Shown in pieces: positions 1-64,000 of a DNA stretch of 64,000 bases (position 1 is the first letter of the stretch; each line of letters begins with the position of its first letter). Below the pieces are notes generated by a model. It made no database searches. It saw only the letters and a list, made by a program, of their open reading frames with translations, and was not told the origin of the DNA. The stretch is taken from positions 1 to 64,000 of the forward strand of contig WHTA01000015.1 of NCBI GenBank assembly GCA_009379825.1. Direction: 5' to 3'. Source of the DNA: Streptosporangiales bacterium (GTDB taxonomy: Bacteria; Actinomycetota; Actinomycetes; Streptosporangiales; WHST01). The translations under genes were made by a program, and so were the position numbers.

Positions 1-1
1 A

Positions 2-118
2 CCCACCGGAGTCTTCACCCGCATCGCCCAGCGACTCCTCGCCCTCACCTCCGGCATCTGGACCAACTGGACCACCGGCGTCACCAGCAAACGATCACTA
101 ACCGCCTACGACCACTGA
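2..118 (+). mobile_element. 3' end of a transposase gene, probably IS982 family
   Basis: The frame starting at base 2 is open from the window edge to a TGA at 116-118 and encodes about 38 residues containing RIAQRLLALTSGIWTNW and ending RSLTAYDH. This resembles the C-terminus of actinobacterial IS982-type DDE transposases. That identification rests on remembered family tails only. The rest of the gene lies outside the window, so I cannot tell whether the element is intact. No terminal inverted repeat could be assigned in the 40 bases that follow. Confidence 0.55.
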
Positions 119-159
119 CCAAGGAATCAACCATCTAGGCGAACAGGAACGGGCCGGGC

Positions 160-1400
160 TTACTTCCCGGCGACCTCGTCCTCCACGTAGCGGACTCGGC
201 TGATTCCGATACCGAAAAGCAACAGAGCGACCGTGGAGGCGAGCAGCAGGGCCAGCGGCGGGTTCCAGCTACCGGTGCTCTCCCGCAGCACGCCGACGAG
301 GAACGGGCCGCCGGCCGCGGCGAAGTAGCCCACGCCCTGCACGAACCCGGACAGCGCGCTGCTGCCCTGACCGGTGCGGCTGCGCAGGCCGATCATGATC
401 AGCGCGATGGGGAACGCGCCACCGCCGGTACCGAGCAGCAGCGCCCACAGCCACGGCACGACCGCCGGCGTAAGTAACAATCCGATGTACCCGAGCATGT
501 AGCAGGCACAGACGGTGAGGATGACCGGCAACAGCGTGTGCACGCGCGCGGTGATGGCGGCGAGCGTCACGGACACCACCATGCCCACGGCCGGCACCAG
601 CGAGAGGTGAGGCCGGCGGTCGTCTCGTCCACGCCGGCGTCGCGCAGGATGGTCGGCAGCCAGCCCAGCTGGGCGTACCCGTTCGCCGACTGCACGGCGA
701 AGAACCCGGTGAGCAGCCAGGCGGTCTTGTTCCTGACCAGCCGGCGGGCGGTCACCGCGCGGCCGGCCTGCCGCGACGGCGTGGTGTCGCCGAGCAGGCC
801 GAGCCAGGGCAGGGCCGCGACCAGGCTCACCAGCGCCCACATGCCGAGGGCGGACTGCCAGCCGCCGTCGGTCTTCGCCAGCGGCGCCGATACCGCCGCC
901 GCGACGGCGGTGGCCAGCTGCAGCAGCGTCGTGTAGACGCCGGTGACCAGCCCGATCTGCTGCGGGAAGTACACCTTCACCAGCGCAGGGATGAGCACGT
1001 TCGCGACACCGGCGCCGGCGAGTGCGATGCCGCTGGCCAGCACGAAGACCGTGGCACTCGGCACGAGCGCCCGGACGCCCAGCCCCGCGGTGATGACGAA
1101 CATGCAGATCATGCACAGCCGCCTGATGCCCACCCGCGCGGCCAGCGGCGGCGCGGCCACACCGCACAGCCCGAAGCACAGCACCGGCAGGGTGGTGATC
1201 AGCCCGGCGAGCGCGCCGGAGAGGCCCAGGTCGTTCCGTACCTCGGTGAGTACGGGTCCGAGGCTGCTGGCCAGCGGGCGGAGGTTCAAGGCGACGAGCG
1301 CGATGCCCAGCCAGACCAACAGGCGCTGCCGACGTGACGGACCGTCTACGCCATACCGTGAGCCTGGAATGGGTACAGTGTAGTGGTAGGGGACAGGCAC
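160..1400 (-). pseudogene. CynX/NimT-type MFS transporter, broken by a -1 frameshift
   Basis: The two halves of a 12-TM major facilitator protein of about 412 residues lie in different frames. The first half runs from a GTG at 1400 through the family-like stretch LVALNLRPLASSLGPVL to AGVDETTAGL. The second half resumes with SLVPAVGMVVSV and ends VRYVEDEVAGK. The break is near 604-612, where one missing base would restore a continuous protein. CynX-family members export or import small anions such as cyanate, or drugs; the substrate here is unknown. The gene is divergent from rpsA. A sequencing error is possible. The start is uncertain because the frame stays open into the rpsA leader. Confidence 0.75.
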
Positions 1401-1449
1401 GGTCTGTGCTGCGTTTTGTGGTCCCGCGAGGTGGTTGGGGGACCCCTCG

Positions 1450-1479
1450 TTGACCCTTGATCGTGGCGGACCGTATTCT
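1450..1479 (+). promoter_or_regulatory. Sigma-70-type promoter of rpsA
   Basis: TTGACC at 1450-1455 and TATTCT at 1474-1479 are separated by 18 bp. This is a good match to the housekeeping consensus and lies about 170 bp upstream of the rpsA start. Transcription would begin near 1486, leaving a long leader. No other comparable promoter was seen in this gap. Confidence 0.6.
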
Positions 1480-1655
1480 GACCTGTGCGCTTTGGGCCTG
1501 CGCGACCTCGGACGGAGCAGGCTGCGCTCGCTCACGTCGATCACCCGGGTACCGCGAACACCGGTTTTCCCGTTCACCTCGGCAGGAGAAGGGCCCGGGG
1601 CGCTGACAACAGGACACGCACGATCATCCAGTCCACACCGGAGTCAACCGAACAC

Positions 1656-3197
1656 ATGACGAGCAGCACTGACGCCGCCCCGTCGGCGCCGCAACAGGTA
1701 GCGGTCAACGACGTAGGGTCTGCAGAAGACTTTCTGGCGGCGGTCGACCAGACAATCAAGTACTTCAACGACGGCGACATCGTCGATGGCACCGTCGTCA
1801 AGGTCGACCGGGACGAGGTCCTGCTCGACATCGGATACAAGACCGAGGGTGTGATTCCGAGCCGAGAGCTCTCCATCAAGCACGACGTCGATCCGGCGGA
1901 GGTCGTGACCGTTGGTGACGGCGTCGAGGCACTCGTTCTCCAGAAGGAGGACAAGGAGGGTCGGCTGATCCTGTCCAAGAAGCGCGCGCAGTACGAGCGC
2001 GCCTGGGGCACGATCGAGAAGATCAAGGACGACGACGGCATCGTCACCGGCACGGTCATCGAGGTGGTCAAGGGTGGCCTGATCCTCGATATCGGGTTGC
2101 GTGGCTTCTTGCCCGCATCGCTGGTGGAGATGCGGCGGGTCCGTGACCTGCAGCCGTACGTCGGCAAGGAGCTCGAGGCCAAGATCATCGAGCTCGACAA
2201 GAACCGCAACAACGTAGTGCTGTCGCGCCGTGCGTGGCTGGAGCAGACGCAGTCCGAGGTCAGGCAGAACTTCCTGAACCAGCTGCAGAAGGGCCAGATC
2301 CGCAAGGGCGTCGTGTCCTCGATCGTCAACTTCGGTGCGTTCGTCGATCTCGGCGGCGTCGACGGTCTGGTGCACGTCTCCGAACTGTCCTGGAAGCACA
2401 TCGACCATCCGAGTGAGGTGGTCGAGGTGGGCCAGGAGGTCACGGTCGAGGTGCTCGAGGTCGACCTCGACAGGGAGCGGGTCTCGCTGTCGCTCAAGGC
2501 GACGCAGGAAGACCCGTGGCAGCAGTTCGCCCGTACGCACCAGATCAGCCAGGTCGTGCCAGGCAAGGTCACGAAGCTGGTGCCGTTCGGCGCGTTCGTG
2601 CGGGTCGAGGAGGGCATCGAGGGCCTGGTGCACATCTCCGAGCTGGCCGAGCGCCACGTGGAGATCCCGGAGCAGGTCGTCCAGGTCGGCAAGCAGATCT
2701 TCGTGAAGATCATCGACATCGACCTCGAACGGCGCCGGATCAGCCTGTCGCTGAAGCAGGCCTCCGAGAGCGTGTTGGCGTCCGAGGAGTTCGACCCGAC
2801 CCTCTACGGCATGGCCGCGGAGTACGACGAGCAGGGCAACTACAAGTACCCCGAGGGCTTCGAACCGGACAGCGGCGAGTGGCTCGAGGGCTTCGACAAG
2901 CAGCGCGAGGAGTGGGAGCGGCAGTACGCCGAGGCGCACTCCACCTGGGAGGCACACCGCAAGCAGGTCGAGGAGCTGCGCGCCGAGGAGGGTGCTCAGG
3001 CCGACGAGGCCGGCGCACCGAGCGGTGGCGGCGGTTCCTCGAGCAGCAGCAGTAGTAGTAGTAGCAGCAGCAGCAGCGGTGGCGGCGGCGGTGCCAGCCA
3101 GTACTCGTCCAACCAGGACGAGGCGGCGGGCGCGCTCGCTTCCGACGAGGCGCTGCAGGCTCTGCGGGACAAGCTCACCGGCGGCAGCCCGAGCTGA
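1656..3197 (+). CDS. rpsA: 30S ribosomal protein S1
   Basis: S1 binds mRNA on the 30S subunit. The 513-residue protein has four S1 RNA-binding repeats, at roughly residues 40-108, 125-192, 213-281 and 299-366. The last two carry the typical NFGAFVDLGGVDGLVHVSEL and PFGAFVRVEEGIEGLVHISE cores. Six-repeat proteobacterial S1 is longer; four repeats is usual for actinobacteria. An acidic linker follows, then a run of 14 serines between glycine blocks, then the conserved tail SDEALQALRDKLTGG. The ATG at 1656 was chosen because the S1 homology begins soon after it; upstream in-frame codons are in the leader. A strong terminator follows. Confidence 0.97.
   Translation: MTSSTDAAPSAPQQVAVNDVGSAEDFLAAVDQTIKYFNDGDIVDGTVVKVDRDEVLLDIGYKTEGVIPSRELSIKHDVDPAEVVTVGDGVEALVLQKEDKEGRLILSKKRAQYERAWGTIEKIKDDDGIVTGTVIEVVKGGLILDIGLRGFLPASLVEMRRVRDLQPYVGKELEAKIIELDKNRNNVVLSRRAWLEQTQSEVRQNFLNQLQKGQIRKGVVSSIVNFGAFVDLGGVDGLVHVSELSWKHIDHPSEVVEVGQEVTVEVLEVDLDRERVSLSLKATQEDPWQQFARTHQISQVVPGKVTKLVPFGAFVRVEEGIEGLVHISELAERHVEIPEQVVQVGKQIFVKIIDIDLERRRISLSLKQASESVLASEEFDPTLYGMAAEYDEQGNYKYPEGFEPDSGEWLEGFDKQREEWERQYAEAHSTWEAHRKQVEELRAEEGAQADEAGAPSGGGGSSSSSSSSSSSSSSGGGGGASQYSSNQDEAAGALASDEALQALRDKLTGGSPS
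3036..3077 (+). repeat. Trinucleotide (AGC/AGT) run encoding 14 serines in rpsA
   Basis: Fourteen consecutive serine codons, twelve of them AGC or AGT, sit between GGC-rich glycine codons in the disordered tail of S1. The pure triplet run is prone to replication slippage. Because its unit is one codon, length change would not shift the frame. Confidence 0.9.
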
Positions 3198-3220
3198 CCC
3201 GCACCGCAACAGTCACCAGA

Positions 3221-3258
3221 CGGCAGGGGCCGCGTCTTCGGACGCGGCCCCTCTGCCG
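3221..3258. terminator. Bidirectional terminator hairpin between rpsA and the DUF899 gene
   Basis: A 16-base left arm (3221-3236) and an 18-base right arm (3241-3258) pair around a TTCG tetraloop, with one two-base bulge. The stem is very GC-rich and lies between the stop codons of two convergent genes. There is no long T tract, which is usual in high-GC genomes. Confidence 0.85.
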
Positions 3259-3263
3259 TGCCG

Positions 3264-4034
3264 TCAGCAGCATGACGCCCTGGTCTCTCCGGTGCCGTGC
3301 GTGCTGCCGAGGTCGTCGGAGTGGCCGGCCTCGAGCCGCGGCCACTGGGCGATGGGACGCCCGGCGATGCGGAACGGCCCGCCGTCGGCGTCCCACTCCT
3401 GCGGCCAGCCGTCCGGCGAGTCCTCCCACGCCTCGCGCCGCCCGTACGCGGTCAGGTCAAGCAGCCCGTAGCTGGGTGCCATCGCCTCGACGCCGCGGCC
3501 CGTGGTCCAGTAGGTCTCGAACACGCGGTCGCCTTGCCGCAGGTAGCAGACGAGGTGGAACATGCCGACCGTGCGCCCGGTGAGCAGTGCGTCCGCGGAC
3601 TCCTGCACCGAGTACCAGGGCATGTCCAGGCCGAGGAAGTCGCGGTAGCGGACGCTCTCCTCGTACGGGCCCTGGCAGAGGGTGGCGTAGGTGACGTCGC
3701 GGGAGTGCAGGTGCGACAGCTCGTGGACCTGCCCGTTGAAGAACGTGCAGCCCTCGCACTGGTCGGCGGCGGGCCGGCCGGTGTACCACATGTGGAAGTA
3801 GGCGACGAGCTGCTGGCGGCCCTCGAAGACGTCGAGCAGCCGGACGCGGCCGTCCTTGCCGACCAGCGGGACGGTGGCGTCCACCTCGACCATCGGCAGG
3901 CGGCGGCGGGCGGCCGCGATCGCGTCACCTTCGCGGGTGTGCGCCTTCTCCCTGGCGCGCAGCGCGTTCAGCTCGGCCTGAAAGCTGGCACGGTCGACGA
4001 CGGCAGGTGCCGATGATGTCGCTTCTGTGTTCAT
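3264..4034 (-). CDS. DUF899 family protein (thioredoxin-like fold)
   Basis: The 256-residue protein has the DUF899 hallmarks: PLVGKDGRVRLLDVFEGR, then VAYFHMWYTG and the CxxC-containing DQCEGCTFFNG near residue 95, followed by TYATLCQGPYEE. The family has a thioredoxin-like architecture and is often predicted to be a dithiol-disulfide oxidoreductase, but its substrate is not established. No signal peptide is present, so it should be cytosolic. It converges on rpsA. It lies 81 bp downstream of the ECF sigma gene on the same strand and could be read from the same transcript; that link is inference. Confidence 0.85.
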   Translation of the reverse strand: MNTEATSSAPAVVDRASFQAELNALRAREKAHTREGDAIAAARRRLPMVEVDATVPLVGKDGRVRLLDVFEGRQQLVAYFHMWYTGRPAADQCEGCTFFNGQVHELSHLHSRDVTYATLCQGPYEESVRYRDFLGLDMPWYSVQESADALLTGRTVGMFHLVCYLRQGDRVFETYWTTGRGVEAMAPSYGLLDLTAYGRREAWEDSPDGWPQEWDADGGPFRIAGRPIAQWPRLEAGHSDDLGSTHGTGETRASCC

Positions 4035-4115
4035 CGGACTGTCCCCTTCATTCTCGTGGTGGTTCGACCCACCGACGAAGGACGCGCCCCGGGATCGACA
4101 CCGGGCGCGGATTTT

Positions 4116-5336
4116 CTAGAGCTCTTCGAGCCGGCCGGCGAGATAACGGCGCTCGGCCTCGGTGGGCGCCAGTCGGATGGCTTCCTCGTACGCGGTCCTC
4201 GCCTCGGCGGCACGGCCGTCGCGGCGCAGCAGATCGGCCCGGGTCGCGGGCAGCAGGTGGTAGTCGCCGAGCCGGCCGGACGCCGCGATCTCGTCGACGA
4301 GGGCGAGGCCGGCCGGGATGCCGTCCGCCATGGCGACCGCCACCGCGCGGTTGAGGTCCACCACCGGGGACGGCGCCAGCCTGGTCAGTTCGGTGTACAG
4401 GATCGCGATCTGCGCCCAGTCCGTGCTCGCCGCGTCCGGCGCGGTGGCGTGGCAGGCGGCGATGGCCGCCTGCACCTGGTACGGCCCGGCACGCTTCATG
4501 GCGAGCGCCGCGTCCAGCGTCGCCACGCCCTCGGCGATGAGCGGCCGGTCCCACCGGGAGCGGTCCTGGTGCTCGAGCGTGACCAGTACCCCCTGGGCGT
4601 CGGTGCGCGTCGCGCGTCGTGCCCCGTGCAGCAGCATCAGCGCGAGCAGCCCGCGCGGCTCGGGTTCGTGCGGCAGCAACCGCACCAGCACGCGGCCGAG
4701 CCTGACGGCCTCGCCGGACAGGTCGCGGTGGCCGTCCTCGTCGTCGTAGCCCTGGTTGAAGATCAGGTAGAGCACCGCGAGCACGGCCGCCAGCCAGTCC
4801 GGCAGCAGCTCGGCGGGCGGCACCCGGTACGGGATGCCGGCCTCGGCGATCTTGCGCTTCGCCCGCACCAGCCGTTGCGCCATGGTGGCCTCGGCGGTCA
4901 GCAGGGCCCGCGCGATCTCCGCCGTGGTCAGGCCGGCCAGGGTGCGCAGGGTGAGCGCCACCCGGGCCTGGAACGGCAGCGCCGGGTGGCAGCAGGTGAA
5001 GATCAGCCGCAGCCGCTCGTCCGGGATGTCCTCCGCCTGTGGTTCTTCCCGGTCGCGGCTCAGCACGGCGAGCTGACGGAGCTTGGCGGCACCGGCCGCG
5101 TCCCTGCGCAGCCGATCGGTGGCGCGGTTGCGTGCGGTGGTGGTCAGCCAGGCGCCGGGGCGGCGCGGTACGCCGTCGCGCGGCCAGGTCGCCAGGGCGG
5201 CGGCGAACGCATCCTGCGCGCAGTCCTCGGCCAGGTCCCAGTCCGCGGTGAGCCCGATCAGCGTCGCGATCACCTGGCCCCACTCGTCCCGGTACGCCGC
5301 GTCGACCGCCGCCCGTACCGGGTCGTGTCCGGTCAT
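4116..5336 (-). CDS. ECF RNA polymerase sigma factor with C-terminal TPR-like extension (ECF42 type)
   Basis: The 406-residue protein starts with sigma-70 region 2 (DWDLAEDCAQDAFAAALATW, then PGAWLTTTARNRATDRLRR). Region 4 follows (RVALTLRTLAGLTTAEIARALL with the helix-turn-helix). After that comes a long C-terminal domain of about 230 residues (LYLIFNQGYDDEDG, later LNRAVAVAMADGIPAGLALVD). This layout and the adjacent DGPF protein are the known signature of the ECF42 group. There is no anti-sigma gene; in this group the C-terminal extension is thought to control activity. The ATG at 5336 overlaps the upstream DGPF stop by four bases. Confidence 0.93.
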   Translation of the reverse strand: MTGHDPVRAAVDAAYRDEWGQVIATLIGLTADWDLAEDCAQDAFAAALATWPRDGVPRRPGAWLTTTARNRATDRLRRDAAGAAKLRQLAVLSRDREEPQAEDIPDERLRLIFTCCHPALPFQARVALTLRTLAGLTTAEIARALLTAEATMAQRLVRAKRKIAEAGIPYRVPPAELLPDWLAAVLAVLYLIFNQGYDDEDGHRDLSGEAVRLGRVLVRLLPHEPEPRGLLALMLLHGARRATRTDAQGVLVTLEHQDRSRWDRPLIAEGVATLDAALAMKRAGPYQVQAAIAACHATAPDAASTDWAQIAILYTELTRLAPSPVVDLNRAVAVAMADGIPAGLALVDEIAASGRLGDYHLLPATRADLLRRDGRAAEARTAYEEAIRLAPTEAERRYLAGRLEEL

Positions 5337-5668
5337 TCCCAGACCGGGCGGATCTCGATGCCGCCCCAGCGCGCGTAGGGGTGGCCGGCGGCGATCGCGA
5401 TCGCCTCGTCGAGGTTCGCGCAATCCACGACCACGAAGCCGCCGACGAAGTCCTTGGTCTCCGCGAACGGCCCGTCCGAGATCAGCGTCTCGCCGTCCCT
5501 GACCCGCACCGTGGTCGCGTCCACCACCGGGCGCAGCCGCATGCCGGTGAGCCTGGCGCCGCGCCGCTCCAGGTCCGCCAGCCACGCCTGGTGGGTGGGG
5601 TCCGCCCCGAGCTCCTCGTTCGTCGGCGAGGCGGTCTCGTCGTCACAGATCAGCAGCACGTACTTCAT
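5333..5668 (-). CDS. DGPF/YCII-related protein, partner of the ECF sigma factor
   Basis: The 111-residue protein begins MKYVLLICDDE and contains SDGPFAETKDFVGGFVVVDC, the DGPF motif that names the family, and ends ARWGGIEIRPVWE. YCII-like proteins have a ferredoxin-like fold. DGPF proteins are almost always encoded beside ECF42 sigma factors, but their biochemical role is unclear. Its stop overlaps the sigma start (ATGA, 5333-5336), so the two are translationally coupled. The gene upstream ends 29 bp away. Confidence 0.9.
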   Translation of the reverse strand: MKYVLLICDDETASPTNEELGADPTHQAWLADLERRGARLTGMRLRPVVDATTVRVRDGETLISDGPFAETKDFVGGFVVVDCANLDEAIAIAAGHPYARWGGIEIRPVWE

Positions 5669-5697
5669 GCTCCGAATTGTGTCCCATCGGCGTGCGC

Positions 5698-6609
5698 TCA
5701 GGACCAGCGCAGCACCAGCGGGTCGTGCCTGCGGGCCAGCTCGACCAGGCCGGCGCGGGTGGCGGCGGGCAGCGGGCCGAACGGTGCGCGCGTCGCCTCG
5801 CTGGCGATGATGCCGCCTTCCTTCATCAGTACCTTGGTGGCGCGCAGGCCGCACTGCCTGTTCTCGTAGTGGATGAGCGGCAGGTGCTCCTCCCAGCGCG
5901 CGACGGCGGCGGCCACGTCACCGGCGAGGTAACCGCGCACTACGTCGCCGAGTACGTCGGGCACCATGCTGCTCGGCATGGTGCCGCGCGCGCCCGCCTG
6001 CAGGTCGGGGACGAGCGTGATCGACTCCTCGCCGTCGAACGGGCCGGGGAGCGCGTCGCCGGCGAGCTGGACGAGCTCCCGCAGCTTCGCCGCGGTGCCG
6101 GGCGACTCGACCTTCACATACTGGATCTGCGGCACCTCGACCGCGAGCCCGGCCAGCTCCGCGGCGGTGAGCTCGGTGCCGCTCATCGGCGCGTCCTGCA
6201 CCATGATGGGGATGTCGACGGCTTCGGCTACGGTGGCGAAGTAGTCGGCCTGCTTCGCCGCCGGCACCCGCAGCGTGGCGCCGTGGTACGGCGGCATCAG
6301 CATGACCATCGCCGCGCCGTGCTCCTCGGCCTGTCGGCTGCGCATGGCCGCCACCCGCGCGCTGTAGTGGCTGGTGGTCACGATGACGGGAACCCTGCCG
6401 CCGACCCAGTGAAGCATCTTCGCGAGCAGCGTGTCGCGCTCGGCGTCGGTGAGCGAGAACTGCTCCGAGTAGTTCGCCAGCACGCAGATGCCGTCGACGC
6501 CGGCGTCGACGAGGAACTCCACGACGTTGCGCTGGCTGTCCAGGTCGAGCGTCTCGTCGTCGTGGAAGGTCGTCGGGGCGATGGGGAAGACCCCGCTGAG
6601 CGGGCTCAC
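5698..6609 (-). CDS. Dihydrodipicolinate synthase/N-acetylneuraminate lyase family protein
   Basis: This 303-residue (beta/alpha)8 protein begins LSGVFPIAPTTFHDD. The Schiff-base lysine is visible as K166 in IQYVKVESPG. The family's catalytic tyrosine (YNVP in DapA) is replaced by Q138 in MVQDAPMSG, so it is unlikely to be lysine-pathway DapA. Family members cleave or condense 2-oxo acids with aldehydes. The GTG start overlaps the stop of the enoyl-CoA hydratase gene (6606-6609), so it is the last gene of the CoA-transferase/Tct operon. It may cleave a C-C bond late in that pathway. The substrate is not deducible. Confidence 0.88.
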   Translation of the reverse strand: MSPLSGVFPIAPTTFHDDETLDLDSQRNVVEFLVDAGVDGICVLANYSEQFSLTDAERDTLLAKMLHWVGGRVPVIVTTSHYSARVAAMRSRQAEEHGAAMVMLMPPYHGATLRVPAAKQADYFATVAEAVDIPIMVQDAPMSGTELTAAELAGLAVEVPQIQYVKVESPGTAAKLRELVQLAGDALPGPFDGEESITLVPDLQAGARGTMPSSMVPDVLGDVVRGYLAGDVAAAVARWEEHLPLIHYENRQCGLRATKVLMKEGGIIASEATRAPFGPLPAATRAGLVELARRHDPLVLRWS

Positions 6610-7379
6610 CTGCCGGTCCACTGTGGCTTCTGCTTGTCGAGGAACGACTTGACGCCGTGCGCGAAGTCGGCGCTGCCGAACACCAGCCGGACGATGTCGT
6701 CGCCGTCGGGGAGCGCGGCGACCCGCAACCGGTGCACGGCCTCCTTCGCCGCCCACATGGTCAACGGTGCGTGCTTCGCCAGCCGGTCGGTCACCTCGGC
6801 CGCGCACGCGTCCAGGCCGTCGTCGGTGCACACCTCCGCGACGAAGCCGGCAGCGTGTGCTTCCTCCGCGCTGAACAGGCGCGCGCGCAGCAACATGTCG
6901 AGCGTCCGCGCCGGGCCGAGATGGTTGACGAGGAGGGAGTAGGTGTTCATCGACAGGCAGTTGCCGACGGTACGGGCGATCGGCACGCCGAAGCGTGCGT
7001 TCGTGGTGGCCACCCGGATGTCGCACACCGACGCGAGCGCGAGCCCGCCGCCGACGCAGTAGCCACTCACCGCCGCGACGGTCGGCACCCGTACCCGTTC
7101 GAGTGCGCCGACCACCTCGCTGATCCGTGCCTCGTACGCGATGCCGTCGTTGCCGTCCTGGAACTCGGTGAAGTGCGAGATGTCGGTGCCGGCGATGAAG
7201 GCGTCGTCGCCTACGCCGCGCAGCACCATGGCCTTCACGGTGTCGTCGTCGTTGGCCTCGGCGCACGCGGCCGCGAGTCCGTCGTACATCTCCCAGGTCA
7301 TCGCGTTGCGTTGCGCGGGCCGGTTGAAGAACACTCGCAGCACCGCGCCATCGCGTTCGGTCAACAGTTCCTCAGCCAC
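6606..7379 (-). CDS. Enoyl-CoA hydratase/isomerase family protein
   Basis: The 257-residue crotonase-fold protein has the oxyanion-hole segments RNAMTWEMYDGL with AFIAGTDISHF, and AAVSGYCVGGGLALASVCDIRVA. At the position of the second catalytic glutamate of classical hydratases it reads FGVPIARTVGNCLS, so that residue may be missing. Hydration is therefore not assured; isomerase, dehalogenase or C-C lyase chemistry is possible. It lies between tctA (22 bp gap) and the DapA-like gene (4 bp overlap). It probably acts on the CoA thioester made by the class III CoA-transferase upstream. Confidence 0.9.
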   Translation of the reverse strand: MAEELLTERDGAVLRVFFNRPAQRNAMTWEMYDGLAAACAEANDDDTVKAMVLRGVGDDAFIAGTDISHFTEFQDGNDGIAYEARISEVVGALERVRVPTVAAVSGYCVGGGLALASVCDIRVATTNARFGVPIARTVGNCLSMNTYSLLVNHLGPARTLDMLLRARLFSAEEAHAAGFVAEVCTDDGLDACAAEVTDRLAKHAPLTMWAAKEAVHRLRVAALPDGDDIVRLVFGSADFAHGVKSFLDKQKPQWTGR

Positions 7380-7400
7380 CGTCGCCTCCCTCTCGCCGCA

Positions 7401-8936
7401 TCATTTCCGGTCGCCTTCCATGGTCTCTTCGCTGGCCTCGGGCGCGGCGGGGCGCCGGACGAGTCCGCGTACGCCGCGCGCGAGCGGCCGGCCGAACACC
7501 ACCGCGAGTGCGAGCACGAAGAGTACGAGTGCGATCGGCCGCTGGAAGAAGATGGTCAGGTCGCCGCCGCCCATGTCCGAGGTCTGCACCAGTGACTTCT
7601 CCATCAGGCCACCCAGGATGAGCCCGAGGATGACCGGCGCGGCGGGGTAGTCGTACTTCCGCATCAGGTAGCCGATCACGCCGAACGCGAGCGTCAGCCA
7701 GACGCCCCACATCCGGTTCTCGATGGCGTAGGCGCCGATGAACGACAGCAGCAGGATCAACGGGTAGAGCAGGCTGTAGCGCAGCCGCAGGATGGACGCG
7801 AAGAACGGCGCGAGCGGCAGGTTGAGCAGGATGAGGAACAGGTTGCCGATGTAGAACGACGCCATCAGGCCCCACGCCAGCTCCGGTTGCTCGCTGAGCA
7901 GCAGCGGGCCAGGCTGCACGCCGAAGATGAGGAACGCCCCGAGCAGCACGGCAGTGGTGCCAGAGCCGGGGATGCCGAGCGTCAGCGTGGGCACGAACGA
8001 GGCGTTGGTCGCCGCGTTGTTCGCCGCCTCGGGACCGGCCACGCCCTGCAGCATGCCCTTGCCGAACCGCTTCGACTGCTTGGAGACGCGGCGTTCCAGG
8101 TCGTACGAGAAGAACGACGCCAGCGTGGCACCGGCGCCCGGCAGGATCCCCACCAGGAAGCCGATGACGCCGCCGCGGCCGATCGACGGAGCGATCTGAC
8201 GCAGCTCGCCGCGCGAGATGATCATCTCGCGCAGCCTGGCGCGGATCGGGTCGGCGCCGCCCTTGCCGACCTGGCCCATCACCTCGGAGATCGCGAACAG
8301 GCCGATGACGACGCCGAGGAAGCTGATCCCGCCGCTGAGCACGATCTGGTCGAAGGTGTACCGCGCGACCCCGGTCTGGGCGTCGATGCCGACGGTCGAC
8401 AACACGATGCCGAACGCGGCCATCGCCAGGCCCTTCGCCTGCGACGTGCCACCGAAGCCGACGATGCTGGCCATGCCGACGAGCATCAGTGCGAACATCT
8501 CAGGTGGCCCGAAGTCCAGTGCGATGTTCGCGAACACCGGCGCCAGTGTCATGAGCGGGATGATGGTCAGCGTGCCGGACACGAACGACGCGATCGCGGC
8601 CGTGGCCAGTGCCTGACCCGCCTTGCCCTTCCTGGCGAGCGGGTAGCCGTCCAGCGTCACGACGGCGCTCGCGGAGTCGCCCGGGGTGGCGATGAGGATG
8701 GAGCTGATCGACGCGCCGTACTGGCAGCCGTAGTAGATCCCCGCGAGCATGATGAGTGCGGTGACCGGTTCGAGGGACAGTGTCAACGGCAGCAGCAGGG
8801 CGACACCGGTCGCCGAGCCGAGCCCGGGCAGCATGCCGATGACCGTGCCGAGGATGACGCCCGCCAGGCAGTAGACCAGGTTCTGTGCCGTGAACGCGGT
8901 GGTGAAGCCCAGCGCGATCTGCTCGAGGAGATCCAT
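7401..8936 (-). CDS. tctA: Tripartite tricarboxylate transporter permease, large subunit
   Basis: The 511-residue protein is the usual length for TctA, with about 11-12 membrane segments. It shows the family motif ILGTVIGMLPGLGSATGVALLLPLT near residues 27-53 and the repeat-related VIGFLVGILPGAGATLASFFSYDLE. With TctB and the extracellular TctC it forms a secondary transporter driven by an ion gradient for di- or tricarboxylates or similar organic acids. It is one base from tctB and is part of a six-gene operon. Confidence 0.95.
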   Translation of the reverse strand: MDLLEQIALGFTTAFTAQNLVYCLAGVILGTVIGMLPGLGSATGVALLLPLTLSLEPVTALIMLAGIYYGCQYGASISSILIATPGDSASAVVTLDGYPLARKGKAGQALATAAIASFVSGTLTIIPLMTLAPVFANIALDFGPPEMFALMLVGMASIVGFGGTSQAKGLAMAAFGIVLSTVGIDAQTGVARYTFDQIVLSGGISFLGVVIGLFAISEVMGQVGKGGADPIRARLREMIISRGELRQIAPSIGRGGVIGFLVGILPGAGATLASFFSYDLERRVSKQSKRFGKGMLQGVAGPEAANNAATNASFVPTLTLGIPGSGTTAVLLGAFLIFGVQPGPLLLSEQPELAWGLMASFYIGNLFLILLNLPLAPFFASILRLRYSLLYPLILLLSFIGAYAIENRMWGVWLTLAFGVIGYLMRKYDYPAAPVILGLILGGLMEKSLVQTSDMGGGDLTIFFQRPIALVLFVLALAVVFGRPLARGVRGLVRRPAAPEASEETMEGDRK

Positions 8937-8937
8937 C

Positions 8938-9477
8938 TCATACCCTCCCGAGCAGGCCGATCATGCCGTCCGGCAGCGGGATCTGCAGCAGCTGCACGAA
9001 CACCAGCCAGGCGGTGAGCACCGAGGTGACGCTGATCAGGATCGCCAGCCACGGCTTCTCCCGTTCCACGAACCACAGCAGCGCGAGGATGAGCACGCCG
9101 AACGAGGCGAGGAACCCGATGACCACACTGAGCAGGATCGCGCCCAGCATCATCGCGAACACCAGGGCAGCGCGCCGCTCGGTCGGCGCCGCACTGCCGG
9201 ACGCGGGTGCCGCAGTGGCACCCTCGGCCACGTCGTCCGGCTGCGTCGGCGACGGCTGGCTGTCGGCAGCCGGCGTGCGCCTGATCTTCACCACCGTCTC
9301 GACGAGCGCCCAGGCGGCGAACCCGGCCAGTGCGACGCCCGCGAGCAGGGGAGTGAAGCCAGGTGCGATCCGGCCACCGGCACCGAAGATCCGGTAGCCG
9401 CCCGCGCTCACCGCCATGGCCACCCCCAAGGCGGTGAGCGCGGCCGCGAAGATCAGCTCTCCCGTGTGCTTGCGCAT
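8938..9477 (-). CDS. tctB: Tripartite tricarboxylate transporter, small membrane subunit
   Basis: The 179-residue protein has four predicted membrane segments: two near the N-terminus (FAAALTALGVAMAVSAGGY and PLLAGVALAGFAAWALVETVV) and two near the C-terminus. A disordered acidic loop of about 35 residues lies between the pairs, longer than in typical TctB. It ends PLPDGMIGLLGRV. It is placed between tctC (12 bp) and tctA (1 bp), the order expected for the system. Confidence 0.92.
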   Translation of the reverse strand: MRKHTGELIFAAALTALGVAMAVSAGGYRIFGAGGRIAPGFTPLLAGVALAGFAAWALVETVVKIRRTPAADSQPSPTQPDDVAEGATAAPASGSAAPTERRAALVFAMMLGAILLSVVIGFLASFGVLILALLWFVEREKPWLAILISVTSVLTAWLVFVQLLQIPLPDGMIGLLGRV

Positions 9478-9489
9478 CGGAGCCGACCG

Positions 9490-10488
9490 TCAGCCCTTCT
9501 CCACGATCGGCTCGAGCTCCTTCTGGTACGCCCTCAGGAACTTCTCGAACTCCTTGCCCTTGCGCTGCTGTGGATCCAAGTGGTTGGACTCGACGTACTT
9601 CTCGTAGTGCGCCGACTTCGTCCACTTGACGATCGTGCTCTCCCAGTACGCGCGCTGCTCCTCGGTGATGTCACCGGTGGCGAAGACACCGCGATACTGC
9701 GTGAAGGCGGCGTCCACGCCTTGCTCCTTGGCGGTGGGGATCTCGTCGAGCGGTGCCCTCTCGTACCGCTCGTCCGCGAACGCCGCGAGCGCGCGCACCT
9801 TGCCGGCCTTCAGCTGTCCGATGATCTCACTCGGGTTGAGGATGCCGATGTCGATGTCGCCGCCGAGCAGACTTGCGGACATCTCGCCGCCCGAGTCGAA
9901 GACCACCCGGTTGAACTTCACGTCCTGGTCACGTTCGATCAGGCTGGTGTTGACGCCGTCCGGGCTCGTGGTGCCGGCGATCCCGACCCGCAGCTTCTCC
10001 TTCTTCGCGGCGGCGATGGCCGAGTCCAGGTCCTTGTACGGCGAGTCCTTCGGCACGAAGAGCAGGCTGACGTCCTGCGCGATCTGCATGATGGGAGTGA
10101 AGTCGGTCCACTTCCACGGGGTCTTCGTGACCAGCGGCAGAGCGACGCCTGTGGTCTCCGACGGGAGCAGGTAGTGCGGGTCACCGCGCTTGGAGAGGAA
10201 GTACGAGTAGCCGACGGCGCCGCTGCCGCCGTCCCTGTTCTCCACCTGCACGTTGACGTCGGGCTCGACCTTCTCGATGCCGCCCTGCACTGCCCGCCCG
10301 AAGATGTCGCTGCCGCCGCCGGGGGCGAACGGCACGACCATGGTGACGTCCTGGGTGGGTGCCCAGTCGCCGCCACCGCCACCGTCGCCGGAGCCGCCGC
10401 TGCATCCGCTGAGCGTGGTGACGGCGACCGCCGCCGCGAGCGCGCCCACCCGGCGCGCGAAGAATCGTCTGCTGTTGTCTTGGCGCAT
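9490..10488 (-). CDS. tctC: Tripartite tricarboxylate transporter substrate-binding lipoprotein
   Basis: The 332-residue protein has a twin-arginine-like N-terminus (RRFFARRVGALAAA) followed by a lipobox, LSGC. It is therefore predicted to be exported and lipid-anchored to the outer face of the membrane. The mature part starts with the TctC/Bug motif VTMVVPFAPGGGSDIFGRAV and has the two-lobed binding fold. It captures the organic acid for TctAB. A 126-bp gap separates it from the CoA-transferase gene upstream; an internal promoter is possible but none was clear. Confidence 0.95.
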   Translation of the reverse strand: MRQDNSRRFFARRVGALAAAVAVTTLSGCSGGSGDGGGGGDWAPTQDVTMVVPFAPGGGSDIFGRAVQGGIEKVEPDVNVQVENRDGGSGAVGYSYFLSKRGDPHYLLPSETTGVALPLVTKTPWKWTDFTPIMQIAQDVSLLFVPKDSPYKDLDSAIAAAKKEKLRVGIAGTTSPDGVNTSLIERDQDVKFNRVVFDSGGEMSASLLGGDIDIGILNPSEIIGQLKAGKVRALAAFADERYERAPLDEIPTAKEQGVDAAFTQYRGVFATGDITEEQRAYWESTIVKWTKSAHYEKYVESNHLDPQQRKGKEFEKFLRAYQKELEPIVEKG

Positions 10489-10614
10489 TGCTGTTCCTCC
10501 AGGGTTCGTCGGAACTGCTGAACAACGCTGTTCGGTGTGCGCCCCCGTTCGTCCAACAGCCCGCTACGGGCGGTCAACGGAGTGGTCGGGCAACTTCTGG
10601 CATGCGCGGCCTCC

Positions 10615-11871
10615 CTAGTCCGGGTCGGGTAGTACGGCCTCAGCTGCCGGTGGTGCGCTCTCCCGCACGCCGACGACGCCGGCGCGGGCGAGCTCGTCGA
10701 TCTCACCGGGTGGCAGGCCGAACTCGGTCAGCACGGCGACGGTGTCGCCGCCGAGCACCGGCCCGGCCGCCCGGCGCACCGGGGGCGTGTCGGACAGCCG
10801 CAGCGGCGAGCCGAGCTGCCTGACCGGGTCGAGCTGTGGGTGTGGCGCATCCCAGAAGTAGTCCCGCGCCGTGAGGTGGTCGTCGGTGAACACCTGGTCG
10901 GTGGTCGCGATCGGAGCGCACGGTACGCCGACCTCGTCGAGGATGCGTACCAGCTCGGTGGCCGTCCGCGTCGTGGTGACGGCCTCGATCGCCGGGATGA
11001 GCGTGTCGCGGTTCGCCTGCCGGTCGAAGGCGTTGGCGTACCTGGCGTCGTCCTGCAGGTCGTCCAGCTGCAGTGCGCCGCAGAACGCGGCCCAGGTCTT
11101 GTCGGTGACCGCGCCGACCGTGATCCAGCCGTCGCTGGTTCGCACCGCCTGGTAAGGGGCCGTGGACTGGTGCGCCGAGCCGAGCCGGGCGCCAGGCTCG
11201 CCGGTCGCGAAGTACTTGCCGGCCTCCCAGATGGCGAACGACACGCCGGCCTCGAACAGCGAGACGTCGACGTGCTGGCCCTCGTCGGTCCGCGCCCGCG
11301 CCTGCAGCGCGGAGATGGCGCCGAGCGCGCCGTAGAGGCCGCACACCAGGTCGCAGATCGGCACGCCTACCTTGACCGGCCCGCCGTCTGGCTCGCCGGT
11401 GACGCTCATCAGGCCGGACCGCGCCTGCGCCATGATGTCCAGGCCGGGCAGCTGGGCGAGCGGGCCGTCCTGCCCCCAGCCGGAGACGGAGACGTAGACG
11501 AGGCGCGGGTTCAGCTCGCGGACGGCGTCGTAGCCGAAACCCAGCCTGGCCAGCGTGCCCGGCCGGAGGTTCTGGATCAGCACGTCGGTCTCGCGGAGCA
11601 GGGTCCGCAGGACGTCCTTGCCGGCGTCGGCCTTGAGGTCGAGCGCCATCGAGCGCTTGTTCCTGTTGAGCCGGACGAACGGGGAGCTGTGCCCGTCGAG
11701 GAACGGCCCGGTGGCGCGGACCGGGTCACCGCCTTCGACGTTCTCGATCTTTATGACGTCGGCACCTAGGTCGGCGAGCTGCATCGCGGCGAACGGTGCG
11801 GCCATGAAGGCGCCGATCTCGACGACGCGGACGCCGTCGAGTGCCGGCACCGCGGTTGACGACTCTGTCAT
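10615..11871 (-). CDS. CaiB/BaiF family (class III) CoA-transferase
   Basis: The 418-residue enzyme moves CoA between carboxylic acids. Family features are LDGVRVVEIGAFMAAPFAAMQ at the N-terminus, VIQNLRPGTLARLGFGYD, and the catalytic aspartate D145 in PGLDIMAQARSGLMS. The ATG at 11871 was chosen because GGAG (11877-11880) precedes it; an in-frame start 15 codons upstream would run through the operator. It is the first gene of the Tct operon, so the likely job is activation of the imported acid. The CoA donor and acceptor are unknown. Confidence 0.93.
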   Translation of the reverse strand: MTESSTAVPALDGVRVVEIGAFMAAPFAAMQLADLGADVIKIENVEGGDPVRATGPFLDGHSSPFVRLNRNKRSMALDLKADAGKDVLRTLLRETDVLIQNLRPGTLARLGFGYDAVRELNPRLVYVSVSGWGQDGPLAQLPGLDIMAQARSGLMSVTGEPDGGPVKVGVPICDLVCGLYGALGAISALQARARTDEGQHVDVSLFEAGVSFAIWEAGKYFATGEPGARLGSAHQSTAPYQAVRTSDGWITVGAVTDKTWAAFCGALQLDDLQDDARYANAFDRQANRDTLIPAIEAVTTTRTATELVRILDEVGVPCAPIATTDQVFTDDHLTARDYFWDAPHPQLDPVRQLGSPLRLSDTPPVRRAAGPVLGGDTVAVLTEFGLPPGEIDELARAGVVGVRESAPPAAEAVLPDPD

Positions 11872-11899
11872 GCGCGCTCCTGCGTCGACTGTTAGCCTA

Positions 11900-11916
11900 T
11901 TGTCTACAGCAGACAA
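11900..11916. promoter_or_regulatory. Palindromic operator between the CoA-transferase and GntR genes
   Basis: TTGTCTACAGCAGACAA is a perfect 6-bp inverted repeat with a 5-bp centre. It sits midway in the 85-bp divergent gap, 29 bp from the CoA-transferase start and 41 bp from the GntR start. TnGT...ACnA-type palindromes are typical of FCD-group GntR regulators. I infer that the adjacent regulator binds here and controls both directions. Confidence 0.7.
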
Positions 11917-11956
11917 GCGTTACGGACAAGACCTCGTCGCGGAGAGGACTCCAGCT

Positions 11957-12712
11957 GTGAGCGACTCCGGGGTTTCTGGGGCAAGTGCCCGGGCGCCGCG
12001 GATCACCAACCCGCCGAGCCTCGTCGAGCTCGCGCTCGAGACGCTGCGCCGGATGATCCTGCGCGGCGACCTGGCGCCGGGTGCCCGGGTGGTGGAGAAC
12101 CAGCTCACCCACGAGCTCGGCATCAGCCGGCCGCCGCTGCGGGAGGCGCTACGCCTGCTGGAGCAGGAGGGCCTGATCGTCTCGCAGCCCCGGCGCGGTG
12201 CGATCGTCATGCCGCTGACGCTGCACGACGTCTACGAGATCTTCACCATGCGCAGGGAGCTGGAGCGGCTCGCCGTCCGGCTCGGCATCCCCGTACGCGA
12301 CCCGGCCCGGCTGGAGCGCAGCCGTGCGGCCCTCGCGGCGATGGTCGAGGCCGCGGAGGCGGACGACGCGGCAATGCTCGCCGAGCGTGCCTTCGAGTTC
12401 CACGTCTCCGTGATCGGCCTCGCCGGGCACCGCAGGCTCGAGGACGCGTACCGGCGGATGCAGATGCAGATGTTGCTGTGCATCGCGCTGAACCGGCGTG
12501 CGCGGCACGACATGGAGAACCTGTTCGAGGACGTCGCGCGGCACCGCCGGCTGCTGAAGAAGATCGAGGCCGGCGACCCTGCCGTCGTGCTCGAGGAGCT
12601 GCGCAACCACGGGGACCGTACGTTCCTCGTGGGCATCGAGGAACGCCTCGACGGGCACAGCGACGTCGCGCTCGAGTGGCTCGCCGCCGTGCGCGCCGGC
12701 CGCGACGTCTGA
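11957..12712 (+). CDS. GntR family transcriptional regulator (FadR subfamily, FCD domain)
   Basis: The 251-residue protein has an N-terminal winged helix (LALETLRRMILRGDLAPGARVVENQLTHELGISRPPLREALRLLEQEGLI, residues about 24-75). An all-helical FCD ligand domain follows (AFEFHVSVIGLAGHRRLEDAY, then ARHRRLLKKIEAGDP). FCD domains bind organic-acid ligands, often with a metal. The GTG at 11957 is preceded by GGAG (11941-11944). It is divergent from the CoA-transferase/Tct operon across one palindrome, so it probably represses that operon until the imported acid or its CoA derivative is present. Confidence 0.93.
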   Translation: MSDSGVSGASARAPRITNPPSLVELALETLRRMILRGDLAPGARVVENQLTHELGISRPPLREALRLLEQEGLIVSQPRRGAIVMPLTLHDVYEIFTMRRELERLAVRLGIPVRDPARLERSRAALAAMVEAAEADDAAMLAERAFEFHVSVIGLAGHRRLEDAYRRMQMQMLLCIALNRRARHDMENLFEDVARHRRLLKKIEAGDPAVVLEELRNHGDRTFLVGIEERLDGHSDVALEWLAAVRAGRDV

Positions 12713-12717
12713 GCCGG

Positions 12718-13638
12718 CTACACGTGCTCGTCGGCGTGCGCCGTGGCGAGCTCGACCTCGGCGATGAGCTCCCGCTTCTCCCTGCGGTACGCGTCGATCG
12801 ACCATGCGATGGCGATCGCCCAGAGCAGCAGGATGACGAGGTACGCGCCGGTGCGGATGCCGACCGGCGCGGCGATGTAGCTCGAGTTCAGGATCGTGTG
12901 GGTGTTGGTCAGGATGATCATGCCGCCGACGAGTGAGCCGAGCACCCGGCCGGGGATGTGCCGGACGAGCCAGGCGGCGATCGGTGCGGCCACCAGGCCA
13001 CCGAGGAACAGCGCGAGTACGGGGATCACGGAGATCCCCTCGTGGCCCAAGCCGATCAGGAACCCAGCGCTCGCCGCCAGGGCGACGATGAACTCGCTGG
13101 TGTCGACCGACCCGATGACCTTCCGCGGCTCCATCCGCCCGGTGGCGAGCAGTGCGGGTGTGGAGACGGGCCCCCAGCCGCCACCGCCGGTAGAGTCGAC
13201 GAACCCGCCGAACAGCCCGAGCGGGGCGAGGAACCAGGCACGCACCGGCTTGCCCAGCTGGCCCTTGCGGGTGCCCCAGGCGGTGAACCGGACCAGGATG
13301 TAGATCCCGAGCACGAGCAGGATGGCCGACATGACCGGCTCGGCTGTCGCGGTGTCCAGGCTGCTGAGGAACGTCGCGCCGGCGAACGCCCCGATCGCAC
13401 CTGGCAGCGCGATCTTCGCGACGACCTTCCAGTCCACGTTGCCGAACTTCCAGTGCGAGGCGCCGGAGACCAGCGTGGTACCGATCTCAGCGAGATGCAC
13501 AGTCGCCGACGCAGCTGCCGGCGCGACGCCGCTGGCAAGCAACAGCGTCGTGGATGTAACCCCGTAGGCCATACCGAGACTGCCGTCGACGAGCTGGGCA
13601 CCGAGCCCCACGAGCGCAAGGAGCAAGAGCTTCCGCAC
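12718..13638 (-). CDS. Sulfite exporter TauE/SafE family membrane protein
   Basis: The 306-residue protein has about eight membrane segments and the family motifs QLVDGSLGMAYGVTSTTLLL at the N-terminus and GLFGGFVDSTGGGGWGPVSTPALL at the repeat. TauE/SafE proteins export sulfite, sulfoacetate or other small organic anions. The substrate here is unknown. It converges on the GntR gene (5 bp gap). The 727 bp upstream hold the minisatellite and no other gene, so its promoter must lie there. Confidence 0.9.
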   Translation of the reverse strand: MRKLLLLALVGLGAQLVDGSLGMAYGVTSTTLLLASGVAPAAASATVHLAEIGTTLVSGASHWKFGNVDWKVVAKIALPGAIGAFAGATFLSSLDTATAEPVMSAILLVLGIYILVRFTAWGTRKGQLGKPVRAWFLAPLGLFGGFVDSTGGGGWGPVSTPALLATGRMEPRKVIGSVDTSEFIVALAASAGFLIGLGHEGISVIPVLALFLGGLVAAPIAAWLVRHIPGRVLGSLVGGMIILTNTHTILNSSYIAAPVGIRTGAYLVILLLWAIAIAWSIDAYRREKRELIAEVELATAHADEHV

Positions 13639-13847
13639 TTCTCTATTCCTCCGACATTACCGACTGATCCGATTGGAAAAACCTACAGAAGAGACCCCAG
13701 TGTTGTCACCCAGGCCCGACGCCAAGGCCGGCGAGCGCAGTCACAGCGCGTGTTCCCAGCCGCCCCGGAGCGCCGCGCGCGGCGGCAGGCGGCCGGGCCA
13801 CGGTCGGCGCGCGCCGCCATAGTTCGGCCGGCAGTCTGTCGCTCGGA

Positions 13848-14365
13848 CGACCGCGGTGACATGTGCGCATCGCCGTGGTTCCGGGGTCGGGCACGTTCTT
13901 GCCCGGGCGATCGCGGCCACGGGCCCCGTACTGGTCGGGGGCCGGGCACGTTGTCGCCCACACGATTACGGCGACAGGCACGCGCCGCCGTGGTTTGGGG
14001 CCAGGCATTTCTGCCGCCTGGGCGATCGCGGCAACAGGCGTGCGCCGTGGTGGTCAGGGGCCGGGCAGGTTGCGCTTGGGCGATCGCGGCGCCGGGCGGG
14101 GTGTCGTGGTTGGGGCAGGGCGCGCTGCCGCCTGGGCGATCGCGGCAACAGGCGTGCGCCGTGGTGGTCAGGGGCCGGGCAGGTTGCGCTTGGGCGATCG
14201 CGGCGCCGGGCGGGGCGTCGTGGTTGGGGCAGGGCGCGCTGTCGCCTCGGGCGACCGCGGTGGCAGGCGTGCGTCGGCACGGGGCGGGCCAGGCATGCTG
14301 TCGCCCCTGGCGATCGCGGCGGCAGGTGCGCGCCGGCGCCAGCGCCCGGTCCTGGCGTGCCGGGG
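13848..14365. repeat. Minisatellite of nine imperfect 55-60 bp units with a GCGATCGC core
   Basis: The gap 13639-14365 has no convincing gene. Most of it is a tandem array whose units start CGATCGCGGC or close variants at 13848, 13908, 13963, 14023, 14081, 14137, 14195, 14252 and 14311. Unit lengths run from 55 to 60 bp. Typical body elements are CAGGCGTGCGCC, GTGGT and GGGGCCGGGCA. Two consecutive units (114 bp) are duplicated almost exactly, 14011-14124 and 14125-14238, with one mismatch seen. The palindrome GCGATCGC recurs once per unit. Long open frames on both strands here are by-products of base composition and the repeat. Confidence 0.9.
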
Positions 14366-15262
14366 TTACAGGGTGTCGAGGATGCCGTGTAGCCAGCTGG
14401 GGCCGACGAGGACGGCGTGGGTGTCCGCGTTTGCGCACCTGGTGCGGAGCGCCCGGTCGGCCGTGACGACGACCGTGGGGCGGTCGGGGAGGCGGGCGTG
14501 TTCGGCGACTAGCGTGACGATCTGGTCGTCGCCGGAGCGGGGGGCGGCGACGGTGCGTACGCCTGGTAGCGGTTCGTTCGCGAGTGGGGTGGCGGCGCCC
14601 TCGACGACCATGTCGACGTCGGCGAACCAGTTGCCCGGGTGGCCGGGGGACAGGCCGGCGGACGCGAGCTGGTCCGCGGACAGGCCGCGTGCCGCGAGCT
14701 GGCCCAGGCCGTCGCGCAGCCGCCTGGCCGCGCCGAGCCGGTCCCGCCACCAGCCGTCGGGACGGCTGCCGACGACGTTGGCGGCGTCGACCACCACGCG
14801 CGGAGCCCCCGGTACGGTACACAGCGTCGGCCAGGTGACGGCGAAACCAGGATGCAGGTCGAGTGCCGTGACCTCGCACTCAGGCACCCAGCGCAGCTCC
14901 TCCGTCTCGGCGTTGCCCGGACGCACCGTGAACGCGCTCGGCGCGTCGGCGACGACGGTGGAGTAACTCCAGCCGTCGTGGTCGTCCACGTAGGCCGCGA
15001 CCACGTCGAGCTCGCCGGGGTCGATGTCGCCTTCCTCCGCCGCCTCCCGCAGTGCCGTGTCGACCGCGGACTCGTGGCTGTCGCGCGCGCCGCCGAGCAA
15101 CCCCCAGGTGCCGCCGTGATGACTCCACGACACGCGCAGCTGCATGAGCACCACACGATGCGGTCGGTCGGCGCTGCGCAGGAGGAGTCCGGCCGCGCCG
15201 TGCCTGCCCCAGTGTGGGTGGCCGAGTCCGCAGGTCACCCAACCGTCGCCGTCACCGCGCAC
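14366..15262 (-). CDS. NUDIX hydrolase fused to a C-terminal PIN/NYN-like domain
   Basis: The 298-residue protein has an N-terminal NUDIX domain (about 1-145). Its box is GARDSHESAVDTALREAAEE, in which G, E, RE and EE are in place but the usual final glycine is D. From about residue 153 a second domain starts with RVVVDAANVVGSRPDGWWRD and later has GDDQIVTLVAEHA and VVVTADRALRTRC. This pattern of spaced acidic residues resembles PIN/NYN nucleases. NUDIX enzymes hydrolyse nucleoside diphosphate derivatives; the substrate is unknown. It follows the LysR gene by 3 bp. Confidence 0.82.
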   Translation of the reverse strand: MRGDGDGWVTCGLGHPHWGRHGAAGLLLRSADRPHRVVLMQLRVSWSHHGGTWGLLGGARDSHESAVDTALREAAEEGDIDPGELDVVAAYVDDHDGWSYSTVVADAPSAFTVRPGNAETEELRWVPECEVTALDLHPGFAVTWPTLCTVPGAPRVVVDAANVVGSRPDGWWRDRLGAARRLRDGLGQLAARGLSADQLASAGLSPGHPGNWFADVDMVVEGAATPLANEPLPGVRTVAAPRSGDDQIVTLVAEHARLPDRPTVVVTADRALRTRCANADTHAVLVGPSWLHGILDTL

Positions 15263-15265
15263 CCG

Positions 15266-16189
15266 TCACCTCCGTGTCGTACGTCCGGTGCGCACCGCAC
15301 GGGTGGTGCCGTCTGCGGTCGCCCCCTGCAGTCGTTCGATCAGCTCCTCAGTCAGCGGCGACGTGCGGCGGCCGGCCGGCAGGAGCGCGCCGATGTACCG
15401 TACCGGCGCCGGCCGCACCGCGCGGATCTCCACCTGGTCGAGCACGATACCGAGCGCGACGTCCGGGATGAGGGCGACGCCGATACCCGCGGCGACCATG
15501 GTCTGGATGAAGAAGTAGTCGCTGCCGCGGCAGGCGACCTTCGGTTCGTAGCCCGCGGCCTGCTCCATCGCCTCGCCGCACTCGCCCCAGCCGTGCACCC
15601 ACCACTCGTCCGTCAGGTCGGCGAGCCGGATCTCGTCGCGCTCGGTCAGCGGGTGGTGCGCGGGCAGCACCGCCCGCACGTGGTCCTCCACCAGGGGTAC
15701 GTAGCGCAGGTCGCGCCACTTGCGCGGCGGCGTCTTCGTGCGGAAGTGGTAGACGAGCGCGACGTCCGCCTCACCCGAGCGCAGCAGCTCGACGGTAGGC
15801 GCCGGCTCGGCCTCGATGGCCCGGATATCCACGTCCTGCCTGGCGGCCATCGGCAGCAGCGCAGGTGGCAGGAAACCCTGGCCGGCGCTGGAGAAGGTGG
15901 CGATGGCGAGCCGGCCGGCGTGCCCGTCGATGAGCTGGGAGAGCCGCCGCTCGGTCTCGGAGAGCTCGCCGGCCACCGTGTCCGCCGTCTCGACGAGCAG
16001 CTGACCGGCGGCGGTGAGCCGGACGCCGCGGGTGCTGCGTTCGATCACCGTCGTGCCCACCGAGCGCTCCAGCGCCGCCACGTGTTGCGACACGGCGGAC
16101 GGCGTGAGGTGCAGGGTACGCGCCGCGCCGGCCAGGCTGCCGTGCTTGGAGACCTCGCGCAGCACACCGAGTCGGTGCACGTCGATCAT
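15266..16189 (-). CDS. LysR family transcriptional regulator
   Basis: The 307-residue protein has the LysR N-terminal helix-turn-helix (LREVSKHGSLAGAARTLHLTPSAVSQHVAALERSVG, residues 9-44). The usual linker helix follows, then a two-lobed effector domain from about residue 92 (GRLAIATFSSAGQGFLPPALL). It is divergent from pntAA with 96 bp between starts, so it may control the transhydrogenase operon as well as itself. It is cotranscribed with the NUDIX gene. The ligand is unknown. Confidence 0.92.
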   Translation of the reverse strand: MIDVHRLGVLREVSKHGSLAGAARTLHLTPSAVSQHVAALERSVGTTVIERSTRGVRLTAAGQLLVETADTVAGELSETERRLSQLIDGHAGRLAIATFSSAGQGFLPPALLPMAARQDVDIRAIEAEPAPTVELLRSGEADVALVYHFRTKTPPRKWRDLRYVPLVEDHVRAVLPAHHPLTERDEIRLADLTDEWWVHGWGECGEAMEQAAGYEPKVACRGSDYFFIQTMVAAGIGVALIPDVALGIVLDQVEIRAVRPAPVRYIGALLPAGRRTSPLTEELIERLQGATADGTTRAVRTGRTTRR

Positions 16190-16248
16190 CAGTCCAGCTT
16201 AACGCCGTCGTGTACGGTCGTGAGCGTTGCTGCAGCGCCATCGAAGGG

Positions 16249-16277
16249 TTGGCCGGCCAGGCCACCGCAGTTATGGT
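16249..16277 (+). promoter_or_regulatory. Candidate promoter of the pnt operon, giving a leaderless mRNA
   Basis: TTGGCC at 16249-16254 and TATGGT at 16272-16277 are 17 bp apart. Transcription would start about 16284-16286, at or next to the GTG start codon at 16286, so the message would have no leader. No ribosome-binding site is visible before that GTG, which fits leaderless translation. Confidence 0.45.
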
Positions 16278-16285
16278 GTCGAGCT

Positions 16286-17410
16286 GTGACGATCGCGGTG
16301 CCGCGGGAGACGACGCCAGGCGAGCGACGCGTCGCCCTCGTGCCAGGTGCGATCGAGCGCCTGGTCGACGCCGGGCTGACCGTCGCCGTCGAACCAGGCG
16401 CGGGCAGCGCGGCCGGCTATCCCGATGCGGCCTACGAGGCGGCCGGTGCGCGGGTCACCGAAGGCGCCGTCGACGGTGCCCGGGTGCTCGTCGGCGTACG
16501 GGCGCCGACCGTCGAGCAGGTGGGCCGGCTCGACGCCGGTGCGGTGACCGTGTCGTTCCTGCCGACCCGCAGCGAGCTCGAGCTGGTCAAGACGCTGCGC
16601 GACAAGGGGCACACGGCGTTCGCCATGGAGTTGGTGCCGCGGATCTCGCGCGCCCAGTCGATGGACGCGCTGTCGTCGCAGGCGTTGGTGGCGGGCTACC
16701 GCGCCGCGATCGTGGCGGCGGAGAAGCTGCCCAGGTTCTACCCGCTGTTCATGACGGCCGCCGGCAGCATCCCGCCCGCCCGGGTGCTGGTGCTCGGCGC
16801 CGGCGTGGCCGGCCTGCAGGCGATCGCCACGGCCAGGCGGCTCGGCGCCGTGGTGCAGGCGTACGACGTGCGTACCGCGGCGGCCGAGGAGGTGCGCAGC
16901 CTGGGCGCGGAGTTCGTCGAGCTGGAGCTGCCGGTGCTCGAGGGCGCCGGCGGGTACGCCAGGGAGATGACCGAGGAGCGGTCGCGCAAGCAGCAGGAGC
17001 TGCTCGCGCCGTACGTCGCGAACGCGGATGTCGTCATCGCGACGGCGGCGGTGCCCGGACGGACGGCGCCGCTGCTGGTGACCAGGGAGATGGTCGAGGC
17101 GATGAAGCCGGGCACCGTGGTGGTCGACCTGGCCGCCGAGCAGGGCGGCAACATCGCCGGCTCGGTCGCGGGCGAAGAGGTCACCATCGGCAACGCCTTG
17201 GTGTGGGGGGCCATGGACGTGCCGAGCGCGCTGCCCGGCCAGGCGAGCCAGCTGTACGCCACCAACGTGAGCAGCATGCTGCTGCTGATGACCACCGAAG
17301 GTGTGGTACAGCCGGACCTCGACGACGAGGTGCTCGCCGGGTGCTGTGTGACGGCCGACGGCGAGATCAGGCACGAACCCACCCGGTCGCTGCTCGAAGA
17401 GGAGAGCTGA
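16286..17410 (+). CDS. pntAA: NAD(P) transhydrogenase subunit alpha, NAD-binding part (dI)
   Basis: The 374-residue soluble domain binds NAD(H). It begins TIAVPRETTPGERRVALVPG, as in alanine dehydrogenase-type proteins. The Rossmann motif is RVLVLGAGVAGLQAIATARRLG near residues 170-191, and the RQD-loop region includes MDALSSQALVAGYRAA. With PntAB and PntB it couples proton entry to hydride transfer from NADH to NADP+ and so supplies NADPH. The GTG at 16286 is the first start compatible with the family N-terminus. The stop overlaps pntAB by one base. Confidence 0.96.
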   Translation: MTIAVPRETTPGERRVALVPGAIERLVDAGLTVAVEPGAGSAAGYPDAAYEAAGARVTEGAVDGARVLVGVRAPTVEQVGRLDAGAVTVSFLPTRSELELVKTLRDKGHTAFAMELVPRISRAQSMDALSSQALVAGYRAAIVAAEKLPRFYPLFMTAAGSIPPARVLVLGAGVAGLQAIATARRLGAVVQAYDVRTAAAEEVRSLGAEFVELELPVLEGAGGYAREMTEERSRKQQELLAPYVANADVVIATAAVPGRTAPLLVTREMVEAMKPGTVVVDLAAEQGGNIAGSVAGEEVTIGNALVWGAMDVPSALPGQASQLYATNVSSMLLLMTTEGVVQPDLDDEVLAGCCVTADGEIRHEPTRSLLEEES

Positions 17411-17712
17411 TGGACGGCGTAGCGCTGTTGACCGTGTTCGTCCTGGCCGCGTTCACCGGGTACGAGGTCATCTCGAAGGTGTCGTCGACGCTGCACACGC
17501 CGCTGATGTCCGGGTCCAACGCGATCAGCGGCATCGTTCTCGTCGGTACGGTGGCGATCGCCGCGCGGGTCGAGTCCACCGTCGGGTTCGTGTTCGCGTT
17601 GCTCGCGGTGACGCTGGCGACGGTGAACCTGGTCGGCGGTTTCGTGGTGACCGACCGGATGCTGCACATGTTCCGCGGCAGCCGCGGCGACCGGAAGCAG
17701 CCGCCGGCATGA
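17410..17712 (+). CDS. pntAB: NAD(P) transhydrogenase subunit alpha, small membrane part
   Basis: The 100-residue protein has three membrane segments: LLTVFVLAAFTGYEVISKV, AISGIVLVGTVAIAA and FVFALLAVTLATVNLVGGFVVTDRML. It corresponds to the C-terminal dII segment that is fused to PntA in enterobacteria and separate in actinobacteria. STLHTPLMSGSNAISG is the family's conserved loop. It forms the proton channel with PntB. Its start shares one base with the pntAA stop (TGATG), and its stop overlaps the pntB start by four bases. Confidence 0.95.
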   Translation: MDGVALLTVFVLAAFTGYEVISKVSSTLHTPLMSGSNAISGIVLVGTVAIAARVESTVGFVFALLAVTLATVNLVGGFVVTDRMLHMFRGSRGDRKQPPA

Positions 17713-19082
17713 ATGCCACGGGATCCTCGCTGGCGTACCTCCTCGCCGCGGTCTGTTTCATCGTCGCGCTCAAGGGTCTTTCTTCGCCGAAGCGGGCCCG
17801 ACTTGGCAACGTGATCGGTGCGGCCGGGGCCCTGGTGTCGCTGGTCGTCGTCTTCCTCGTCGAACGGCCGGAGCGGCTGGCGCCGATCCTCGCCGCGATC
17901 GTCGTCGGTGCGGCGATCGGTCTGGTCGCCGCCCGGCGGGTCGCGATGACCGGCATGCCGCAGATGGTGGCGATCTTCAACGGTGTCGGCGGCGCCGCGG
18001 GTGCGCTCATCGCGGTGCTGGAGATCTCGGAGGCGAGCGCGGCCGCCGCGGTGTCGCAACAGGTGGTGGCCGCGTTCACCGTGTTCATCGGCGCGGTCAC
18101 GTTCGCCGGGTCGGTGCTCACGTTCGCCAAGCTGCAGGAGCTGATGACCGGCCGGCCGGTCATCTTCCCCGGCGGCCGCTGGGTGTTCGGCACGCTGCTC
18201 GTCCTCGCGGTGGCCGGCGCGGTGTGGGTACCGCTCGGCGGTGCGCTGCCGGCCGCGCTGCCGCTGTTCGTGGTGAGCCTGGCGCTCGGCCTGATGCTCG
18301 TACTCCCGGTCGGCGGTGCGGACGTCCCCATCGTCATCTCGCTGCTGAACGCCTGCAGCGGCATCACCGTCGCGGCGAGTGGGTACGTCCTCGGCAACAC
18401 CCTGCTCATCGTCGCCGGCACGCTGGTCGGGGCGTCCGGCAGCCTGCTGACACAGATGATGGCGAAGGCGATGGGCCGGTCGCTGGCGAACATCCTGTTC
18501 GGCGCGTTCGCCGGCGGCTCCACGCTCGGCGACACCACCATGTCCGACCGGCCGGTGCGCTCTGCCGGCCCCGAGGACATCGCGATCCTGCTCGGCTACG
18601 CACGCAAGGTGATCGTCGCGCCCGGCTACGGGCTGGCCGTCGCGCAGGCGCAGCACGCGCTGAGCGACCTGGCGGACGAGCTGGAGGGGCGCGGCATCGA
18701 GGTGAGCTACGCGATCCACCCGGTGGCCGGCCGGATGCCCGGGCACATGAACGTGCTGCTCGCGGAGGCCGACGTGCCGTACGAGAAGCTCAAGGAGATG
18801 GACGTCATCAACCCCGAGTTCAAGACGGCGGACGTCGTCTTGGTGGTCGGTGCGAACGACGTGGTGAACCCGGCGGCACGTTCGGTGGAGGGCTCGCCGA
18901 TCTACGGCATGCCGATCCTCTCCGCCGACGAGGCGAGGTCGATCGTGTTCCTGAAGCGGTCGATGCGGCCCGGCTTCGCCGGGGTGGAGAACGAGCTGCT
19001 GCACGACGAGAAGACGACGCTGTTGTTCGGTGACGCGAAGGAGACGATCACGAAGCTCGTCGCCGCCGTCCGGGCCCTCTGA
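17709..19082 (+). CDS. pntB: NAD(P) transhydrogenase subunit beta
   Basis: The 457-residue protein has about nine membrane segments. The NADP(H)-binding dIII domain follows from about residue 280, with GYGLAVAQAQHALSDLADEL, HPVAGRMPGHMNVLLAEADVPY and DVVLVVGANDVVNPAA, all diagnostic of this subunit. The length is normal. It is coupled to pntAB through an ATGA overlap. The enzyme lies in the cytoplasmic membrane. The catabolic clusters around it do not obviously require it, so it is likely a housekeeping NADPH source. Confidence 0.96.
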   Translation: MNATGSSLAYLLAAVCFIVALKGLSSPKRARLGNVIGAAGALVSLVVVFLVERPERLAPILAAIVVGAAIGLVAARRVAMTGMPQMVAIFNGVGGAAGALIAVLEISEASAAAAVSQQVVAAFTVFIGAVTFAGSVLTFAKLQELMTGRPVIFPGGRWVFGTLLVLAVAGAVWVPLGGALPAALPLFVVSLALGLMLVLPVGGADVPIVISLLNACSGITVAASGYVLGNTLLIVAGTLVGASGSLLTQMMAKAMGRSLANILFGAFAGGSTLGDTTMSDRPVRSAGPEDIAILLGYARKVIVAPGYGLAVAQAQHALSDLADELEGRGIEVSYAIHPVAGRMPGHMNVLLAEADVPYEKLKEMDVINPEFKTADVVLVVGANDVVNPAARSVEGSPIYGMPILSADEARSIVFLKRSMRPGFAGVENELLHDEKTTLLFGDAKETITKLVAAVRAL

Positions 19083-19171
19083 TGCACGGGGACACGTCGA
19101 CAGTCTCGCTTACGGCCCATGTAGCAAGCGGGCACTTCCGCTGTTGACCGACGCAGGTGAGGATGGCAACC

Positions 19172-20083
19172 ATGAGTGTACGTTCCTGGCTGCTGCTCGG
19201 CCTGCTCGCGGGGATCTGGGGTTCGTCGTACCTGCTGATCGCGCTCGGCCTCACCGGCTTCGAGCCGGCGTTCGTGGCGTTCCTGCGGGTGTTCCTCGCC
19301 GCCGCCGTCGTCGTGCCGTTCGGCCTACGGCACTGGCGGACGCTGAGCGGCCATTGGCGGTCGCTGCCGCTGCTCGCGGCCACGCAGGTCGCGGTGCCGT
19401 TCGTCCTGATCAGTACGGCGGAGCAGCAGCTGGCGTCCGGTCTGGCCGGCGTGCTGGTGGCGAGCCAGCCGCTGTGGTTGGTCGTGCTGATGCCGCTGCT
19501 GCGGCAGGGCTGGCCGGCGCTGACCTCGATCGCGGGGACGGTCACCGGGTTCGTCGGTGTGGCCCTCGTGGTCGGCCCGAGCGGGTCGGGCGACGTCGAC
19601 CCGGCGGCCGTGGCCATGATGCTCGGCGCCGCGCTGTGCTACGCGTTCGGCGCGTGGTGGGCGAAGCGGACGATGACCGGTGTGCAGCCGCTCGCCCAGA
19701 CGGGCGCCACGCTGACCACGGCCACGGTGTTGATCGCGCCGGTGGCAGCGTTCCAGGTGCCGCACGAGCTGCACCTGGGGGCGTCCGCGGCCGTGGTGGT
19801 GCTCGCAGTGGTGGGCACCGGCGGCGCGTTCGTGATCTACAACCGGCTGATCAAGGACGCCGGCCCGGCCAGGGCGAGCCTGGTGTCGTACCTCGCACCC
19901 GCCGTCGCGCTCGGCTACGGCGCGACCATCCTGCACGAGCCGCTCGGCTGGAACAGCGTGCTCGGCCTCGCACTCATCCTGTCCGGCTCGTGGGTGTCCA
20001 GCCGTGCGCCCCTGCGCCGCCGGCGCGCGGCGGCCGAGGTGCCGGTGAAGGAGACCGCCGTCGCCGGCTGCACCGACCGGTGA
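19172..20083 (+). CDS. EamA/DMT superfamily transporter
   Basis: The 303-residue protein has ten membrane segments in two EamA repeats, the first starting LLGLLAGIWGSSYLLIALGL and the second near DPAAVAMMLGAALCYAFGAW. Such proteins usually export metabolites or amino acids. Three possible starts lie close together (19157 GTG, 19163 ATG, 19172 ATG). I chose 19172 because GGTGAGG is correctly spaced before it. It may be read through from pntB, 89 bp upstream. It converges on the FGGY kinase with a 4-bp gap. Confidence 0.88.
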   Translation: MSVRSWLLLGLLAGIWGSSYLLIALGLTGFEPAFVAFLRVFLAAAVVVPFGLRHWRTLSGHWRSLPLLAATQVAVPFVLISTAEQQLASGLAGVLVASQPLWLVVLMPLLRQGWPALTSIAGTVTGFVGVALVVGPSGSGDVDPAAVAMMLGAALCYAFGAWWAKRTMTGVQPLAQTGATLTTATVLIAPVAAFQVPHELHLGASAAVVVLAVVGTGGAFVIYNRLIKDAGPARASLVSYLAPAVALGYGATILHEPLGWNSVLGLALILSGSWVSSRAPLRRRRAAAEVPVKETAVAGCTDR

Positions 20084-20087
20084 CCGG

Positions 20088-21578
20088 TCAGCCGACGCCC
20101 TCGCGCTGGATCGCTGCAAGCGTGTGCGTGATGTCCTTGGTCGCCGGGTACAGGTCGCGGTACTGCTGGTAGAGCCGGTCGTACGCCTCCGCGTGCGCCG
20201 GGTTCGGCTCCACGACGTGCTCCACCGGGTTCCAGCGCTCGGTCTCCGGCTCGGTGACCGCGCGGCTGCCGAACGCGGCGAGGACCGCGTTGCCGTACGC
20301 CGCACCGACCGTGCTGCGCGGCAGCTGCTGCGGCTGCCCGATCACGTCGGACACGATCTGCGTCCACAGCCCGCCCTTCGTGCCGCCGCCGACGGCGACC
20401 AGCCGGCGCGCCTCGCCGCCAGCGTCGCCCATCGCCTCCAGGTTGTGGCGGACGCCGAACGCGGTCGCCTCGAGCGCGGCCCGGTAGAGGTGCTCCCTGC
20501 CGTGCCGCAGGGTGAGCCCGGCGACGACGCCGCGGGCGTCGGCGTCGAACAGGGGAGTGCGCTCGCCGGAGAAGTACGGCAGCATGACCAGCCCCTCGGC
20601 GCCGGGGCCGACGGCGCGCGCCTCCTCGACCAGGTCCTCGAACGGGCTGCCGGTGATGCGCCGCAGCCAGTCCGTCACGGCGCCCGAGGTGGCCATGCCC
20701 GCGGCCAGGTTGTACGTGTCGCGGAACGCGCCGCAGGTGCCCCACAGCGTCGGCCAGGTGAGCAGCGAGTCGGTGAGCTCGATGAGGAACATGGTGGTGC
20801 CGTACATGAGCATCACGTCGCCGCGGTGCTTCACGCCGACGCTCACCGACTCCGACCACGCGTCGATGGTGCCGGCGACGACCGGCACGCCGGCCGGCAG
20901 ACCGGTCGTCTCTGCGGCCTCGGCGGTGACGGTGCCGACGACGTCGCTCGGCCAGGCCAGCTCGGGCAGGGCCAGGTTGCCGGCCACGTCGGCGACCCAC
21001 TCCGGGATCCACGCCTGGGCCGTCGGGTCGTACAGCGGCGTGAACTGGCTGGCCGACGGGTGGTCGAGCACGTACGCGCCGGTCAGCCGCTGGGTGAGGA
21101 ACGAGTTCGACATGTGGACGTACGCGGTGCGCGCCCACACGTCCGGCTCGCGGTCGCGCACCCACCGCAGCTTCGGCCCGGCGGCCTGGGACGTCGGTAC
21201 GGCGCCGCAGCGCGCGCGGATGGTGTCGGCACCGTACTTCGCGGTGAGCTGGTCGATCTCCTCGCTGGCCCGGGTGTCGACGCCGTAGAGGATCGCCGGG
21301 CGCAGCGGGTCGCCGTCCGCGTCGCAGGGCAGCAGGCACGGGCCGATGCCGCTGACGCCGACGGCCACGACCTGGTGACCGTGTTGCATCAGCTCGCGGG
21401 TGATCTCGACGCAGTCGCCCCACCAGATGCGCTCTGCGTCGTGCTCGGCCCAGCCGGGTCGCGGCGTCGACATCTCGTGCTCGCGCACCGCGGTCGCCAG
21501 CACCTGACCGTCGAGGCCGACCAGTAGTCCCTTCGAGCTCAAGGTGCCGATATCCACACCGAGCACGACCTCAGTCAT
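20088..21578 (-). CDS. FGGY family carbohydrate kinase
   Basis: The 496-residue kinase starts VVLGVDIGTLSSKGLLVGLDG (phosphate-binding loop of the ASKHA fold). It has GTIDAWSESVSVGVKHRGDVMLMYGTT midway and the C-terminal GGGTKGGLWTQIVSDVIGQP signature. FGGY kinases phosphorylate sugars or polyols such as xylulose, ribulose or fuculose. Position last in the sugar operon, after an Rbs-type importer and far downstream of an isomerase-like gene, suggests a ketopentose substrate, D-ribulose if the arabinan assignment is right. A 117-bp gap separates it from the binding-protein gene. Sequence alone does not fix the sugar. Confidence 0.92.
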   Translation of the reverse strand: MTEVVLGVDIGTLSSKGLLVGLDGQVLATAVREHEMSTPRPGWAEHDAERIWWGDCVEITRELMQHGHQVVAVGVSGIGPCLLPCDADGDPLRPAILYGVDTRASEEIDQLTAKYGADTIRARCGAVPTSQAAGPKLRWVRDREPDVWARTAYVHMSNSFLTQRLTGAYVLDHPSASQFTPLYDPTAQAWIPEWVADVAGNLALPELAWPSDVVGTVTAEAAETTGLPAGVPVVAGTIDAWSESVSVGVKHRGDVMLMYGTTMFLIELTDSLLTWPTLWGTCGAFRDTYNLAAGMATSGAVTDWLRRITGSPFEDLVEEARAVGPGAEGLVMLPYFSGERTPLFDADARGVVAGLTLRHGREHLYRAALEATAFGVRHNLEAMGDAGGEARRLVAVGGGTKGGLWTQIVSDVIGQPQQLPRSTVGAAYGNAVLAAFGSRAVTEPETERWNPVEHVVEPNPAHAEAYDRLYQQYRDLYPATKDITHTLAAIQREGVG

Positions 21579-21695
21579 GACCCGTACCTACCCATCAACG
21601 CGTTGGCAACGGTCGCCGCACCCGCCGCGCGAGTGTCGTGCAGACGTGTGTATCACGGCACCATCACGCGGCGCATGCATGCGGCAGACCAGTAA

Positions 21696-22805
21696 CTATC
21701 CCTCGTCGCTGAAGTCGTACTTCTTGTACAGGCCCGCGGCGTTGTCCTGCGTCACCGTGGGGATGCCGAGCACCTGCTCCTTCTGCACCTTCTTGCCCTG
21801 CGCCAGCGCGTTGGCGGTCTTCGCCGCCTCTTCGGCGCCGGTGGGGTAGATGAACGTGCCGACCAGCTTGCCCTGCTGCACGGCGCGGATGCCGCCGTCG
21901 GGGATGGCCAGCCCGTCGGTGCCGATGAACTCGATGTCCTTCTCCATGCCCTTGCCGGCGGCCGCCTGGTAGGCGCCGAGCGCCATCGGGTCGTTCTCCG
22001 CGTAGACCAGGTCGATGTCGAGGTCCTGGGCGAGCCACTGGTTCATGATCCGGGTCGCGTCCGGCTTGAGCCACTTGGCTTCGCGCTTCTTGATGACCTT
22101 GATCTTCGAGTTCGACTCGATGCCCTCTTCGAACCCCTTCAGCCGGTCGATCTGCGGCTGGTTCGACAGGATGCCCTGCAGTACCACGACGTTGCCGCCG
22201 TCCGGCAGTTCCTTCGCGGCCAGCTCCCCGGCCTTGCGGCCCGCCTCGACGTTGCCGCCGTCCGGCAGTTCCTTCGCGGCCAGCTCCCCGGCCTTGCGGC
22301 CCGCCTCGACGTTGCCGCCGTCCGGCAGTTCCTTCGCGGCCAGCTCCCCGGCCTTGCGGCCCGCCTCGACGTTGTCGCCGCCGATGAACGACGAGTAGCA
22401 GTCGGTGTTGACCGTGCGGTCCAGGATGATGACGGGGATGTCCTTCTGGCACGCCTTCTCCACCGGCGGCGTCAGCGGTGCCGACTCGTTGGGGGAGACG
22501 ATCAGCACGTCCACGTTATTGGTGATGAAGTTCTGCACCTGCGACACCTGCTTGCCGCTGTCCTGCTGCGCGTCGGTGATGGGCAGCAGCTTCAGCTTCG
22601 GGTAGCGCTTCATGTAGTGCTGCAGCTGGATGTTGAGCTGGGCGCGGTACGGCTCGGCGTTGTTCGACTGGCTGTACCCGACGACGAGCTCGTCGGCGTT
22701 GGTGTCCTTGGCCACCGGTTCGTCGGTGGACGCACACCCGGTGACGGCCAGACCGGCGGCCAGGGCCAGGAAGGCGCCGGCGAGGCGCCTGCGGTTGGCA
22801 AACAT
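21696..22805 (-). CDS. Sugar ABC transporter substrate-binding lipoprotein (RbsB-like) with an internal triplication
   Basis: The 369-residue protein has a lipoprotein signal (LAAGLAVTGCAS) and a periplasmic-binding type I fold: VVGYSQSNNAEPYRAQLN, VDVLIVSPNESAPLTP, LVYAENDPMALGAYQAA and IEFIGTDGLAIPDGG. It would feed the ATPase-permease encoded just upstream. A 20-residue block, VEAGRKAGELAAKELPDGGN, occurs three times in a row around residues 142-204. Removing two copies gives 329 residues, the usual family length. The extra 40 residues fall in the helix after the first hinge crossing, so folding or binding may be impaired. The frame is kept. Confidence 0.9.
   Translation of the reverse strand: MFANRRRLAGAFLALAAGLAVTGCASTDEPVAKDTNADELVVGYSQSNNAEPYRAQLNIQLQHYMKRYPKLKLLPITDAQQDSGKQVSQVQNFITNNVDVLIVSPNESAPLTPPVEKACQKDIPVIILDRTVNTDCYSSFIGGDNVEAGRKAGELAAKELPDGGNVEAGRKAGELAAKELPDGGNVEAGRKAGELAAKELPDGGNVVVLQGILSNQPQIDRLKGFEEGIESNSKIKVIKKREAKWLKPDATRIMNQWLAQDLDIDLVYAENDPMALGAYQAAAGKGMEKDIEFIGTDGLAIPDGGIRAVQQGKLVGTFIYPTGAEEAAKTANALAQGKKVQKEQVLGIPTVTQDNAAGLYKKYDFSDEG
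22191..22380. repeat. Three tandem 60-bp copies inside the RbsB-like gene
   Basis: The 60-bp blocks 22201-22260, 22261-22320 and 22321-22380 are identical except for one base in the last (GTTGTCGCCG instead of GTTGCCGCCG). On the coding strand each adds 20 codons. Short homology (AACGTC next to a GGC codon) at both ends of the ancestral 60-bp segment would allow slippage or unequal exchange. Confidence 0.95.
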
Positions 22806-22832
22806 CGTTGTTCTGCCTCCTTGCTGGGGTTC

Positions 22833-23963
22833 CTATGACGCTCTGGGACGGAACAGCCGCCGGACGGTCGCGGTGGCCGACGAGATCAGGTCCGGGCGTT
22901 GCAGCACGACCGCGAGCACCACGATGCAGCCCTTGATGATGAGCTGCATGTTGTCGCTGACCGCGTTCAGGCCGAGGACGTTGTCGAGCAGGGTGAGGAT
23001 CAGCGCACCGACGAACGTGCCGATCATGCTGCCGCGGCCGCCCTTGAGCGCGGCGCCGCCGATCACGGCCGCGGCGATGGCGTCGAGCTCGTACATCTGG
23101 CCGGCCTGCGGGTCGGCCTGCGAGCTGTACGCGGCGTCGATCGGGCCGGCGAAGTCGGCGAGCATGCCGCACAAGGTGAACACGGCGATGCGGACGGCCG
23201 CGACGTTGACGCCGGAGAGCCTGGCCGCGGTCTCGTTGCCGCCCACGGCGTAGATGTGCCGGCCGAACTTGGTCTTCGTCAGGATGACGTGGAACACCGC
23301 CGCGGTGACGACGAACGCGAGCACCGGGTAGTACACACCGGCGCCGAGCACGCCTTCGAAGAGGTTCCTGCCCGGAGTGCCGAACAGCTGGAACTGCTCG
23401 GAGTGCGGCGTCAGCTCACCGTTGTCCTGCACGATCTCCGTGCCCACGCTGACGTTGTTGCTCATCTGCCTGTCGATGCCGCGGAAGATGGACAGCGTGG
23501 CGAGGGTCATCACGAACGGCTGGATGCGCAGCCAGGTGGTGCCCGCACCGTTGACGAACCCCATCGCCGCACCGACCAGCATGCACAGCGGCAGGATCAG
23601 CAGCGGGGACATGTCGGCCTCGGCGAGCAGCATGGCCGAGGTCATCGACGCGAGCGCGAGCATCGAGCCGACCGAGAGGTCGATGCCGGCGGCGAGGATC
23701 ACCAGTGTCTCGCCGATCGCGAGGATGCCGCGGGACGCGAACGCGCCGACCGCGTTGGTCAGGTTGCCCTGGGAGAGGAACACGGTGCCCTTGGTGGCGA
23801 TGCCCACCGCGAGCACGAGGATCAAACCGATGTAGCCCTGCACCGAGCCGAGTGCCGTGAGGACGCGTAGCCAGCGCTCTCTCGGCGGTTGCTCGACCAG
23901 GCTGGGGAGGTCGTCGCCGCCAGTGGGCGGCGCGTGCTGACCTTCGGTGGGTCCGGATATCAC
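22833..23963 (-). CDS. RbsC-like sugar permease, probable original separate gene
   Basis: A GTG at 23963 starts a 376-residue permease that is normal in length and in its membrane segments. In the unshifted frame the ATPase stop TGA overlaps this GTG (GTGA), a spacing seen for several gene pairs in this window. The permease could therefore still be made on its own by reinitiation, whatever happens to the fused frame. Function: membrane channel for the sugar delivered by the RbsB-like protein. Confidence 0.6.
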   Translation of the reverse strand: MISGPTEGQHAPPTGGDDLPSLVEQPPRERWLRVLTALGSVQGYIGLILVLAVGIATKGTVFLSQGNLTNAVGAFASRGILAIGETLVILAAGIDLSVGSMLALASMTSAMLLAEADMSPLLILPLCMLVGAAMGFVNGAGTTWLRIQPFVMTLATLSIFRGIDRQMSNNVSVGTEIVQDNGELTPHSEQFQLFGTPGRNLFEGVLGAGVYYPVLAFVVTAAVFHVILTKTKFGRHIYAVGGNETAARLSGVNVAAVRIAVFTLCGMLADFAGPIDAAYSSQADPQAGQMYELDAIAAAVIGGAALKGGRGSMIGTFVGALILTLLDNVLGLNAVSDNMQLIIKGCIVVLAVVLQRPDLISSATATVRRLFRPRAS

Positions 23964-25565
23964 TCCTCGGTTTCCTTCGTGGTCGGTGGGCCGGCATCGG
24001 TCAGCACGACCTCGCGGGCCATCGCGGCTTCCAGGAGCTTCTCCTGGGTGGCCCTCGGTGTGGTGGAACTCGCCGGTCAGCCGTCCGTCACACAGCACGA
24101 GGATCCGGTCGCACATGTTGAGCAGCTCGGGCAGCTCGGACGACACCATGAGGATGCCGGTGCCGGCGGCCGCCAGCCGCCGGATGAGCGCGTAGATCTC
24201 CGCCTTGGCGCCGACGTCGATGCCCCGGGTCGGCTCGTCCAGCAGCAGCATGGTGGGTTCGGTCAGCAGACACTTCGCCAGCACCACCTTCTGCTGGTTG
24301 CCGCCGGACAGCGTGGCGACCGGGCTGTTGGTGCTGCGGGTCTTCACCCGCAGCTCCTCGACCATGGCGTCGACGCGCGTCCGCTCGCGGCGGTTGCTGA
24401 CCCAGGGACCCACCCCGAACGACCGCAGCGCGGCGAGGCTCGCGTTGAACCGTACGGACGCGTCGAGTACCAGGCTCTGCGACTTGCGGTCCTCCGCGAC
24501 GAGCGCGAGCCCGCGCCTGATGGCGCGCCGCGGACTCGTCGGGCGGTACGGTCGCCCGTCGACGGCGAACGCCCCGTCGACCGCGGTGCCGGGGTGCCCG
24601 CCGTACACCGCTTCGAGCACCTCCGTGCGCCCGGCGCCCATCAGGCCGGCGAGGCCGACGATTTCGCCGGCGCCGACGTGGAAGCTCACGTCCCTGACCG
24701 GCATCCTGCCCACCCGCGGGTCGGGCGAGACGTGCAGGTGCTCGACGGTGAGCGCGGGTGCCTGCCCGCTGCCGGTGCGTTCGCCGCGCGGGAACAGCTC
24801 GCCGAGTGGGCGCCCGACCATCATCCGGATGAGCTCCGGCCTGGTGGTGTCCGCCATCGCCCTGGTGGCGATGTACTCGCCGTCGCGCATCACCGTGACG
24901 ACGTCCGCGATCTCGTAGAGCTCCTCCAGCCGGTGCGAGATGTAGACGACGGCGGCGCCGCGTGCGGTGAGGGTGCGGATCACCGTGAAGAGCGCCCGTA
25001 CCTCGGCGTCGGCGAGCGCCGACGTCGGCTCGTCCATCACGAGCACCCGCACGTTCAGCGACAGTGCCTTCGCCACCTCGACGAGCTGCTGCTCGGCCAC
25101 CTTCAACTGTCGCACCGGGCGCCGCGGCGGGATGTCCAGGCCGAGCTCGGTGAGCAGCTCGCGGGTGCGGGCGTCCATCAGCCGGCGGTCCAGCGTGCCG
25201 CGCGCGGTGCGCAGCTCGCGGCCGAGGAAGATGTTGTCCGCGATGGACAGCTCGGGCACCAGGTTGAGCTCCTGGTGGATCATCGCGATGCCGAGATCCT
25301 GGGCGTCCTTCGGTTGCCGGATCGCGGCGAGCTGGCCGTCGACCTCGATGACTCCGCCGTAGTCGGCGAAAACGCCGGCGAGCACGTTCATCAACGTGGA
25401 CTTGCCGGCACCGTTCTCACCGAGGATGGCGTGGACCTCACCTGCCCGTACGGTGAGGTCCACGGCCTGCAGCGCGTGCACGCCGGGGAACGACTTGGTG
25501 ATCCCCGACATCGCCAGGGTCACCGCCGCGTCGTCGCGCACTGCGCTCCCGCCGGTCTCGGGCAT
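22833..25565 (-). CDS. Sugar ABC transporter ATPase fused in frame to its permease (RbsA-RbsC type)
   Basis: One continuous 910-codon frame. Residues 1 to about 505 are a duplicated sugar ATPase: Walker A GENGAGKST, MIHQELNLVPELSIADNIFLGRE, MDEPTSALADAEV, then a second half with LSGGNQQKVVLAKCLL and LLDEPTRGIDVGAKAEIY. Residues from about 560 are an RbsC-like permease with ILAIGETLVILAAGIDLSVGSMLALA and IAAAVIGGAALKGGRGS. The roughly 30-residue linker is read in the wrong frame. Dropping one C/G pair at 24052-24054 would restore the normal ATPase ending (EATQEKLLEAAMAREV) and a TGA at 23960-23962. So the fusion arose by a one-base insertion or a sequencing error. Confidence 0.85.
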   Translation of the reverse strand: MPETGGSAVRDDAAVTLAMSGITKSFPGVHALQAVDLTVRAGEVHAILGENGAGKSTLMNVLAGVFADYGGVIEVDGQLAAIRQPKDAQDLGIAMIHQELNLVPELSIADNIFLGRELRTARGTLDRRLMDARTRELLTELGLDIPPRRPVRQLKVAEQQLVEVAKALSLNVRVLVMDEPTSALADAEVRALFTVIRTLTARGAAVVYISHRLEELYEIADVVTVMRDGEYIATRAMADTTRPELIRMMVGRPLGELFPRGERTGSGQAPALTVEHLHVSPDPRVGRMPVRDVSFHVGAGEIVGLAGLMGAGRTEVLEAVYGGHPGTAVDGAFAVDGRPYRPTSPRRAIRRGLALVAEDRKSQSLVLDASVRFNASLAALRSFGVGPWVSNRRERTRVDAMVEELRVKTRSTNSPVATLSGGNQQKVVLAKCLLTEPTMLLLDEPTRGIDVGAKAEIYALIRRLAAAGTGILMVSSELPELLNMCDRILVLCDGRLTGEFHHTEGHPGEAPGSRDGPRGRADRCRPTDHEGNRGVISGPTEGQHAPPTGGDDLPSLVEQPPRERWLRVLTALGSVQGYIGLILVLAVGIATKGTVFLSQGNLTNAVGAFASRGILAIGETLVILAAGIDLSVGSMLALASMTSAMLLAEADMSPLLILPLCMLVGAAMGFVNGAGTTWLRIQPFVMTLATLSIFRGIDRQMSNNVSVGTEIVQDNGELTPHSEQFQLFGTPGRNLFEGVLGAGVYYPVLAFVVTAAVFHVILTKTKFGRHIYAVGGNETAARLSGVNVAAVRIAVFTLCGMLADFAGPIDAAYSSQADPQAGQMYELDAIAAAVIGGAALKGGRGSMIGTFVGALILTLLDNVLGLNAVSDNMQLIIKGCIVVLAVVLQRPDLISSATATVRRLFRPRAS

Positions 25566-27596
25566 CTATCCGCCGTACCAGTACGCCGTCGACGAGTAGT
25601 CCGCCGGGATGTTGCTCGTCGGGCCGTGTTCGATGGTGAACCGCAGGCTCTCCGCGAACGACGGCGCGTCCGAGAGCGTCAGCCGGTAGGCACCTGTGCA
25701 GTCGTACGTGCAGCCGAAGGTGCCGGGCTCGTTCGACGGGTTGCCGTTGGTCGGTGCGTTGAACGGGCCACGGTTGAAGTACCAGCCACCTTGGTAGAAG
25801 TCCTCGGTACCCGTGCCGTGCCACTGCGGCTGCTCGGCTCCGTCGGTGTAGACGCGCTCGTCTCCTTCCAGTTACTCGCGCTGGTTGCCGGAGGCGACGT
25901 GCCCGCGCATGGTGTGCGTGACGCCGACGAACTTCCCGCGCCCGGTGGCGTTCAGGAACGTGTAGTCCACCCCGTTGTTCTTCACCGTCTGCGCGCGCGA
26001 CGTGGTGCGGAAGTGGCCTGCGGTGCCGCTGTCGCCGAGCGCTTGTGCCCACCTGCTGTCGGCTGCCGTCGTGACGGACGCGGAGCCACCCTTGATCGCG
26101 ACGTCGGAGTCGTTGTGCAGCTCGACCTTGAGCCGGTTCGAGTACGGCATCGGCCACCACGAGGAGAGCGTCTTCGTGTCCGGGTCGACGCCGTACATGA
26201 GCGACCTGACCTCGTACAGGCCGAGACCGGTGCCGAAGAACTCACCGAGCGGCGAGTCGACGAGCCGCCTGCCGTCGAAGCTGACGGTGATGCGCGCCTC
26301 GGCGAGCAGCTCGTCGCTCGGCCGTACGGCTGCCTGCTCCTCGTCCGTCGGCGGGTAGGTGAAGGTGCGGGTGCCGGCCCAGGTCGGCTTCTCGATCCGG
26401 TAGTCGTGCTGCGCCTCGGACGGGTTGCCTTCGCCGACGTCCACGGTGTCGGTGCGGGTGTACTCGCCGCCGACCTTGCTCGCCGCGTCGTAGCGGAACT
26501 CGTTGTAGTCGAGGTCGGACGACACGAAGACGTTGCGGATGGTGACGCTGGACTTGCCTGCGGTCACCCGTGCCGGCAGGTCGACCGTCTGGTCGGCCCA
26601 GGCCCCGCTCGAGGTCTGGTCGAGCGGGGCCCACTCGCCGACGCGCTCCCCGTCGACGAGCACGTCGGCCCGCTGGTTGCCGATGGCCGAGTCGAGCCTG
26701 CGGGTCAGCCGCACGCCGTCGTTGGCCGGGTCGATGGCGACGGTGAACTCGCTGTACCCGTCGGTGCCGAACGCGCGGCCGTCGTCGGTGATGCGTTCCT
26801 GGTCGGCGCCGACGAGCTGCGGCATCCGCAGCTGCAGCGCGGTGAGCACGCCGGCAACGCTTTGCTTGCCGAGTACGGCCTTGCCGCCCGCAGGGACGTC
26901 GAGGTCCGTGGTCTTCGTGGTCGCGCCCGGCTGCGGTGGCTTCGGGTCGGCCGTTCCCGCCGCCTCGAGCTTCGCGACGACGTCCGTCGCCTTGTCGGTG
27001 GGGTCGAAGGTCTCCACCCCCTGCGCGCCGGGGAAGGTGCGGTGCGAGACGTGGTAGAAGAGCGGGTTGTGCTCCGTGCTGACCTTCATCGACTCGCGGT
27101 ACGGCATCGGCACCTTCAGGTACACGCCACCTGAGCTCTCGTCGGCGTTGGCGACGAGCGGGTACACGAACGGCGCGCCCAGGTCGCCGTTCACGACGTC
27201 CTGCAGCGGCGCGTCGAGCACGGTCTCGCCGTCCAGCTCGATCCGGATGTCGCCGGTCCTTGTGACGTCCCCCTCGTCGCGGGTGAACCAGATCGAGGCG
27301 ATCTCGCCCGCGCCTTCGTCGTCGGCGAGGACGCACCGGCCCTCCTCCTGGCGCAGGCACGAGTACGTGCCCTCGAACCCGTCGTCGTTGCCGCCGGTGC
27401 GGTCGTAGCTGGAGAACTGGTGCGCCTGGGTGCCGGTGCCGAGCTCGGGCAGGCGGTCGAGCTGCCGGTAGGTCTCCCAGCCGATGGGGCCGAAGTCGGG
27501 CGCGGCGGACGCCTGGGCGGGGAACAACACGAGGGCGAGCGCGAGTGCTGCGCCGGTTGCGACTATCCGGGACGACAAACGTTGGACTGACGACAT
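25566..27596 (-). pseudogene. Secreted DUF2961 (GH172-type) glycosidase with an internal TAA stop
   Basis: The first 574 codons start with a signal peptide ([21 protein letters not shown]) and end ...HVASGNQRE at a TAA (25872-25874). The same frame then continues for 101 codons, [29 protein letters not shown]..., to a TAG at 25566-25568. The downstream part contains GTGTEDFY, a DUF2961 hallmark, and is needed for the fold. The TAA most likely replaces a tyrosine codon (REYLEGDE). GH172 members include exo-D-arabinofuranosidases and alpha-D-fructofuranosidases. The true end abuts the ABC ATPase ATG. Readthrough or a base-call error cannot be excluded. Confidence 0.85.
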
Positions 27597-27605
27597 TGTG
27601 CGGTC

Positions 27606-29341
27606 CTAACCGGTTCTGTTCAGTTGTGGTGACGATCCCCCGGACGTGCGGTAGTAGACCTCGAGCTCGGCGATGGAGGTGAAGTGCGCGCCGCCGCCTG
27701 GCCGGCCGACCACTCGCACACCGTCACCAAAGGTGTCCGCGAACCTGAACGTGTAGGTCTTGAACGGGCCCGCGGACGCGTCGTACGGGTACCGCGGCGC
27801 GACGCGCGCGTCCGGTACGTCGACCCAGCGGAAGTTCTGCCGCACCTGCACCCGCAGGTCGGCGCCGAACCATCCGCCGTCGTCGAAGACCTTGCCCGTC
27901 GTGTAGACGACCTCGTTCATCCGGTACGGCTTCGCCCAGGTGAAGCCCCAGTGGTCCAGGGTCTTGTTCTCCTGGTCGAAGCTGTCCTCGCTCCTGGTGC
28001 GGTCGCCGTCGTTGTAGTACTCGCCGTGGCCGTAGTGCGCGCTCTTCTCGATGGGCGTCACGCCCGCACCCGAGCGGGCGAGGTTGTCGTGCTGGTCCGG
28101 TTCGTTCCCCGGCAGTTGCGGCGTGAACGGCTGCATGGTCAGCTTCCGCAGGTTGAAGGCGTACGTGGCGTCGCCGCACTCCCTGCCGACCCACCAGTTC
28201 GACTGCACCCACATCGTCGTGCCGTCGGCGGAGATGAACTTCGACGGGATGACCGTGCCGTAGCCGCCGTTCTTCGGGCCCGGGCAGTCGGCGCCGCGGC
28301 CGTACCACGGGTAGCCGCCGAAGTCCTTGGTGAGGAACAGTTTCCACGGTCCCCACGGGGTCGGCGCCTCGTAGAACTCGAACGTGTACTCGGTCCAGGA
28401 GGTGTAGAGGTACCGGTCGAGTGCCTTGACGTAGACGACGCCCGCCTGCGAGATCACCGAGAGGTTGTGCAGGTACTGGTCGGCGTTCCGCAGCGTCTTG
28501 TACTGCCGCCGTGCGTCGTGCAGCACCGGCCGCTTGGCCCCGATGTCCCTGCGCCACACCGGTGCGCCACCGCTGAGGCCGGCGAAGAACTCCCAGCGGT
28601 TCCTGTTCTCCACCGCACCCTTCGGCGCGCGGGCGAGGTAGACGTCGACGGGGTCCGGCACCGTGTCGCTGAACGAGTCGCGCCAGTTGCCGTCCAGGCC
28701 GTACGCGTAGACGTAGCGCGCCGCGTCCGCGCCCAGGGCCGCCTCGGCGTCGCGGGAGTCGCGGCCGAAGTCGAGGAAGAAGATCGTGGTGAAGACGTGG
28801 TCGGTGAACATCGGTTCCCGCGTCTTGTGCCAGGTGCGCCCGTGGTCGTCGGACCAGGAGACGCTCGCGTTCGGGGCGTCGTTGAACGCGACATCGCCCG
28901 GAGGGGTGCGGAGGTCCTGGATCGCGAGGTAGAGGCGACCATCGGCGCAGACGATGCCGGTGGGCTTCCTGTTGTACTTGTCTGGGTCGCCCCAGACGGT
29001 GCCGACCTCGTCGGCCGCGGCGAGCCGTTCGCCGTCGATACCAGACTCCGGGTCACCGGTGATCCGGTTGACCACGATGTCCTGCCACTGCTCGTCGCTG
29101 AAGCCGCGCCCGTCACCGTTGGCCGAATACAGGGCGTCGTCGTCGGCCCAGCAGGTCGGCACAGGTCGCCGTCGCTGTTGCTGTCCACCGACACCGCGTA
29201 CTCCACGTCGGCGGTGGCGAAGAAGGTGCTCCTCGCCACGGGAGCCGCCGCGGCGGCTCCGGGGACCCAGAGGCCGGCTGCGGCGGCGCCCGCGACTGCG
29301 GCACTGCCGGCCAGGAACCTTCGACGACTGACGTCGCTCAT
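27606..29341 (-). pseudogene. Secreted DUF4185-like enzyme with C-terminal discoidin-like domain, frameshifted
   Basis: The N-terminus is a Tat signal (SRRRFLAGSAAVAGAAAAG). At D-G-D-L the frame is lost. It resumes one frame over as PTCWADDDALYSANGDGRGF, followed by KPTGIVCADGRLYLAIQD and SWSDDHGRTWHKTREP, a beta-propeller pattern like DUF4185. The C-terminal 130 residues (MNEVVYTTGKVFDDGGWF ... GGAHFTSIAELEVYY) look like an F5/8 (discoidin) carbohydrate-binding domain. One base is missing at 29160/29161, where TGG would encode the tryptophan. DUF4185 proteins include endo-D-arabinanases (GH183). The start overlaps the upstream DUF2961 stop by 4 bp. Confidence 0.75.
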
Positions 29342-30438
29342 CGCCGTCCTCCTCGCTCGGCGCGGGGGAGTCGGTCCGCGACCGCGGGGATGCCGAACGG
29401 CTGGTGCGGTTCGTTCTGGTACCAGTACGCGACGGACGAGTAGTCGTCACTGCGCTTGTTGGCGTGCCCGTGCTCGATGGTGACCCTGATCGACCGCTCG
29501 AACGTGATCGGGTCCTCGATGTGGAAGCGGTACATGGAGATGTCGCCGGACCAGTTGGGGCCGCCGGGCAGCGTGATGCCGTGGTACGGCGCGGCGTACG
29601 CCTGGTCCGGGCACCAGGCCGTGTTGAAGTAGTCCTCGGTACCGGTGCCGTGCAGCGTCGGCGGCCAGGTGTCACCGTCGATGAAGATCATGTCGTCGCC
29701 CTCGCCGTACCAGTTCCACACGTCGGTCTCGCGCAGGTTCCTTATGCTGAGCACGCAGCCGACGTAGTGCCCCCGTCCGGCCGCGTCGAGGATCACGTAG
29801 TTGTCCTTGCCGGTGTCGTTCACGCCGCCGAACTGCAGCTCCTCGTTGCTCTCGGCGGGCTCGCCGGAACCGGGGCACGGGTTTGCCCTGCGCCACTGCG
29901 CGTGGAACCGGCCGAGCCCGTCGTCGAGCTCGTCGAACTGCTCGTAGTCCACGTAGTAGTAGAGGTAGACGGCCTCCTCGGCCAGCTCGCTCACCACCTC
30001 CACCCGTGCCTCGCTGGCGAACGGCATGTGGAAGAAACAGTTGAACGCCTTGCCGTCCTGCGGGCTCATCTGGATGGGTGCCGCGGCGAAGTTGGCGGTG
30101 CGGCCGTGACCAACGCCGAAGAAGTCGCCGACCGGCACCAGGACGCTCGGCTCCTCCTCGCCGTCCCAGTAGATCCGCAGCAGGAGGCGGCGCAGGAAGT
30201 CCGGCTCGCGTGTACCTGGCGTGATGGCCATGGTCTCGTTGGCGATCGTCATCCAGATATGGTTGATCGAGCCTGCGCCCTGCAGATCGGCCAGCGTCGA
30301 GGTCGCTCCCGGCCGCAGCGTGACCCTGTCGTCGTTGCCGCCCGAGGTGTCCCAACTGGATGCCCTGCCACGGCGTGACGTCCGCAGCCGCGGCAGATCG
30401 CGCAGGCTGCTGCCGAACTGGCCGTAACCATTCACCAC
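29338..30438 (-). CDS. DUF2961 (GH172-type) glycoside hydrolase, intact
   Basis: The 366-residue protein has no signal peptide and is probably cytosolic. DUF2961 features are [21 protein letters not shown] near the N-terminus, GAGSINHIWMTIANE, VLVPVGDFFGVGHG and LHGTGTEDYFNTAWCPDQAY. Known GH172 enzymes are exo-acting on alpha-D-arabinofuranosides or alpha-D-fructofuranosides and work as oligomers. Here it could trim imported oligosaccharides. It sits between malG (9 bp) and the DUF4185-like gene (4 bp overlap), so it is clearly in the operon. It is the only glycosidase of the operon without a lesion. Confidence 0.88.
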   Translation of the reverse strand: MVNGYGQFGSSLRDLPRLRTSRRGRASSWDTSGGNDDRVTLRPGATSTLADLQGAGSINHIWMTIANETMAITPGTREPDFLRRLLLRIYWDGEEEPSVLVPVGDFFGVGHGRTANFAAAPIQMSPQDGKAFNCFFHMPFASEARVEVVSELAEEAVYLYYYVDYEQFDELDDGLGRFHAQWRRANPCPGSGEPAESNEELQFGGVNDTGKDNYVILDAAGRGHYVGCVLSIRNLRETDVWNWYGEGDDMIFIDGDTWPPTLHGTGTEDYFNTAWCPDQAYAAPYHGITLPGGPNWSGDISMYRFHIEDPITFERSIRVTIEHGHANKRSDDYSSVAYWYQNEPHQPFGIPAVADRLPRAERGGRR

Positions 30439-30447
30439 TGCGTCCCC

Positions 30448-31299
30448 CTAGTGCATTCCGGAGACCTTGATGGTCTCGATCATCTTTCGCTGGAAGACGA
30501 AGAACAGCGCCAGCGTCGGTAGGGCCGCCACCGTCGAAGCGGCCATGACGTAGTTCCACGAGGCGGCGTACTGGCTCTGGAAGCTCACCATCCCCACCTG
30601 GATCATCCAGAGCTCGGGGCGCTCCGTGATGGTGAGCGGCCACAGGAAGGCGTTCCAGTTGGCCAGGAAGAAGAACACGGCGAGCGCGCCGAGCAGCGGG
30701 CGGCTGAGCGGCAGCACGACGTGGCGGTAGATGCCCCAGTAGCCGAGTCCTTCGACGGCGGCGGCATCCTCCAGCTCGCGCGGCAGCGATAGGTAGAACT
30801 GGCGGAGGAAGAAGATGCCGAACGCGTTGAAGATCGCCGGCAGGATGAGGCCGGCGTATGAGTCCAGCAGGTTCAGCGTCTTAGCCACGAAGAACAGCGG
30901 TACGAGGATCACCGGCACCGAGACGAGCAGGGTGGCGAAGATGCCGGTGAAGATGACGTCGCGCCCGGGGAAGCGCAGCCGCGCGAGCGCGTACGCCGCC
31001 ATCGAGTGGAACAGCAGTGCGATGAGCGTGACCATCGCCGCGACGAAGGCGCTGTTGAGGATGTAGCGCACCAGTGGCGCCCGCGTGAACACGTAGCGGA
31101 AGTTGTCGAAGGTCGGGTCTGTGGGGATGGGGGAGAGGCTGTAGATCTCGTCCGCCGGCTTGAACGCGCCCGACGCCATCCAGACCAGCGGTGCCACGGT
31201 GAGCAGTGCGAGGAACGCGATGGCGAGCCAGAGCGCGAGCCGACCGATGCGCTGGGAGCTGCGCCCCGGTCCGTCGGCCGCGTGCCTATTCGAGCTCAA
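30448..31299 (-). CDS. Carbohydrate ABC transporter permease, MalG family
   Basis: The 283-residue protein has six membrane segments and the cytoplasmic EAA loop ELEDAAAVEGLGYWGIYRHVVLPLS, which docks the ATPase. The usual family C-terminus MIETIKVSGMH is present. Its partner malF is truncated and no solute-binding protein for this pair is visible, so the transporter is probably dead although this gene is intact. The ATPase would be a shared MsiK-type protein encoded elsewhere. The gene overlaps the malF remnant by 14 bp. Confidence 0.92.
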   Translation of the reverse strand: MSSNRHAADGPGRSSQRIGRLALWLAIAFLALLTVAPLVWMASGAFKPADEIYSLSPIPTDPTFDNFRYVFTRAPLVRYILNSAFVAAMVTLIALLFHSMAAYALARLRFPGRDVIFTGIFATLLVSVPVILVPLFFVAKTLNLLDSYAGLILPAIFNAFGIFFLRQFYLSLPRELEDAAAVEGLGYWGIYRHVVLPLSRPLLGALAVFFFLANWNAFLWPLTITERPELWMIQVGMVSFQSQYAASWNYVMAASTVAALPTLALFFVFQRKMIETIKVSGMH

Positions 31300-31660
31300 A
31301 GCGGCCGCCTCTCGTCAGGGCGAACATCGTGAGCATCCCGGCGAACAAGATGAACGCGACGAACGACGCCATCGCTGCTGCGTACCCGAAGTCGCTGTAC
31401 TGGAACGCCTGTTGGTAGATGTAGAAGATCGCCAGCGACGTGGAGTTCGCCGGCCCGCCTTTGGTCATGACGTAGACCAGGTCGAACGCCTGGAGTCCGC
31501 CGACGCCGGTGATGATGGTCATGAGGAGCACGAACAGGCTGGTGGGCTTAAGCATCGGCCAGGTGACGTACCTGAAGCTCTGCAGCGGACCGGCGCCGTC
31601 GATCCGCGCCGCGTCGTAATAGTGGCGTGGGATGTCCTGTAGGCCGGCGAGGAAGATCGC
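31286..31660 (-). pseudogene. C-terminal third of a MalF-type sugar permease (5' part deleted)
   Basis: The frame reads AIFLAGLQDIPRHYYDAARIDGAG (the EAA loop), then LLMTIITGVGGLQAFDLVYVMTKGGPANST and two membrane segments, ending GGRFELE. This matches about the last 125 residues of MalF/UgpA proteins, which are normally about 300 long. Upstream of 31660 the sequence changes abruptly to an isomerase-like gene in another frame. The first four membrane segments are therefore missing, and there is no start site at the homology boundary. Confidence 0.88.
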
Positions 31661-32386
31661 GCATCACGTAGTACGTGCGCACCTGCCGCTCGAGCAGCTC
31701 GGGGGTGAGCTGCTTGCCGTCGTAGTGCACGCCGGCGGCGTGCCGTTCCAGCCAGCTCACCGCCTGCTTCACCCTGGACGCCTCGGCGCTCTCCGCTCGC
31801 CGTACCAGTTCCCACTGGTCGATCTCCTCGACGTCCATGCCGAACTTGGAGATCCACTGGTCGGCGTTCGCGACCGCCGTGTACATGCCCATCGGCCGCC
31901 CGCCGATCCGGCCGAAGGTGGAGCCGCGCAGCCCTCGGACGGCGGTGGCCGCGCGCACCTGGACGAGGATGCCGTCGAGCACCTCGGCGGAGCGGATGTC
32001 GCCCCAGGCGCGGTGTGGACATGGCCGATCTGGTCGAGTGCGCCGCCACCGGCGAGCATGCCGACCATGCCCGGCTGCACCGGGTCGATGCTGCCGTAGA
32101 GCAGCAGCGGTCCCGTGGTCTCGGCCGCCGCGAGCATGGTGAAGTGCGGGAACGCCCACACCGGGTAGTGGAAGATCGTCAGGTCGGGCCTGGCATCGGC
32201 GATCCGGCGGGCTTCTGCGGTGGCGAGCTCGTTGGTCCATACCGGCTCGTGCGCACGGACGACCTCGTGGCCGGCGCCTTCGAGCGCGGCGGCGAGCGCC
32301 CTCTCGGCGTCGGTGCAGAACGTGGTGAGGTCGCCGGCGACGAAGTCGCGGCCGTCCGACATGGTGAGTAGTCCGATACGTGCCAC
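31655..32386 (-). pseudogene. N-terminal half of an L-fucose/L-arabinose isomerase-like gene, frameshifted and 3'-deleted
   Basis: From GTG 32386 (AGGAG at 32394-32398) the protein reads MARIGLLTMSDGRDFVAGDLT to GALDQIGHVHT. A one-base deletion near 32012 then shifts the frame. The next frame continues AWGDIRSAEVLDGILVQVRAA, GSTFGRIGGRPMGMYTAVAN, MDVEEIDQWELVRRAE and ERQVRTYYVMRD, and is cut at about 31660 by the malF remnant. The FGRIGGRPMGMY and WGDIRS patterns are those of the fucose/arabinose isomerase family, which includes enzymes turning D-arabinose into D-ribulose. Family proteins are about 450-590 residues; some 240 remain. Confidence 0.8.
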
Positions 32387-32429
32387 GGGCCAGCTCCTTC
32401 CGCAGACCGCTGTGTCCAGGAGGTACGGT

Positions 32430-32451
32430 AAATCGATTTCTAAATCGATTT
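32430..32451. promoter_or_regulatory. Tandem LacI-family operators
   Basis: Two copies of the perfect palindrome AAATCGATTT lie at 32430-32439 and 32442-32451, 12 bp centre to centre. They are AT-rich islands in GC-rich DNA, inside the 183-bp gap between the sugar operon and the divergent LacI gene. A CG-centred palindrome is typical of LacI-family sites. I infer that the adjacent regulator binds here and represses the operon. Confidence 0.78.
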
Positions 32452-32505
32452 CTGGAGAGGACTGTAGGTGGGTGTCGTGAGGGTGTCAATGGGGCGTCTG
32501 GCCCT

Positions 32506-32526
32506 ACGGTGAATCGTTCACACCGT
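32506..32526. promoter_or_regulatory. Second inverted repeat upstream of the LacI gene
   Basis: ACGGTG (32506-32511) and CACCGT (32521-32526) are inverted arms. Inside them GTGAA-TCG-TTCAC is also a perfect inverted repeat offset by one base. It lies 44 bp before the LacI start codon and may be an autoregulatory or accessory site. Confidence 0.4.
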
Positions 32527-32569
32527 GACGACGCGGGTAGCTGCGCTTCGGTAACAGGAGGGGATGGGC

Positions 32570-33559
32570 ATGGTGACCACGATCCGCGACGTCGCTGGCG
32601 CGGCAGGGGTGTCACCGGCGACGGTGTCGCGCGTACTCAACCAACGGGTCGAGGTGGCCGCGGACCTCAGAGACCGGGTGAACGCGGCGGTGCAGGAGCT
32701 CGGCTACCGGCCGAACGGGCCGGCGCGCAGCTTGCGTAAACGCGCGACGACCGTACTCGGCATCATCATCCCCGACGTGCAGAACCCGTTCTTCACGGCG
32801 ATGGTGCGCGGCATCGAGGACACGGCGCAGCGCGCCGGGTACTCCGTGGTGCTCGCGAACACCGACGAGGACCAGGACAAGCAGCAGCGCTACCTGGAGG
32901 TGGCCGCGGCGGAGCAGCTGGCCGGCGTCGTGCTCGCCCCGGCGCGGCAGAGCAACCGCGGGCTTGAGGTGCTCGTCGGCCAGGGCATCCCGGTCGTCAC
33001 CGTCGACCGGCGGTTGCGCGACGGCCCGGTGGACAGCGTGGTGGTCAACAACCACAAGGCGGCCAAGGACGCCACGAAGCACCTGATCGACCGCGGCCGG
33101 CGGCGGATCGGGATCGTCGCCGGCCTGCTGAGCACCACGACCGGTGCCCGGCGGTTGGCCGGCTACAAGGCCGCGCTGAAGCAGGCGGGGATCGAGCTGG
33201 ACGAGGAGCTCGTCGCGAAGGCGGACTTCCGGCTGGAGGGCGGGTACCAGGCGGCGAAGCAGCTGCTCGACCGCGGCCGGCCGGACGCCGTGTTCGCGTC
33301 CAACAACCTGATGACCATCGGCACCCTGCAGGCGCTGGCCGAGGCCGGGGTGGCCATCCCGGACGACGTCGCCGTGGTCGGCTTCGACGACATCAGCTGG
33401 GCGACGGCGCTGCGGCCGCCGCTGACGGCCGTAAGGCAGCCCACGTACGAGATTGGAGCGCGGGCGGCCGAGCTGCTGCTCGGCCGGGTGGCCGGCGACG
33501 CGGCCGAGCCGCGCCACGTCGTGCTGTCCGCAGAACTGGTCGTGCGCGGCAGCAGCTAG
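32570..33559 (+). CDS. LacI family transcriptional regulator
   Basis: The 329-residue protein begins with the LacI helix-turn-helix TIRDVAGAAGVSPATVSRVLN and hinge helix RPNGPARSLRKR. A periplasmic-binding-like domain follows (VLGIIIPDVQNPFFTAMVRGIED, later DAVFASNNLMTIGTLQAL and AVVGFDDISWATALRPPLT). The ATG at 32570 is preferred over ATG 32564 because AGGAGG (32556-32561) is then 8 bases away rather than 2. It is divergent from the arabinan-type operon and is its probable repressor. It is intact although its operon is damaged. The inducer is unknown. Confidence 0.94.
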   Translation: MVTTIRDVAGAAGVSPATVSRVLNQRVEVAADLRDRVNAAVQELGYRPNGPARSLRKRATTVLGIIIPDVQNPFFTAMVRGIEDTAQRAGYSVVLANTDEDQDKQQRYLEVAAAEQLAGVVLAPARQSNRGLEVLVGQGIPVVTVDRRLRDGPVDSVVVNNHKAAKDATKHLIDRGRRRIGIVAGLLSTTTGARRLAGYKAALKQAGIELDEELVAKADFRLEGGYQAAKQLLDRGRPDAVFASNNLMTIGTLQALAEAGVAIPDDVAVVGFDDISWATALRPPLTAVRQPTYEIGARAAELLLGRVAGDAAEPRHVVLSAELVVRGSS

Positions 33560-33582
33560 CCGCCGGCCGCTAGGCTCGGGGC

Positions 33583-34182
33583 GTGCTGCACGTGGGACTC
33601 ACCGGTGGGATCGGTTCGGGCAAGAGCGAGGTGACCAAGCGCCTGGCCGCGCTCGGCGCCGTGGTGACCGACGCCGACGTGCTCTCCCGCGAGGTGGTTG
33701 CCCCTGGCACGCCGGGTCTGGCGGAGATCGTCGAGGCGTTCGGGCCGGAGATGCTCGCGGCGGACGGTTCGCTCGACCGGCCGCGGCTCGGGCAAGTGGT
33801 GTTCGCCGACGACACGGCCAGGCAGCGCCTGGAGGCGATCGTCCACCCGAAGGTGCGGGCCAGGCGCAACGAGCTGGTCGCCGCGGCACCGGCGGACGCG
33901 ATCGTGGTCGATGACGTGCCGCTGCTGGTCGAGGCCGACCTGGCCGGCGGCTACGACGTGGTCGTGGTCGTGGACGCCCCGGACGAGGTGCGGCTGCAGC
34001 GGCTGGTCGGCCACCGCGGCATGACCGAGGCGGACGCCAGGGCGCGGCTGGACGCGCAGGCCCCCAGGGAGGAGCGGCTCGCGGTCGCCGACCTGGTCGT
34101 CACCAACGACACCGACCTGGACACCCTGGACGAGCGCGTCCGCCGGCTGTGGGCCGAGCTCACCGCCCGTGCCCAGGCATGA
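33583..34182 (+). CDS. coaE: Dephospho-CoA kinase
   Basis: The 199-residue enzyme phosphorylates dephospho-CoA, the last step of CoA synthesis. It has the P-loop GLTGGIGSGKSEV at residues 5-17, DADVLSREVV, and VVVDAPDEVRLQRLVGHRGM in the lid region. Some actinobacteria have a CoaE fused to a GrpB-like domain; this one is the short form. The GTG at 33583 gives the correct N-terminus. It lies 23 bp after the LacI gene and may share its transcript. It marks the return to core genes often found near rpsA and uvrB. Confidence 0.95.
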   Translation: MLHVGLTGGIGSGKSEVTKRLAALGAVVTDADVLSREVVAPGTPGLAEIVEAFGPEMLAADGSLDRPRLGQVVFADDTARQRLEAIVHPKVRARRNELVAAAPADAIVVDDVPLLVEADLAGGYDVVVVVDAPDEVRLQRLVGHRGMTEADARARLDAQAPREERLAVADLVVTNDTDLDTLDERVRRLWAELTARAQA

Positions 34183-34265
34183 CGGTCGCGACGGCGGTTG
34201 TCGGTGGCGCGACGTACGGTGGTCTAGGTCCGGTGACGAGGGCCCGGTAACGAGGGGAGGGTGCC

Positions 34266-36377
34266 GTGCGTCCGGTGACTGACCTGACCAGGAAGGTCGC
34301 GCCGTTCCAGGTGGTCAGCGAGTTGCAGCCTGCCGGTGACCAGCCCGCGGCGATCGCCGCCTTGCAGAAGCGGATCGAGGCCGGCGAGCAAGACTCTGTG
34401 CTGCTCGGCGCCACCGGTACGGGGAAGACGGCGTCGGTGGCCTGGTTGGTCGAACAGCTGCAGCGGCCCGCCCTGATCATGCAGCCCAACAAGACGCTCG
34501 CCGCCCAGTTCGCCAACGAGCTGCGCGAGATGCTGCCGAACAACGCGGTCGAGTACTTCGTCTCGTACTACGACTACTACCAGCCAGAGGCGTACATCCC
34601 GCAGTCCGACACGTACATCGAGAAGGACTCGTCGATCAACGAGGAGGTGGAGAAGCTCCGCCACCGGGCCACCGCCTCGCTGCTGACCAGGCGCGACGTG
34701 GTGGTGGTGTCCACCGTCTCCTGCATCTACGGCCTGGGTACGCCGCAGGAGTACGTCGACCGGATGATCTGGCTGAAGACCGGGCAGGAGTTCGACCGCG
34801 ACGCGCTGCTGCGCCGGCTGGTGCAGGTGCAGTACACCCGCAACGACCTGGCGTTCACCCGCGGCACGTTCCGGGTGCGCGGCGACACCATCGAGGTGTT
34901 CCCCGTCTACGAGGAGCACATCGTCAGGATCGAGATGTTCGGCGACGAGATCGAGCGGCTGCAGACCCTCCACCCGGTCACCGGTGAGGTGATCCTCGAG
35001 GAGGACGAGATGTACGTCTTCCCGGCCACCCACTACGTCGCCGGCCCGGAGCGGATGGAGCGGGCGGCCGGCGCGATCGAGGAGGAGCTGGCGGAGCGGC
35101 TGGCCGAGCTCGAGGGGCAGGGGAAGCTGCTCGAGGCGCAGCGGCTGCGCATGCGCACCACGTACGACCTGGAGATGATGCGCCAGGTGGGCAGCTGCTC
35201 GGGCATCGAGAACTACTCCAGGCACATCGACGGCCGCGAGCCCGGCAGCGCCCCGAACTGCCTGCTCGACTTCTTCCCCGAGGACTTCCTGCTCGTCGTC
35301 GACGAGTCGCACTACACCGTCCCGCAGATCGGCGGCATGTACGAGGGCGACATGTCGCGCAAGCGCACGCTGGTCGACCACGGGTTCCGGCTGCCCAGCG
35401 CCGTGGACAACCGGCCGCTGCGGTGGGAGGAGTTCCTGGAGCGGATCGGGCAGACGCTGTACCTGTCCGCGACCCCAGGGCCGTACGAGCTGGATCGCAC
35501 CGGCGGCGACGTCGTCGAACAGGTGATCCGGCCGACCGGCCTGGTCGACCCGCAGGTCGAGGTACGGCCGACGAAGGGCCAGATCGACGACCTGATCGAG
35601 GAGATCAGGGCGCGGGCGGAGCGCGACGAGCGGATCCTCGTCACCACGCTGACCAAGAAGATGGCCGAGGACCTCACCGACTACCTGCTCGAGATGGGCA
35701 TCAGGGTGCGGTACCTGCACAGCGAGGTCGACACGCTGCGCCGGGTGCAGCTGCTGCGCGAGCTGCGGGTCGGCGAGTTCGACGTGCTCGTCGGCATCAA
35801 CCTGCTGCGTGAGGGCCTGGACCTCCCCGAGGTGTCGCTGGTCGCGATCTTGGACGCCGACAAGGAGGGCTTCCTGCGCAGCGGGACGTCCCTGATCCAG
35901 ACCATCGGCCGGGCGGCGAGGAACGTCTCCGGCCGGGTGGTGATGTACGCCGACCAGGTGACCGACTCGATGACGCACGCCCTCGACGAGACCGACCGGC
36001 GGCGGGACAAGCAGCTCGCGTACAACGCGGAGAACGGCATCGACCCGCAGCCGCTGCGGAAGAAGATCGCGGACATCCTCGACACCATCGCGACCGAGGA
36101 CGCCGACACCGAGCAGCTGGTCGGCGGCGCCGGCCGGCAGCGCAGCCGCGGGAAGGCACCGGTGCCCGAGCTCGCGTCCCGGGCCAGCACCGGTGACCGC
36201 TCCGCCGGGCTCGCCGAGCTGCCGGCGACCGACCTGGAGGACCTTATCGGTCAGCTCACCGAGCAGATGCACTCGGCGGCCGCCGAGCTGCAGTTCGAGC
36301 TCGCCGCGAGGCTGCGCGACGAGGTGGGTGAGCTGAAGCGGGAACTGCGCGGCATGCGGGAGGCAGGAGTGCGCTGA
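34266..36377 (+). CDS. uvrB: Excinuclease ABC subunit B
   Basis: The 703-residue helicase-like subunit of nucleotide excision repair. It shows Walker [10 protein letters not shown] near residue 40, the DNA-wedging beta-hairpin [20 protein letters not shown], helicase motif [15 protein letters not shown], and motif [13 protein letters not shown]-terminal UVR domain ([20 protein letters not shown]) contacts UvrC. GTG 34266 follows GGAGGG (34256-34261). Length and motifs are normal. It would work with UvrA and UvrC, which are not in the window. Confidence 0.97.
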
Positions 36378-36433
36378 CCTGGGAAGTTGACGCGATGTGA
36401 CACGCCGCACCCTCCCGGTATCCGGGGTGGTTC

Positions 36434-36452
36434 GTAGGTTAGGGTTGCCTCG
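36434..36452. promoter_or_regulatory. Iron-box-like site upstream of the TerC riboswitch
   Basis: GTAGGTTAGGGTTGCCTCG matches 13 of 19 positions of the IdeR/DmdR consensus half-site pattern (TTAGGTTAGGC...). TAGGTT (36435-36440) could equally be a -10 box for the riboswitch transcript. The two readings are not exclusive. Weaker than the two sites before the ferritin gene. Confidence 0.3.
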
Positions 36453-36463
36453 GACAAGTTCAC

Positions 36464-36580
36464 GGGAGGGGAGTATCCCCCGCGGCTGCATCGTCATCAC
36501 GGTGACTTCACCCGGTGCCGCCGGCTCGCTTACGCGGCGGGCGGGAGAGACCTCCGGCAATTCGATCGAAGTGCCGGAGG
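36464..36580 (+). promoter_or_regulatory. yybP-ykoY (Mn2+) riboswitch with a translational switch
   Basis: The 5' side GGGAGGGGAGTA (36464-36475) and 3' side GGGAGAGACCTCC (36543-36555) carry the two conserved loop segments of this family. They close by a P1 helix, GGAGG 36465-36469 with CCTCC 36551-36555. Directly after, CCTCCGGCA (36551-36559) can instead pair perfectly with TGCCGGAGG (36572-36580), which contains the ribosome-binding site of the TerC gene. Pairing in P1 frees the site, so metal binding would turn translation on. TerC genes are classic yybP-ykoY targets. Confidence 0.85.
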
Positions 36581-36586
36581 GCATTC

Positions 36587-37972
36587 TTGGACGTTCACCT
36601 GTATGCGTGGCTGGCCACGATCGCCGGCTTGGCGATCGTGCTGATCGGTGGTTTGATCCTCGACCACCGCAACCCGCACGAAGTCACCATGAAGCAGGCC
36701 ACGCGAGGCATCGTGATCTACGTCAGCCTCGCGATCCTGTTCGGCCTCGGGGTGTTGTTCTTCGGCGGGCCGCAGTACGCGATCGAGTACTACACCGGCT
36801 ACGTGCTCGAGTACAGCCTGAGCGTCGACAACCTCTTCGTGTTCGTCGTGATCATGTCGCAGTTCGCGGTGCCGAAGCGCAGCCAGCACGAGGTGCTGCT
36901 CGTCGGGATCCTGCTGGCGCTGATCCTGCGCGGCCTGTTCATCGCGGTCGGCGCGACGGTGATCGCGCACTTCTCCTGGGTCTTCTACATCTTCGGCGCG
37001 TTCCTCATCTACACCGCGATCCAGATGGCGCGGCACCGGAACGACGATGACGAGGAGGTCAAGGAGAACATCGTCCTCCGGATCGTGAAGAAGCGGCTGC
37101 CGGCCACCGACCAGTACGACGGGGTGAAGCTCACCACGTACATCGACGGCAAGCGGCTGTTCACCCCGATGCTGATCGTGATGATCGCCATCGGCAGCAC
37201 CGACCTGATGTTCGCGCTGGACTCGATCCCGGCGATCTTCGGGGTGACCAAGGAGCCGTACCTGGTCTTCACCGCGAACATGTTCGCGCTGATGGGCCTG
37301 CGGCAGCTGTTCTTCCTGATCGGTGGGCTGCTCGACCGGCTGGTGTACCTGTCCGTGGGCCTCGCCGTGGTGCTCGGCTTCGTCGGGGTGAAGCTCATCC
37401 TCGAGGCGTTGCACAGCAGCGGCCTGCACTGGGCGCCGGAGATCCACCCGGCGGTGTCGCTCGGCGTCATCATCGTGGTCCTGACCGTCACGACCATCGC
37501 CAGCCTGATGAAGAAGAAGGACGAGCCGGAGCACACCGAGCCCCCGACCGTCGACGACGGCCCGCGTCCCGAGCCGCACGGCGCGGTGGGCAGCCACCAC
37601 CTGGCGCCGCAGCCGATGGGCCTGGCCTACGGCAGCCCGGCGACAGCGCAGCCGACCGCGGCCAACGACGCCGCCGACCACGAGGCCGGCACCCCCGCAG
37701 ACGGCGCGTCCGCGGACGGCGAGGCGGACCCGGCCGACCGCCAGACCGACGGTGCCGCCCACTCGACGGACCGCCAGACCGACGGCGCCGCACCCGCGGA
37801 CGGTGGCGACCGGCGGGACGCCGCATCCACGGACGGCGCTGCGAACTCGACCGACCAGCAGGCCGCCGCGCCCCAGGACGGCACCGCCGACCCGACCAAC
37901 GGCCGAGACGCCGCATCCGCGGACGGCGCGGACGACGTGCAGCAGCCGTGGGAACACCACCGCCGTTCCTGA
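36587..37972 (+). CDS. TerC family membrane protein, putative Mn2+ exporter or metal-homeostasis protein
   Basis: The 461-residue protein has nine predicted membrane segments with the family signatures YTGYVLEYSLSVDNLFVFVVI and IGSTDLMFALDSIPAIFGVT, whose aspartates and asparagine bind metal. From about residue 308 a charged, disordered cytosolic tail of about 150 residues follows, rich in DGAA, ADGA and DRQTDGAA repeats, much longer than usual. TTG 36587 was chosen: GGAGG (36576-36580) is 6 bases away, and this site is the one masked by the riboswitch stem. The riboswitch points to manganese export or loading of exported enzymes. Confidence 0.92.
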   Translation: MDVHLYAWLATIAGLAIVLIGGLILDHRNPHEVTMKQATRGIVIYVSLAILFGLGVLFFGGPQYAIEYYTGYVLEYSLSVDNLFVFVVIMSQFAVPKRSQHEVLLVGILLALILRGLFIAVGATVIAHFSWVFYIFGAFLIYTAIQMARHRNDDDEEVKENIVLRIVKKRLPATDQYDGVKLTTYIDGKRLFTPMLIVMIAIGSTDLMFALDSIPAIFGVTKEPYLVFTANMFALMGLRQLFFLIGGLLDRLVYLSVGLAVVLGFVGVKLILEALHSSGLHWAPEIHPAVSLGVIIVVLTVTTIASLMKKKDEPEHTEPPTVDDGPRPEPHGAVGSHHLAPQPMGLAYGSPATAQPTAANDAADHEAGTPADGASADGEADPADRQTDGAAHSTDRQTDGAAPADGGDRRDAASTDGAANSTDQQAAAPQDGTADPTNGRDAASADGADDVQQPWEHHRRS

Positions 37973-38002
37973 CCACCGTCCGGCAATTGTCTCGGCCGCG
38001 GG

Positions 38003-38021
38003 TGAGGTTAGGCTGCACTTG
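38003..38021. promoter_or_regulatory. Iron box 1 upstream of the ferritin gene
   Basis: TGAGGTTAGGCTGCACTTG contains an unbroken AGGTTAGGCT core and matches 13 of 19 positions of the actinobacterial IdeR/DmdR1/DtxR box (TTAGGTTAGGCTAACCTAA). It lies 107 bp before the ferritin start. Confidence 0.55.
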
Positions 38022-38079
38022 CTTTTTCGGTGCCCGGCCGAATTTTTCGCGTATAGCGAGTTTTCTGCGCGGTATTCGG

Positions 38080-38098
38080 CCGGGTTAGGCTCGGCTAC
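38080..38098. promoter_or_regulatory. Iron box 2 upstream of the ferritin gene
   Basis: CCGGGTTAGGCTCGGCTAC has the core GGTTAGGCT plus CTA in the second half, 12 of 19 consensus matches. It is 30 bp before the ferritin start. In mycobacteria IdeR activates the ferritin gene bfrB from tandem boxes, so the pair suggests iron-induced expression; that is inference by analogy. Confidence 0.5.
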
Positions 38099-38127
38099 CC
38101 CCGGGGCCGGTCGCTAGAGTCGAAGAC

Positions 38128-38682
38128 ATGCGTGGAAACAAGAAGACCGGGGGGCAGTCGAAGTTCATCGAGCTGCTCCACGAACAGATCAGACATGAGT
38201 TCAGCGCCCACCAGCAGTACATCGCGGTGGCCGTCTGGTACGACGGGCAGAGCCTGCCGCGGTTGGCCAGTCACTTCTACCGGCAGGCACTGGAAGAACG
38301 CAACCACGCGATGATGATCGTGCGGTACTTGCTCGATCAGGGAATTGACGTCCACATTCCCGGTGTCGACGAGGTGCGTAATGACTTCGGCAGTGCGCGG
38401 GATCCGGTGGAACTCGCGCTCGCCCAGGAAAAGGAAGTCACCGACCAGTTCGTCGAGTTAGCGAAGACCGCCCGCGACGAAGGCGACTACTTGGGCGAGC
38501 AGTTCCTCCAGTGGTTCCTCCACGAGCAGGTCGAGGAAGTCGCACAGATGGGCTCGTTGCTCACCATCGTGGACCGCGCCGGCGACAACCTCTTCCACGT
38601 CGAGGAGTTCCTCGCCAGGGAGCAGGTCGGCGGCGGCGGCTCGGAGCTGCATCAGCCGGTCGCTGCCGGCGGCGCCGTCTGA
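38128..38682 (+). CDS. Ferritin (BfrB-like iron-storage protein)
   Basis: The 184-residue four-helix protein has ferroxidase-centre residues in QIRHEFSAHQQYIAVAVWYDG (helix A), EERNHAMMIVRYLLDQG (helix B, ExxH) and HEQVEEVAQM (helix D). It stores iron as ferric oxide inside a 24-subunit cytosolic shell. Actinobacterial ferritins of this type are about 180 residues. Two iron-box-like sites precede it. It lies next to the riboswitch-controlled TerC gene, so this stretch is a small metal-homeostasis block. Confidence 0.93.
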   Translation: MRGNKKTGGQSKFIELLHEQIRHEFSAHQQYIAVAVWYDGQSLPRLASHFYRQALEERNHAMMIVRYLLDQGIDVHIPGVDEVRNDFGSARDPVELALAQEKEVTDQFVELAKTARDEGDYLGEQFLQWFLHEQVEEVAQMGSLLTIVDRAGDNLFHVEEFLAREQVGGGGSELHQPVAAGGAV

Positions 38683-38691
38683 CGACCGGCG

Positions 38692-39141
38692 TCACAGCTC
38701 GAGCTTGTAGCCGACGTGAGTGGCGGTGAAGCCGAGCCGTTCGTAGAAGTCGTGCGCCCGTGTGCGCGAGTTGTCCGAGGTGAGTTGCACCAGCCGGCAG
38801 CCGCGCGCACGGGCCTCGTCGATCGCCCACCGCATGAGCACCGACCCGACGCCCGCGCCGCGCCCGCCGCTGCGCACCCGCACGCCCTCGATCTGGCCGC
38901 GGCTCGCCGCGGTCCTCGCGAGCCCGGGGACGACGGTCAGCTGCAGCGTGCCGACGATGCCCGTCTCGTCCTCGGCGACCAGTACGTACTGGCGCGGGTC
39001 GTCGGCGAGCGCACGGAACGCCTCCTGGTAGGGCCTGAGGTCGTCCGGCGTCTCACGGGTGGCGCCGAGCGGGTCGTCCGCCAACAGTCCGACGAGTGCG
39101 GCGATGTCGTCCGTCGTCGCCTGCCGGACCGTCGTAGGCAC
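38692..39141 (-). CDS. GNAT family N-acetyltransferase
   Basis: The 149-residue protein has the GNAT acetyl-CoA loop VRVRSGGRGAGVGSVLMRWAIDEARARGC (V/I-x-x-x-x-R-G-x-G-x-G/A pattern) and the C-terminal NSRTRAHDFYERLGFTATHVGYKLEL. It transfers an acetyl group to an amine on an unknown small molecule or protein. It converges on the ferritin gene (9 bp gap) and is transcribed alone. Confidence 0.9.
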   Translation of the reverse strand: MPTTVRQATTDDIAALVGLLADDPLGATRETPDDLRPYQEAFRALADDPRQYVLVAEDETGIVGTLQLTVVPGLARTAASRGQIEGVRVRSGGRGAGVGSVLMRWAIDEARARGCRLVQLTSDNSRTRAHDFYERLGFTATHVGYKLEL

Positions 39142-39248
39142 CTGTGACCTCCGCTCTTTCCGATGCCCGCACGGGGGTGCCCGCCGCCGTACGTCTCCCG
39201 ATACGGTATCCCGGTTACCACGTTACGTAGAGGGACGTTCCACGGTAG

Positions 39249-40562
39249 GTGCAGGTGACGGACCAGTTGACGGATCGCCCGCAGGTGGAGACGAAGGACC
39301 GAGCGGCGACCGAAGAGGCGGATGCCATCGACCTCGACCAGGGGATGGCGACCGCCGACGAAGTCGACGCCACCGCGACCCTGGACCAACCGGTCGCCCG
39401 GGACGTACCGGACACCCAGCCGCCGGAACCGGCGGACGAAGCGGCGCAGCCGGCGGAGTCGGCACCGAAGCGGCGCAGCGAGCCGGCCGACGCAGCGGTG
39501 GCCGACGGCGCCGTGGCGCCGTCCGAGGCCGCCCTGCCCGCCCTGGTCGAGCGGTCGACCGGCAGGGACGCACACCTGGACAACGTCAAGTTCGTGGCGA
39601 TCGCGCTGGTCGTCGTCGGACACCTCTGGGGGCCGATGCTGGCGTGGAGCCAGACGCTGTTGGCCGCCTACCTGCTCCTCTACACCGTGCACATGCCGAT
39701 CTTCGTGCTGCTGTCCGGGTACTTCTCGCGGCACTTCACCGCGAGCCCGCGGCAGGCCAGGAGCCTGGTGCGGTCGGTCGTCGCCCCGTACCTCATCGTC
39801 GAGACGGGGTTCTGCCTGTTCAGGTACTTCGGCGACGACCAGCAGCTGGAGTTCGCGCTGCAGGACCCGTGGTGGGTTACCTGGTTCCTCGTGACGCTGT
39901 TCTTCTGGCGGCTGTCCGCGCCGTTGTGGCGGGTCGTGCGGTTCCCGATCGTGCTCGCCGTCGCGATCAGCCTGGCCGCGGGCTCGCAGCAGCTGACGGA
40001 GACGTTCGAGCTCGGACGGTTGCTGCAGTACCTGCCGTTCTTCGTGCTCGGCATGTCGCTGCGCCGGGAGCACTTCGAGTGGCTCCGCACCAGGTGGGCG
40101 CGGATCGCGGCGGTGCCGGTGCTCGCCGGCGCGTTCTACCTGGCCTACGTGTTCGCGCCGATGGTGAGCGTGGAGTGGGTGTACTGGCGGCTGGGCAACG
40201 ACGAGCTGGACGTGACGTACCCGGTGTTCGCCGGCGTGAAGCTGCTGCAGCTGGCCGCCACCGTGCTGGTGATCGCGGCGGTCATCGCCCTGGTGCCGAC
40301 GCGCCGGCTGCCGATCCTGACCGCGTTCGGCGCGGTGAGCATGTTCGCGTACCTGCTGCACGGCTTCGTCGCAAAGGGCGCGGAGTGGTGGGGCTTCTAC
40401 GACCACCCGTTCATCCACACCCACCTCGGCATCGCCGTGGTGACGCTCGGCTCGGTGGCACTGACCTTCGTGCTGTGTTCGCCGCCGGTGCAGGTGCTGT
40501 TCTCCTGGGCGGTGCAGCCGAAGCTCGACGGCTGGATGCGCGGCGGCGCGGCGGACCGCTGA
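39249..40562 (+). CDS. Acyltransferase 3 family membrane protein
   Basis: The 437-residue protein starts with about 105 acidic, proline- and alanine-rich residues with no membrane segments. It then enters the acyltransferase 3 fold at GRDAHLDNVKFVAIALVVVGHLW, with the conserved DN-K and later H, then HMPIFVLLSGYF. About ten membrane segments follow. These enzymes O-acylate surface sugars; fucose 4-O-acetylase-like members are closest by pattern. The GTG at 39249 is the first in-frame start after the gap. GTG 39255 is also possible and no clear ribosome-binding site decides. Confidence 0.85.
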   Translation: MQVTDQLTDRPQVETKDRAATEEADAIDLDQGMATADEVDATATLDQPVARDVPDTQPPEPADEAAQPAESAPKRRSEPADAAVADGAVAPSEAALPALVERSTGRDAHLDNVKFVAIALVVVGHLWGPMLAWSQTLLAAYLLLYTVHMPIFVLLSGYFSRHFTASPRQARSLVRSVVAPYLIVETGFCLFRYFGDDQQLEFALQDPWWVTWFLVTLFFWRLSAPLWRVVRFPIVLAVAISLAAGSQQLTETFELGRLLQYLPFFVLGMSLRREHFEWLRTRWARIAAVPVLAGAFYLAYVFAPMVSVEWVYWRLGNDELDVTYPVFAGVKLLQLAATVLVIAAVIALVPTRRLPILTAFGAVSMFAYLLHGFVAKGAEWWGFYDHPFIHTHLGIAVVTLGSVALTFVLCSPPVQVLFSWAVQPKLDGWMRGGAADR

Positions 40563-40581
40563 GCCGCGCGCCGGTCAGCGG
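40556..40581. terminator. Candidate hairpin between the convergent acyltransferase and acyl-CoA dehydrogenase genes
   Basis: CCGCTGA (40556-40562) and TCAGCGG (40575-40581) form a 7-bp stem with a 12-base GC-rich loop. The stem includes the stop codons of both convergent genes. There is no T tract, so termination is plausible but unproven. Confidence 0.35.
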
Positions 40582-41756
40582 AAGGCCGACTCGCCGGTCA
40601 GGGCCTGGCCGATCACCAGCTGGTGCACCTCGCTCGTGCCCTCGTAGGTGAGCACCGACTCGAGGTTGTTCGCGTGCCTGATCACCGGGTACTCGAGCGT
40701 GACGCCGTTCGCGCCCAGGATGGTTCGGCACTCCCTGGCGATCGCGATCGCCTCGCGGACGTTGTTGAGCTTGCCCAGGCTCACCTGCTGCGGCCGGAGC
40801 GTGCCGGCGTCCTTCAGCCGGCCGAGGTGCAACGCGAGCAGCATGCCCTTGCCGAGCTCCAGGGTCATGTCGGCGAGCTTGGTCTGGGTGATCTGGTAGC
40901 CGCTCAGCGGCCGGTCGAACACCTCGCGGTCGGCGGCGTACGCGATCGCGGTCTGCAGACAGTCACGGGCGGCGCCGATCGCGCCGAAGATGATGCCGAA
41001 GCGGGCTTCGCTGAGGCAGCCGAGCGGGCCGGCGAGCCCGCGGGCGTTCGGGAGCATCGCGTCCTCGGGCAGCCGGACGTCGTCGAGGACCAGCTCGGAG
41101 GTCACGGACGCGCGCAGCGACATCTTCTTCGTGATCTCCGGTGCGGAGAACCCGGCGGTGTCGGTCGGCACCAGGAAGCCGCGGACGCCGTCGTCGGTAC
41201 GTGCCCACACCACCGCGACGTCGGCGACGGATCCGTTGGTGATCCACATCTTCGTGCCGTTGAGCACCCAGTCGGAGCCGTCGCGCTTGGCGTGCGTGCG
41301 CATGCCGCCGGGGTTGGAGCCGAAGTCCGGCTCGGTGAGGCCGAAGCAGCCGATCAGCTCGCCGGCGGCCATGCCGGGCAGCCAGCGCTGCTTCTGCTCC
41401 TCGCTGCCGTACGCGTGGATCGCGTACATCGCAAGCGACCCCTGTACGGAGACCAGGCTGCGGATGCCGGAGTCCGCGGCCTCCAGTTCGAGGCAGGTGA
41501 TGCCGTACGCGGTCGCGCTCGCGCCGGCGCAGCCGTACCCGCTGAGGTGCATGCCGAGCACACCGAGCTGGCCGAGCTCACGGGCGAGCTCCCTGGCCGG
41601 GACGTGGCCCGCCTCGAACCAGTCGGCCAGGTGCGGCCGGATCCGGTCGCCGCAGAACGCGGCCATCGTCTCGCGCATGGCCCGTTCCTCGTCGGAGAGC
41701 AGCCCGTCGATGTCGAACAGCTCCAGGGGAGTGGCGGCACGGTCGGTCGACGGCAT
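40575..41756 (-). CDS. Acyl-CoA dehydrogenase, glutaryl-CoA dehydrogenase-like
   Basis: The 393-residue flavoenzyme has LTEPDFGSNPGGMRTHAKRDG and MWITNGSVADVAVVWART (FAD and substrate binding). The catalytic base is E372 in LTYEGTSEVHQL. This YEGT context and the overall pattern are those of glutaryl-CoA dehydrogenase, which oxidises and decarboxylates glutaryl-CoA to crotonyl-CoA in lysine and aromatic-acid breakdown. It is a monocistronic minus-strand gene with a palindrome 28 bp upstream of the start. Assignment to glutaryl-CoA over other short-chain substrates is by pattern only. Confidence 0.85.
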   Translation of the reverse strand: MPSTDRAATPLELFDIDGLLSDEERAMRETMAAFCGDRIRPHLADWFEAGHVPARELARELGQLGVLGMHLSGYGCAGASATAYGITCLELEAADSGIRSLVSVQGSLAMYAIHAYGSEEQKQRWLPGMAAGELIGCFGLTEPDFGSNPGGMRTHAKRDGSDWVLNGTKMWITNGSVADVAVVWARTDDGVRGFLVPTDTAGFSAPEITKKMSLRASVTSELVLDDVRLPEDAMLPNARGLAGPLGCLSEARFGIIFGAIGAARDCLQTAIAYAADREVFDRPLSGYQITQTKLADMTLELGKGMLLALHLGRLKDAGTLRPQQVSLGKLNNVREAIAIARECRTILGANGVTLEYPVIRHANNLESVLTYEGTSEVHQLVIGQALTGESAFR

Positions 41757-41783
41757 AGCGGCTCCTCAAACGCTCAGCACCTT

Positions 41784-41799
41784 ACATCGGATCCAATGT
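41784..41799. promoter_or_regulatory. Operator-like palindrome upstream of the acyl-CoA dehydrogenase
   Basis: ACATCGGATCCAATGT matches its own reverse complement at all but one mirrored base pair. It lies 28-43 bp before the start codon, where a repressor would block transcription. The bound regulator is not identified, and none is adjacent. GntR-type control is a guess from the site's shape. Confidence 0.5.
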
Positions 41800-41889
41800 A
41801 CAACCCGCGGCCGCTCATCCGCAGCCCAGGTGTCGCACGTCACCTACCCCACGATGGACCATCGTGGCGGCGTCGACCGGAGGAACGGA

Positions 41890-42675
41890 TCAGCTGGCCT
41901 CGGGGGCCTGCTGGTGGGCCGGGTTGAGTACGCGGGCGAGGAACGCCTGGGTGCGGGGCTCCTGCGGGTCGCCGATCACCTGGGCCGGCTCGCCCCGTTC
42001 GACGATGAGGCCGTCGTCCATGAAGAGGACGGTGTCGGCGACCTCGCGGGCGAACTGCATCTCGTGGGTGACGACGAGCATGGTCATGCCTTCGACGGCG
42101 AGGGTCTTCATCACGCCGAGTACGTCGCCGACCAGCTCGGGGTCGAGTGCGGACGTGGGCTCGTCGAAGAGCATCAGCTCGGGGTCCATGGACAGCGCCC
42201 GGGCGATCGCCACCCGCTGCTGCTGGCCGCCGGAGAGCTGGCTCGGCATCGCCGTCTCGCGGCCGGTGAGGCCGACCTTCGCCAGGTTCTCCTGCGCGAC
42301 GCCCGCCGCCTCCGCCTGGCTGCGCCGCAACACCTTGCGCTGGGCGACGGTCAGGTTGTTCTGCACCGTCAGGTGCCGGAACAGGTTGAACGACTGGAAC
42401 ACCATGCCGATCCGCTTGCGGGAGGCGTCGATGTCGGCGTCCGGGTCGGTGAGCTCCACGCCGGCCACCTCGACGGTGCCGCCGGTCGGCTGCTCCAGCA
42501 TGTTCACGCACCGCAGCAGCGTCGACTTGCCGGAACCGGACGGGCCGATGACGCACACCACCTGCCCGCGCTCCACCTCCAGGTCGATGCCGCGTAACAC
42601 CTCGACATCGCCGAACGACTTGTGCAGGTCAGTGACCCGGACGACGGGCTCGTTCTGGATGACTGTCTCGCTCAT
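41890..42675 (-). CDS. Polar amino-acid ABC transporter, ATP-binding protein
   Basis: The 261-residue ATPase has Walker [15 protein letters not shown]-loop [11 protein letters not shown], signature [15 protein letters not shown], Walker [14 protein letters not shown] and H-loop VVTHEM. This is the GlnQ/HisP type. The ATG at 42675 overlaps the permease stop by 4 bp. It energises uptake with the two genes upstream. It is the last gene of the operon. Confidence 0.95.
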
Positions 42676-43496
42676 GCCTGCACCTGCACTCCGGTGGCCT
42701 CCGGTGAGCCGACGGTCTTGCCGCCCGTCTGCCGCTCGAGCCTGCGGGACAGGTACGACAGCGGGATGGTGATGATCAGGTAGCACAGCCCGGTGAACAG
42801 CAGCGGCGTCAGCGACAGGCTGGTGTTGAGCGCTTCGCGGCCGAACTTGGTGAGCTCGTACTGGTCCCTGGCCAGGCCGAGCAGGTAGATCAGCGACGAG
42901 TCCTTGGTCAGCAGGATCAGTTCGTTGGTCAGCGGCGGCAGCACGATGCGGAACGCCTGCGGGATCACCACGGTGATCATCGTGCGCCCCTGCGACATGC
43001 CGAGCGACCGCGCGGCCTCGACCTGCCCGGTGTCGACCGCCTGGATGCCCGCCCGGATGGTCTCGGCCATGTACGCGGCGCCGACCAGGCCGAGCGACAA
43101 CATCACCGTGGAGTAGATGTCGAAGCGCAGCTGGAACGCCAGCGGCACGCCGAAGCCGAACGTCACGAAGACGAGCAGGGCGGGCACCCCGCGGAAGAAC
43201 TCGATGTACGTGGTGGCGATCCACCGGTAGGGCGGCACCGACGACAGCTTCATCAGCGCCAGCGGCAACGCGAGCAGCAGCCCGAAGCCGAACCCGAGCA
43301 GCGAGTAGATCAGCGTGTTCACCAGCGCCGTGGTGAAGATCGCAGGTATCTGCTCGGCGGCGACCGGGAGGTTGAAGAACGCGCGGACGATCTCGCCCCA
43401 GTCCGCGACGAGCGCCAACACCCCGATCGCCGCGACGAGCACGACGTACTGCACAGCGCGGGTTACCTGGCCGCGCTTCCGCTTGGACATTGCCAT
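42672..43496 (-). CDS. Polar amino-acid ABC transporter, permease
   Basis: The 274-residue protein has five to six membrane segments. It shows the GlnP/HisM motif [16 protein letters not shown] and the EAA loop [36 protein letters not shown] that contacts the ATPase. ATG 43496 was chosen as the first start after the gap; ATG 43490 is 2 codons later. Only one permease gene is present, so a homodimer is likely. It lies 17 bp after the binding-protein gene. Confidence 0.93.
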
Positions 43497-43513
43497 CGTC
43501 GGTGCCGTCCGCC

Positions 43514-44326
43514 TTACTTCGCGGGCTCCGTACCGAACCACTTCTTGTAGAGCCGGTCGTAGGTGCCGTCCTTCTTGGCCTTGTCGAGGGTGTCGTTCAC
43601 GAGTTTCAGCATGACCTTGTCCTTCTTCTGGACCATCATGCCGAGCTGCTCGCCGGTCTCGTACGAGGCGCCGATCTCGGTGTCCTTGTTCTGCGTGATG
43701 TAGTACTCGAGGATGCCGCTGTCCGCGATCGACGCATCCACCTGGCCGGTGCGGACGGCGGTGGTGAGCAGGCCGTAGTCCTCGAACTCGACGATCTCGT
43801 AGCCGTACTTCTTCTCGTTCTTGCTCGCGTAGATCTTTCCGGTGGTGTCCTGCTGGGCGCCGAGCTTCTTGCCCTTCAGCTTCTCCAGCCCGTCGATGCC
43901 GGACTCCTTCTTCACCAGCAGCGACTGCTTGACGTCCATGAACGGCTTGGAGAAGTCGACGACCTTCTCCCGCTCCGGGGTGATGGTCGCACCGCCGTAG
44001 GCGACGTCGCACTTGCTGGTCTTGAAGTCTTCACCGGAGACGATGCCACCCCAGGGGGTGTCGACGATCTCCTGCTCGACGTCAAGCTCCTTGGCCATCA
44101 GGTCGACGAGGTCGACCTCGAAGCCGACGGTCTCGCCGCCCTCGGTGAACTCGAACGGCTCGTAAGGGAGCGAGGTGCACGCGGTGAGCTTGCCCTCGGT
44201 CACCAACGAAATGTCTTTCTTGCCCGAGCCGCCACCTTCCGGCTCGGTCGACTCTGCGCAGCCCGCCAGGCCGACGGCGAGTGCCGCGGCCGCGAGCGCG
44301 GCGATCAACGGTCGCTTGATGATCAC
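43514..44326 (-). CDS. Polar amino-acid ABC transporter, substrate-binding lipoprotein
   Basis: The 270-residue protein starts at GTG 44326 after AAGGAG, with a lipoprotein signal ([20 protein letters not shown]). The SBP family 3 fold is marked by [54 protein letters not shown] and [15 protein letters not shown]. It captures a polar amino acid such as glutamate, glutamine or cystine; which one cannot be read from the sequence. An excellent promoter lies 115 bp upstream. Confidence 0.93.
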
Positions 44327-44440
44327 GGCATGTCTCCTTAGGCGAGAACGATGAGCCCATCGTGCCACCGGGGCTGGTCACTGGCCCGGTATTGGCGTGT
44401 CGGGGCCGCACTCGATGCGGCTTCGGTTCAGGACCGGAAC

Positions 44441-44469
44441 AATATAGTGACCGCCCCCGGTGCTGTCGA
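44441..44469 (-). promoter_or_regulatory. Promoter of the amino-acid ABC operon
   Basis: On the minus strand, TCGACA (44464-44469) and TATATT (44441-44446) are separated by 17 bp. Each hexamer has five of six consensus bases. It is one of the most AT-rich spots in this region. The leader to the GTG at 44326 would be about 108 bases. Confidence 0.65.
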
Positions 44470-44531
44470 CGAATCCGCCAACAACGCGGCTGCGCAGGTA
44501 GTCGAGTGCCTACGGTGACGAGCCGGGGGAG

Positions 44532-45197
44532 CTACCAGCCCCTGGCGCGCCACTCGGCCAGCTGGGGGCGCTCCGCGCCGAGCGTGGTGTCGTCGCCGTG
44601 GCCCGGGTATACCCAGGTGTCGTCGGACAGCTCGCCGAACACCTTCCCCTCCAGGTCGTCCATCAGCGAGCTGAAGTCGGTCGGGTTGGTGGTGCGGCCA
44701 GGGCCGCCGGGGAACAGGCTGTCCCCGGTGAACAGGTGGCCGTGGCCCTGCGGGTCCTCGTAGAGCAGCGCGACGCTGCCCGGCGTGTGGCCGACCAGGT
44801 GGATCGCCCGCAGCTGGACGCCGCCGAAGGTGACCGTGTCGCCGTCGGCGAGCTGCTGGTCAGGCGCGACCGGGAGCGCGGCGGCGTCGTCGCGGCCGGC
44901 GGCCGTCCACGGGGTCGTCGCCGCGACGACGGCGGCCAGGGCCCGGTGGTGGTCCCAGTGCTGGTGCGTGGTGACGATGCCGTCGAGGCGGCCGTCGGGG
45001 GAGCCCTCGTGTACGTACCCGAGCAGCCGGTCGGCGTTGTCTGCGGCGTCGATGAGCAGCTGCGCGCCCGTGCCACGGTCGGTGAGCAGGTACGTGTTGT
45101 TGTCCATCGAACCGACGCTGGTCTTCCTGATCACCAGGCCGGGCAGCTCACGGACGTCCGCCGGGCCCTCGGGGGTGACCTCGCCGGTGTAGCTCAT
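44532..45197 (-). CDS. MBL-fold metallo-hydrolase (glyoxalase II-like)
   Basis: The 221-residue protein has the metal motif THQHWDHH near residue 77, then VGHTPGSVALLYED, LFTGDSLFPGGPGRT and VYPGHGDDTTLGAE. These supply the remaining histidines and aspartate. The fold hydrolyses thioesters or related bonds; a mycothiol thioester is plausible because the upstream neighbour belongs to a mycothiol-dependent family. It lies 22 bp after that gene on the same strand. Confidence 0.9.
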   Translation of the reverse strand: MSYTGEVTPEGPADVRELPGLVIRKTSVGSMDNNTYLLTDRGTGAQLLIDAADNADRLLGYVHEGSPDGRLDGIVTTHQHWDHHRALAAVVAATTPWTAAGRDDAAALPVAPDQQLADGDTVTFGGVQLRAIHLVGHTPGSVALLYEDPQGHGHLFTGDSLFPGGPGRTTNPTDFSSLMDDLEGKVFGELSDDTWVYPGHGDDTTLGAERPQLAEWRARGW

Positions 45198-45219
45198 TCG
45201 CTGATCCCTTCTGCTTTCG

Positions 45220-45924
45220 TCAGATCCACGCGGGCAGGTGTGGGAGCTCGCCGGACGGTACGACGGTCAGGTCGTCGCCCGAGGTGCGGCCGCTGAGCCA
45301 GCCGGCCAGGCCGGCCGCGGAGCCCGTGACCACCGGTCGCGGCTGGTCCGCGGGCGGCTCGGGGTCGCCCTTGCGGTGCACGGTGAACGCGCCCTCCACC
45401 CGCTGCGGCAGCCCCTGGATGAGCTGGTCGAGCAGGCCGGCGCTGAACCCGTCCGGCCAGTCCTCGCAGCTGTAGCCGGCGCCGAGGTCGACGTGGTGCA
45501 CCTCGACCTCGACCAGGCGCTTCCACGGGATCTCGTGCAGCGGCTGCAGCTTGCCGCCGCGCCACTCCACGACGGTGTCCCAGGCGTCGGCCGGCACCGT
45601 CTGCAGCGCGGCGGTGTAGCGGTCGGCGGAGGCGCGCAGGTCGGCCAGCTGCTCGTCGGCCGGCCGCCCGGCGCCGGCCTCGATGTCGCGCTCCCTGGCG
45701 TCGCCGCGGCCGTACATCGGTTCCCGGCTGCCGTGCGCCCAGCCGAGCAGGTTCACCAGCGCATCCGCGTTGCGCGCGATGTGCGTCAGCACGTGGCCGC
45801 GGGTCCAGCCGGGGAGGATGGACGGCGCGCGCACGTCGTCGTCGGTCAGTGAGGCGGCGGTGTCGAGCAGCCGGCTGGTGGCGGCGTCGACGTCCCTGGT
45901 CAGGTCATCCGATGGCACTCCCAT
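45220..45924 (-). CDS. Maleylpyruvate isomerase/mycothiol-dependent (DinB-fold) family protein
   Basis: The 234-residue protein begins with the four-helix DinB-like domain: LLDTAASLTDDDVRAPSILPGWTRGHVLTHIARNADALVNLLGWA. The histidines of GHVLTHIARN and EVEVHHVDLG form the metal site of this family. The C-terminal part from about residue 165 (RVEGAFTVHRKGDPEP) is the SCP2-like MDMPI extension. Members are mycothiol-dependent isomerases or S-transferases. The substrate here is unknown, and no gentisate pathway is next to it. It is divergent from argS. Confidence 0.88.
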   Translation of the reverse strand: MGVPSDDLTRDVDAATSRLLDTAASLTDDDVRAPSILPGWTRGHVLTHIARNADALVNLLGWAHGSREPMYGRGDARERDIEAGAGRPADEQLADLRASADRYTAALQTVPADAWDTVVEWRGGKLQPLHEIPWKRLVEVEVHHVDLGAGYSCEDWPDGFSAGLLDQLIQGLPQRVEGAFTVHRKGDPEPPADQPRPVVTGSAAGLAGWLSGRTSGDDLTVVPSGELPHLPAWI

Positions 45925-45973
45925 ACGATGACGGTATCTGGTTTGGCAACACGGCCTGGAAGAGATGCCATCG

Positions 45974-47701
45974 ATGACGGACTTGGTCAGCCTGTTGGAG
46001 AGCCGCCTCGGCGCGGCGTTCGCGGCGGTCGCCGGCGAGCAGGTGGATCCCGTCGTCCGACGCTCCGACCGGGCGGACTTCCAGGCCGACGGCGCGCTGC
46101 GGCTGGCGAAACCGCTGCGCCGCAACCCGCGCGACATCGCCGCGGACATCGTGGCGAAGGCTGAGCTCGGCGACCTGTGCGAGCAGGTCGAGGTCGCCGG
46201 GCCGGGGTTCATCAACCTCACCCTCGCCGACGGGGCGATGTCCGGGCTGGTGTCCGGGCTGGCCGGCGACGACCGGCTCGGCGTCCCCGTCGACGAGCGG
46301 TTGGAGACCGCGGTGATCGACTACTCCTCGCCGAACGTGGCCAAGGAGATGCACGTCGGGCACCTGCGGTCGACGATCATCGGCGACGCGGCGGCGCGCG
46401 CGCTCGAGTGGCTCGGCCACACGGTGATCAGGCAGAACCACGTCGGCGACTGGGGTACGCCGTTCGGCATGCTCATCGAGCACCTGCTCGACGTCGGCGA
46501 GGACGAGGCCGCGCGGGAGCTGACCCTCGGTGAGATGGCCGACTTCTACCAGGCGGCCAGGGCGAAGTTCGACGCCGACGCCGCGTTCCAGGAGCGGTCG
46601 CGGCGGCGGGTGGTGCTGCTGCAGAGCGGCGACGAGGAGACGCTGCGGCTGTGGCAGGTGCTCTTCGACGACTCGGCGCGGTACTTCCAGCAGGTGTACG
46701 ACCGGCTCGACATCACGCTCACGCCTGCCGACCTGGCGGGGGAGAGCAGCTTCAACGACCAGCTGGCCGACGTGGCGGCCGAGCTCGACCGGCTCGGCCT
46801 GCTGCGCGACAGCGAAGGCGCGCGCTGCGTGTTCCCTGCGGGCTTCCTCGGCCGGGAGGGCGAGCCGCAGCCGGTGATCGTGGTGAAGAGCGACGGCGGC
46901 TACGGGTACAGCACCACCGACCTGGCCGCGCTGCGGCACTGGGTCAGGGATCTCGGCGCCACCAGGCTGCTCTACGTCGTCGGCAGCCCGCAGGCGCAGC
47001 ACTTCGCCATGCTGTTCCAGGTGGCCAGGGAGGCCGGCTGGCTGACCGACACCGTGCACGCGGAGCACGTCGCGTTCGGGTCGATCCTCGGCACCGACCA
47101 CAAGATGCTGCGCACCCGGGCCGGCAGCAGCGTCAAGCTGAGCGCGCTGGTCGACGAGGCGGTGAGCCGCGCCAAGGCCGCCGTCGAGGAGAAGAACCCT
47201 GAGCTCGACGAGCAGACGAAGCGCGACGTCTCCGAGGCGGTCGGCATCGGTGCGCTGAAGTACGCGGACCTGTCGAACGACAAGGTCAAGGACTACGTGT
47301 TCGACTGGGACCGGATGCTGTCGTTCGACGGCAACACCGCGCCGTACCTGCAGTACGCGCACGCGCGGATCCGGTCGATCTTCCGCCGCGGCGAGGCCGA
47401 CCCGGCCGCGTACCGGGACGTGGCGATCGACGTCGAGCACCCGGCTGAGCACGCGCTCGCACTCCACCTGCTCGGCTTCAACGCGGCTCTGCACCGTGCG
47501 GTGGAGAACGTCGAGTTCCACCGGCTGTGCGGTTACCTGTACGAGCTGGCCAGCGAGTTCACCAGGTTCTACGAGCAGTGCCCGGTGCTGAGGGCCGACG
47601 CCGAGCGCAGGGCCAGCAGACTCGCGTTGTGTGACCTGACCGCGCGGGTGCTGGCCAGGGGGCTCGGCCTGCTCGGCATCACCGCCCCCGACCGGATGTA
47701 G
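45974..47701 (+). CDS. argS: Arginine-tRNA ligase
   Basis: The 575-residue class I synthetase charges tRNA-Arg. The N-terminal tRNA-recognition domain (LVSLLESRLGAAFAA) is followed by the signature YSSPNVAKEMHVGHLRSTIIGD with the HVGH nucleotide-binding motif. FGSILGTDHKMLRTRAGSSVKL follows, and the anticodon-binding domain is at the C-terminus. ATG 45974 is favoured over 45965 because GGAAGAG (45957-45963) touches the earlier codon and is well spaced for the later one. In many actinobacteria argS is followed by lysA and homoserine genes; here it is followed by ngcEFG. Confidence 0.96.
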   Translation: MTDLVSLLESRLGAAFAAVAGEQVDPVVRRSDRADFQADGALRLAKPLRRNPRDIAADIVAKAELGDLCEQVEVAGPGFINLTLADGAMSGLVSGLAGDDRLGVPVDERLETAVIDYSSPNVAKEMHVGHLRSTIIGDAAARALEWLGHTVIRQNHVGDWGTPFGMLIEHLLDVGEDEAARELTLGEMADFYQAARAKFDADAAFQERSRRRVVLLQSGDEETLRLWQVLFDDSARYFQQVYDRLDITLTPADLAGESSFNDQLADVAAELDRLGLLRDSEGARCVFPAGFLGREGEPQPVIVVKSDGGYGYSTTDLAALRHWVRDLGATRLLYVVGSPQAQHFAMLFQVAREAGWLTDTVHAEHVAFGSILGTDHKMLRTRAGSSVKLSALVDEAVSRAKAAVEEKNPELDEQTKRDVSEAVGIGALKYADLSNDKVKDYVFDWDRMLSFDGNTAPYLQYAHARIRSIFRRGEADPAAYRDVAIDVEHPAEHALALHLLGFNAALHRAVENVEFHRLCGYLYELASEFTRFYEQCPVLRADAERRASRLALCDLTARVLARGLGLLGITAPDRM

Positions 47702-47743
47702 CGGACGCCGGCTGCCGGGACCGGGACGAACAGCCACCACCAC

Positions 47744-47761
47744 GGGACCGGTCGCGGTCCC
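47744..47761 (+). terminator. Candidate terminator of argS
   Basis: GGGACCG (47744-47750), loop GTCG and CGGTCCC (47755-47761) make a perfect 7-bp stem 43 bp after the argS stop. There is no T tract. Confidence 0.45.
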
Positions 47762-48008
47762 AGCTCCGACCAGACTGGGACGACACGGGCTGCCCAGGTG
47801 ATCGTGCGGTCAGCTGCGGGCTACGGGCGGAGTGCGCACGGCGGGTAGCGAGCCGGCTGAGCACGCGTTGAACACCAGGACGAGGACGAGCGCCCAGGCG
47901 GCCATGTCGGTAGCCACCTGGACCGGCCATGATCGTCGTGGCGCGGCGTCGGCAACGGCCATCGTTACCCATTCGAGATGCGTGCGCCATCGTTCTGCAC
48001 ACACCTCT

Positions 48009-48051
48009 TGACAATTGTTTTCTAATCGGTCTCCCTATGGTGAGACCAATT
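48009..48051 (+). promoter_or_regulatory. Promoter/operator region of ngcEFG
   Basis: TTGACA at 48009-48014 is a perfect -35 box, but no good -10 lies at 16-18 bp. ACAATTGT (48011-48018) is a palindrome. GGTCTC (48028-48033) and GAGACC (48042-48047) are inverted arms. TGGTGAGACCA (48038-48048) resembles a DasR/dre site (TGGTCTAGACCA) with one base lost. Amino-sugar genes in streptomycetes are DasR targets, so the resemblance is suggestive only. Confidence 0.4.
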
Positions 48052-48108
48052 TTCCCGGGCGCGCCACCAGCAACGAGCCACCCATCAATACGGAAGGTCG
48101 ACCACACC

Positions 48109-49527
48109 ATGGACATGAACAACAGGTCACTGACTCGGCGGCGGCTGTTGCAGGGAACGGCCGCCGCGGCTGCCCTCGCGCCTTTCGGCGGGGTGCTGAC
48201 GTCCTGCGCGACGGGTGGCGGTGACGACTCGGACGGCGGGGGCGGGGGCGGGGGCGAGAAGTCGGCGGGTAACCCGTTCGGCGTGGCGAAGAACTCCGCG
48301 ATCGAGGCGGTCATCTTCAACGGCGGTTACGGGTTCGACTACGTCGAGTTCGCTGCCGACCAGGTGAAGAAGAAGTTCTCCGTCAAGCCGGAGATCACGC
48401 CGTCGACGAAGATCGCCCAGCAGCTGCAGCCGCGCTTCGCCGGCGGGAACCCGCCGGACCTCGTCGACAACTCCGGCGCCGACTCGATCGGCTTCAACAC
48501 GATCGCCAAGGGCCTCGAGGAGCTTGACGAGCTGTTCGAGGCGAAGAACTACGAGGGCAAGAAGATCGCCGACACCTTGTATCCGAACGTCAGGATGCCC
48601 GGCACCTTCGGTGGCCGGTTCGTCGCGATGAACTACGTCATGACCGTCTACGCGATGTGGTACTCGGCGTCGCTGTTCGACGAGAACGGCTGGGAGCCCC
48701 CGAAGACCTGGGACGAGGCCATCGACCTCGGTGCCAAGGCGAAGGCCAAGGGCAAGTACCTGTTCGTCTGGGGCAAGGAGGCCGCGACCTACTACCAGAC
48801 GATGGCCATGAACTCCGCGATCAAGGAGGGCGGTCCGGAGGTCCGACTGGGCCTGGAGAACCTGAAGCCCAAGTGCTGGTCGCACCCCGCGCTGCAGCAG
48901 GTGTTCAAGGCGCTCGAAACCTGTGTGAAGAAGGGGTACTTCGTGCCCGGCGGTGCGGGTACCCAGTTCACGGCGGCTCAGGCACGGTGGAGCAAGGACC
49001 AGCAGGCGATCCTGTACCCGTCGGGTGGCTGGATCGAGAACGAGATGAAGAAGGCGACGAAGGACGACTTCCAGATGACCGGCTTCCCCGAGATGACGGT
49101 CAGCGACAGCCCGGAGTCTCCGTACGAGACGCTGCGCGGTACGGCGGGCGAGCCGTTCATCGTGCCGAGCAAGGGCAAGAACCCGGCCGGCGGCAAGGAG
49201 ATCCTGCGGGCGATGCTGTCGGAGGACGCGGCGACGAACTTCAGCAAGTCCAAGCTGGCCCCGACCATCGTGAAGGGCCTGGTGCCCGAGGACGGCTTCG
49301 GCTCGAGTGCGCTGGTGTCGCAGACGGAGATGCTCGACGCCGCGGGAACCAATCTGTTCAACTACCAGTTCGTCGACTACTACGGCATGAACGAGGACCA
49401 GCTGACGGTGTGGAACTCGTTCCTGGCCGGCAAGATGGACGCGGCAGGCCTGACCGAGGGCCTGCAGGACATCACCGACGAGATCGCCAACGACAACTCG
49501 GTCGACAAGATCAAGGTCACTGAGTGA
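48109..49527 (+). CDS. ngcE: N-acetylglucosamine/chitobiose-type ABC transporter, substrate-binding lipoprotein
   Basis: The 472-residue protein has a Tat-like lipoprotein signal (LTRRRLLQGTAAAAALAPFGGVLTSCA) and a glycine linker. It then reads GNPFGVAKNSAIEAVIFNGGYGFDY and QQLQPRFAGGNPPDLVDNSGADSIG, a pattern characteristic of NgcE. It binds N-acetylglucosamine or chitobiose in Streptomyces. ATG 48109 gives the complete signal. It starts the ngcEFG operon; the ATPase (MsiK type) must be encoded elsewhere. Substrate range here is inferred from family resemblance. Confidence 0.87.
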   Translation: MDMNNRSLTRRRLLQGTAAAAALAPFGGVLTSCATGGGDDSDGGGGGGGEKSAGNPFGVAKNSAIEAVIFNGGYGFDYVEFAADQVKKKFSVKPEITPSTKIAQQLQPRFAGGNPPDLVDNSGADSIGFNTIAKGLEELDELFEAKNYEGKKIADTLYPNVRMPGTFGGRFVAMNYVMTVYAMWYSASLFDENGWEPPKTWDEAIDLGAKAKAKGKYLFVWGKEAATYYQTMAMNSAIKEGGPEVRLGLENLKPKCWSHPALQQVFKALETCVKKGYFVPGGAGTQFTAAQARWSKDQQAILYPSGGWIENEMKKATKDDFQMTGFPEMTVSDSPESPYETLRGTAGEPFIVPSKGKNPAGGKEILRAMLSEDAATNFSKSKLAPTIVKGLVPEDGFGSSALVSQTEMLDAAGTNLFNYQFVDYYGMNEDQLTVWNSFLAGKMDAAGLTEGLQDITDEIANDNSVDKIKVTE

Positions 49528-50522
49528 CGACGCAGACGTCGCCTACCTCGACCAGCAGGCCGGCACGGCCGGCTGGTCGAGGCCGGAGGAAGCCGCTCAC
49601 CTTCGACCGGGTGAGCTTCTTCGCGGTGTGTCTGGGCGTCCCTCTGCTCGTCTTCCTGGTGTTCGTGATCTCCCCGTTCGCACAGGCGATCTACTACTCG
49701 CTGACGGACTGGAACGGGTTCAGCGAGTCGATGGAGTTCGTCGGCTTCGGCAACTACGTCCGGCTCTTCCAGGACGACGAGTTCGTCATCTCGATCCGCA
49801 ACAGCATCCTGCTCGGCCTGATCGTGCCGTTCGTCACGATCGTGCTTGCACTGATCATGGCCACCATGGTCACGGTGGGCGGCAGCGGCACCGGCGCGGT
49901 CAGGGGCCTGAAGCGGTCGAGCCTCTACCGGGTCATCTCGTTCTTCCCCTACACGATCCCCGGCATCGTGATCGGCATCATCTGGGCACAGATCTACGAC
50001 CCGGGGCGCGGCGTGTTGAACGCGCTGCTCGGCCAGGTGGGCCTCGGCCAGTTCGCCGACTACCCGTGGCTGGGGGACTCGAGGACCGCCATGGCGGCGT
50101 CGATCTTCGTGATCGTCTGGGGGTTCGTCGGGTTCTACATGGTGCTGTTCATCGCGGCGATCCGGGGCATCGACCCGGACCTGTTCGAGGCGGCTCGGAT
50201 CGACGGTGCGGGTCGTGTTCGGATCGCGGTGTCGGTCACCATTCCGTTGATCAGGGACAGCGTCCAGACCGCCTATATCTACCTCGGCATCGCCGCGCTC
50301 GACTCGTTCGTGTACATGTCGGCGCTGAACCCGACGGGCGGGCCGGACAACTCGACGCTGGTGATGTCGCAGGAGCTGTTCACCACCGCGTTTAACAAGG
50401 GGCAGTTCGGCTACGCGACGGCGATGGGCGTGATGCTCGCCGTCGTCACCTTGGTGTTCGCCGCGCTCGTGTTCACGGTGAACTTCACCACCGGCGGCCG
50501 GGTCAGGGAGGCGCGGCGATGA
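49524..50522 (+). CDS. ngcF: Amino-sugar ABC transporter permease (MalF family)
   Basis: The 332-residue protein has six membrane segments and the EAA loop DPDLFEAARIDGAGRVRIAVSVTIPLIRDS. The segment FFPYTIPGIVIGIIWAQIYDPGRGVLNALL is typical of MalF-type permeases. The GTG start overlaps the ngcE stop by 4 bp (GTGA), and its own stop overlaps ngcG by 4 bp. It forms the membrane channel with NgcG. Confidence 0.9.
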   Translation: MTTQTSPTSTSRPARPAGRGRRKPLTFDRVSFFAVCLGVPLLVFLVFVISPFAQAIYYSLTDWNGFSESMEFVGFGNYVRLFQDDEFVISIRNSILLGLIVPFVTIVLALIMATMVTVGGSGTGAVRGLKRSSLYRVISFFPYTIPGIVIGIIWAQIYDPGRGVLNALLGQVGLGQFADYPWLGDSRTAMAASIFVIVWGFVGFYMVLFIAAIRGIDPDLFEAARIDGAGRVRIAVSVTIPLIRDSVQTAYIYLGIAALDSFVYMSALNPTGGPDNSTLVMSQELFTTAFNKGQFGYATAMGVMLAVVTLVFAALVFTVNFTTGGRVREARR

Positions 50523-51436
50523 GTGAGAGTACCCGCACCGTGCCGACGGAACCGAAGGAGTCGGCTCCGCCGCGGGGCGCTTCCCGCGACGCGCGTCGGC
50601 CGGAGCTCGACCGCTCCAAGGCCTTCGACGTGGTCGCCCACGCCCTGCTGATCCTGTGGGCGCTGCTCGTGGTCCTGCCGCTGCTCTGGGTCCTCCTGTC
50701 GTCGTTCAAGACGACCGACGAGGTGCTCGGCGACCCGCTGACCTGGCCGAGCCAGCTCGAGTGGCAGAACTACGTCACCGCATGGACCGACTCTGGTGTC
50801 GGCCAGTACTTCCTCAACACGGTGATCGTCGTCGGCAGCGCGCTGGTCATCGTCATGGTGCTCGGCGCGATGTGCGCGTACGTGCTAGCCAGGTTCAAGT
50901 TCTTCGGTAACCGGTTCATCTACTACTTGATGCTGGCCGGGCTGACCTTCCCCGTCTTCCTGGCGATCGTCCCGCTGTTCTTCATCCTGCAGAACCTCGG
51001 CCTGCTGAACACGCTGCCAGGACTGATCATCACCTACGTCGCGTTCGCGCTGCCCTTCACGGTGTTCTTCCTGCACGCGTTCTTCAAGACGCTGCCCGGC
51101 GACCTCTACGACGCGGCGTTGGTGGACGGCGCGGGGGAGTGGCGCGCGTTCTTCCAGGTGATGCTGCCGATGGCTCGACCGGGCATGGCATCGGTGGCGA
51201 TCTTCAACTTCCTCGGCCTGTGGAACCAGTTCCTGCTGCCCACCGCGCTGAACACGAAGACCAGCAGGTACGTGCTAACCCAGGGGATGGCATCGTTCCA
51301 GTCCCAGGCCGGGTACGCGGTCGACTTCGGCGCGCTGTTCGCCGCCGTCGTCATCACCGTGGCGCCGGTGCTCGTCGTGTACATCATCTTCCAGCGGCAG
51401 CTACAGAGCTCCGCGGTCGCCGGCGCGCTGAAGTAG
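50519..51436 (+). CDS. ngcG: Amino-sugar ABC transporter permease (MalG family)
   Basis: The 305-residue protein has a polar N-terminus of about 40 residues, six membrane segments, and the EAA loop LPGDLYDAALVDGAGEWRAFFQVMLPMARPG. It ends IFQRQLQSSAVAGALK, close to the usual MalG tail. Coupled to ngcF by ATGA. It converges on the gamma-glutamyltransferase gene with an 11-bp gap, and a strong hairpin lies at that junction. Confidence 0.9.
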   Translation: MSESTRTVPTEPKESAPPRGASRDARRPELDRSKAFDVVAHALLILWALLVVLPLLWVLLSSFKTTDEVLGDPLTWPSQLEWQNYVTAWTDSGVGQYFLNTVIVVGSALVIVMVLGAMCAYVLARFKFFGNRFIYYLMLAGLTFPVFLAIVPLFFILQNLGLLNTLPGLIITYVAFALPFTVFFLHAFFKTLPGDLYDAALVDGAGEWRAFFQVMLPMARPGMASVAIFNFLGLWNQFLLPTALNTKTSRYVLTQGMASFQSQAGYAVDFGALFAAVVITVAPVLVVYIIFQRQLQSSAVAGALK

Positions 51437-51439
51437 CCG

Positions 51440-51469
51440 CGGCGCCGTCAGACGGCCATGACGGCGCCG
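51440..51469. terminator. Bidirectional terminator between ngcG and the gamma-glutamyltransferase gene
   Basis: CGGCGCCGTCA (51440-51450) pairs perfectly with TGACGGCGCCG (51459-51469) around an 8-base loop. The hairpin contains the stop codon of the minus-strand gene and starts 4 bases after the ngcG stop. Confidence 0.65.
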
Positions 51470-53067
51470 TCGCCGGCCGGGTCGGCGCCGCCGTCCAGCC
51501 CGTCGGGGTGGATGCGGATCGCGAGCACCCTGGCGAAGTCGAACGTGACGGGGCTGCGCACGACCGAGTGTCCCGCCGCGCGCAGGTCGCGTTCCGTGCA
51601 GCGGGGTATCCGGTTGGAGACGTCGATGGCGCTGCTCGTCGCGGAGAACCTCGGCGCGCTGACCGCCTCCACCATGGTCATGTCGAAGTCGATCGCGTTG
51701 AGCAGCGTCTGCAGGATCCCCATGACGATCTGCGTGCCGCCTGGCGCGCCGACGACCAGGTGCGGTCGGTCGCCGTCGAGGACCATCGACGGTGCCATGG
51801 CACTGAACCTGGCCTTGCCGGGGGCCACGCTGCCGGTGCGTCCAGGCCGCGGGTCGAACACCGCCATGCAGCCGTTGTACATGAAGCCGAGGCCGTCGGT
51901 GATCACACCGGACGGGCTGCCGAGCGAGTGCGTCATGGTCACGCAGTTGCCGTCCGCGTCCACGATGGACAGGTGCGTGGTGTCCGGGCTCGGCGCCGGG
52001 TCGGTGTCGAGCCTTGGCACCTCCGCGCGTTCGCCGGCGCGGATCCGCTCGGCGAGCTCGGCTGCGTACGCCGCGGCGGTCAGCCGGTCGAGCGGCACGT
52101 CGACGAACGCCGGGTCGCCGACGTAGCGGTCCTTGTCGATGGTGGCCAGCTTCATCGCCTCGGCGACGGTCTGGATGTACTCCGGCGAGTTGTGCTCGAG
52201 CGCCTTCAGGTCGAAGCGCTCGAGCACGTGCAGCATCTGGAGCAGCATGACGCCGCCGCCCGGCGGCTGGTTCGTCGCCACCCGGTAGCCGCGGTACGCA
52301 CCCCACAGCGGCGCCCTGCGGGTGGGGCGCCAGCGCTGCAGGTCCGCCGCGGTGAGCAGGCCGCCGTGCCGGCCGATGTCGTCGGTCATCGCGTGCGCGA
52401 TCTCGCCCTCGTAGAACACCGACACCCCGTGCTCGGCGATCGCCCGCAACGTCGCGCCGAGGTCGCGGTTGACGACCTCGTCGCCGAGCTGTTTCGGCGT
52501 ACCGTCCTGGCGGCAGTACAACGCGCGGCCGGCCGCGGAGTACCTGAGCTTGTGGTCGTTCGCGAGCCGTCCCATCGGGTCGTGCCTGGCCCAGAACGAC
52601 GCCACCTGCGGTCGTACGGTCCAGCCCTCCTCGGCGAAGGAGATCGCCGGCTCGACCACCTGTTGCCACGGCAGCCGGCCGTACGCGTGGTGGATGTCCC
52701 AGTACGCACGCAACGCCGCCGGCGTGCAGATCGACTGGTAGCCGAGCTCGTTGACCGAGTCGCGCAGGAGGAAGCCGAAGCCGTCGCGGGTCTCACCCTC
52801 GATCAGGTGCTCCCACATGTCGGGCCGGCTCGCCAGCGGCGCGGGCGCGTGGAAGTCGACGTACTCGTGCACGCCGGCGCCGGGGAGCAGCATGCCGCAG
52901 CTGCCGAAGCCGGCGATGCCGCACATCAGCGGGTCGATCACACCCTGGGCGAACGCGCATGCGACGGCCGCGTCGACGGCGTTCCCGCCCGCCCGCAGGA
53001 TCTCCACCGCCGTCTCCGTGGCCTCCGGCTGCGCGGCGACGACCATCCCTGGCTTCCTGCTCCGCAC
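51448..53067 (-). CDS. ggt: Gamma-glutamyltransferase family protein
   Basis: The 539-residue Ntn-hydrolase precursor has the family start KPGMVVAAQPEATETAVEILRAGGNAVDAAVA, NQPPGGGVMLLQMLHVLE, and the autoprocessing site DTTHLSIVDADGNCVTMTHSLG, with T363 as expected nucleophile. GAPGGTQIVMGILQTLLNAID is near the C-terminus. No signal peptide is visible, whereas classical Ggt is exported, so it may be cytosolic and act on a different gamma-glutamyl or acyl substrate. It lies 79 bp downstream of the BadF-type kinase. Confidence 0.92.
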   Translation of the reverse strand: MRSRKPGMVVAAQPEATETAVEILRAGGNAVDAAVACAFAQGVIDPLMCGIAGFGSCGMLLPGAGVHEYVDFHAPAPLASRPDMWEHLIEGETRDGFGFLLRDSVNELGYQSICTPAALRAYWDIHHAYGRLPWQQVVEPAISFAEEGWTVRPQVASFWARHDPMGRLANDHKLRYSAAGRALYCRQDGTPKQLGDEVVNRDLGATLRAIAEHGVSVFYEGEIAHAMTDDIGRHGGLLTAADLQRWRPTRRAPLWGAYRGYRVATNQPPGGGVMLLQMLHVLERFDLKALEHNSPEYIQTVAEAMKLATIDKDRYVGDPAFVDVPLDRLTAAAYAAELAERIRAGERAEVPRLDTDPAPSPDTTHLSIVDADGNCVTMTHSLGSPSGVITDGLGFMYNGCMAVFDPRPGRTGSVAPGKARFSAMAPSMVLDGDRPHLVVGAPGGTQIVMGILQTLLNAIDFDMTMVEAVSAPRFSATSSAIDVSNRIPRCTERDLRAAGHSVVRSPVTFDFARVLAIRIHPDGLDGGADPAGDGAVMAV

Positions 53068-53146
53068 GCGCGCTCCTCTCGGTCACGGCCCGTCCCGAGC
53101 ACCCAACCACGTTCGGCGGGCGTGAGCTACGGGAATGCGGCGCGCG

Positions 53147-54109
53147 TCACACCGGCGTGCGGAGCTCGCGGCCGCCCGCGTGGTGCGGGGTTCCCTCGGT
53201 CGTCGCGAGGAACGCGGCACCGTGCAGGCCGCCACCGGCGGGCTGGTAGACGGCCAGTGCCGGGCAGTCGGTGGCGAGCCTGGCCAGCAACGGCAGGCGG
53301 ACGGTGTCGGTCGTGGTGAGGATGCTGCCGGTCCAGGTGAACGGCACGGTCGCTGCGGCGGCAGCCGGGTGGGCGCGCCGTACGGTCGCGGTGACCGTGG
53401 CGGCGAGCTCCGCGACGGCCCGCTCGCAGATGCCGCGGGCCACCTCGTCACCGGACTCGGCGGCCTCGACCACCTGCCGGGCGAACGCGGCGATGTCGCT
53501 GACCATGGTCGGCGACGCGAGCACCCGGTGGACGAACGCACGCAGCTCGCCGCACTCGGTCACGGCGCGGTCGGTCAGCTCGGTCGCCTGGTGCCGGCCG
53601 TCGAGCCCGGCGAGCGCTGCGCGCAGTCCCTCCCGGCCCAGCCACGAGCCGCCGCCGGCATCGCCGAGCAGGTAGCCCCAGGCGTCGACGCGCAGCAGCC
53701 CGCCGTCGGCGTCGACCGAGGTGCAGACGACACCTGTGCCGGCGTTGAGCACCACGCCCGGCCGGCCGCCGAGCGCACCCGCGTGCGTGGTGACGTCGTC
53801 GCCGGCGGCGACGACCCGCGTGGCGCCGGTCTCCTCCGCCAGGCCCTGCAGCAGCGGGGTGACGTGCGGACCGGTCAGGTTCAGGCCGGACAGCCCGCAG
53901 GCGAGCGTCCGCACCGGTCCAGGTCTGCCCAACGCGTGCCAGGCCCGGCTGACCGCCTCGCGCTGGGCGGCCCCCGGGTCGGCGCCGCTCGTCCAGGCGA
54001 ACCCGGGGACGTCCACCGTGGCGCCGAGCACCGGGCCGGCGTCCGTGCTGGTGACGGTGGCCATCCGCAACCCGCTCTGGCCGCCGTCTGCGGCGAGGTC
54101 GACATGCAC
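53147..54109 (-). CDS. BadF/BadG/BcrA/BcrD ATPase family kinase, N-acetylglucosamine kinase-like
   Basis: The 320-residue ASKHA-fold protein begins VHVDLAADGGQSGLRMAT (phosphate 1 loop). It has GVVLNAGTGVVCTSV (phosphate 2) and WGYLLGDAGGGSWLGREGL, the pattern of N-acetylglucosamine kinases in this family. It probably phosphorylates the amino sugar brought in by NgcEFG, though the two operons face each other. The GTG at 54109 was chosen because homology starts immediately. An operator lies 37 bp upstream, so the kinase and the gene after it are likely controlled by the divergent GntR protein. Confidence 0.85.
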   Translation of the reverse strand: MHVDLAADGGQSGLRMATVTSTDAGPVLGATVDVPGFAWTSGADPGAAQREAVSRAWHALGRPGPVRTLACGLSGLNLTGPHVTPLLQGLAEETGATRVVAAGDDVTTHAGALGGRPGVVLNAGTGVVCTSVDADGGLLRVDAWGYLLGDAGGGSWLGREGLRAALAGLDGRHQATELTDRAVTECGELRAFVHRVLASPTMVSDIAAFARQVVEAAESGDEVARGICERAVAELAATVTATVRRAHPAAAAATVPFTWTGSILTTTDTVRLPLLARLATDCPALAVYQPAGGGLHGAAFLATTEGTPHHAGGRELRTPV

Positions 54110-54145
54110 GGGCAGAGGGTAGCGCGCTGACCGAACGTTGAGATG

Positions 54146-54173
54146 TCGATGAAATCGTTGACGATTTCGTCGA
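54146..54173. promoter_or_regulatory. 28-bp operator palindrome between the kinase and GntR genes
   Basis: TCGATGAAATCG (54146-54157), centre TTGA and CGATTTCGTCGA (54162-54173) form an inverted repeat with 11 of 12 pairs matched. It sits 20 bp before the GntR start at 54194 and 36 bp from the kinase start, so it can control both directions. The same position argues against a GntR start at 54143, which would put the operator inside the coding region. Confidence 0.78.
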
Positions 54174-54193
54174 AGTGCTGTCAAGCTGCGGCC

Positions 54194-54829
54194 ATGCTCG
54201 AACCCACCGCCGGGGAGATCGCGTGCCAGCGACTGCGCGAGGCGCTGCGCAGCGGCAGGTACGTGCCGCAGCAGCGGTTGATCGAGCCGGACGTGATGGC
54301 GGAGCTGGACGTCACCCGGCTGGCGCTGCGCGAGGCGTTCGCCCGGCTCGAGCACGAGGGGCTGGTGCAGCGCCAGGCGAACCGCGGCGCGACGGTGCGG
54401 CTGCTGTCGCTGGACGAGGCGACCGAGGTGCTGGAGATCCGCTCGGTCGTCGAGGGGCTGGGCGCCAGGCACGCCGCCGCACTGGCCACCGACGACGACA
54501 TCGCTGCCCTGTGGCAGAGCATCGAGCGGTTCGAGAGCGCCCTCGCCGAGCCGGACATCGCGGCGTGCAACACCGCGCAGGCCGCGCTGCACAACCTGGT
54601 CACCGACATCTCGGCCCGGCCGACCGTGGCCAGGCTCACCGACATGCTCAGCGCCCAGAGCGCGCAGACCCGGATGACCACGGCGCGGGTCAGCGGCCGG
54701 CTGCGGCAGTCGCTCGAGGAGCACCGGGCGATCGTCGAGGCGATCGCCGGCCGCGACCAGGATGCCGCCGAGGCGGAGATGCGGCGCCACATCAACGGCG
54801 TCATCGAGGCGGCTACCGAATCCATGTGA
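54194..54829 (+). CDS. GntR family transcriptional regulator (FCD domain)
   Basis: The 211-residue protein starts MLEPTAGEIACQRLREALRSGRYVPQQRLIEPDVMAELDVTRLALREAFARLEHEGLV, a GntR winged helix in which the usual S-R-x-P-V/L-R-E-A is TRLALREA. A helical FCD domain follows (EIRSVVEGLGARHAA, LHNLVTDI, LEEHRAIVEAIAGRD). ATG 54194 was preferred over ATG 54143, which overlaps the operator. It is followed after 28 bp by the molybdenum hydroxylase genes, so it may control those as well as the divergent kinase gene. Confidence 0.92.
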   Translation: MLEPTAGEIACQRLREALRSGRYVPQQRLIEPDVMAELDVTRLALREAFARLEHEGLVQRQANRGATVRLLSLDEATEVLEIRSVVEGLGARHAAALATDDDIAALWQSIERFESALAEPDIAACNTAQAALHNLVTDISARPTVARLTDMLSAQSAQTRMTTARVSGRLRQSLEEHRAIVEAIAGRDQDAAEAEMRRHINGVIEAATESM

Positions 54830-54857
54830 CCGAAGCACCGGGGTCGAAGGAGCAGCG

Positions 54858-55709
54858 GTGATACCAGCACCCTTCAGGTACGTGCGGCCGAGCACGCTGG
54901 CACAGGCGCTCGAGCTGCTGAACGCGGAGGCAGCCGCGTGCGTGCTGGCCGGCGGGCAGAGCCTGCTCACCCAGCTGAAGAGCCGCGCGGTGACCCCGGA
55001 CCTGGTGGTCGACCTCGGTGCGCTCGACGAGCTGCGGGAGATACGCAGTCGCCCGGGGACGGTGACCATCGGCGCGATGGTCACCTTCGCCCGGTTGGCG
55101 AAGAACCCCGTCGTGCGCGAGAGCGTGCCGGTGCTCGCGCAGACGGTCGCGCACGTCGCGGACGTGCAGGTGCGCAACCGCGGCACGCTGGGTGGCTCGC
55201 TGTCGTACGCCGACCCGTCGGGCGACCTGGCGGGCGCGGTGATCGCCGCCGGTGGCACCGTACGGCTGGTCTCCGCGGACGGCGAGCGGGAGCTGCCCGC
55301 CGAGCAGCTGTACGCCGGGCCGTTCCGTACGGTGCTGGCGCCCGGCGAGCTGCTCGTCGACGTGACCATGCCGCGGCACGACACCGCGCACACCGCGTAC
55401 TACGCGGTGGCCAGGCGCCCGGCCGACCCGACGCTCGCCGGGGTGGCCCTGGTCGCCACCGTCGACGCGGACCGGATCACCGACATCGGCGTCGGCCTGG
55501 TGGGCCTCGGCGACCGACCGCTCGCGGCGGCGGCGACGGCCCGCGCACTGCGCGGTCAGCCACTGGGTGGCGCCGAGGCGGGCACCGCCCTCGCCGACGA
55601 GATCGCGCCACTTCCCAGCACCGCCGGCCAGGCCGAGTATCGCCGCGCCGTCGCCCTGACGGCGCTCGAGCGGGCGCTGCGCCAGCTGACCCAGGAGGCC
55701 GCCTCATGA
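54858..55709 (+). CDS. Molybdenum hydroxylase, FAD-binding medium subunit (CoxM/CutM type)
   Basis: The 283-residue flavoprotein reads FRYVRPSTLAQALELLNAEAAACVLAGGQSLLTQLKSR, with the FAD loop AGGQSL, then VRNRGTLGGSLSYADPSGD, the second FAD motif. It passes electrons from the iron-sulfur subunit to an acceptor. GTG 54858 follows AAGGAG (54847-54852). Its stop overlaps the small-subunit start (ATGA). It is the first of three genes in the order M-S-L. Confidence 0.93.
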   Translation: MIPAPFRYVRPSTLAQALELLNAEAAACVLAGGQSLLTQLKSRAVTPDLVVDLGALDELREIRSRPGTVTIGAMVTFARLAKNPVVRESVPVLAQTVAHVADVQVRNRGTLGGSLSYADPSGDLAGAVIAAGGTVRLVSADGERELPAEQLYAGPFRTVLAPGELLVDVTMPRHDTAHTAYYAVARRPADPTLAGVALVATVDADRITDIGVGLVGLGDRPLAAAATARALRGQPLGGAEAGTALADEIAPLPSTAGQAEYRRAVALTALERALRQLTQEAAS

Positions 55710-56191
55710 CCGATTACGACGAACAGGTCGAGCTCGACGTGAACGGCGAACGGGTCGCCGCCACCGTGCCGGCCCGCATGCTGCTCGTGCACTACCTCCG
55801 CGAGGTGGCCGGGTGCACGGGGGTGCACGTCGGCTGCGACACCGGTAACTGTGGCGCGTGCACCGTGCTGCTCGACGGGCAACCGGTGAAGTCGTGCATG
55901 CTGCTCGCGGCCCAGGGGAGCGGGCAGCAGGTGACCACCGTGGAGGGGCTGGACGCGCCGTGCGTACCGGCGCTGCGGCAGGCGTTCACCGCGCACGGCG
56001 CCATCCAGTGCGGGTACTGCACGCCCGGCATGCTGACCAACGCGACCGCCCTGCTGTGCGAGCAACCGGACGCCGACGAGGAGAGCATCCGCAACGCCCT
56101 GCGCGGCAACCTCTGCATGTGCACCGGGTACCAGCAGATCGTGGACGCGATCTCCGCGGTGGCACAGCAGGGAGAGGCGGCGCAGCGATGA
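55706..56191 (+). CDS. Molybdenum hydroxylase, 2Fe-2S small subunit (CoxS/CutS type)
   Basis: The 161-residue protein has the plant-ferredoxin cluster motif GCDTGNCGACTVLLDG near residue 43 and the second cluster CGYCTPGM with CMCTGYQQIVDAI. All eight cysteines are present. It carries electrons from the molybdenum centre to FAD. ATGA overlaps join it to both neighbours. Confidence 0.95.
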   Translation: MTDYDEQVELDVNGERVAATVPARMLLVHYLREVAGCTGVHVGCDTGNCGACTVLLDGQPVKSCMLLAAQGSGQQVTTVEGLDAPCVPALRQAFTAHGAIQCGYCTPGMLTNATALLCEQPDADEESIRNALRGNLCMCTGYQQIVDAISAVAQQGEAAQR

Positions 56192-58596
56192 CCATCTACG
56201 CACCCGAGAGCACGCTCGCCACCGACAACTGGGTGGGCAAACCGGCGCCGCGCAAGGAGGACGGGCGGCACCTCACCGGCAAAGCGCGGTTCCTGGACGA
56301 CCTGCCGTTCGCCGGCGGCGCGATGGCCGTACTGCGCAGCCCGCACCCGCACGCGCGCATCGTCTCCGTCGACACGTCGCGGGCGCTCGCCGACCCGAAC
56401 GTCCTCGCGGTGGTGACTGGTGCGGACGTCCGCAACGAGACCACACCGGTGGCGTCGCGGTCGATCACCGCGCCGGTGACGCAGTATGTGATGGCCGTAG
56501 ACAAGGTGCGCTGGGTGGGCGAGCCGGTCGCCGCCGTCGCCGCGACCGACGTGTACGCGGCACGCGACGCGCTCGACCTGATCGACGTCGAGTACGAGGT
56601 GCTGCCCTCGGTCGCCGAGATCGGCGACGCCCTCGCCGACGGTGCGCCGCTGCTATACGAGGACATCGACAGCAACATCCTCGTGCACGACGAGCTCCTG
56701 CACGGCCCCATGGAGCAGGCGTTCGACGACGCGGCGTTCGTCGTGCGGGAGACCTACCGGGTGGGCAGGTTCAGCTCGACGCCGTTGGAGCCGTACGCGC
56801 TCTCGGTGTCGTACGACCCGCGCGACGAGCAGTTCGACATCGTGGCGAACGACCAGCAGCCGGCCCGGTCGATCGGCAACATCACGAAGGCGCTCGGCGT
56901 GCACACGTCGGACGTACGGCTGCACGTGCCGGAGAGCGGCGGCTCGTTCGGCATCAAGCTTGCGATCTGGCCGTACGCGCTCATCGGCTGCCTGTTGGCC
57001 AAGCGGGTCGACCGACCGCTGAAGTGGATCCAGACCCGCACCGAGCACCTGCTCGGCGGCACCCACACGCCCGACGTCGAGATGGACATGGAGCTGCCGG
57101 TCGACGCCGATGGCAAGATCCTCGCCATGCGCCTGCACAGCAGGGAGAACGACGGCGCGTTCATCCACACGGCCGGCATCTACGGGCTGATCAAGTTCGC
57201 TACGGCCGTCGGGCCGTACACCATCGGCGCGGCGAGCATCGACCTGATGAGCGTGGTGACCAACCGCGGGCCCGTGGTGCAGAACCGCGGGGTGGGCAAG
57301 CCCGCCATGACGTTCGCGCTCGAGCGCTCCGTGGACCGCGCGGCCCGGCAGCTGGGCATCGACCCGGCGGAGTTCCGGCTGCGCAACCTGGTGCCCGCGG
57401 AGGCGATGCCGTACACCACGCCGGCGGGGGAGATCTACGAGAGCGGCGACTACCCGGCGACGCTGCGCAAGGCGCTGAAGCTCGGCCGGTACGAGGAGTT
57501 CCGTGCGCGGCAGGTGGACGCGCGCGCCGAGGGCAGGTTGCTCGGCATCGGGCTCAGCGCGGGGATCGAGCCAGGCACGTCGAACATCGGCTACTACTCG
57601 CTGCTCAAGGGCACCACCGAGTACAACGGCAGCGCGGAGGGCGCAGTCGTCGGCATCGAGGTGGACGGCAGGGTCACCGTTCGCACCGGCTCGGTCGACA
57701 CCGGCCAGGGCCACGAGACCACCATCTGCCAGGTGGTCGCGGACATGCTCGGCGTCGGCCTGGACGACGTGCACTTCGACACCACGTTCGACTCGTCGTG
57801 CTCGCCGTACACCGGCGCGTCCGGCGCGTACGCGAACCGGTTCAACGACGTGGAGGTCGGCGCGGTCATCACCGCGACCAAGCGGGTGCGGGTGAAGCTG
57901 CTCGAGCTCGCCGCGTACCTGATGGAGGCCGAGCAGGGCCAGCTGGTGCTCGGCGGCGGCGCGGTGAGCGCCGCGGACGGCAAGGCGCAGATGTCGCTCG
58001 CCGACCTGGCCAAGATCGCGTACAACAAGGTGGTGCTGCTGCCGCCGGACATGGACCCCGGCCTGCGGGTGCTCGCGTACTACCGCAACCCGATGGCGAA
58101 GCCGCCGGAGCGCGAGGACTTCAATGTGCAGCTGACGCACTCGAACTCGGTACATGTGGTGGTGGTGGAGGTCGACCCGGGCACGGGCATGCTCGACTTC
58201 CTGAAGTACGCGATCGTGCACGACTGTGGCCGGCAGCTCAACCCCACTGTGGTGGAGGGCATGGCGATCGGCTCCACCGTGCACGGCATCGGCGCCGCGC
58301 TGCTCGAGGAGTTCCAGTACGACGAGGCTGGCAACCCGCTTGCGACCACGTTCCAGACGTACCTGAAGCCGGTCGCCCAGACGGTGCCGCGGATCGAGCT
58401 CGGCCACCTGGAGTCGCCGTGCCCGTACACCATCCTCGGCACGAAGGCCACCGGCGAGGGTGGCGCGATCACGTCGCTCGCAGCGATCGGCAACGCGGTC
58501 GAGGATGCCCTGCTGCCGCACGGCGTGCAGGTGAACTCGCTGCCGATCACACCGGAGAAGATCTTGCGCGGGATCCGCCATGGCACTGCCATCTGA
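56188..58596 (+). CDS. Molybdenum hydroxylase, molybdopterin-binding large subunit (CoxL/CutL type)
   Basis: The 802-residue catalytic subunit starts GKPAPRKEDGRHLTGKARFLDDL and has SVDTGQGHETTICQVVADMLG in the cofactor-binding region. GTKATGEGGAITSLAAIGNAVEDAL near the C-terminus contains the catalytic glutamate. The cysteine-bearing loop of true CO dehydrogenase (AYxCSFR) is absent, so this is an aromatic or heterocycle hydroxylase rather than CODH. The RGxGRPE loop is altered to RGVGKPAM, suggesting an unusual substrate pocket. It overlaps the next gene by 17 bp. Confidence 0.93.
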   Translation: MTIYAPESTLATDNWVGKPAPRKEDGRHLTGKARFLDDLPFAGGAMAVLRSPHPHARIVSVDTSRALADPNVLAVVTGADVRNETTPVASRSITAPVTQYVMAVDKVRWVGEPVAAVAATDVYAARDALDLIDVEYEVLPSVAEIGDALADGAPLLYEDIDSNILVHDELLHGPMEQAFDDAAFVVRETYRVGRFSSTPLEPYALSVSYDPRDEQFDIVANDQQPARSIGNITKALGVHTSDVRLHVPESGGSFGIKLAIWPYALIGCLLAKRVDRPLKWIQTRTEHLLGGTHTPDVEMDMELPVDADGKILAMRLHSRENDGAFIHTAGIYGLIKFATAVGPYTIGAASIDLMSVVTNRGPVVQNRGVGKPAMTFALERSVDRAARQLGIDPAEFRLRNLVPAEAMPYTTPAGEIYESGDYPATLRKALKLGRYEEFRARQVDARAEGRLLGIGLSAGIEPGTSNIGYYSLLKGTTEYNGSAEGAVVGIEVDGRVTVRTGSVDTGQGHETTICQVVADMLGVGLDDVHFDTTFDSSCSPYTGASGAYANRFNDVEVGAVITATKRVRVKLLELAAYLMEAEQGQLVLGGGAVSAADGKAQMSLADLAKIAYNKVVLLPPDMDPGLRVLAYYRNPMAKPPEREDFNVQLTHSNSVHVVVVEVDPGTGMLDFLKYAIVHDCGRQLNPTVVEGMAIGSTVHGIGAALLEEFQYDEAGNPLATTFQTYLKPVAQTVPRIELGHLESPCPYTILGTKATGEGGAITSLAAIGNAVEDALLPHGVQVNSLPITPEKILRGIRHGTAI

Positions 58597-59569
58597 CGGC
58601 TGCATCGACGCGCACGCGCACCTCGTACCGGCGAAGCTGGTCGAGGCGACCGAGCGTGCCGCGGGCAACCTGCCGAACGTGACCGTGAGCCGCCCCGAGG
58701 GCGGCGGCGTCGCGATCTCGTTCCCCAGCACCCAGGCGGTGCGGCCGATCCCGCCCGCCGTGCTCGACCGGGAGCGCTCGCACGCGTGGATGGACGCCCA
58801 CGGCATCGCGGCGCAGGTGGTGGGTGTCTGGGCCGACCTGTTCGCGTACGACCTGCCGCCGCGCGAGGCCGCGTACTGGACCAGGATGGTCAACGAGCTG
58901 CTGGTCGAGGAGACGCATGCGTCCGGCAGGATGGCACCGCTGGCCATCCTGCCGCTGCAGGACACCACGCTTGCGTTGCAGGAGCTCGACCGCGCCCTGG
59001 ACCTCGGCTATCCCGGGGTCACCATCGGGTGTTCGGCGGGTGCCGACGAGCTCGACCACGACCGGCTGGACGAGGTGTGGGCGGCACTCGCGGACCGCCG
59101 GGTGCCTGTGGTCATGCACCCAGGCTTCCGCACCAGCGACGTTCGTGCAACGGCGTACGGGCTGCCGAACACCCTTGGCCGTGCGTACGACACCGACGTC
59201 GCCGTCGCGCGGCTGCTTTACTCCGGCCGGCTCGCGAAGCACCCCGGAGTACGTCTCGTGCTGATGCACGGGGGAGGGGCGGTGCCGTACCTCTGGGGCC
59301 GGATGCAGCGCAACCACGCGCTCGGCGACGGGCCGGCCGATCCCGCCGATGGTTTGGCATGCCTGTACTTCGACAGCGTCGTCTACCGCGAGCAGGCGCT
59401 GTCGTACCTGGTCGACTTCGCCGGCGCCGACCGCGTGCTGCTCGGCTCCGACTACCCGTTCCCCATCATGGACCCTGAACCGTTGCGGGTGGTGCGCGAG
59501 CTGGTACCACCGGACGACGTGCGCGCCCGAATCTGCGCGGACAACGCCCGTGCCCTGTTCGTCCGCTGA
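58580..59569 (+). CDS. Amidohydrolase family 2 protein, ACMSD-type decarboxylase
   Basis: The 329-residue TIM-barrel protein has metal ligands CIDAHAHLVP (HxH), VVMHPGF, LVLMHGGGAVPYLWGRM and GSDYPFPIMDP. This is the 2-amino-3-carboxymuconate-6-semialdehyde decarboxylase pattern. Relatives decarboxylate aromatic or heteroaromatic acids such as resorcylate or 3,6-dihydroxypicolinate. It overlaps the Mo-hydroxylase large subunit, so it probably acts on the hydroxylated product. Hydrolysis instead of decarboxylation is possible. Confidence 0.88.
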   Translation: MALPSDGCIDAHAHLVPAKLVEATERAAGNLPNVTVSRPEGGGVAISFPSTQAVRPIPPAVLDRERSHAWMDAHGIAAQVVGVWADLFAYDLPPREAAYWTRMVNELLVEETHASGRMAPLAILPLQDTTLALQELDRALDLGYPGVTIGCSAGADELDHDRLDEVWAALADRRVPVVMHPGFRTSDVRATAYGLPNTLGRAYDTDVAVARLLYSGRLAKHPGVRLVLMHGGGAVPYLWGRMQRNHALGDGPADPADGLACLYFDSVVYREQALSYLVDFAGADRVLLGSDYPFPIMDPEPLRVVRELVPPDDVRARICADNARALFVR

Positions 59570-59600
59570 CCCCGTCGAGACCGTCGAGAAAGGACGCCCC

Positions 59601-60080
59601 ATGGCGAATGATCCGATCCCCACCCGCGAGGTCATCACGGCCGGTGACACGCGCGTCGAGCTGGACCGTCCAGGCGTGCGGATGACGGCGGCCGAGGTGC
59701 TCGGCGGCGCGGAACGGTTGGTGTACTTCGACACCGCGGACGACAAGCTCCAGCCGGCCAACTACGACAAGCCCGACGGTGCGCCGCTGCGGGTGCTCAC
59801 GTCCGCCGCGGCGAAGGTCGACGTCTCCAAGCGCAGCGTGCACGACATGGGGTTCTGGCACCGCAACGTCGACCACTCCGAGGTCATCATCTGCGTCAAG
59901 GGCGCGCTGCGGTGGGAGACCGAGCTCGGCGTGCACGAGCTGACGGCCGGCCAGGTGCTGTGCATCCCGCGCGGTGTCGCGCACCGGTCGGCGCTGTGCG
60001 ACAAGTCCGAGGAGGAGAACATCCTCGTCGAGCTGAAGGTGCACGACGACATGACACCCGTCGGCCCGATCGGAGACTGA
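59601..60080 (+). CDS. Cupin domain protein
   Basis: The 159-residue protein starts at ATG 59601 after GAAAGGA. The cupin motifs are GFWHRNVDHSEVIICVKGALRWE and LTAGQVLCIPRGVAHRSAL, with histidines and glutamate in place for a metal site. This could be a ring-cleavage dioxygenase, an isomerase or a small-molecule binder. It lies 31 bp after the ACMSD-type gene and 1 bp before the next amidohydrolase. Confidence 0.82.
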   Translation: MANDPIPTREVITAGDTRVELDRPGVRMTAAEVLGGAERLVYFDTADDKLQPANYDKPDGAPLRVLTSAAAKVDVSKRSVHDMGFWHRNVDHSEVIICVKGALRWETELGVHELTAGQVLCIPRGVAHRSALCDKSEEENILVELKVHDDMTPVGPIGD

Positions 60081-60081
60081 C

Positions 60082-61491
60082 GTGACTGCCGAACCGCAGG
60101 TGGTCGACGTCGTCGTCGAGCACATCGACTGGTTGGTCACCGTCGACGAGGAGCGGCGGGTGATCAGGGACGCTGCCGTGGCGATCGCCGATGGTCGGTT
60201 CGCCGCCGTCGGCAAGACCGACGAGATCGCCGCGGCCTACACCGGCAGCACGGTCGTCGACGGCCGGCGGCGGGTCGGCACGCCGGGCCTCATCGACGCG
60301 CACCTGCACTCGTCCTTCCAGCTGTCGCGCGGGCTCGCGGACGAGGCGAATGCGCGGGAGTTCCTCATCCAGCGGATGTACCCGTACGAGGCGGCGCTCA
60401 CGCCGGACGACGTCGAGCTCAGTGCCCGGCTGGCCGCCAGGGAGATGCTGCTGCACGGCACCACGTGCTTCGTCGACCCGGGCAACAACCACCCGGAGCG
60501 CAGCCTCGCCGGCGTGGTGCCCACGGGGATCCGGGTGGTCGTCGCGCGCAGTGCGTTCGACCTCGGCGACTCCGCGTTCGGCAGTGTGCCCGACTCGATG
60601 GTGTCGACACCGGACTCCGCCGCGCGGGAGGCCGCCGATCTGGTGGACAAGTACCACGACACCGAAGGCGGCCGGGTGCGCGCCTCGGTGTCGTTCCGGG
60701 GGTTCAACAACTCCAGCGACGAGCTGATCCGCGCGCTCGGTGCGGTGGCGGACGACAAGAACGTGCTGCTGCAGACGCACGCCTGCTTCAACTACTCGAC
60801 GCACGACGCGTCGGTGGCGAAGTTCGGCCGGCCGGAGATCGAGCGGATGGCCGAGCTGGAGCTGCTCGGGCCGCGTACCCTGCTCGTCCACGGCGGCTGG
60901 CTCGAACCGCACGAGGTCGCGCTCCTGGCGGAGCACTACGCGAGCATCGTGGCGGCGCCGAGCTCGTCCCTGCACAACGGGTACGGCAACATCCGGATGG
61001 GCGTGATCCCCGAGCTGCTCGCGCTCGACGTGAACGTGGGGCTCGGCAGTGACCACGCCTGCTCCGGCCCGGTCGACCTGGTGCGGGAGATGTTCCTCGT
61101 TGCCTGCGGCCACAAGGAGGTGCGGCTGAACCCGCGCGTGCTGCCGCCCGAGCAGGCGGTGGAGATGGCCACGGTGAACGGGGCGCTGGCCGTCGACGCG
61201 GCCGACGATCTCGGGGCCGTCGCAGTGGGCAAGCAGGCCGACCTGGTGCTGTTCGACGTCGACGACCCGAGCTGGCAGCCGCTCTACAACCCGGTGTCGA
61301 ACCTGGTGTACTCCGCGACCGGCCGCACCGCGCGCGACGTGTTCGTCGCCGGCGAGCGGGTCGTCGAAGGCGGCCGGCTCGCGAGGGTCGACGAGGAGCG
61401 GCTGCTCGCCGACGTCACCGCGGGCGCAGCCGCCCTCTACGACCGGCTGGACGGCGACTCCCTCGTCCGCGGCCGCTGGCCGGTCAGCTAG
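60082..61491 (+). CDS. Metal-dependent amidohydrolase, SsnA/chlorohydrolase-deaminase type
   Basis: The 469-residue protein has TPGLIDAHLHSSFQLSRGLADE (HxH), VLLQTHACFNYS, LVHGGWLEPHE and NVGLGSDHACSG, the ligand set of amidohydrolases that deaminate or dechlorinate heterocycles (cytosine deaminase, guanine deaminase, TrzN and SsnA relatives). ATVNGALAVDAADDLGAVAVGKQADLVLFD is the usual C-terminal closing motif. It could remove an amino group from a nitrogen ring. GTG 60082 is one base after the cupin stop. Confidence 0.88.
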   Translation: MTAEPQVVDVVVEHIDWLVTVDEERRVIRDAAVAIADGRFAAVGKTDEIAAAYTGSTVVDGRRRVGTPGLIDAHLHSSFQLSRGLADEANAREFLIQRMYPYEAALTPDDVELSARLAAREMLLHGTTCFVDPGNNHPERSLAGVVPTGIRVVVARSAFDLGDSAFGSVPDSMVSTPDSAAREAADLVDKYHDTEGGRVRASVSFRGFNNSSDELIRALGAVADDKNVLLQTHACFNYSTHDASVAKFGRPEIERMAELELLGPRTLLVHGGWLEPHEVALLAEHYASIVAAPSSSLHNGYGNIRMGVIPELLALDVNVGLGSDHACSGPVDLVREMFLVACGHKEVRLNPRVLPPEQAVEMATVNGALAVDAADDLGAVAVGKQADLVLFDVDDPSWQPLYNPVSNLVYSATGRTARDVFVAGERVVEGGRLARVDEERLLADVTAGAAALYDRLDGDSLVRGRWPVS

Positions 61492-61492
61492 G

Positions 61493-61565
61493 CGGTTGAC
61501 CGCAGTGGCTGCCCTGGGCGAGCCTCCGGGGTGGCCAAAAAATTCCTCCCAAAACCGGTCAACCG
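61493..61565. repeat. Pair of inverted 10-bp sites, CGGTTGACCG and CGGTCAACCG
   Basis: CGGTTGACCG (61493-61502) and its exact reverse complement CGGTCAACCG (61556-61565) flank a 53-bp segment that includes an A-rich patch. Each site is itself nearly palindromic (CGGT..ACCG). Centre spacing is 63 bp, six helical turns. It follows directly after the plus-strand catabolic genes. Possible operator pair or large stem. Confidence 0.5.
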
Positions 61566-61657
61566 TGGCGCCGGTCCAGGCGTCTACGTGACGTCCGGTG
61601 GCGAAGGGGACCGCCACCGGCTGGACCACGGGCGACCACGCCCTTACCTGGGAGGCC

Positions 61658-61819
61658 ATGACTCGGATGGTCGAGCTGTTCTTCGTGCTACTCGCCGCCA
61701 CCGCGGTGGCGGCCTGCGCCGGACTCGTGCTACTGATCGGCGGCTCGCGGTTGCGCCCCGTGACGCTCGCCTTCGCCCGCACCGTTCGGCGGGTGACCGG
61801 CCGTGCCCGTACGCCCTAG
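61658..61819 (+). CDS. Small single-span membrane protein, function unknown
   Basis: The 53-residue protein MTRMVELFFVLLAATAVAAC... has one strong membrane helix (FFVLLAATAVAACAGLVLLIGG) and a basic C-terminus (RTVRRVTGRARTP). GGAGG (61651-61655) lies 2 bases before ATG 61658 and 11 bases before ATG 61667; either start is possible. I recognise no family. Its stop overlaps the stop of the convergent flavin reductase gene. The composition fits a real small membrane protein, but it may be spurious. Confidence 0.4.
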   Translation: MTRMVELFFVLLAATAVAACAGLVLLIGGSRLRPVTLAFARTVRRVTGRARTP

Positions 61820-62343
61820 AAGAACCAGTCGATGGGGCCGTGGTCGCCGACGGAGAGCTCGCCGAAGCTGCCGGCGTAGAAGGTCAGCGGCTTGCCGTCG
61901 CGCGCACAGGTGCTGACGATGCGGCCGAGGAACAGCACGTGGTCGCCGGCCGCCACCTCCTGCTCGGTGACGCACTCGAGGTGGGCGAGTGCGGCGGGGA
62001 TCACCGGCACGTCGTGGTAGCCGTACTCCAGCGGTAGGCCGGCGAAGTGGTCGACGCCGCTCTTGGCGAACCGCCTGGCGATCTCCTCCTGACGCGACGA
62101 CACGACCGACACCGCGAACCTGCCGGCGGTGCGCATGGTGCTCGTCGTGCGGGCGTCCTCGGTGAGGGAGACCAACAGCAGCGGCGGGTCGAGCGACACC
62201 GAGGTGAGCGAGTTGACCGTCATGCCGTCGGCGTTGCCGTCGGCGATGCTGGTGACGACGGCGACCCCGGTGGCGAACTTGCTCATCGTCCGCCGCAGCA
62301 GCCCGGGGTCGGTGCCCTTACTGTGTTCGATGGTCACGAGCAC
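61816..62343 (-). CDS. Flavin reductase family protein (HpaC-like)
   Basis: The 175-residue protein reads LRRTMSKFATGVAVVTSIADGNADGMTVNSLTSVSLDPPLLLVSL, the FMN-binding signature of the HpaC/flavin reductase-like domain. It then has ALAHLECVTEQEVAAGDHVLFLGRI. It supplies reduced flavin to an oxygenase; the HpaB-type gene two genes upstream on the same strand is the evident partner. GTG 62343 or GTG 62337 could start it; the gap to the cupin gene is 4 bp. Confidence 0.92.
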   Translation of the reverse strand: MLVTIEHSKGTDPGLLRRTMSKFATGVAVVTSIADGNADGMTVNSLTSVSLDPPLLLVSLTEDARTTSTMRTAGRFAVSVVSSRQEEIARRFAKSGVDHFAGLPLEYGYHDVPVIPAALAHLECVTEQEVAAGDHVLFLGRIVSTCARDGKPLTFYAGSFGELSVGDHGPIDWFF

Positions 62344-62347
62344 ACCC

Positions 62348-62692
62348 TCACGCTGGGTAACGGACCTCGAACGTCAGGCAGCCGTCCTCGCTCGTCCACG
62401 GCCCGTGCGGCATGCCGGGCGGCCGGCACGCGTAGCTGCCCGCGGGGAAGGTCTGACCCAGTCGGAGATCGCTCATCGACCCCTCGAGGATGTACACCTC
62501 TTCCCAGAAGTCGTGCTCCTGCACGCCGTTCTTGCTGGTGTCGCACCCCGGTTCGAGCTTCAGCATCCGGGTCGCGACCCCGGTCTGCGGGTCGCTCGCG
62601 AGGATGCGCTCGGTGAGCCCCTCCGCCTCCCCGGCGCAGCGGGTGAACCCGACCGTGCCGACGTCGAAGAACTCGTACTCCGGCTTCGCCAT
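62348..62692 (-). CDS. Cupin domain protein
   Basis: The 114-residue protein has VQEHDFWEEVYILEGSMSDL and FPAGSYACRPPGMPHGPW, the two cupin motifs with their histidines and glutamate. ATG 62692 fits, since the hpaB-like gene ends 10 bp upstream. It lies between the monooxygenase and its reductase, so it probably serves the same pathway. It is not a close copy of the cupin at 59601. Confidence 0.85.
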   Translation of the reverse strand: MAKPEYEFFDVGTVGFTRCAGEAEGLTERILASDPQTGVATRMLKLEPGCDTSKNGVQEHDFWEEVYILEGSMSDLRLGQTFPAGSYACRPPGMPHGPWTSEDGCLTFEVRYPA

Positions 62693-62702
62693 GCAATCGC
62701 TC

Positions 62703-64000
62703 CTAGTCTTCGCTGCCGTACGAGGCGAGGAACTTCTCCACCGCGGCCAGTGGCTCCTCGAACCCGTAGTTCCGGTAGGCGTATCCCTTCGCGACGAACG
62801 GGGCGCCCGCATAGAACATCTCGTACTGGTGGTGTCTGCTGCCGAACTCGCTGCCGACGGCGTCCCAGACCAGCTTGAACAGCTTGACCCGCTCCTCCGC
62901 GGGCACGCCGGGGGACTGCACGTAGCGGTCCATGTCGGCGCGGGTCGCGGGGTTGCGCATCTCCGCGACGCTCGACGGCACCTGGAGCACGCCGCCGCCG
63001 ACGAGCTCCCGCACGATGGCGAGCACCCGCGGGTACAGCTCGGCCTGCAGCCCCATGGCGCCGTAGAGCGAACGCGGCCGCGGTCGCCACATCCCGGCGT
63101 CGTCCGGGGTGGCCTGGTACTCGGCGGCGAGCACCGCGGACTCGACCAGCGACGCGACGCTGGCCAGCTCACCCAGCTTCTCCTGCACGCCGGGGATACG
63201 GTCGACGCCCGTGGTCTGCGCCGCCTTGCGGGCCAGCCCGGCGAGGAACTGCAGCTTGACCGCGAACCTGATCTGCGCCTGCCAGTTGCCGAGCACGTGC
63301 GCGCCGGTGTCGAAGAACTGCCGGCGCACGCCGTCCACGTCGCGGCAGACGAAGACCTGCTCCCACGGCACGAACACGTCGTCGAAGACGACCAGGGCGT
63401 CGGTCTCGTCGTACCGGGTGCTGAGCGGGTAGTCGAACGCGCTCGTCGACGCAGGTGCGTACGGCCGCCGGCAGTACAGCTTGAGCCCCGGCGACGCGAC
63501 CGGCAGCGCGAAACCGAGCGCGAAGTCGCGGTCCTCAGGCGTGAGCGGCTTGATGCAGGACACGAAGATCTCGTCGGCGATCGCGCCGCCGGTGGCGAGC
63601 ATCTGCGAGCCGCTCACGACGATGCCGTCGTCGCGCTCCTCCTTGACGCCCACCTGGATCAGGTCGCCCTCCCAGGCGTGTGCCGTGGTTGCGCGGGAGA
63701 CCTGCGGCGGGATGATGGCGTACGAGACGTAGAGGCTCTCCTCGACCGCCCGCTTGTAGTACGCGGTGACGTTGGCGCTGAGGTCGTGCTCGTCACCACG
63801 GAACGCCTCCGGGTGTGCCGCGAACCCGGCGAGGAACGCCGCGACGTGGTCCGGGCTGCGGCCGACCCACCCGTGCGTGTGCTGCGACCAGGTCTCGATC
63901 GCCTTGCGCCGCGCGACGAGGTCGTCGTGGGTGCGCGGGATGGAGTAGACCAGGTTGGCCTGTCCACCGGTCTCCGGCGACTCGTACAGCATCCCGTTCG
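62703..64000 (-). CDS. 4-hydroxyphenylacetate 3-hydroxylase family (HpaB-type) flavin monooxygenase, 5' end outside window
   Basis: The 432 visible codons include ARRKAIETWSQHTHGWVGRSPDHVAAFLAG, LIQVGVKEERDDGIVVSGSQMLATGGAIADEIFVS, ALVVFDDVFVPWEQVFVCRDVDGVR and VPSSVAEMRNPATRADMDRYVQSPG. This is the acyl-CoA-dehydrogenase-like fold of HpaB/PvcC oxygenases, which hydroxylate aromatic rings with FADH2 from a separate reductase. The family is about 480-520 residues, so some 50-90 residues are missing beyond base 64000. Frame continues open to the edge. Confidence 0.93.
   Translation of the reverse strand, partial: NGMLYESPETGGQANLVYSIPRTHDDLVARRKAIETWSQHTHGWVGRSPDHVAAFLAGFAAHPEAFRGDEHDLSANVTAYYKRAVEESLYVSYAIIPPQVSRATTAHAWEGDLIQVGVKEERDDGIVVSGSQMLATGGAIADEIFVSCIKPLTPEDRDFALGFALPVASPGLKLYCRRPYAPASTSAFDYPLSTRYDETDALVVFDDVFVPWEQVFVCRDVDGVRRQFFDTGAHVLGNWQAQIRFAVKLQFLAGLARKAAQTTGVDRIPGVQEKLGELASVASLVESAVLAAEYQATPDDAGMWRPRPRSLYGAMGLQAELYPRVLAIVRELVGGGVLQVPSSVAEMRNPATRADMDRYVQSPGVPAEERVKLFKLVWDAVGSEFGSRHHQYEMFYAGAPFVAKGYAYRNYGFEEPLAAVEKFLASYGSED

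Follow-up and report, generated by a model that had tools for sequence, protein, structure and literature searches.

Candidate N-heteroaromatic catabolic unit with a Mo-hydroxylase, a small cupin and an ACMSD homologue beside an HpaB/HpaC unit in a Streptosporangiales bacterium

Genes of the locus and their arrangement

The window analysed here is a 64,000-nt stretch of DNA (C15:1-64000) at the start of a Streptosporangiales contig that continues to 103 kb, in a genome of 6.15 Mb and 169 contigs (G000). For comparison within the genus, we used G000 itself and two congeners, G002 and G004. Profile searches confirmed the genes named below as true open frames, each matching its family at the position given, and bore out the gene content of the original prediction: a Mo-hydroxylase with M, S and L subunits, an ACMSD-type protein, an amidohydrolase, two cupins, an HpaB/HpaC pair and a GntR regulator. 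The genes form two groups, here called units 1 and 2, separated by a convergent gap of 325 bp.

Unit 1 (window positions 54194-61491, forward strand) contains seven genes and begins with a GntR/FCD regulator (GntR1, 54194-54829; Pfam GntR and FCD). An operator-like palindrome, GAAATCGTTGACGATTTC, is located upstream at 54151-54168, and occupies the same place in G002 and G004. The start of GntR1 was set at 54194 by comparison with the congeners, because the ORF start at 54143 would overlap the palindrome. The original prediction had a GntR gene beside a cluster spanning 54858-64000; the regulator is indeed present, but starts just left of that interval and is part of unit 1. GntR1 is followed by the M (FAD) subunit of the Mo-hydroxylase (54858-55709; FAD_binding_5, PF00941, 5e-49; CO_deh_flav_C, PF03450), the S (2x[2Fe-2S]) subunit (55706-56191; Fer2_2, PF01799; Fer2, PF00111) and the L subunit (56188-58596; MoCoBD; PF20256, PF02738 and PF01315). 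The remaining genes encode an ACMSD-type decarboxylase of the Amidohydro_2 family (58580-59569), a small cupin, cupA (59601-60080), and an SsnA-like amidohydrolase (60082-61491; Amidohydro_1, PF01979, 4e-46).

Unit 2 lies on the reverse strand from 61816 to 64151, running past the end of the window. It comprises an HpaC-type flavin reductase (61816-62343; PF01613, 1e-40), a second small cupin of the ChrR/Cupin_7 type, cupB (62348-62695; PF12973, 2e-12), and an HpaB-type oxygenase (PF11794, PF03241). The latter is truncated by the window (62703-64000), and the full gene occupies 62703-64151 on the contig. Extension of the sequence to the right, which the original prediction had proposed, showed that unit 2 goes on with a DUF2848 gene and a second GntR gene (GntR2). 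Beyond GntR2, and divergent from it, are an ABC transporter with an NMT1/SsuA-type binding protein, a UbiD decarboxylase and then uvrA.

On its left, unit 1 is adjoined by reverse-strand genes for a gamma-glutamyltranspeptidase and a kinase-like BadF/BadG-type ATPase (window 51448-54100), which are themselves adjoined by a sugar-type ABC permease pair. A further Amidohydro_1 protein (L005, 13882-15138) is encoded outside the catabolic units, between uvrA and an APH-family kinase gene and before uvrC.

Conservation and regulation of the two units

G002 and G004 both carry unit 1 as a block of the same seven genes in unchanged order, at 62-84% identity. Gene by gene, from GntR1 to the amidohydrolase, identity is 67, 67, 75, 84, 71, 75 and 81% with G002 and 65, 62, 75, 84, 71, 76 and 77% with G004. 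Because both units recur gene for gene in the congeners, the grouping of their genes is not due to chance. Among the genomes searched, carriers of unit 1 were limited to G000, G002 and G004. No further copies were found in samples of 299, 396 and 395 genomes, and a contig scan of 84,980 species with the ACMSD homologue, which used patterns drawn from near orthologues only, returned the G004 contig alone.

The arms of GAAATCGTTGACGATTTC, 13 nt each, are 92% complementary, and the palindrome precedes GntR1 in all three genomes. At ≤2 mismatches, it has one site in the 6.15-Mb G000 genome, one in G004 and two in G002, whilst the reversed-GAAATCGTTGACGATTTC control gave zero sites. The second G002 site is the front of a decayed extra copy of unit 1 (L040, G002:C125, ~6900-9460), in which GntR1, a frameshifted M and S are followed by a jump into the C-terminus of the amidohydrolase; the operator copy before this remnant is intact. 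A different palindrome, CATACATCAGGTGTATG, is located between GntR2 and its divergent neighbour, inside a block that is conserved in all three genomes, and is single-copy in each. From these positions, we infer that each GntR protein binds its own palindrome.

The two units also have different surroundings in the congeners. In G002, a flavin-domain protein and phosphodiesterases precede unit 1, a sulfatase and an MFS transporter come after it, and no HpaB gene lies within the preceding 7.3 kb or the following 4.3 kb. Unit 2 of G002 is on a different contig, together with the ABC transporter and UbiD, and no Mo-hydroxylase adjoins HpaB as far as that contig extends (158 bp on the HpaC side). 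In G004, unit 2 is split over two contigs, C385 and C12, that have an identical 101-bp end within HpaB. A different Mo-hydroxylase, with an enoyl-CoA hydratase-type gene, is found on the HpaC side. The other side has a LysR gene, then a third Mo-hydroxylase operon that includes an ACMSD homologue (41%), and finally UbiD. The HpaB unit of G004 thus lies between other Mo-hydroxylases, and it is therefore the core of the unit that is kept and not its Mo-hydroxylase neighbour.

The original prediction had joined all of these genes into a single pathway. The different GntR regulators and conserved operators of the units, their lack of linkage in G002 within contig reach and the other Mo-hydroxylases adjoining HpaB in G004 do not support this view, and we read the interval as two adjacent, separately regulated catabolic units and not one. 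The prediction had been open to refutation by a placement of the Mo-hydroxylase and HpaB in unrelated, separately regulated pathways. The signs of separate regulation were found; separate operators and regulators do not, however, make the pathways unrelated.

The adjacency of the units in G000 could also reflect one composite pathway, in which the product of the Mo-hydroxylase would be hydroxylated again by HpaBC and decarboxylated by either the ACMSD homologue or UbiD before a cupin opens the ring and hydrolysis follows, with the two GntR proteins sensing different intermediates. We regard this as unlikely, given the distinct regulators and operators and the occurrence of unit 1 alone in G002, although several observations point towards it. 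In G004, Mo-hydroxylase operons stand on both sides of the HpaB unit, one of them with an ACMSD homologue, and in G002 relatives of cupB (56%) and DUF2848 are located directly before another Mo-hydroxylase operon. Moreover, HpaB genes lie ≤10 kb from a Mo-hydroxylase L gene in 2/4, 1/4 and 2/2 cases in the three genomes in turn (5/10 in total), against expected fractions of 4, 6 and 8% (P = 0.0099, 0.23 and 0.0067); the test was set up post hoc, takes in the window's own cluster and assumes uniform placement, and therefore speaks for catabolic clustering and not for a shared pathway. Such proximity is weak evidence, as clustering is common among catabolic genes. A similar bias was seen for UbiD genes (1/5, 4/9 and 3/5 near L genes; P = 0.19, 0.0014 and 0.0049), in genomes with about 12, 19 and 13 L genes. 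Adjacent Mo-hydroxylase and HpaB genes do not necessarily belong to one pathway, a point of importance when pathways are called automatically in genomes that have a dozen or more Mo-hydroxylases.

Active-site residues and predicted enzyme functions

The Mo-hydroxylase has the complete set of xanthine oxidase family features: MoCoBD, FAD and two [2Fe-2S] domains, and a catalytic glutamate (ATGEGG) in the L subunit. The nearest solved sequence to L is quinoline 2-oxidoreductase (PDB 1t3q, 3e-120). A form I (aerobic) CO dehydrogenase was ruled out, as the Cys active-site loop is absent (QNRGVG at 365 in all three orthologues) and scores are far under the CO dehydrogenase cut-offs. We infer an N-heteroaromatic-type Mo-hydroxylase, with ring hydroxylation as its predicted reaction.

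A related arrangement is found in an uncharacterised operon of the Agrobacterium tumefaciens plasmid pAt15-1187-1-2a1 (NZ_CP123840, 245226-251818), where Mo-hydroxylase L, M and S genes are directly followed by a cupA relative (54% identity). The L subunits of this operon and of unit 1 have in common the loop SGGSFGIKL, which was not seen in three other L subunits compared. Unlike in unit 1, the Agrobacterium L subunit is fused to a CoxG domain, and alpha/beta hydrolases (one PcaD-like) replace the ACMSD homologue and the amidohydrolase. A branched-chain-type ABC transporter and a benzoate-CoA ligase are encoded nearby.

CupA has a weak match to the homogentisate dioxygenase N-domain model (PF20510, 1.6e-5). 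Alignment with its orthologues and the Agrobacterium relative revealed the motif HRN-x4-E...H (H87, E94 and H128), with all three residues conserved as far as Agrobacterium; across relatives, the conserved form is HRN/S-x-D-x-x-E with a later His. The HRNVDxxE of cupA is spaced like HRNVDYDE, found in the C-terminal portion of a protein annotated as homogentisate dioxygenase. These similarities suggest a 2-His-1-Glu metal site of the homogentisate-dioxygenase type. CupA is not a homogentisate 1,2-dioxygenase itself, being a single 159-aa cupin as opposed to a two-domain bicupin of ~390-440 aa, and scoring 20.7 bits against a cut-off of 510.

Not every cupin of a ring-degrading pathway is an oxygenase, however: in lumichrome breakdown, LumY acts once the ring has been opened (PMC12746152). 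The lumichrome (lum) cluster of Nocardioides simplex resembles unit 1 in combining a xanthine-oxidase-type hydroxylase, hydrolases, decarboxylation of a heterocyclic acid and a cupin, but uses a P450, a TPP-dependent decarboxylase and Rieske and extradiol dioxygenases, and its cupin is not the ring-opening enzyme (PMC12746152). With enzymes that differ in this way, lumichrome catabolism was ruled out for unit 1.

The closest PDB relative of the Amidohydro_2 protein is ACMSD (5e-36). Alignment showed that the metal ligands (H12, H14, H180 and D291), the catalytic H230 and the two arginines R55 and R241 are kept, and all of them are invariant in the three orthologues. R55 and R241 align with the substrate arginines Arg51 and Arg239 of the Pseudomonas enzyme. 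Decarboxylation could nevertheless precede ring opening, by a logic like that of picolinate breakdown, with the ACMSD homologue acting on the closed ring of a dihydroxylated pyridine carboxylate. The pic cluster of Alcaligenes faecalis JQ135 and Bordetella bronchiseptica provides the model: PicC, a 3,6-dihydroxypicolinate decarboxylase annotated as an amidohydrolase, acts on the intact hydroxypyridine and works in a cluster with the picolinate dehydrogenase PicA (PMC10142695). This likeness does not extend to the MarR regulator PicR, the 6HPA monooxygenase PicB, the 2,5-dihydroxypyridine dioxygenase PicD or the PicEFG lower pathway, none of which is encoded in unit 1 of the three genomes. As unit 1 also has no second hydroxylase of its own, and its decarboxylase retains the ACMSD arginines and has ACMSDs as its closest solved relatives, we consider picolinate-like logic improbable.

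The amidohydrolase retains the metal ligands of its family (HxH, H233, H270 and D324). However, in all three orthologues Phe236 (H233-A-C-F236) occupies the position at which AtzA, MTA/SAH deaminase and 3hpa have the HxxE glutamate, which is likewise absent from the nearest plasmid relatives in the alignments. The ring-nitrogen-protonating HxxE glutamate of the COG0402 deaminases (SsnA, guanine, 8-oxoguanine and MTA/SAH deaminases) is therefore missing, and for this reason neither a deaminase label nor an amino-substituted substrate is supported; the amino-substituted ring that the original prediction had drawn from the SsnA resemblance is correspondingly weakened. The protein remains a predicted C-N hydrolase. 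A route in which this enzyme deaminates an amino-substituted heterocycle, be it a pterin, an aminopyrimidine or a creatinine-like compound, appears very unlikely in view of Phe236, even though its top NCBIfam matches are deaminases, below cut-off, and a Variovorax relative adjoins hydantoinase A/B genes, a context that would fit cyclic amidine breakdown.

In unit 2, both HpaBC components are present at full length. Alignment of HpaB with the E. coli enzyme and the congeners placed Arg98 at Arg113 of the presumed substrate triad of E. coli HpaB (R113, Y117 and H155), but Tyr117 and His155 are exchanged for His102 and Tyr140, and bit scores are well under the HpaB equivalog cut-offs. The orthologues of G002 and G004 show this exchange too, as do the readable genus paralogues (L028, L031, L044 and L024). 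The substrate triad of a 4-hydroxyphenylacetate 3-monooxygenase is thus incomplete, and 4-hydroxyphenylacetate-like chemistry is not to be assumed for unit 2.

A proposed route for unit 1

The original prediction of an uncharacterised catabolic unit with a Mo-hydroxylase, an ACMSD homologue and a cupin is upheld for unit 1. Our preferred reading, to which we assign a probability of roughly 0.5, is that unit 1 by itself specifies the breakdown of a carboxylated N-heteroaromatic compound or a related aromatic acid, with unit 2 separate. We base the proposed reactions, their order, the repression and the substrate class on the observed gene content, conservation, operators and residue conservation. 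The Mo-hydroxylase would place water-derived oxygen onto a ring carbon, after which cupA, as a putative mononuclear 2-His-1-Glu iron oxygenase of the homogentisate-dioxygenase type, would open the ring. The ACMSD homologue would decarboxylate the acidic ring-opened product, and the amidohydrolase would act last to cleave a C-N bond (lactam, amide or exocyclic amidine). GntR1 may keep the operon repressed by binding the palindrome at 54151-54168, and be released by a pathway compound. A point against this reading is that unit 1 lacks a dedicated transporter.

The order of the cupA and decarboxylase steps is taken from the known relay of 3-hydroxyanthranilate 3,4-dioxygenase and ACMSD, which operates in kynurenine and 2-nitrobenzoate catabolism. 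As in that relay, a cupin, here a putative oxygenase, adjoins an ACMSD-type decarboxylase, and the ligands and both arginines are kept in unit 1. The front end of unit 1 differs in being a Mo-hydroxylase, there is no semialdehyde dehydrogenase, and the cupA motif is that of homogentisate dioxygenase and not that of the 3-hydroxyanthranilate enzyme.

More tentatively, unit 1 may be a new module whose Mo-hydroxylase supplies a stand-alone cupin, single-domain and of the homogentisate-dioxygenase type, and an ACMSD relative, for a natural N-heteroaromatic acid without a known pathway, and whose Mo-hydroxylase/cupA core is common to Agrobacterium. If true, the small number of N-heteroaromatic pathways with a defined genetic basis would gain a compact Mo-hydroxylase/cupin/ACMSD route, and cupA would represent a small ring-opening oxygenase that is overlooked by current family models.

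Unit 2, with HpaBC, cupB, DUF2848, GntR2, the ABC transporter and UbiD, would constitute another route for aromatic acids, served by a separate regulator and uptake system, and may or may not share intermediates with unit 1. The units are 325 bp apart here, so they may cooperate. Our literature search on DUF2848, and on HpaB with UbiD and Mo-hydroxylase clusters, found nothing.

Other uncharacterised clusters of the genus contain related genes. One G002 operon (L042, G002:C134, 2516-10007) encodes a GntR regulator, a luciferase-type monooxygenase, a carbon-nitrogen hydrolase, DUF2848, the cupB relative and Mo-hydroxylase L, M and S. UbiX, a Mo-hydroxylase, an amidohydrolase, an AA_synth-family protein and HpaB/HpaC relatives are clustered in G000 (L031, G000:C47, 144-11709) and G002 (L044, G002:C8), with partial conservation between the two genomes. 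An IclR regulator accompanies a second operon that combines a Mo-hydroxylase with an ACMSD homologue and is under its control, located at 5292-10833 in G000 (L030, G000:C10) and at 5502-11037 in G004 (L041, G004:C12).
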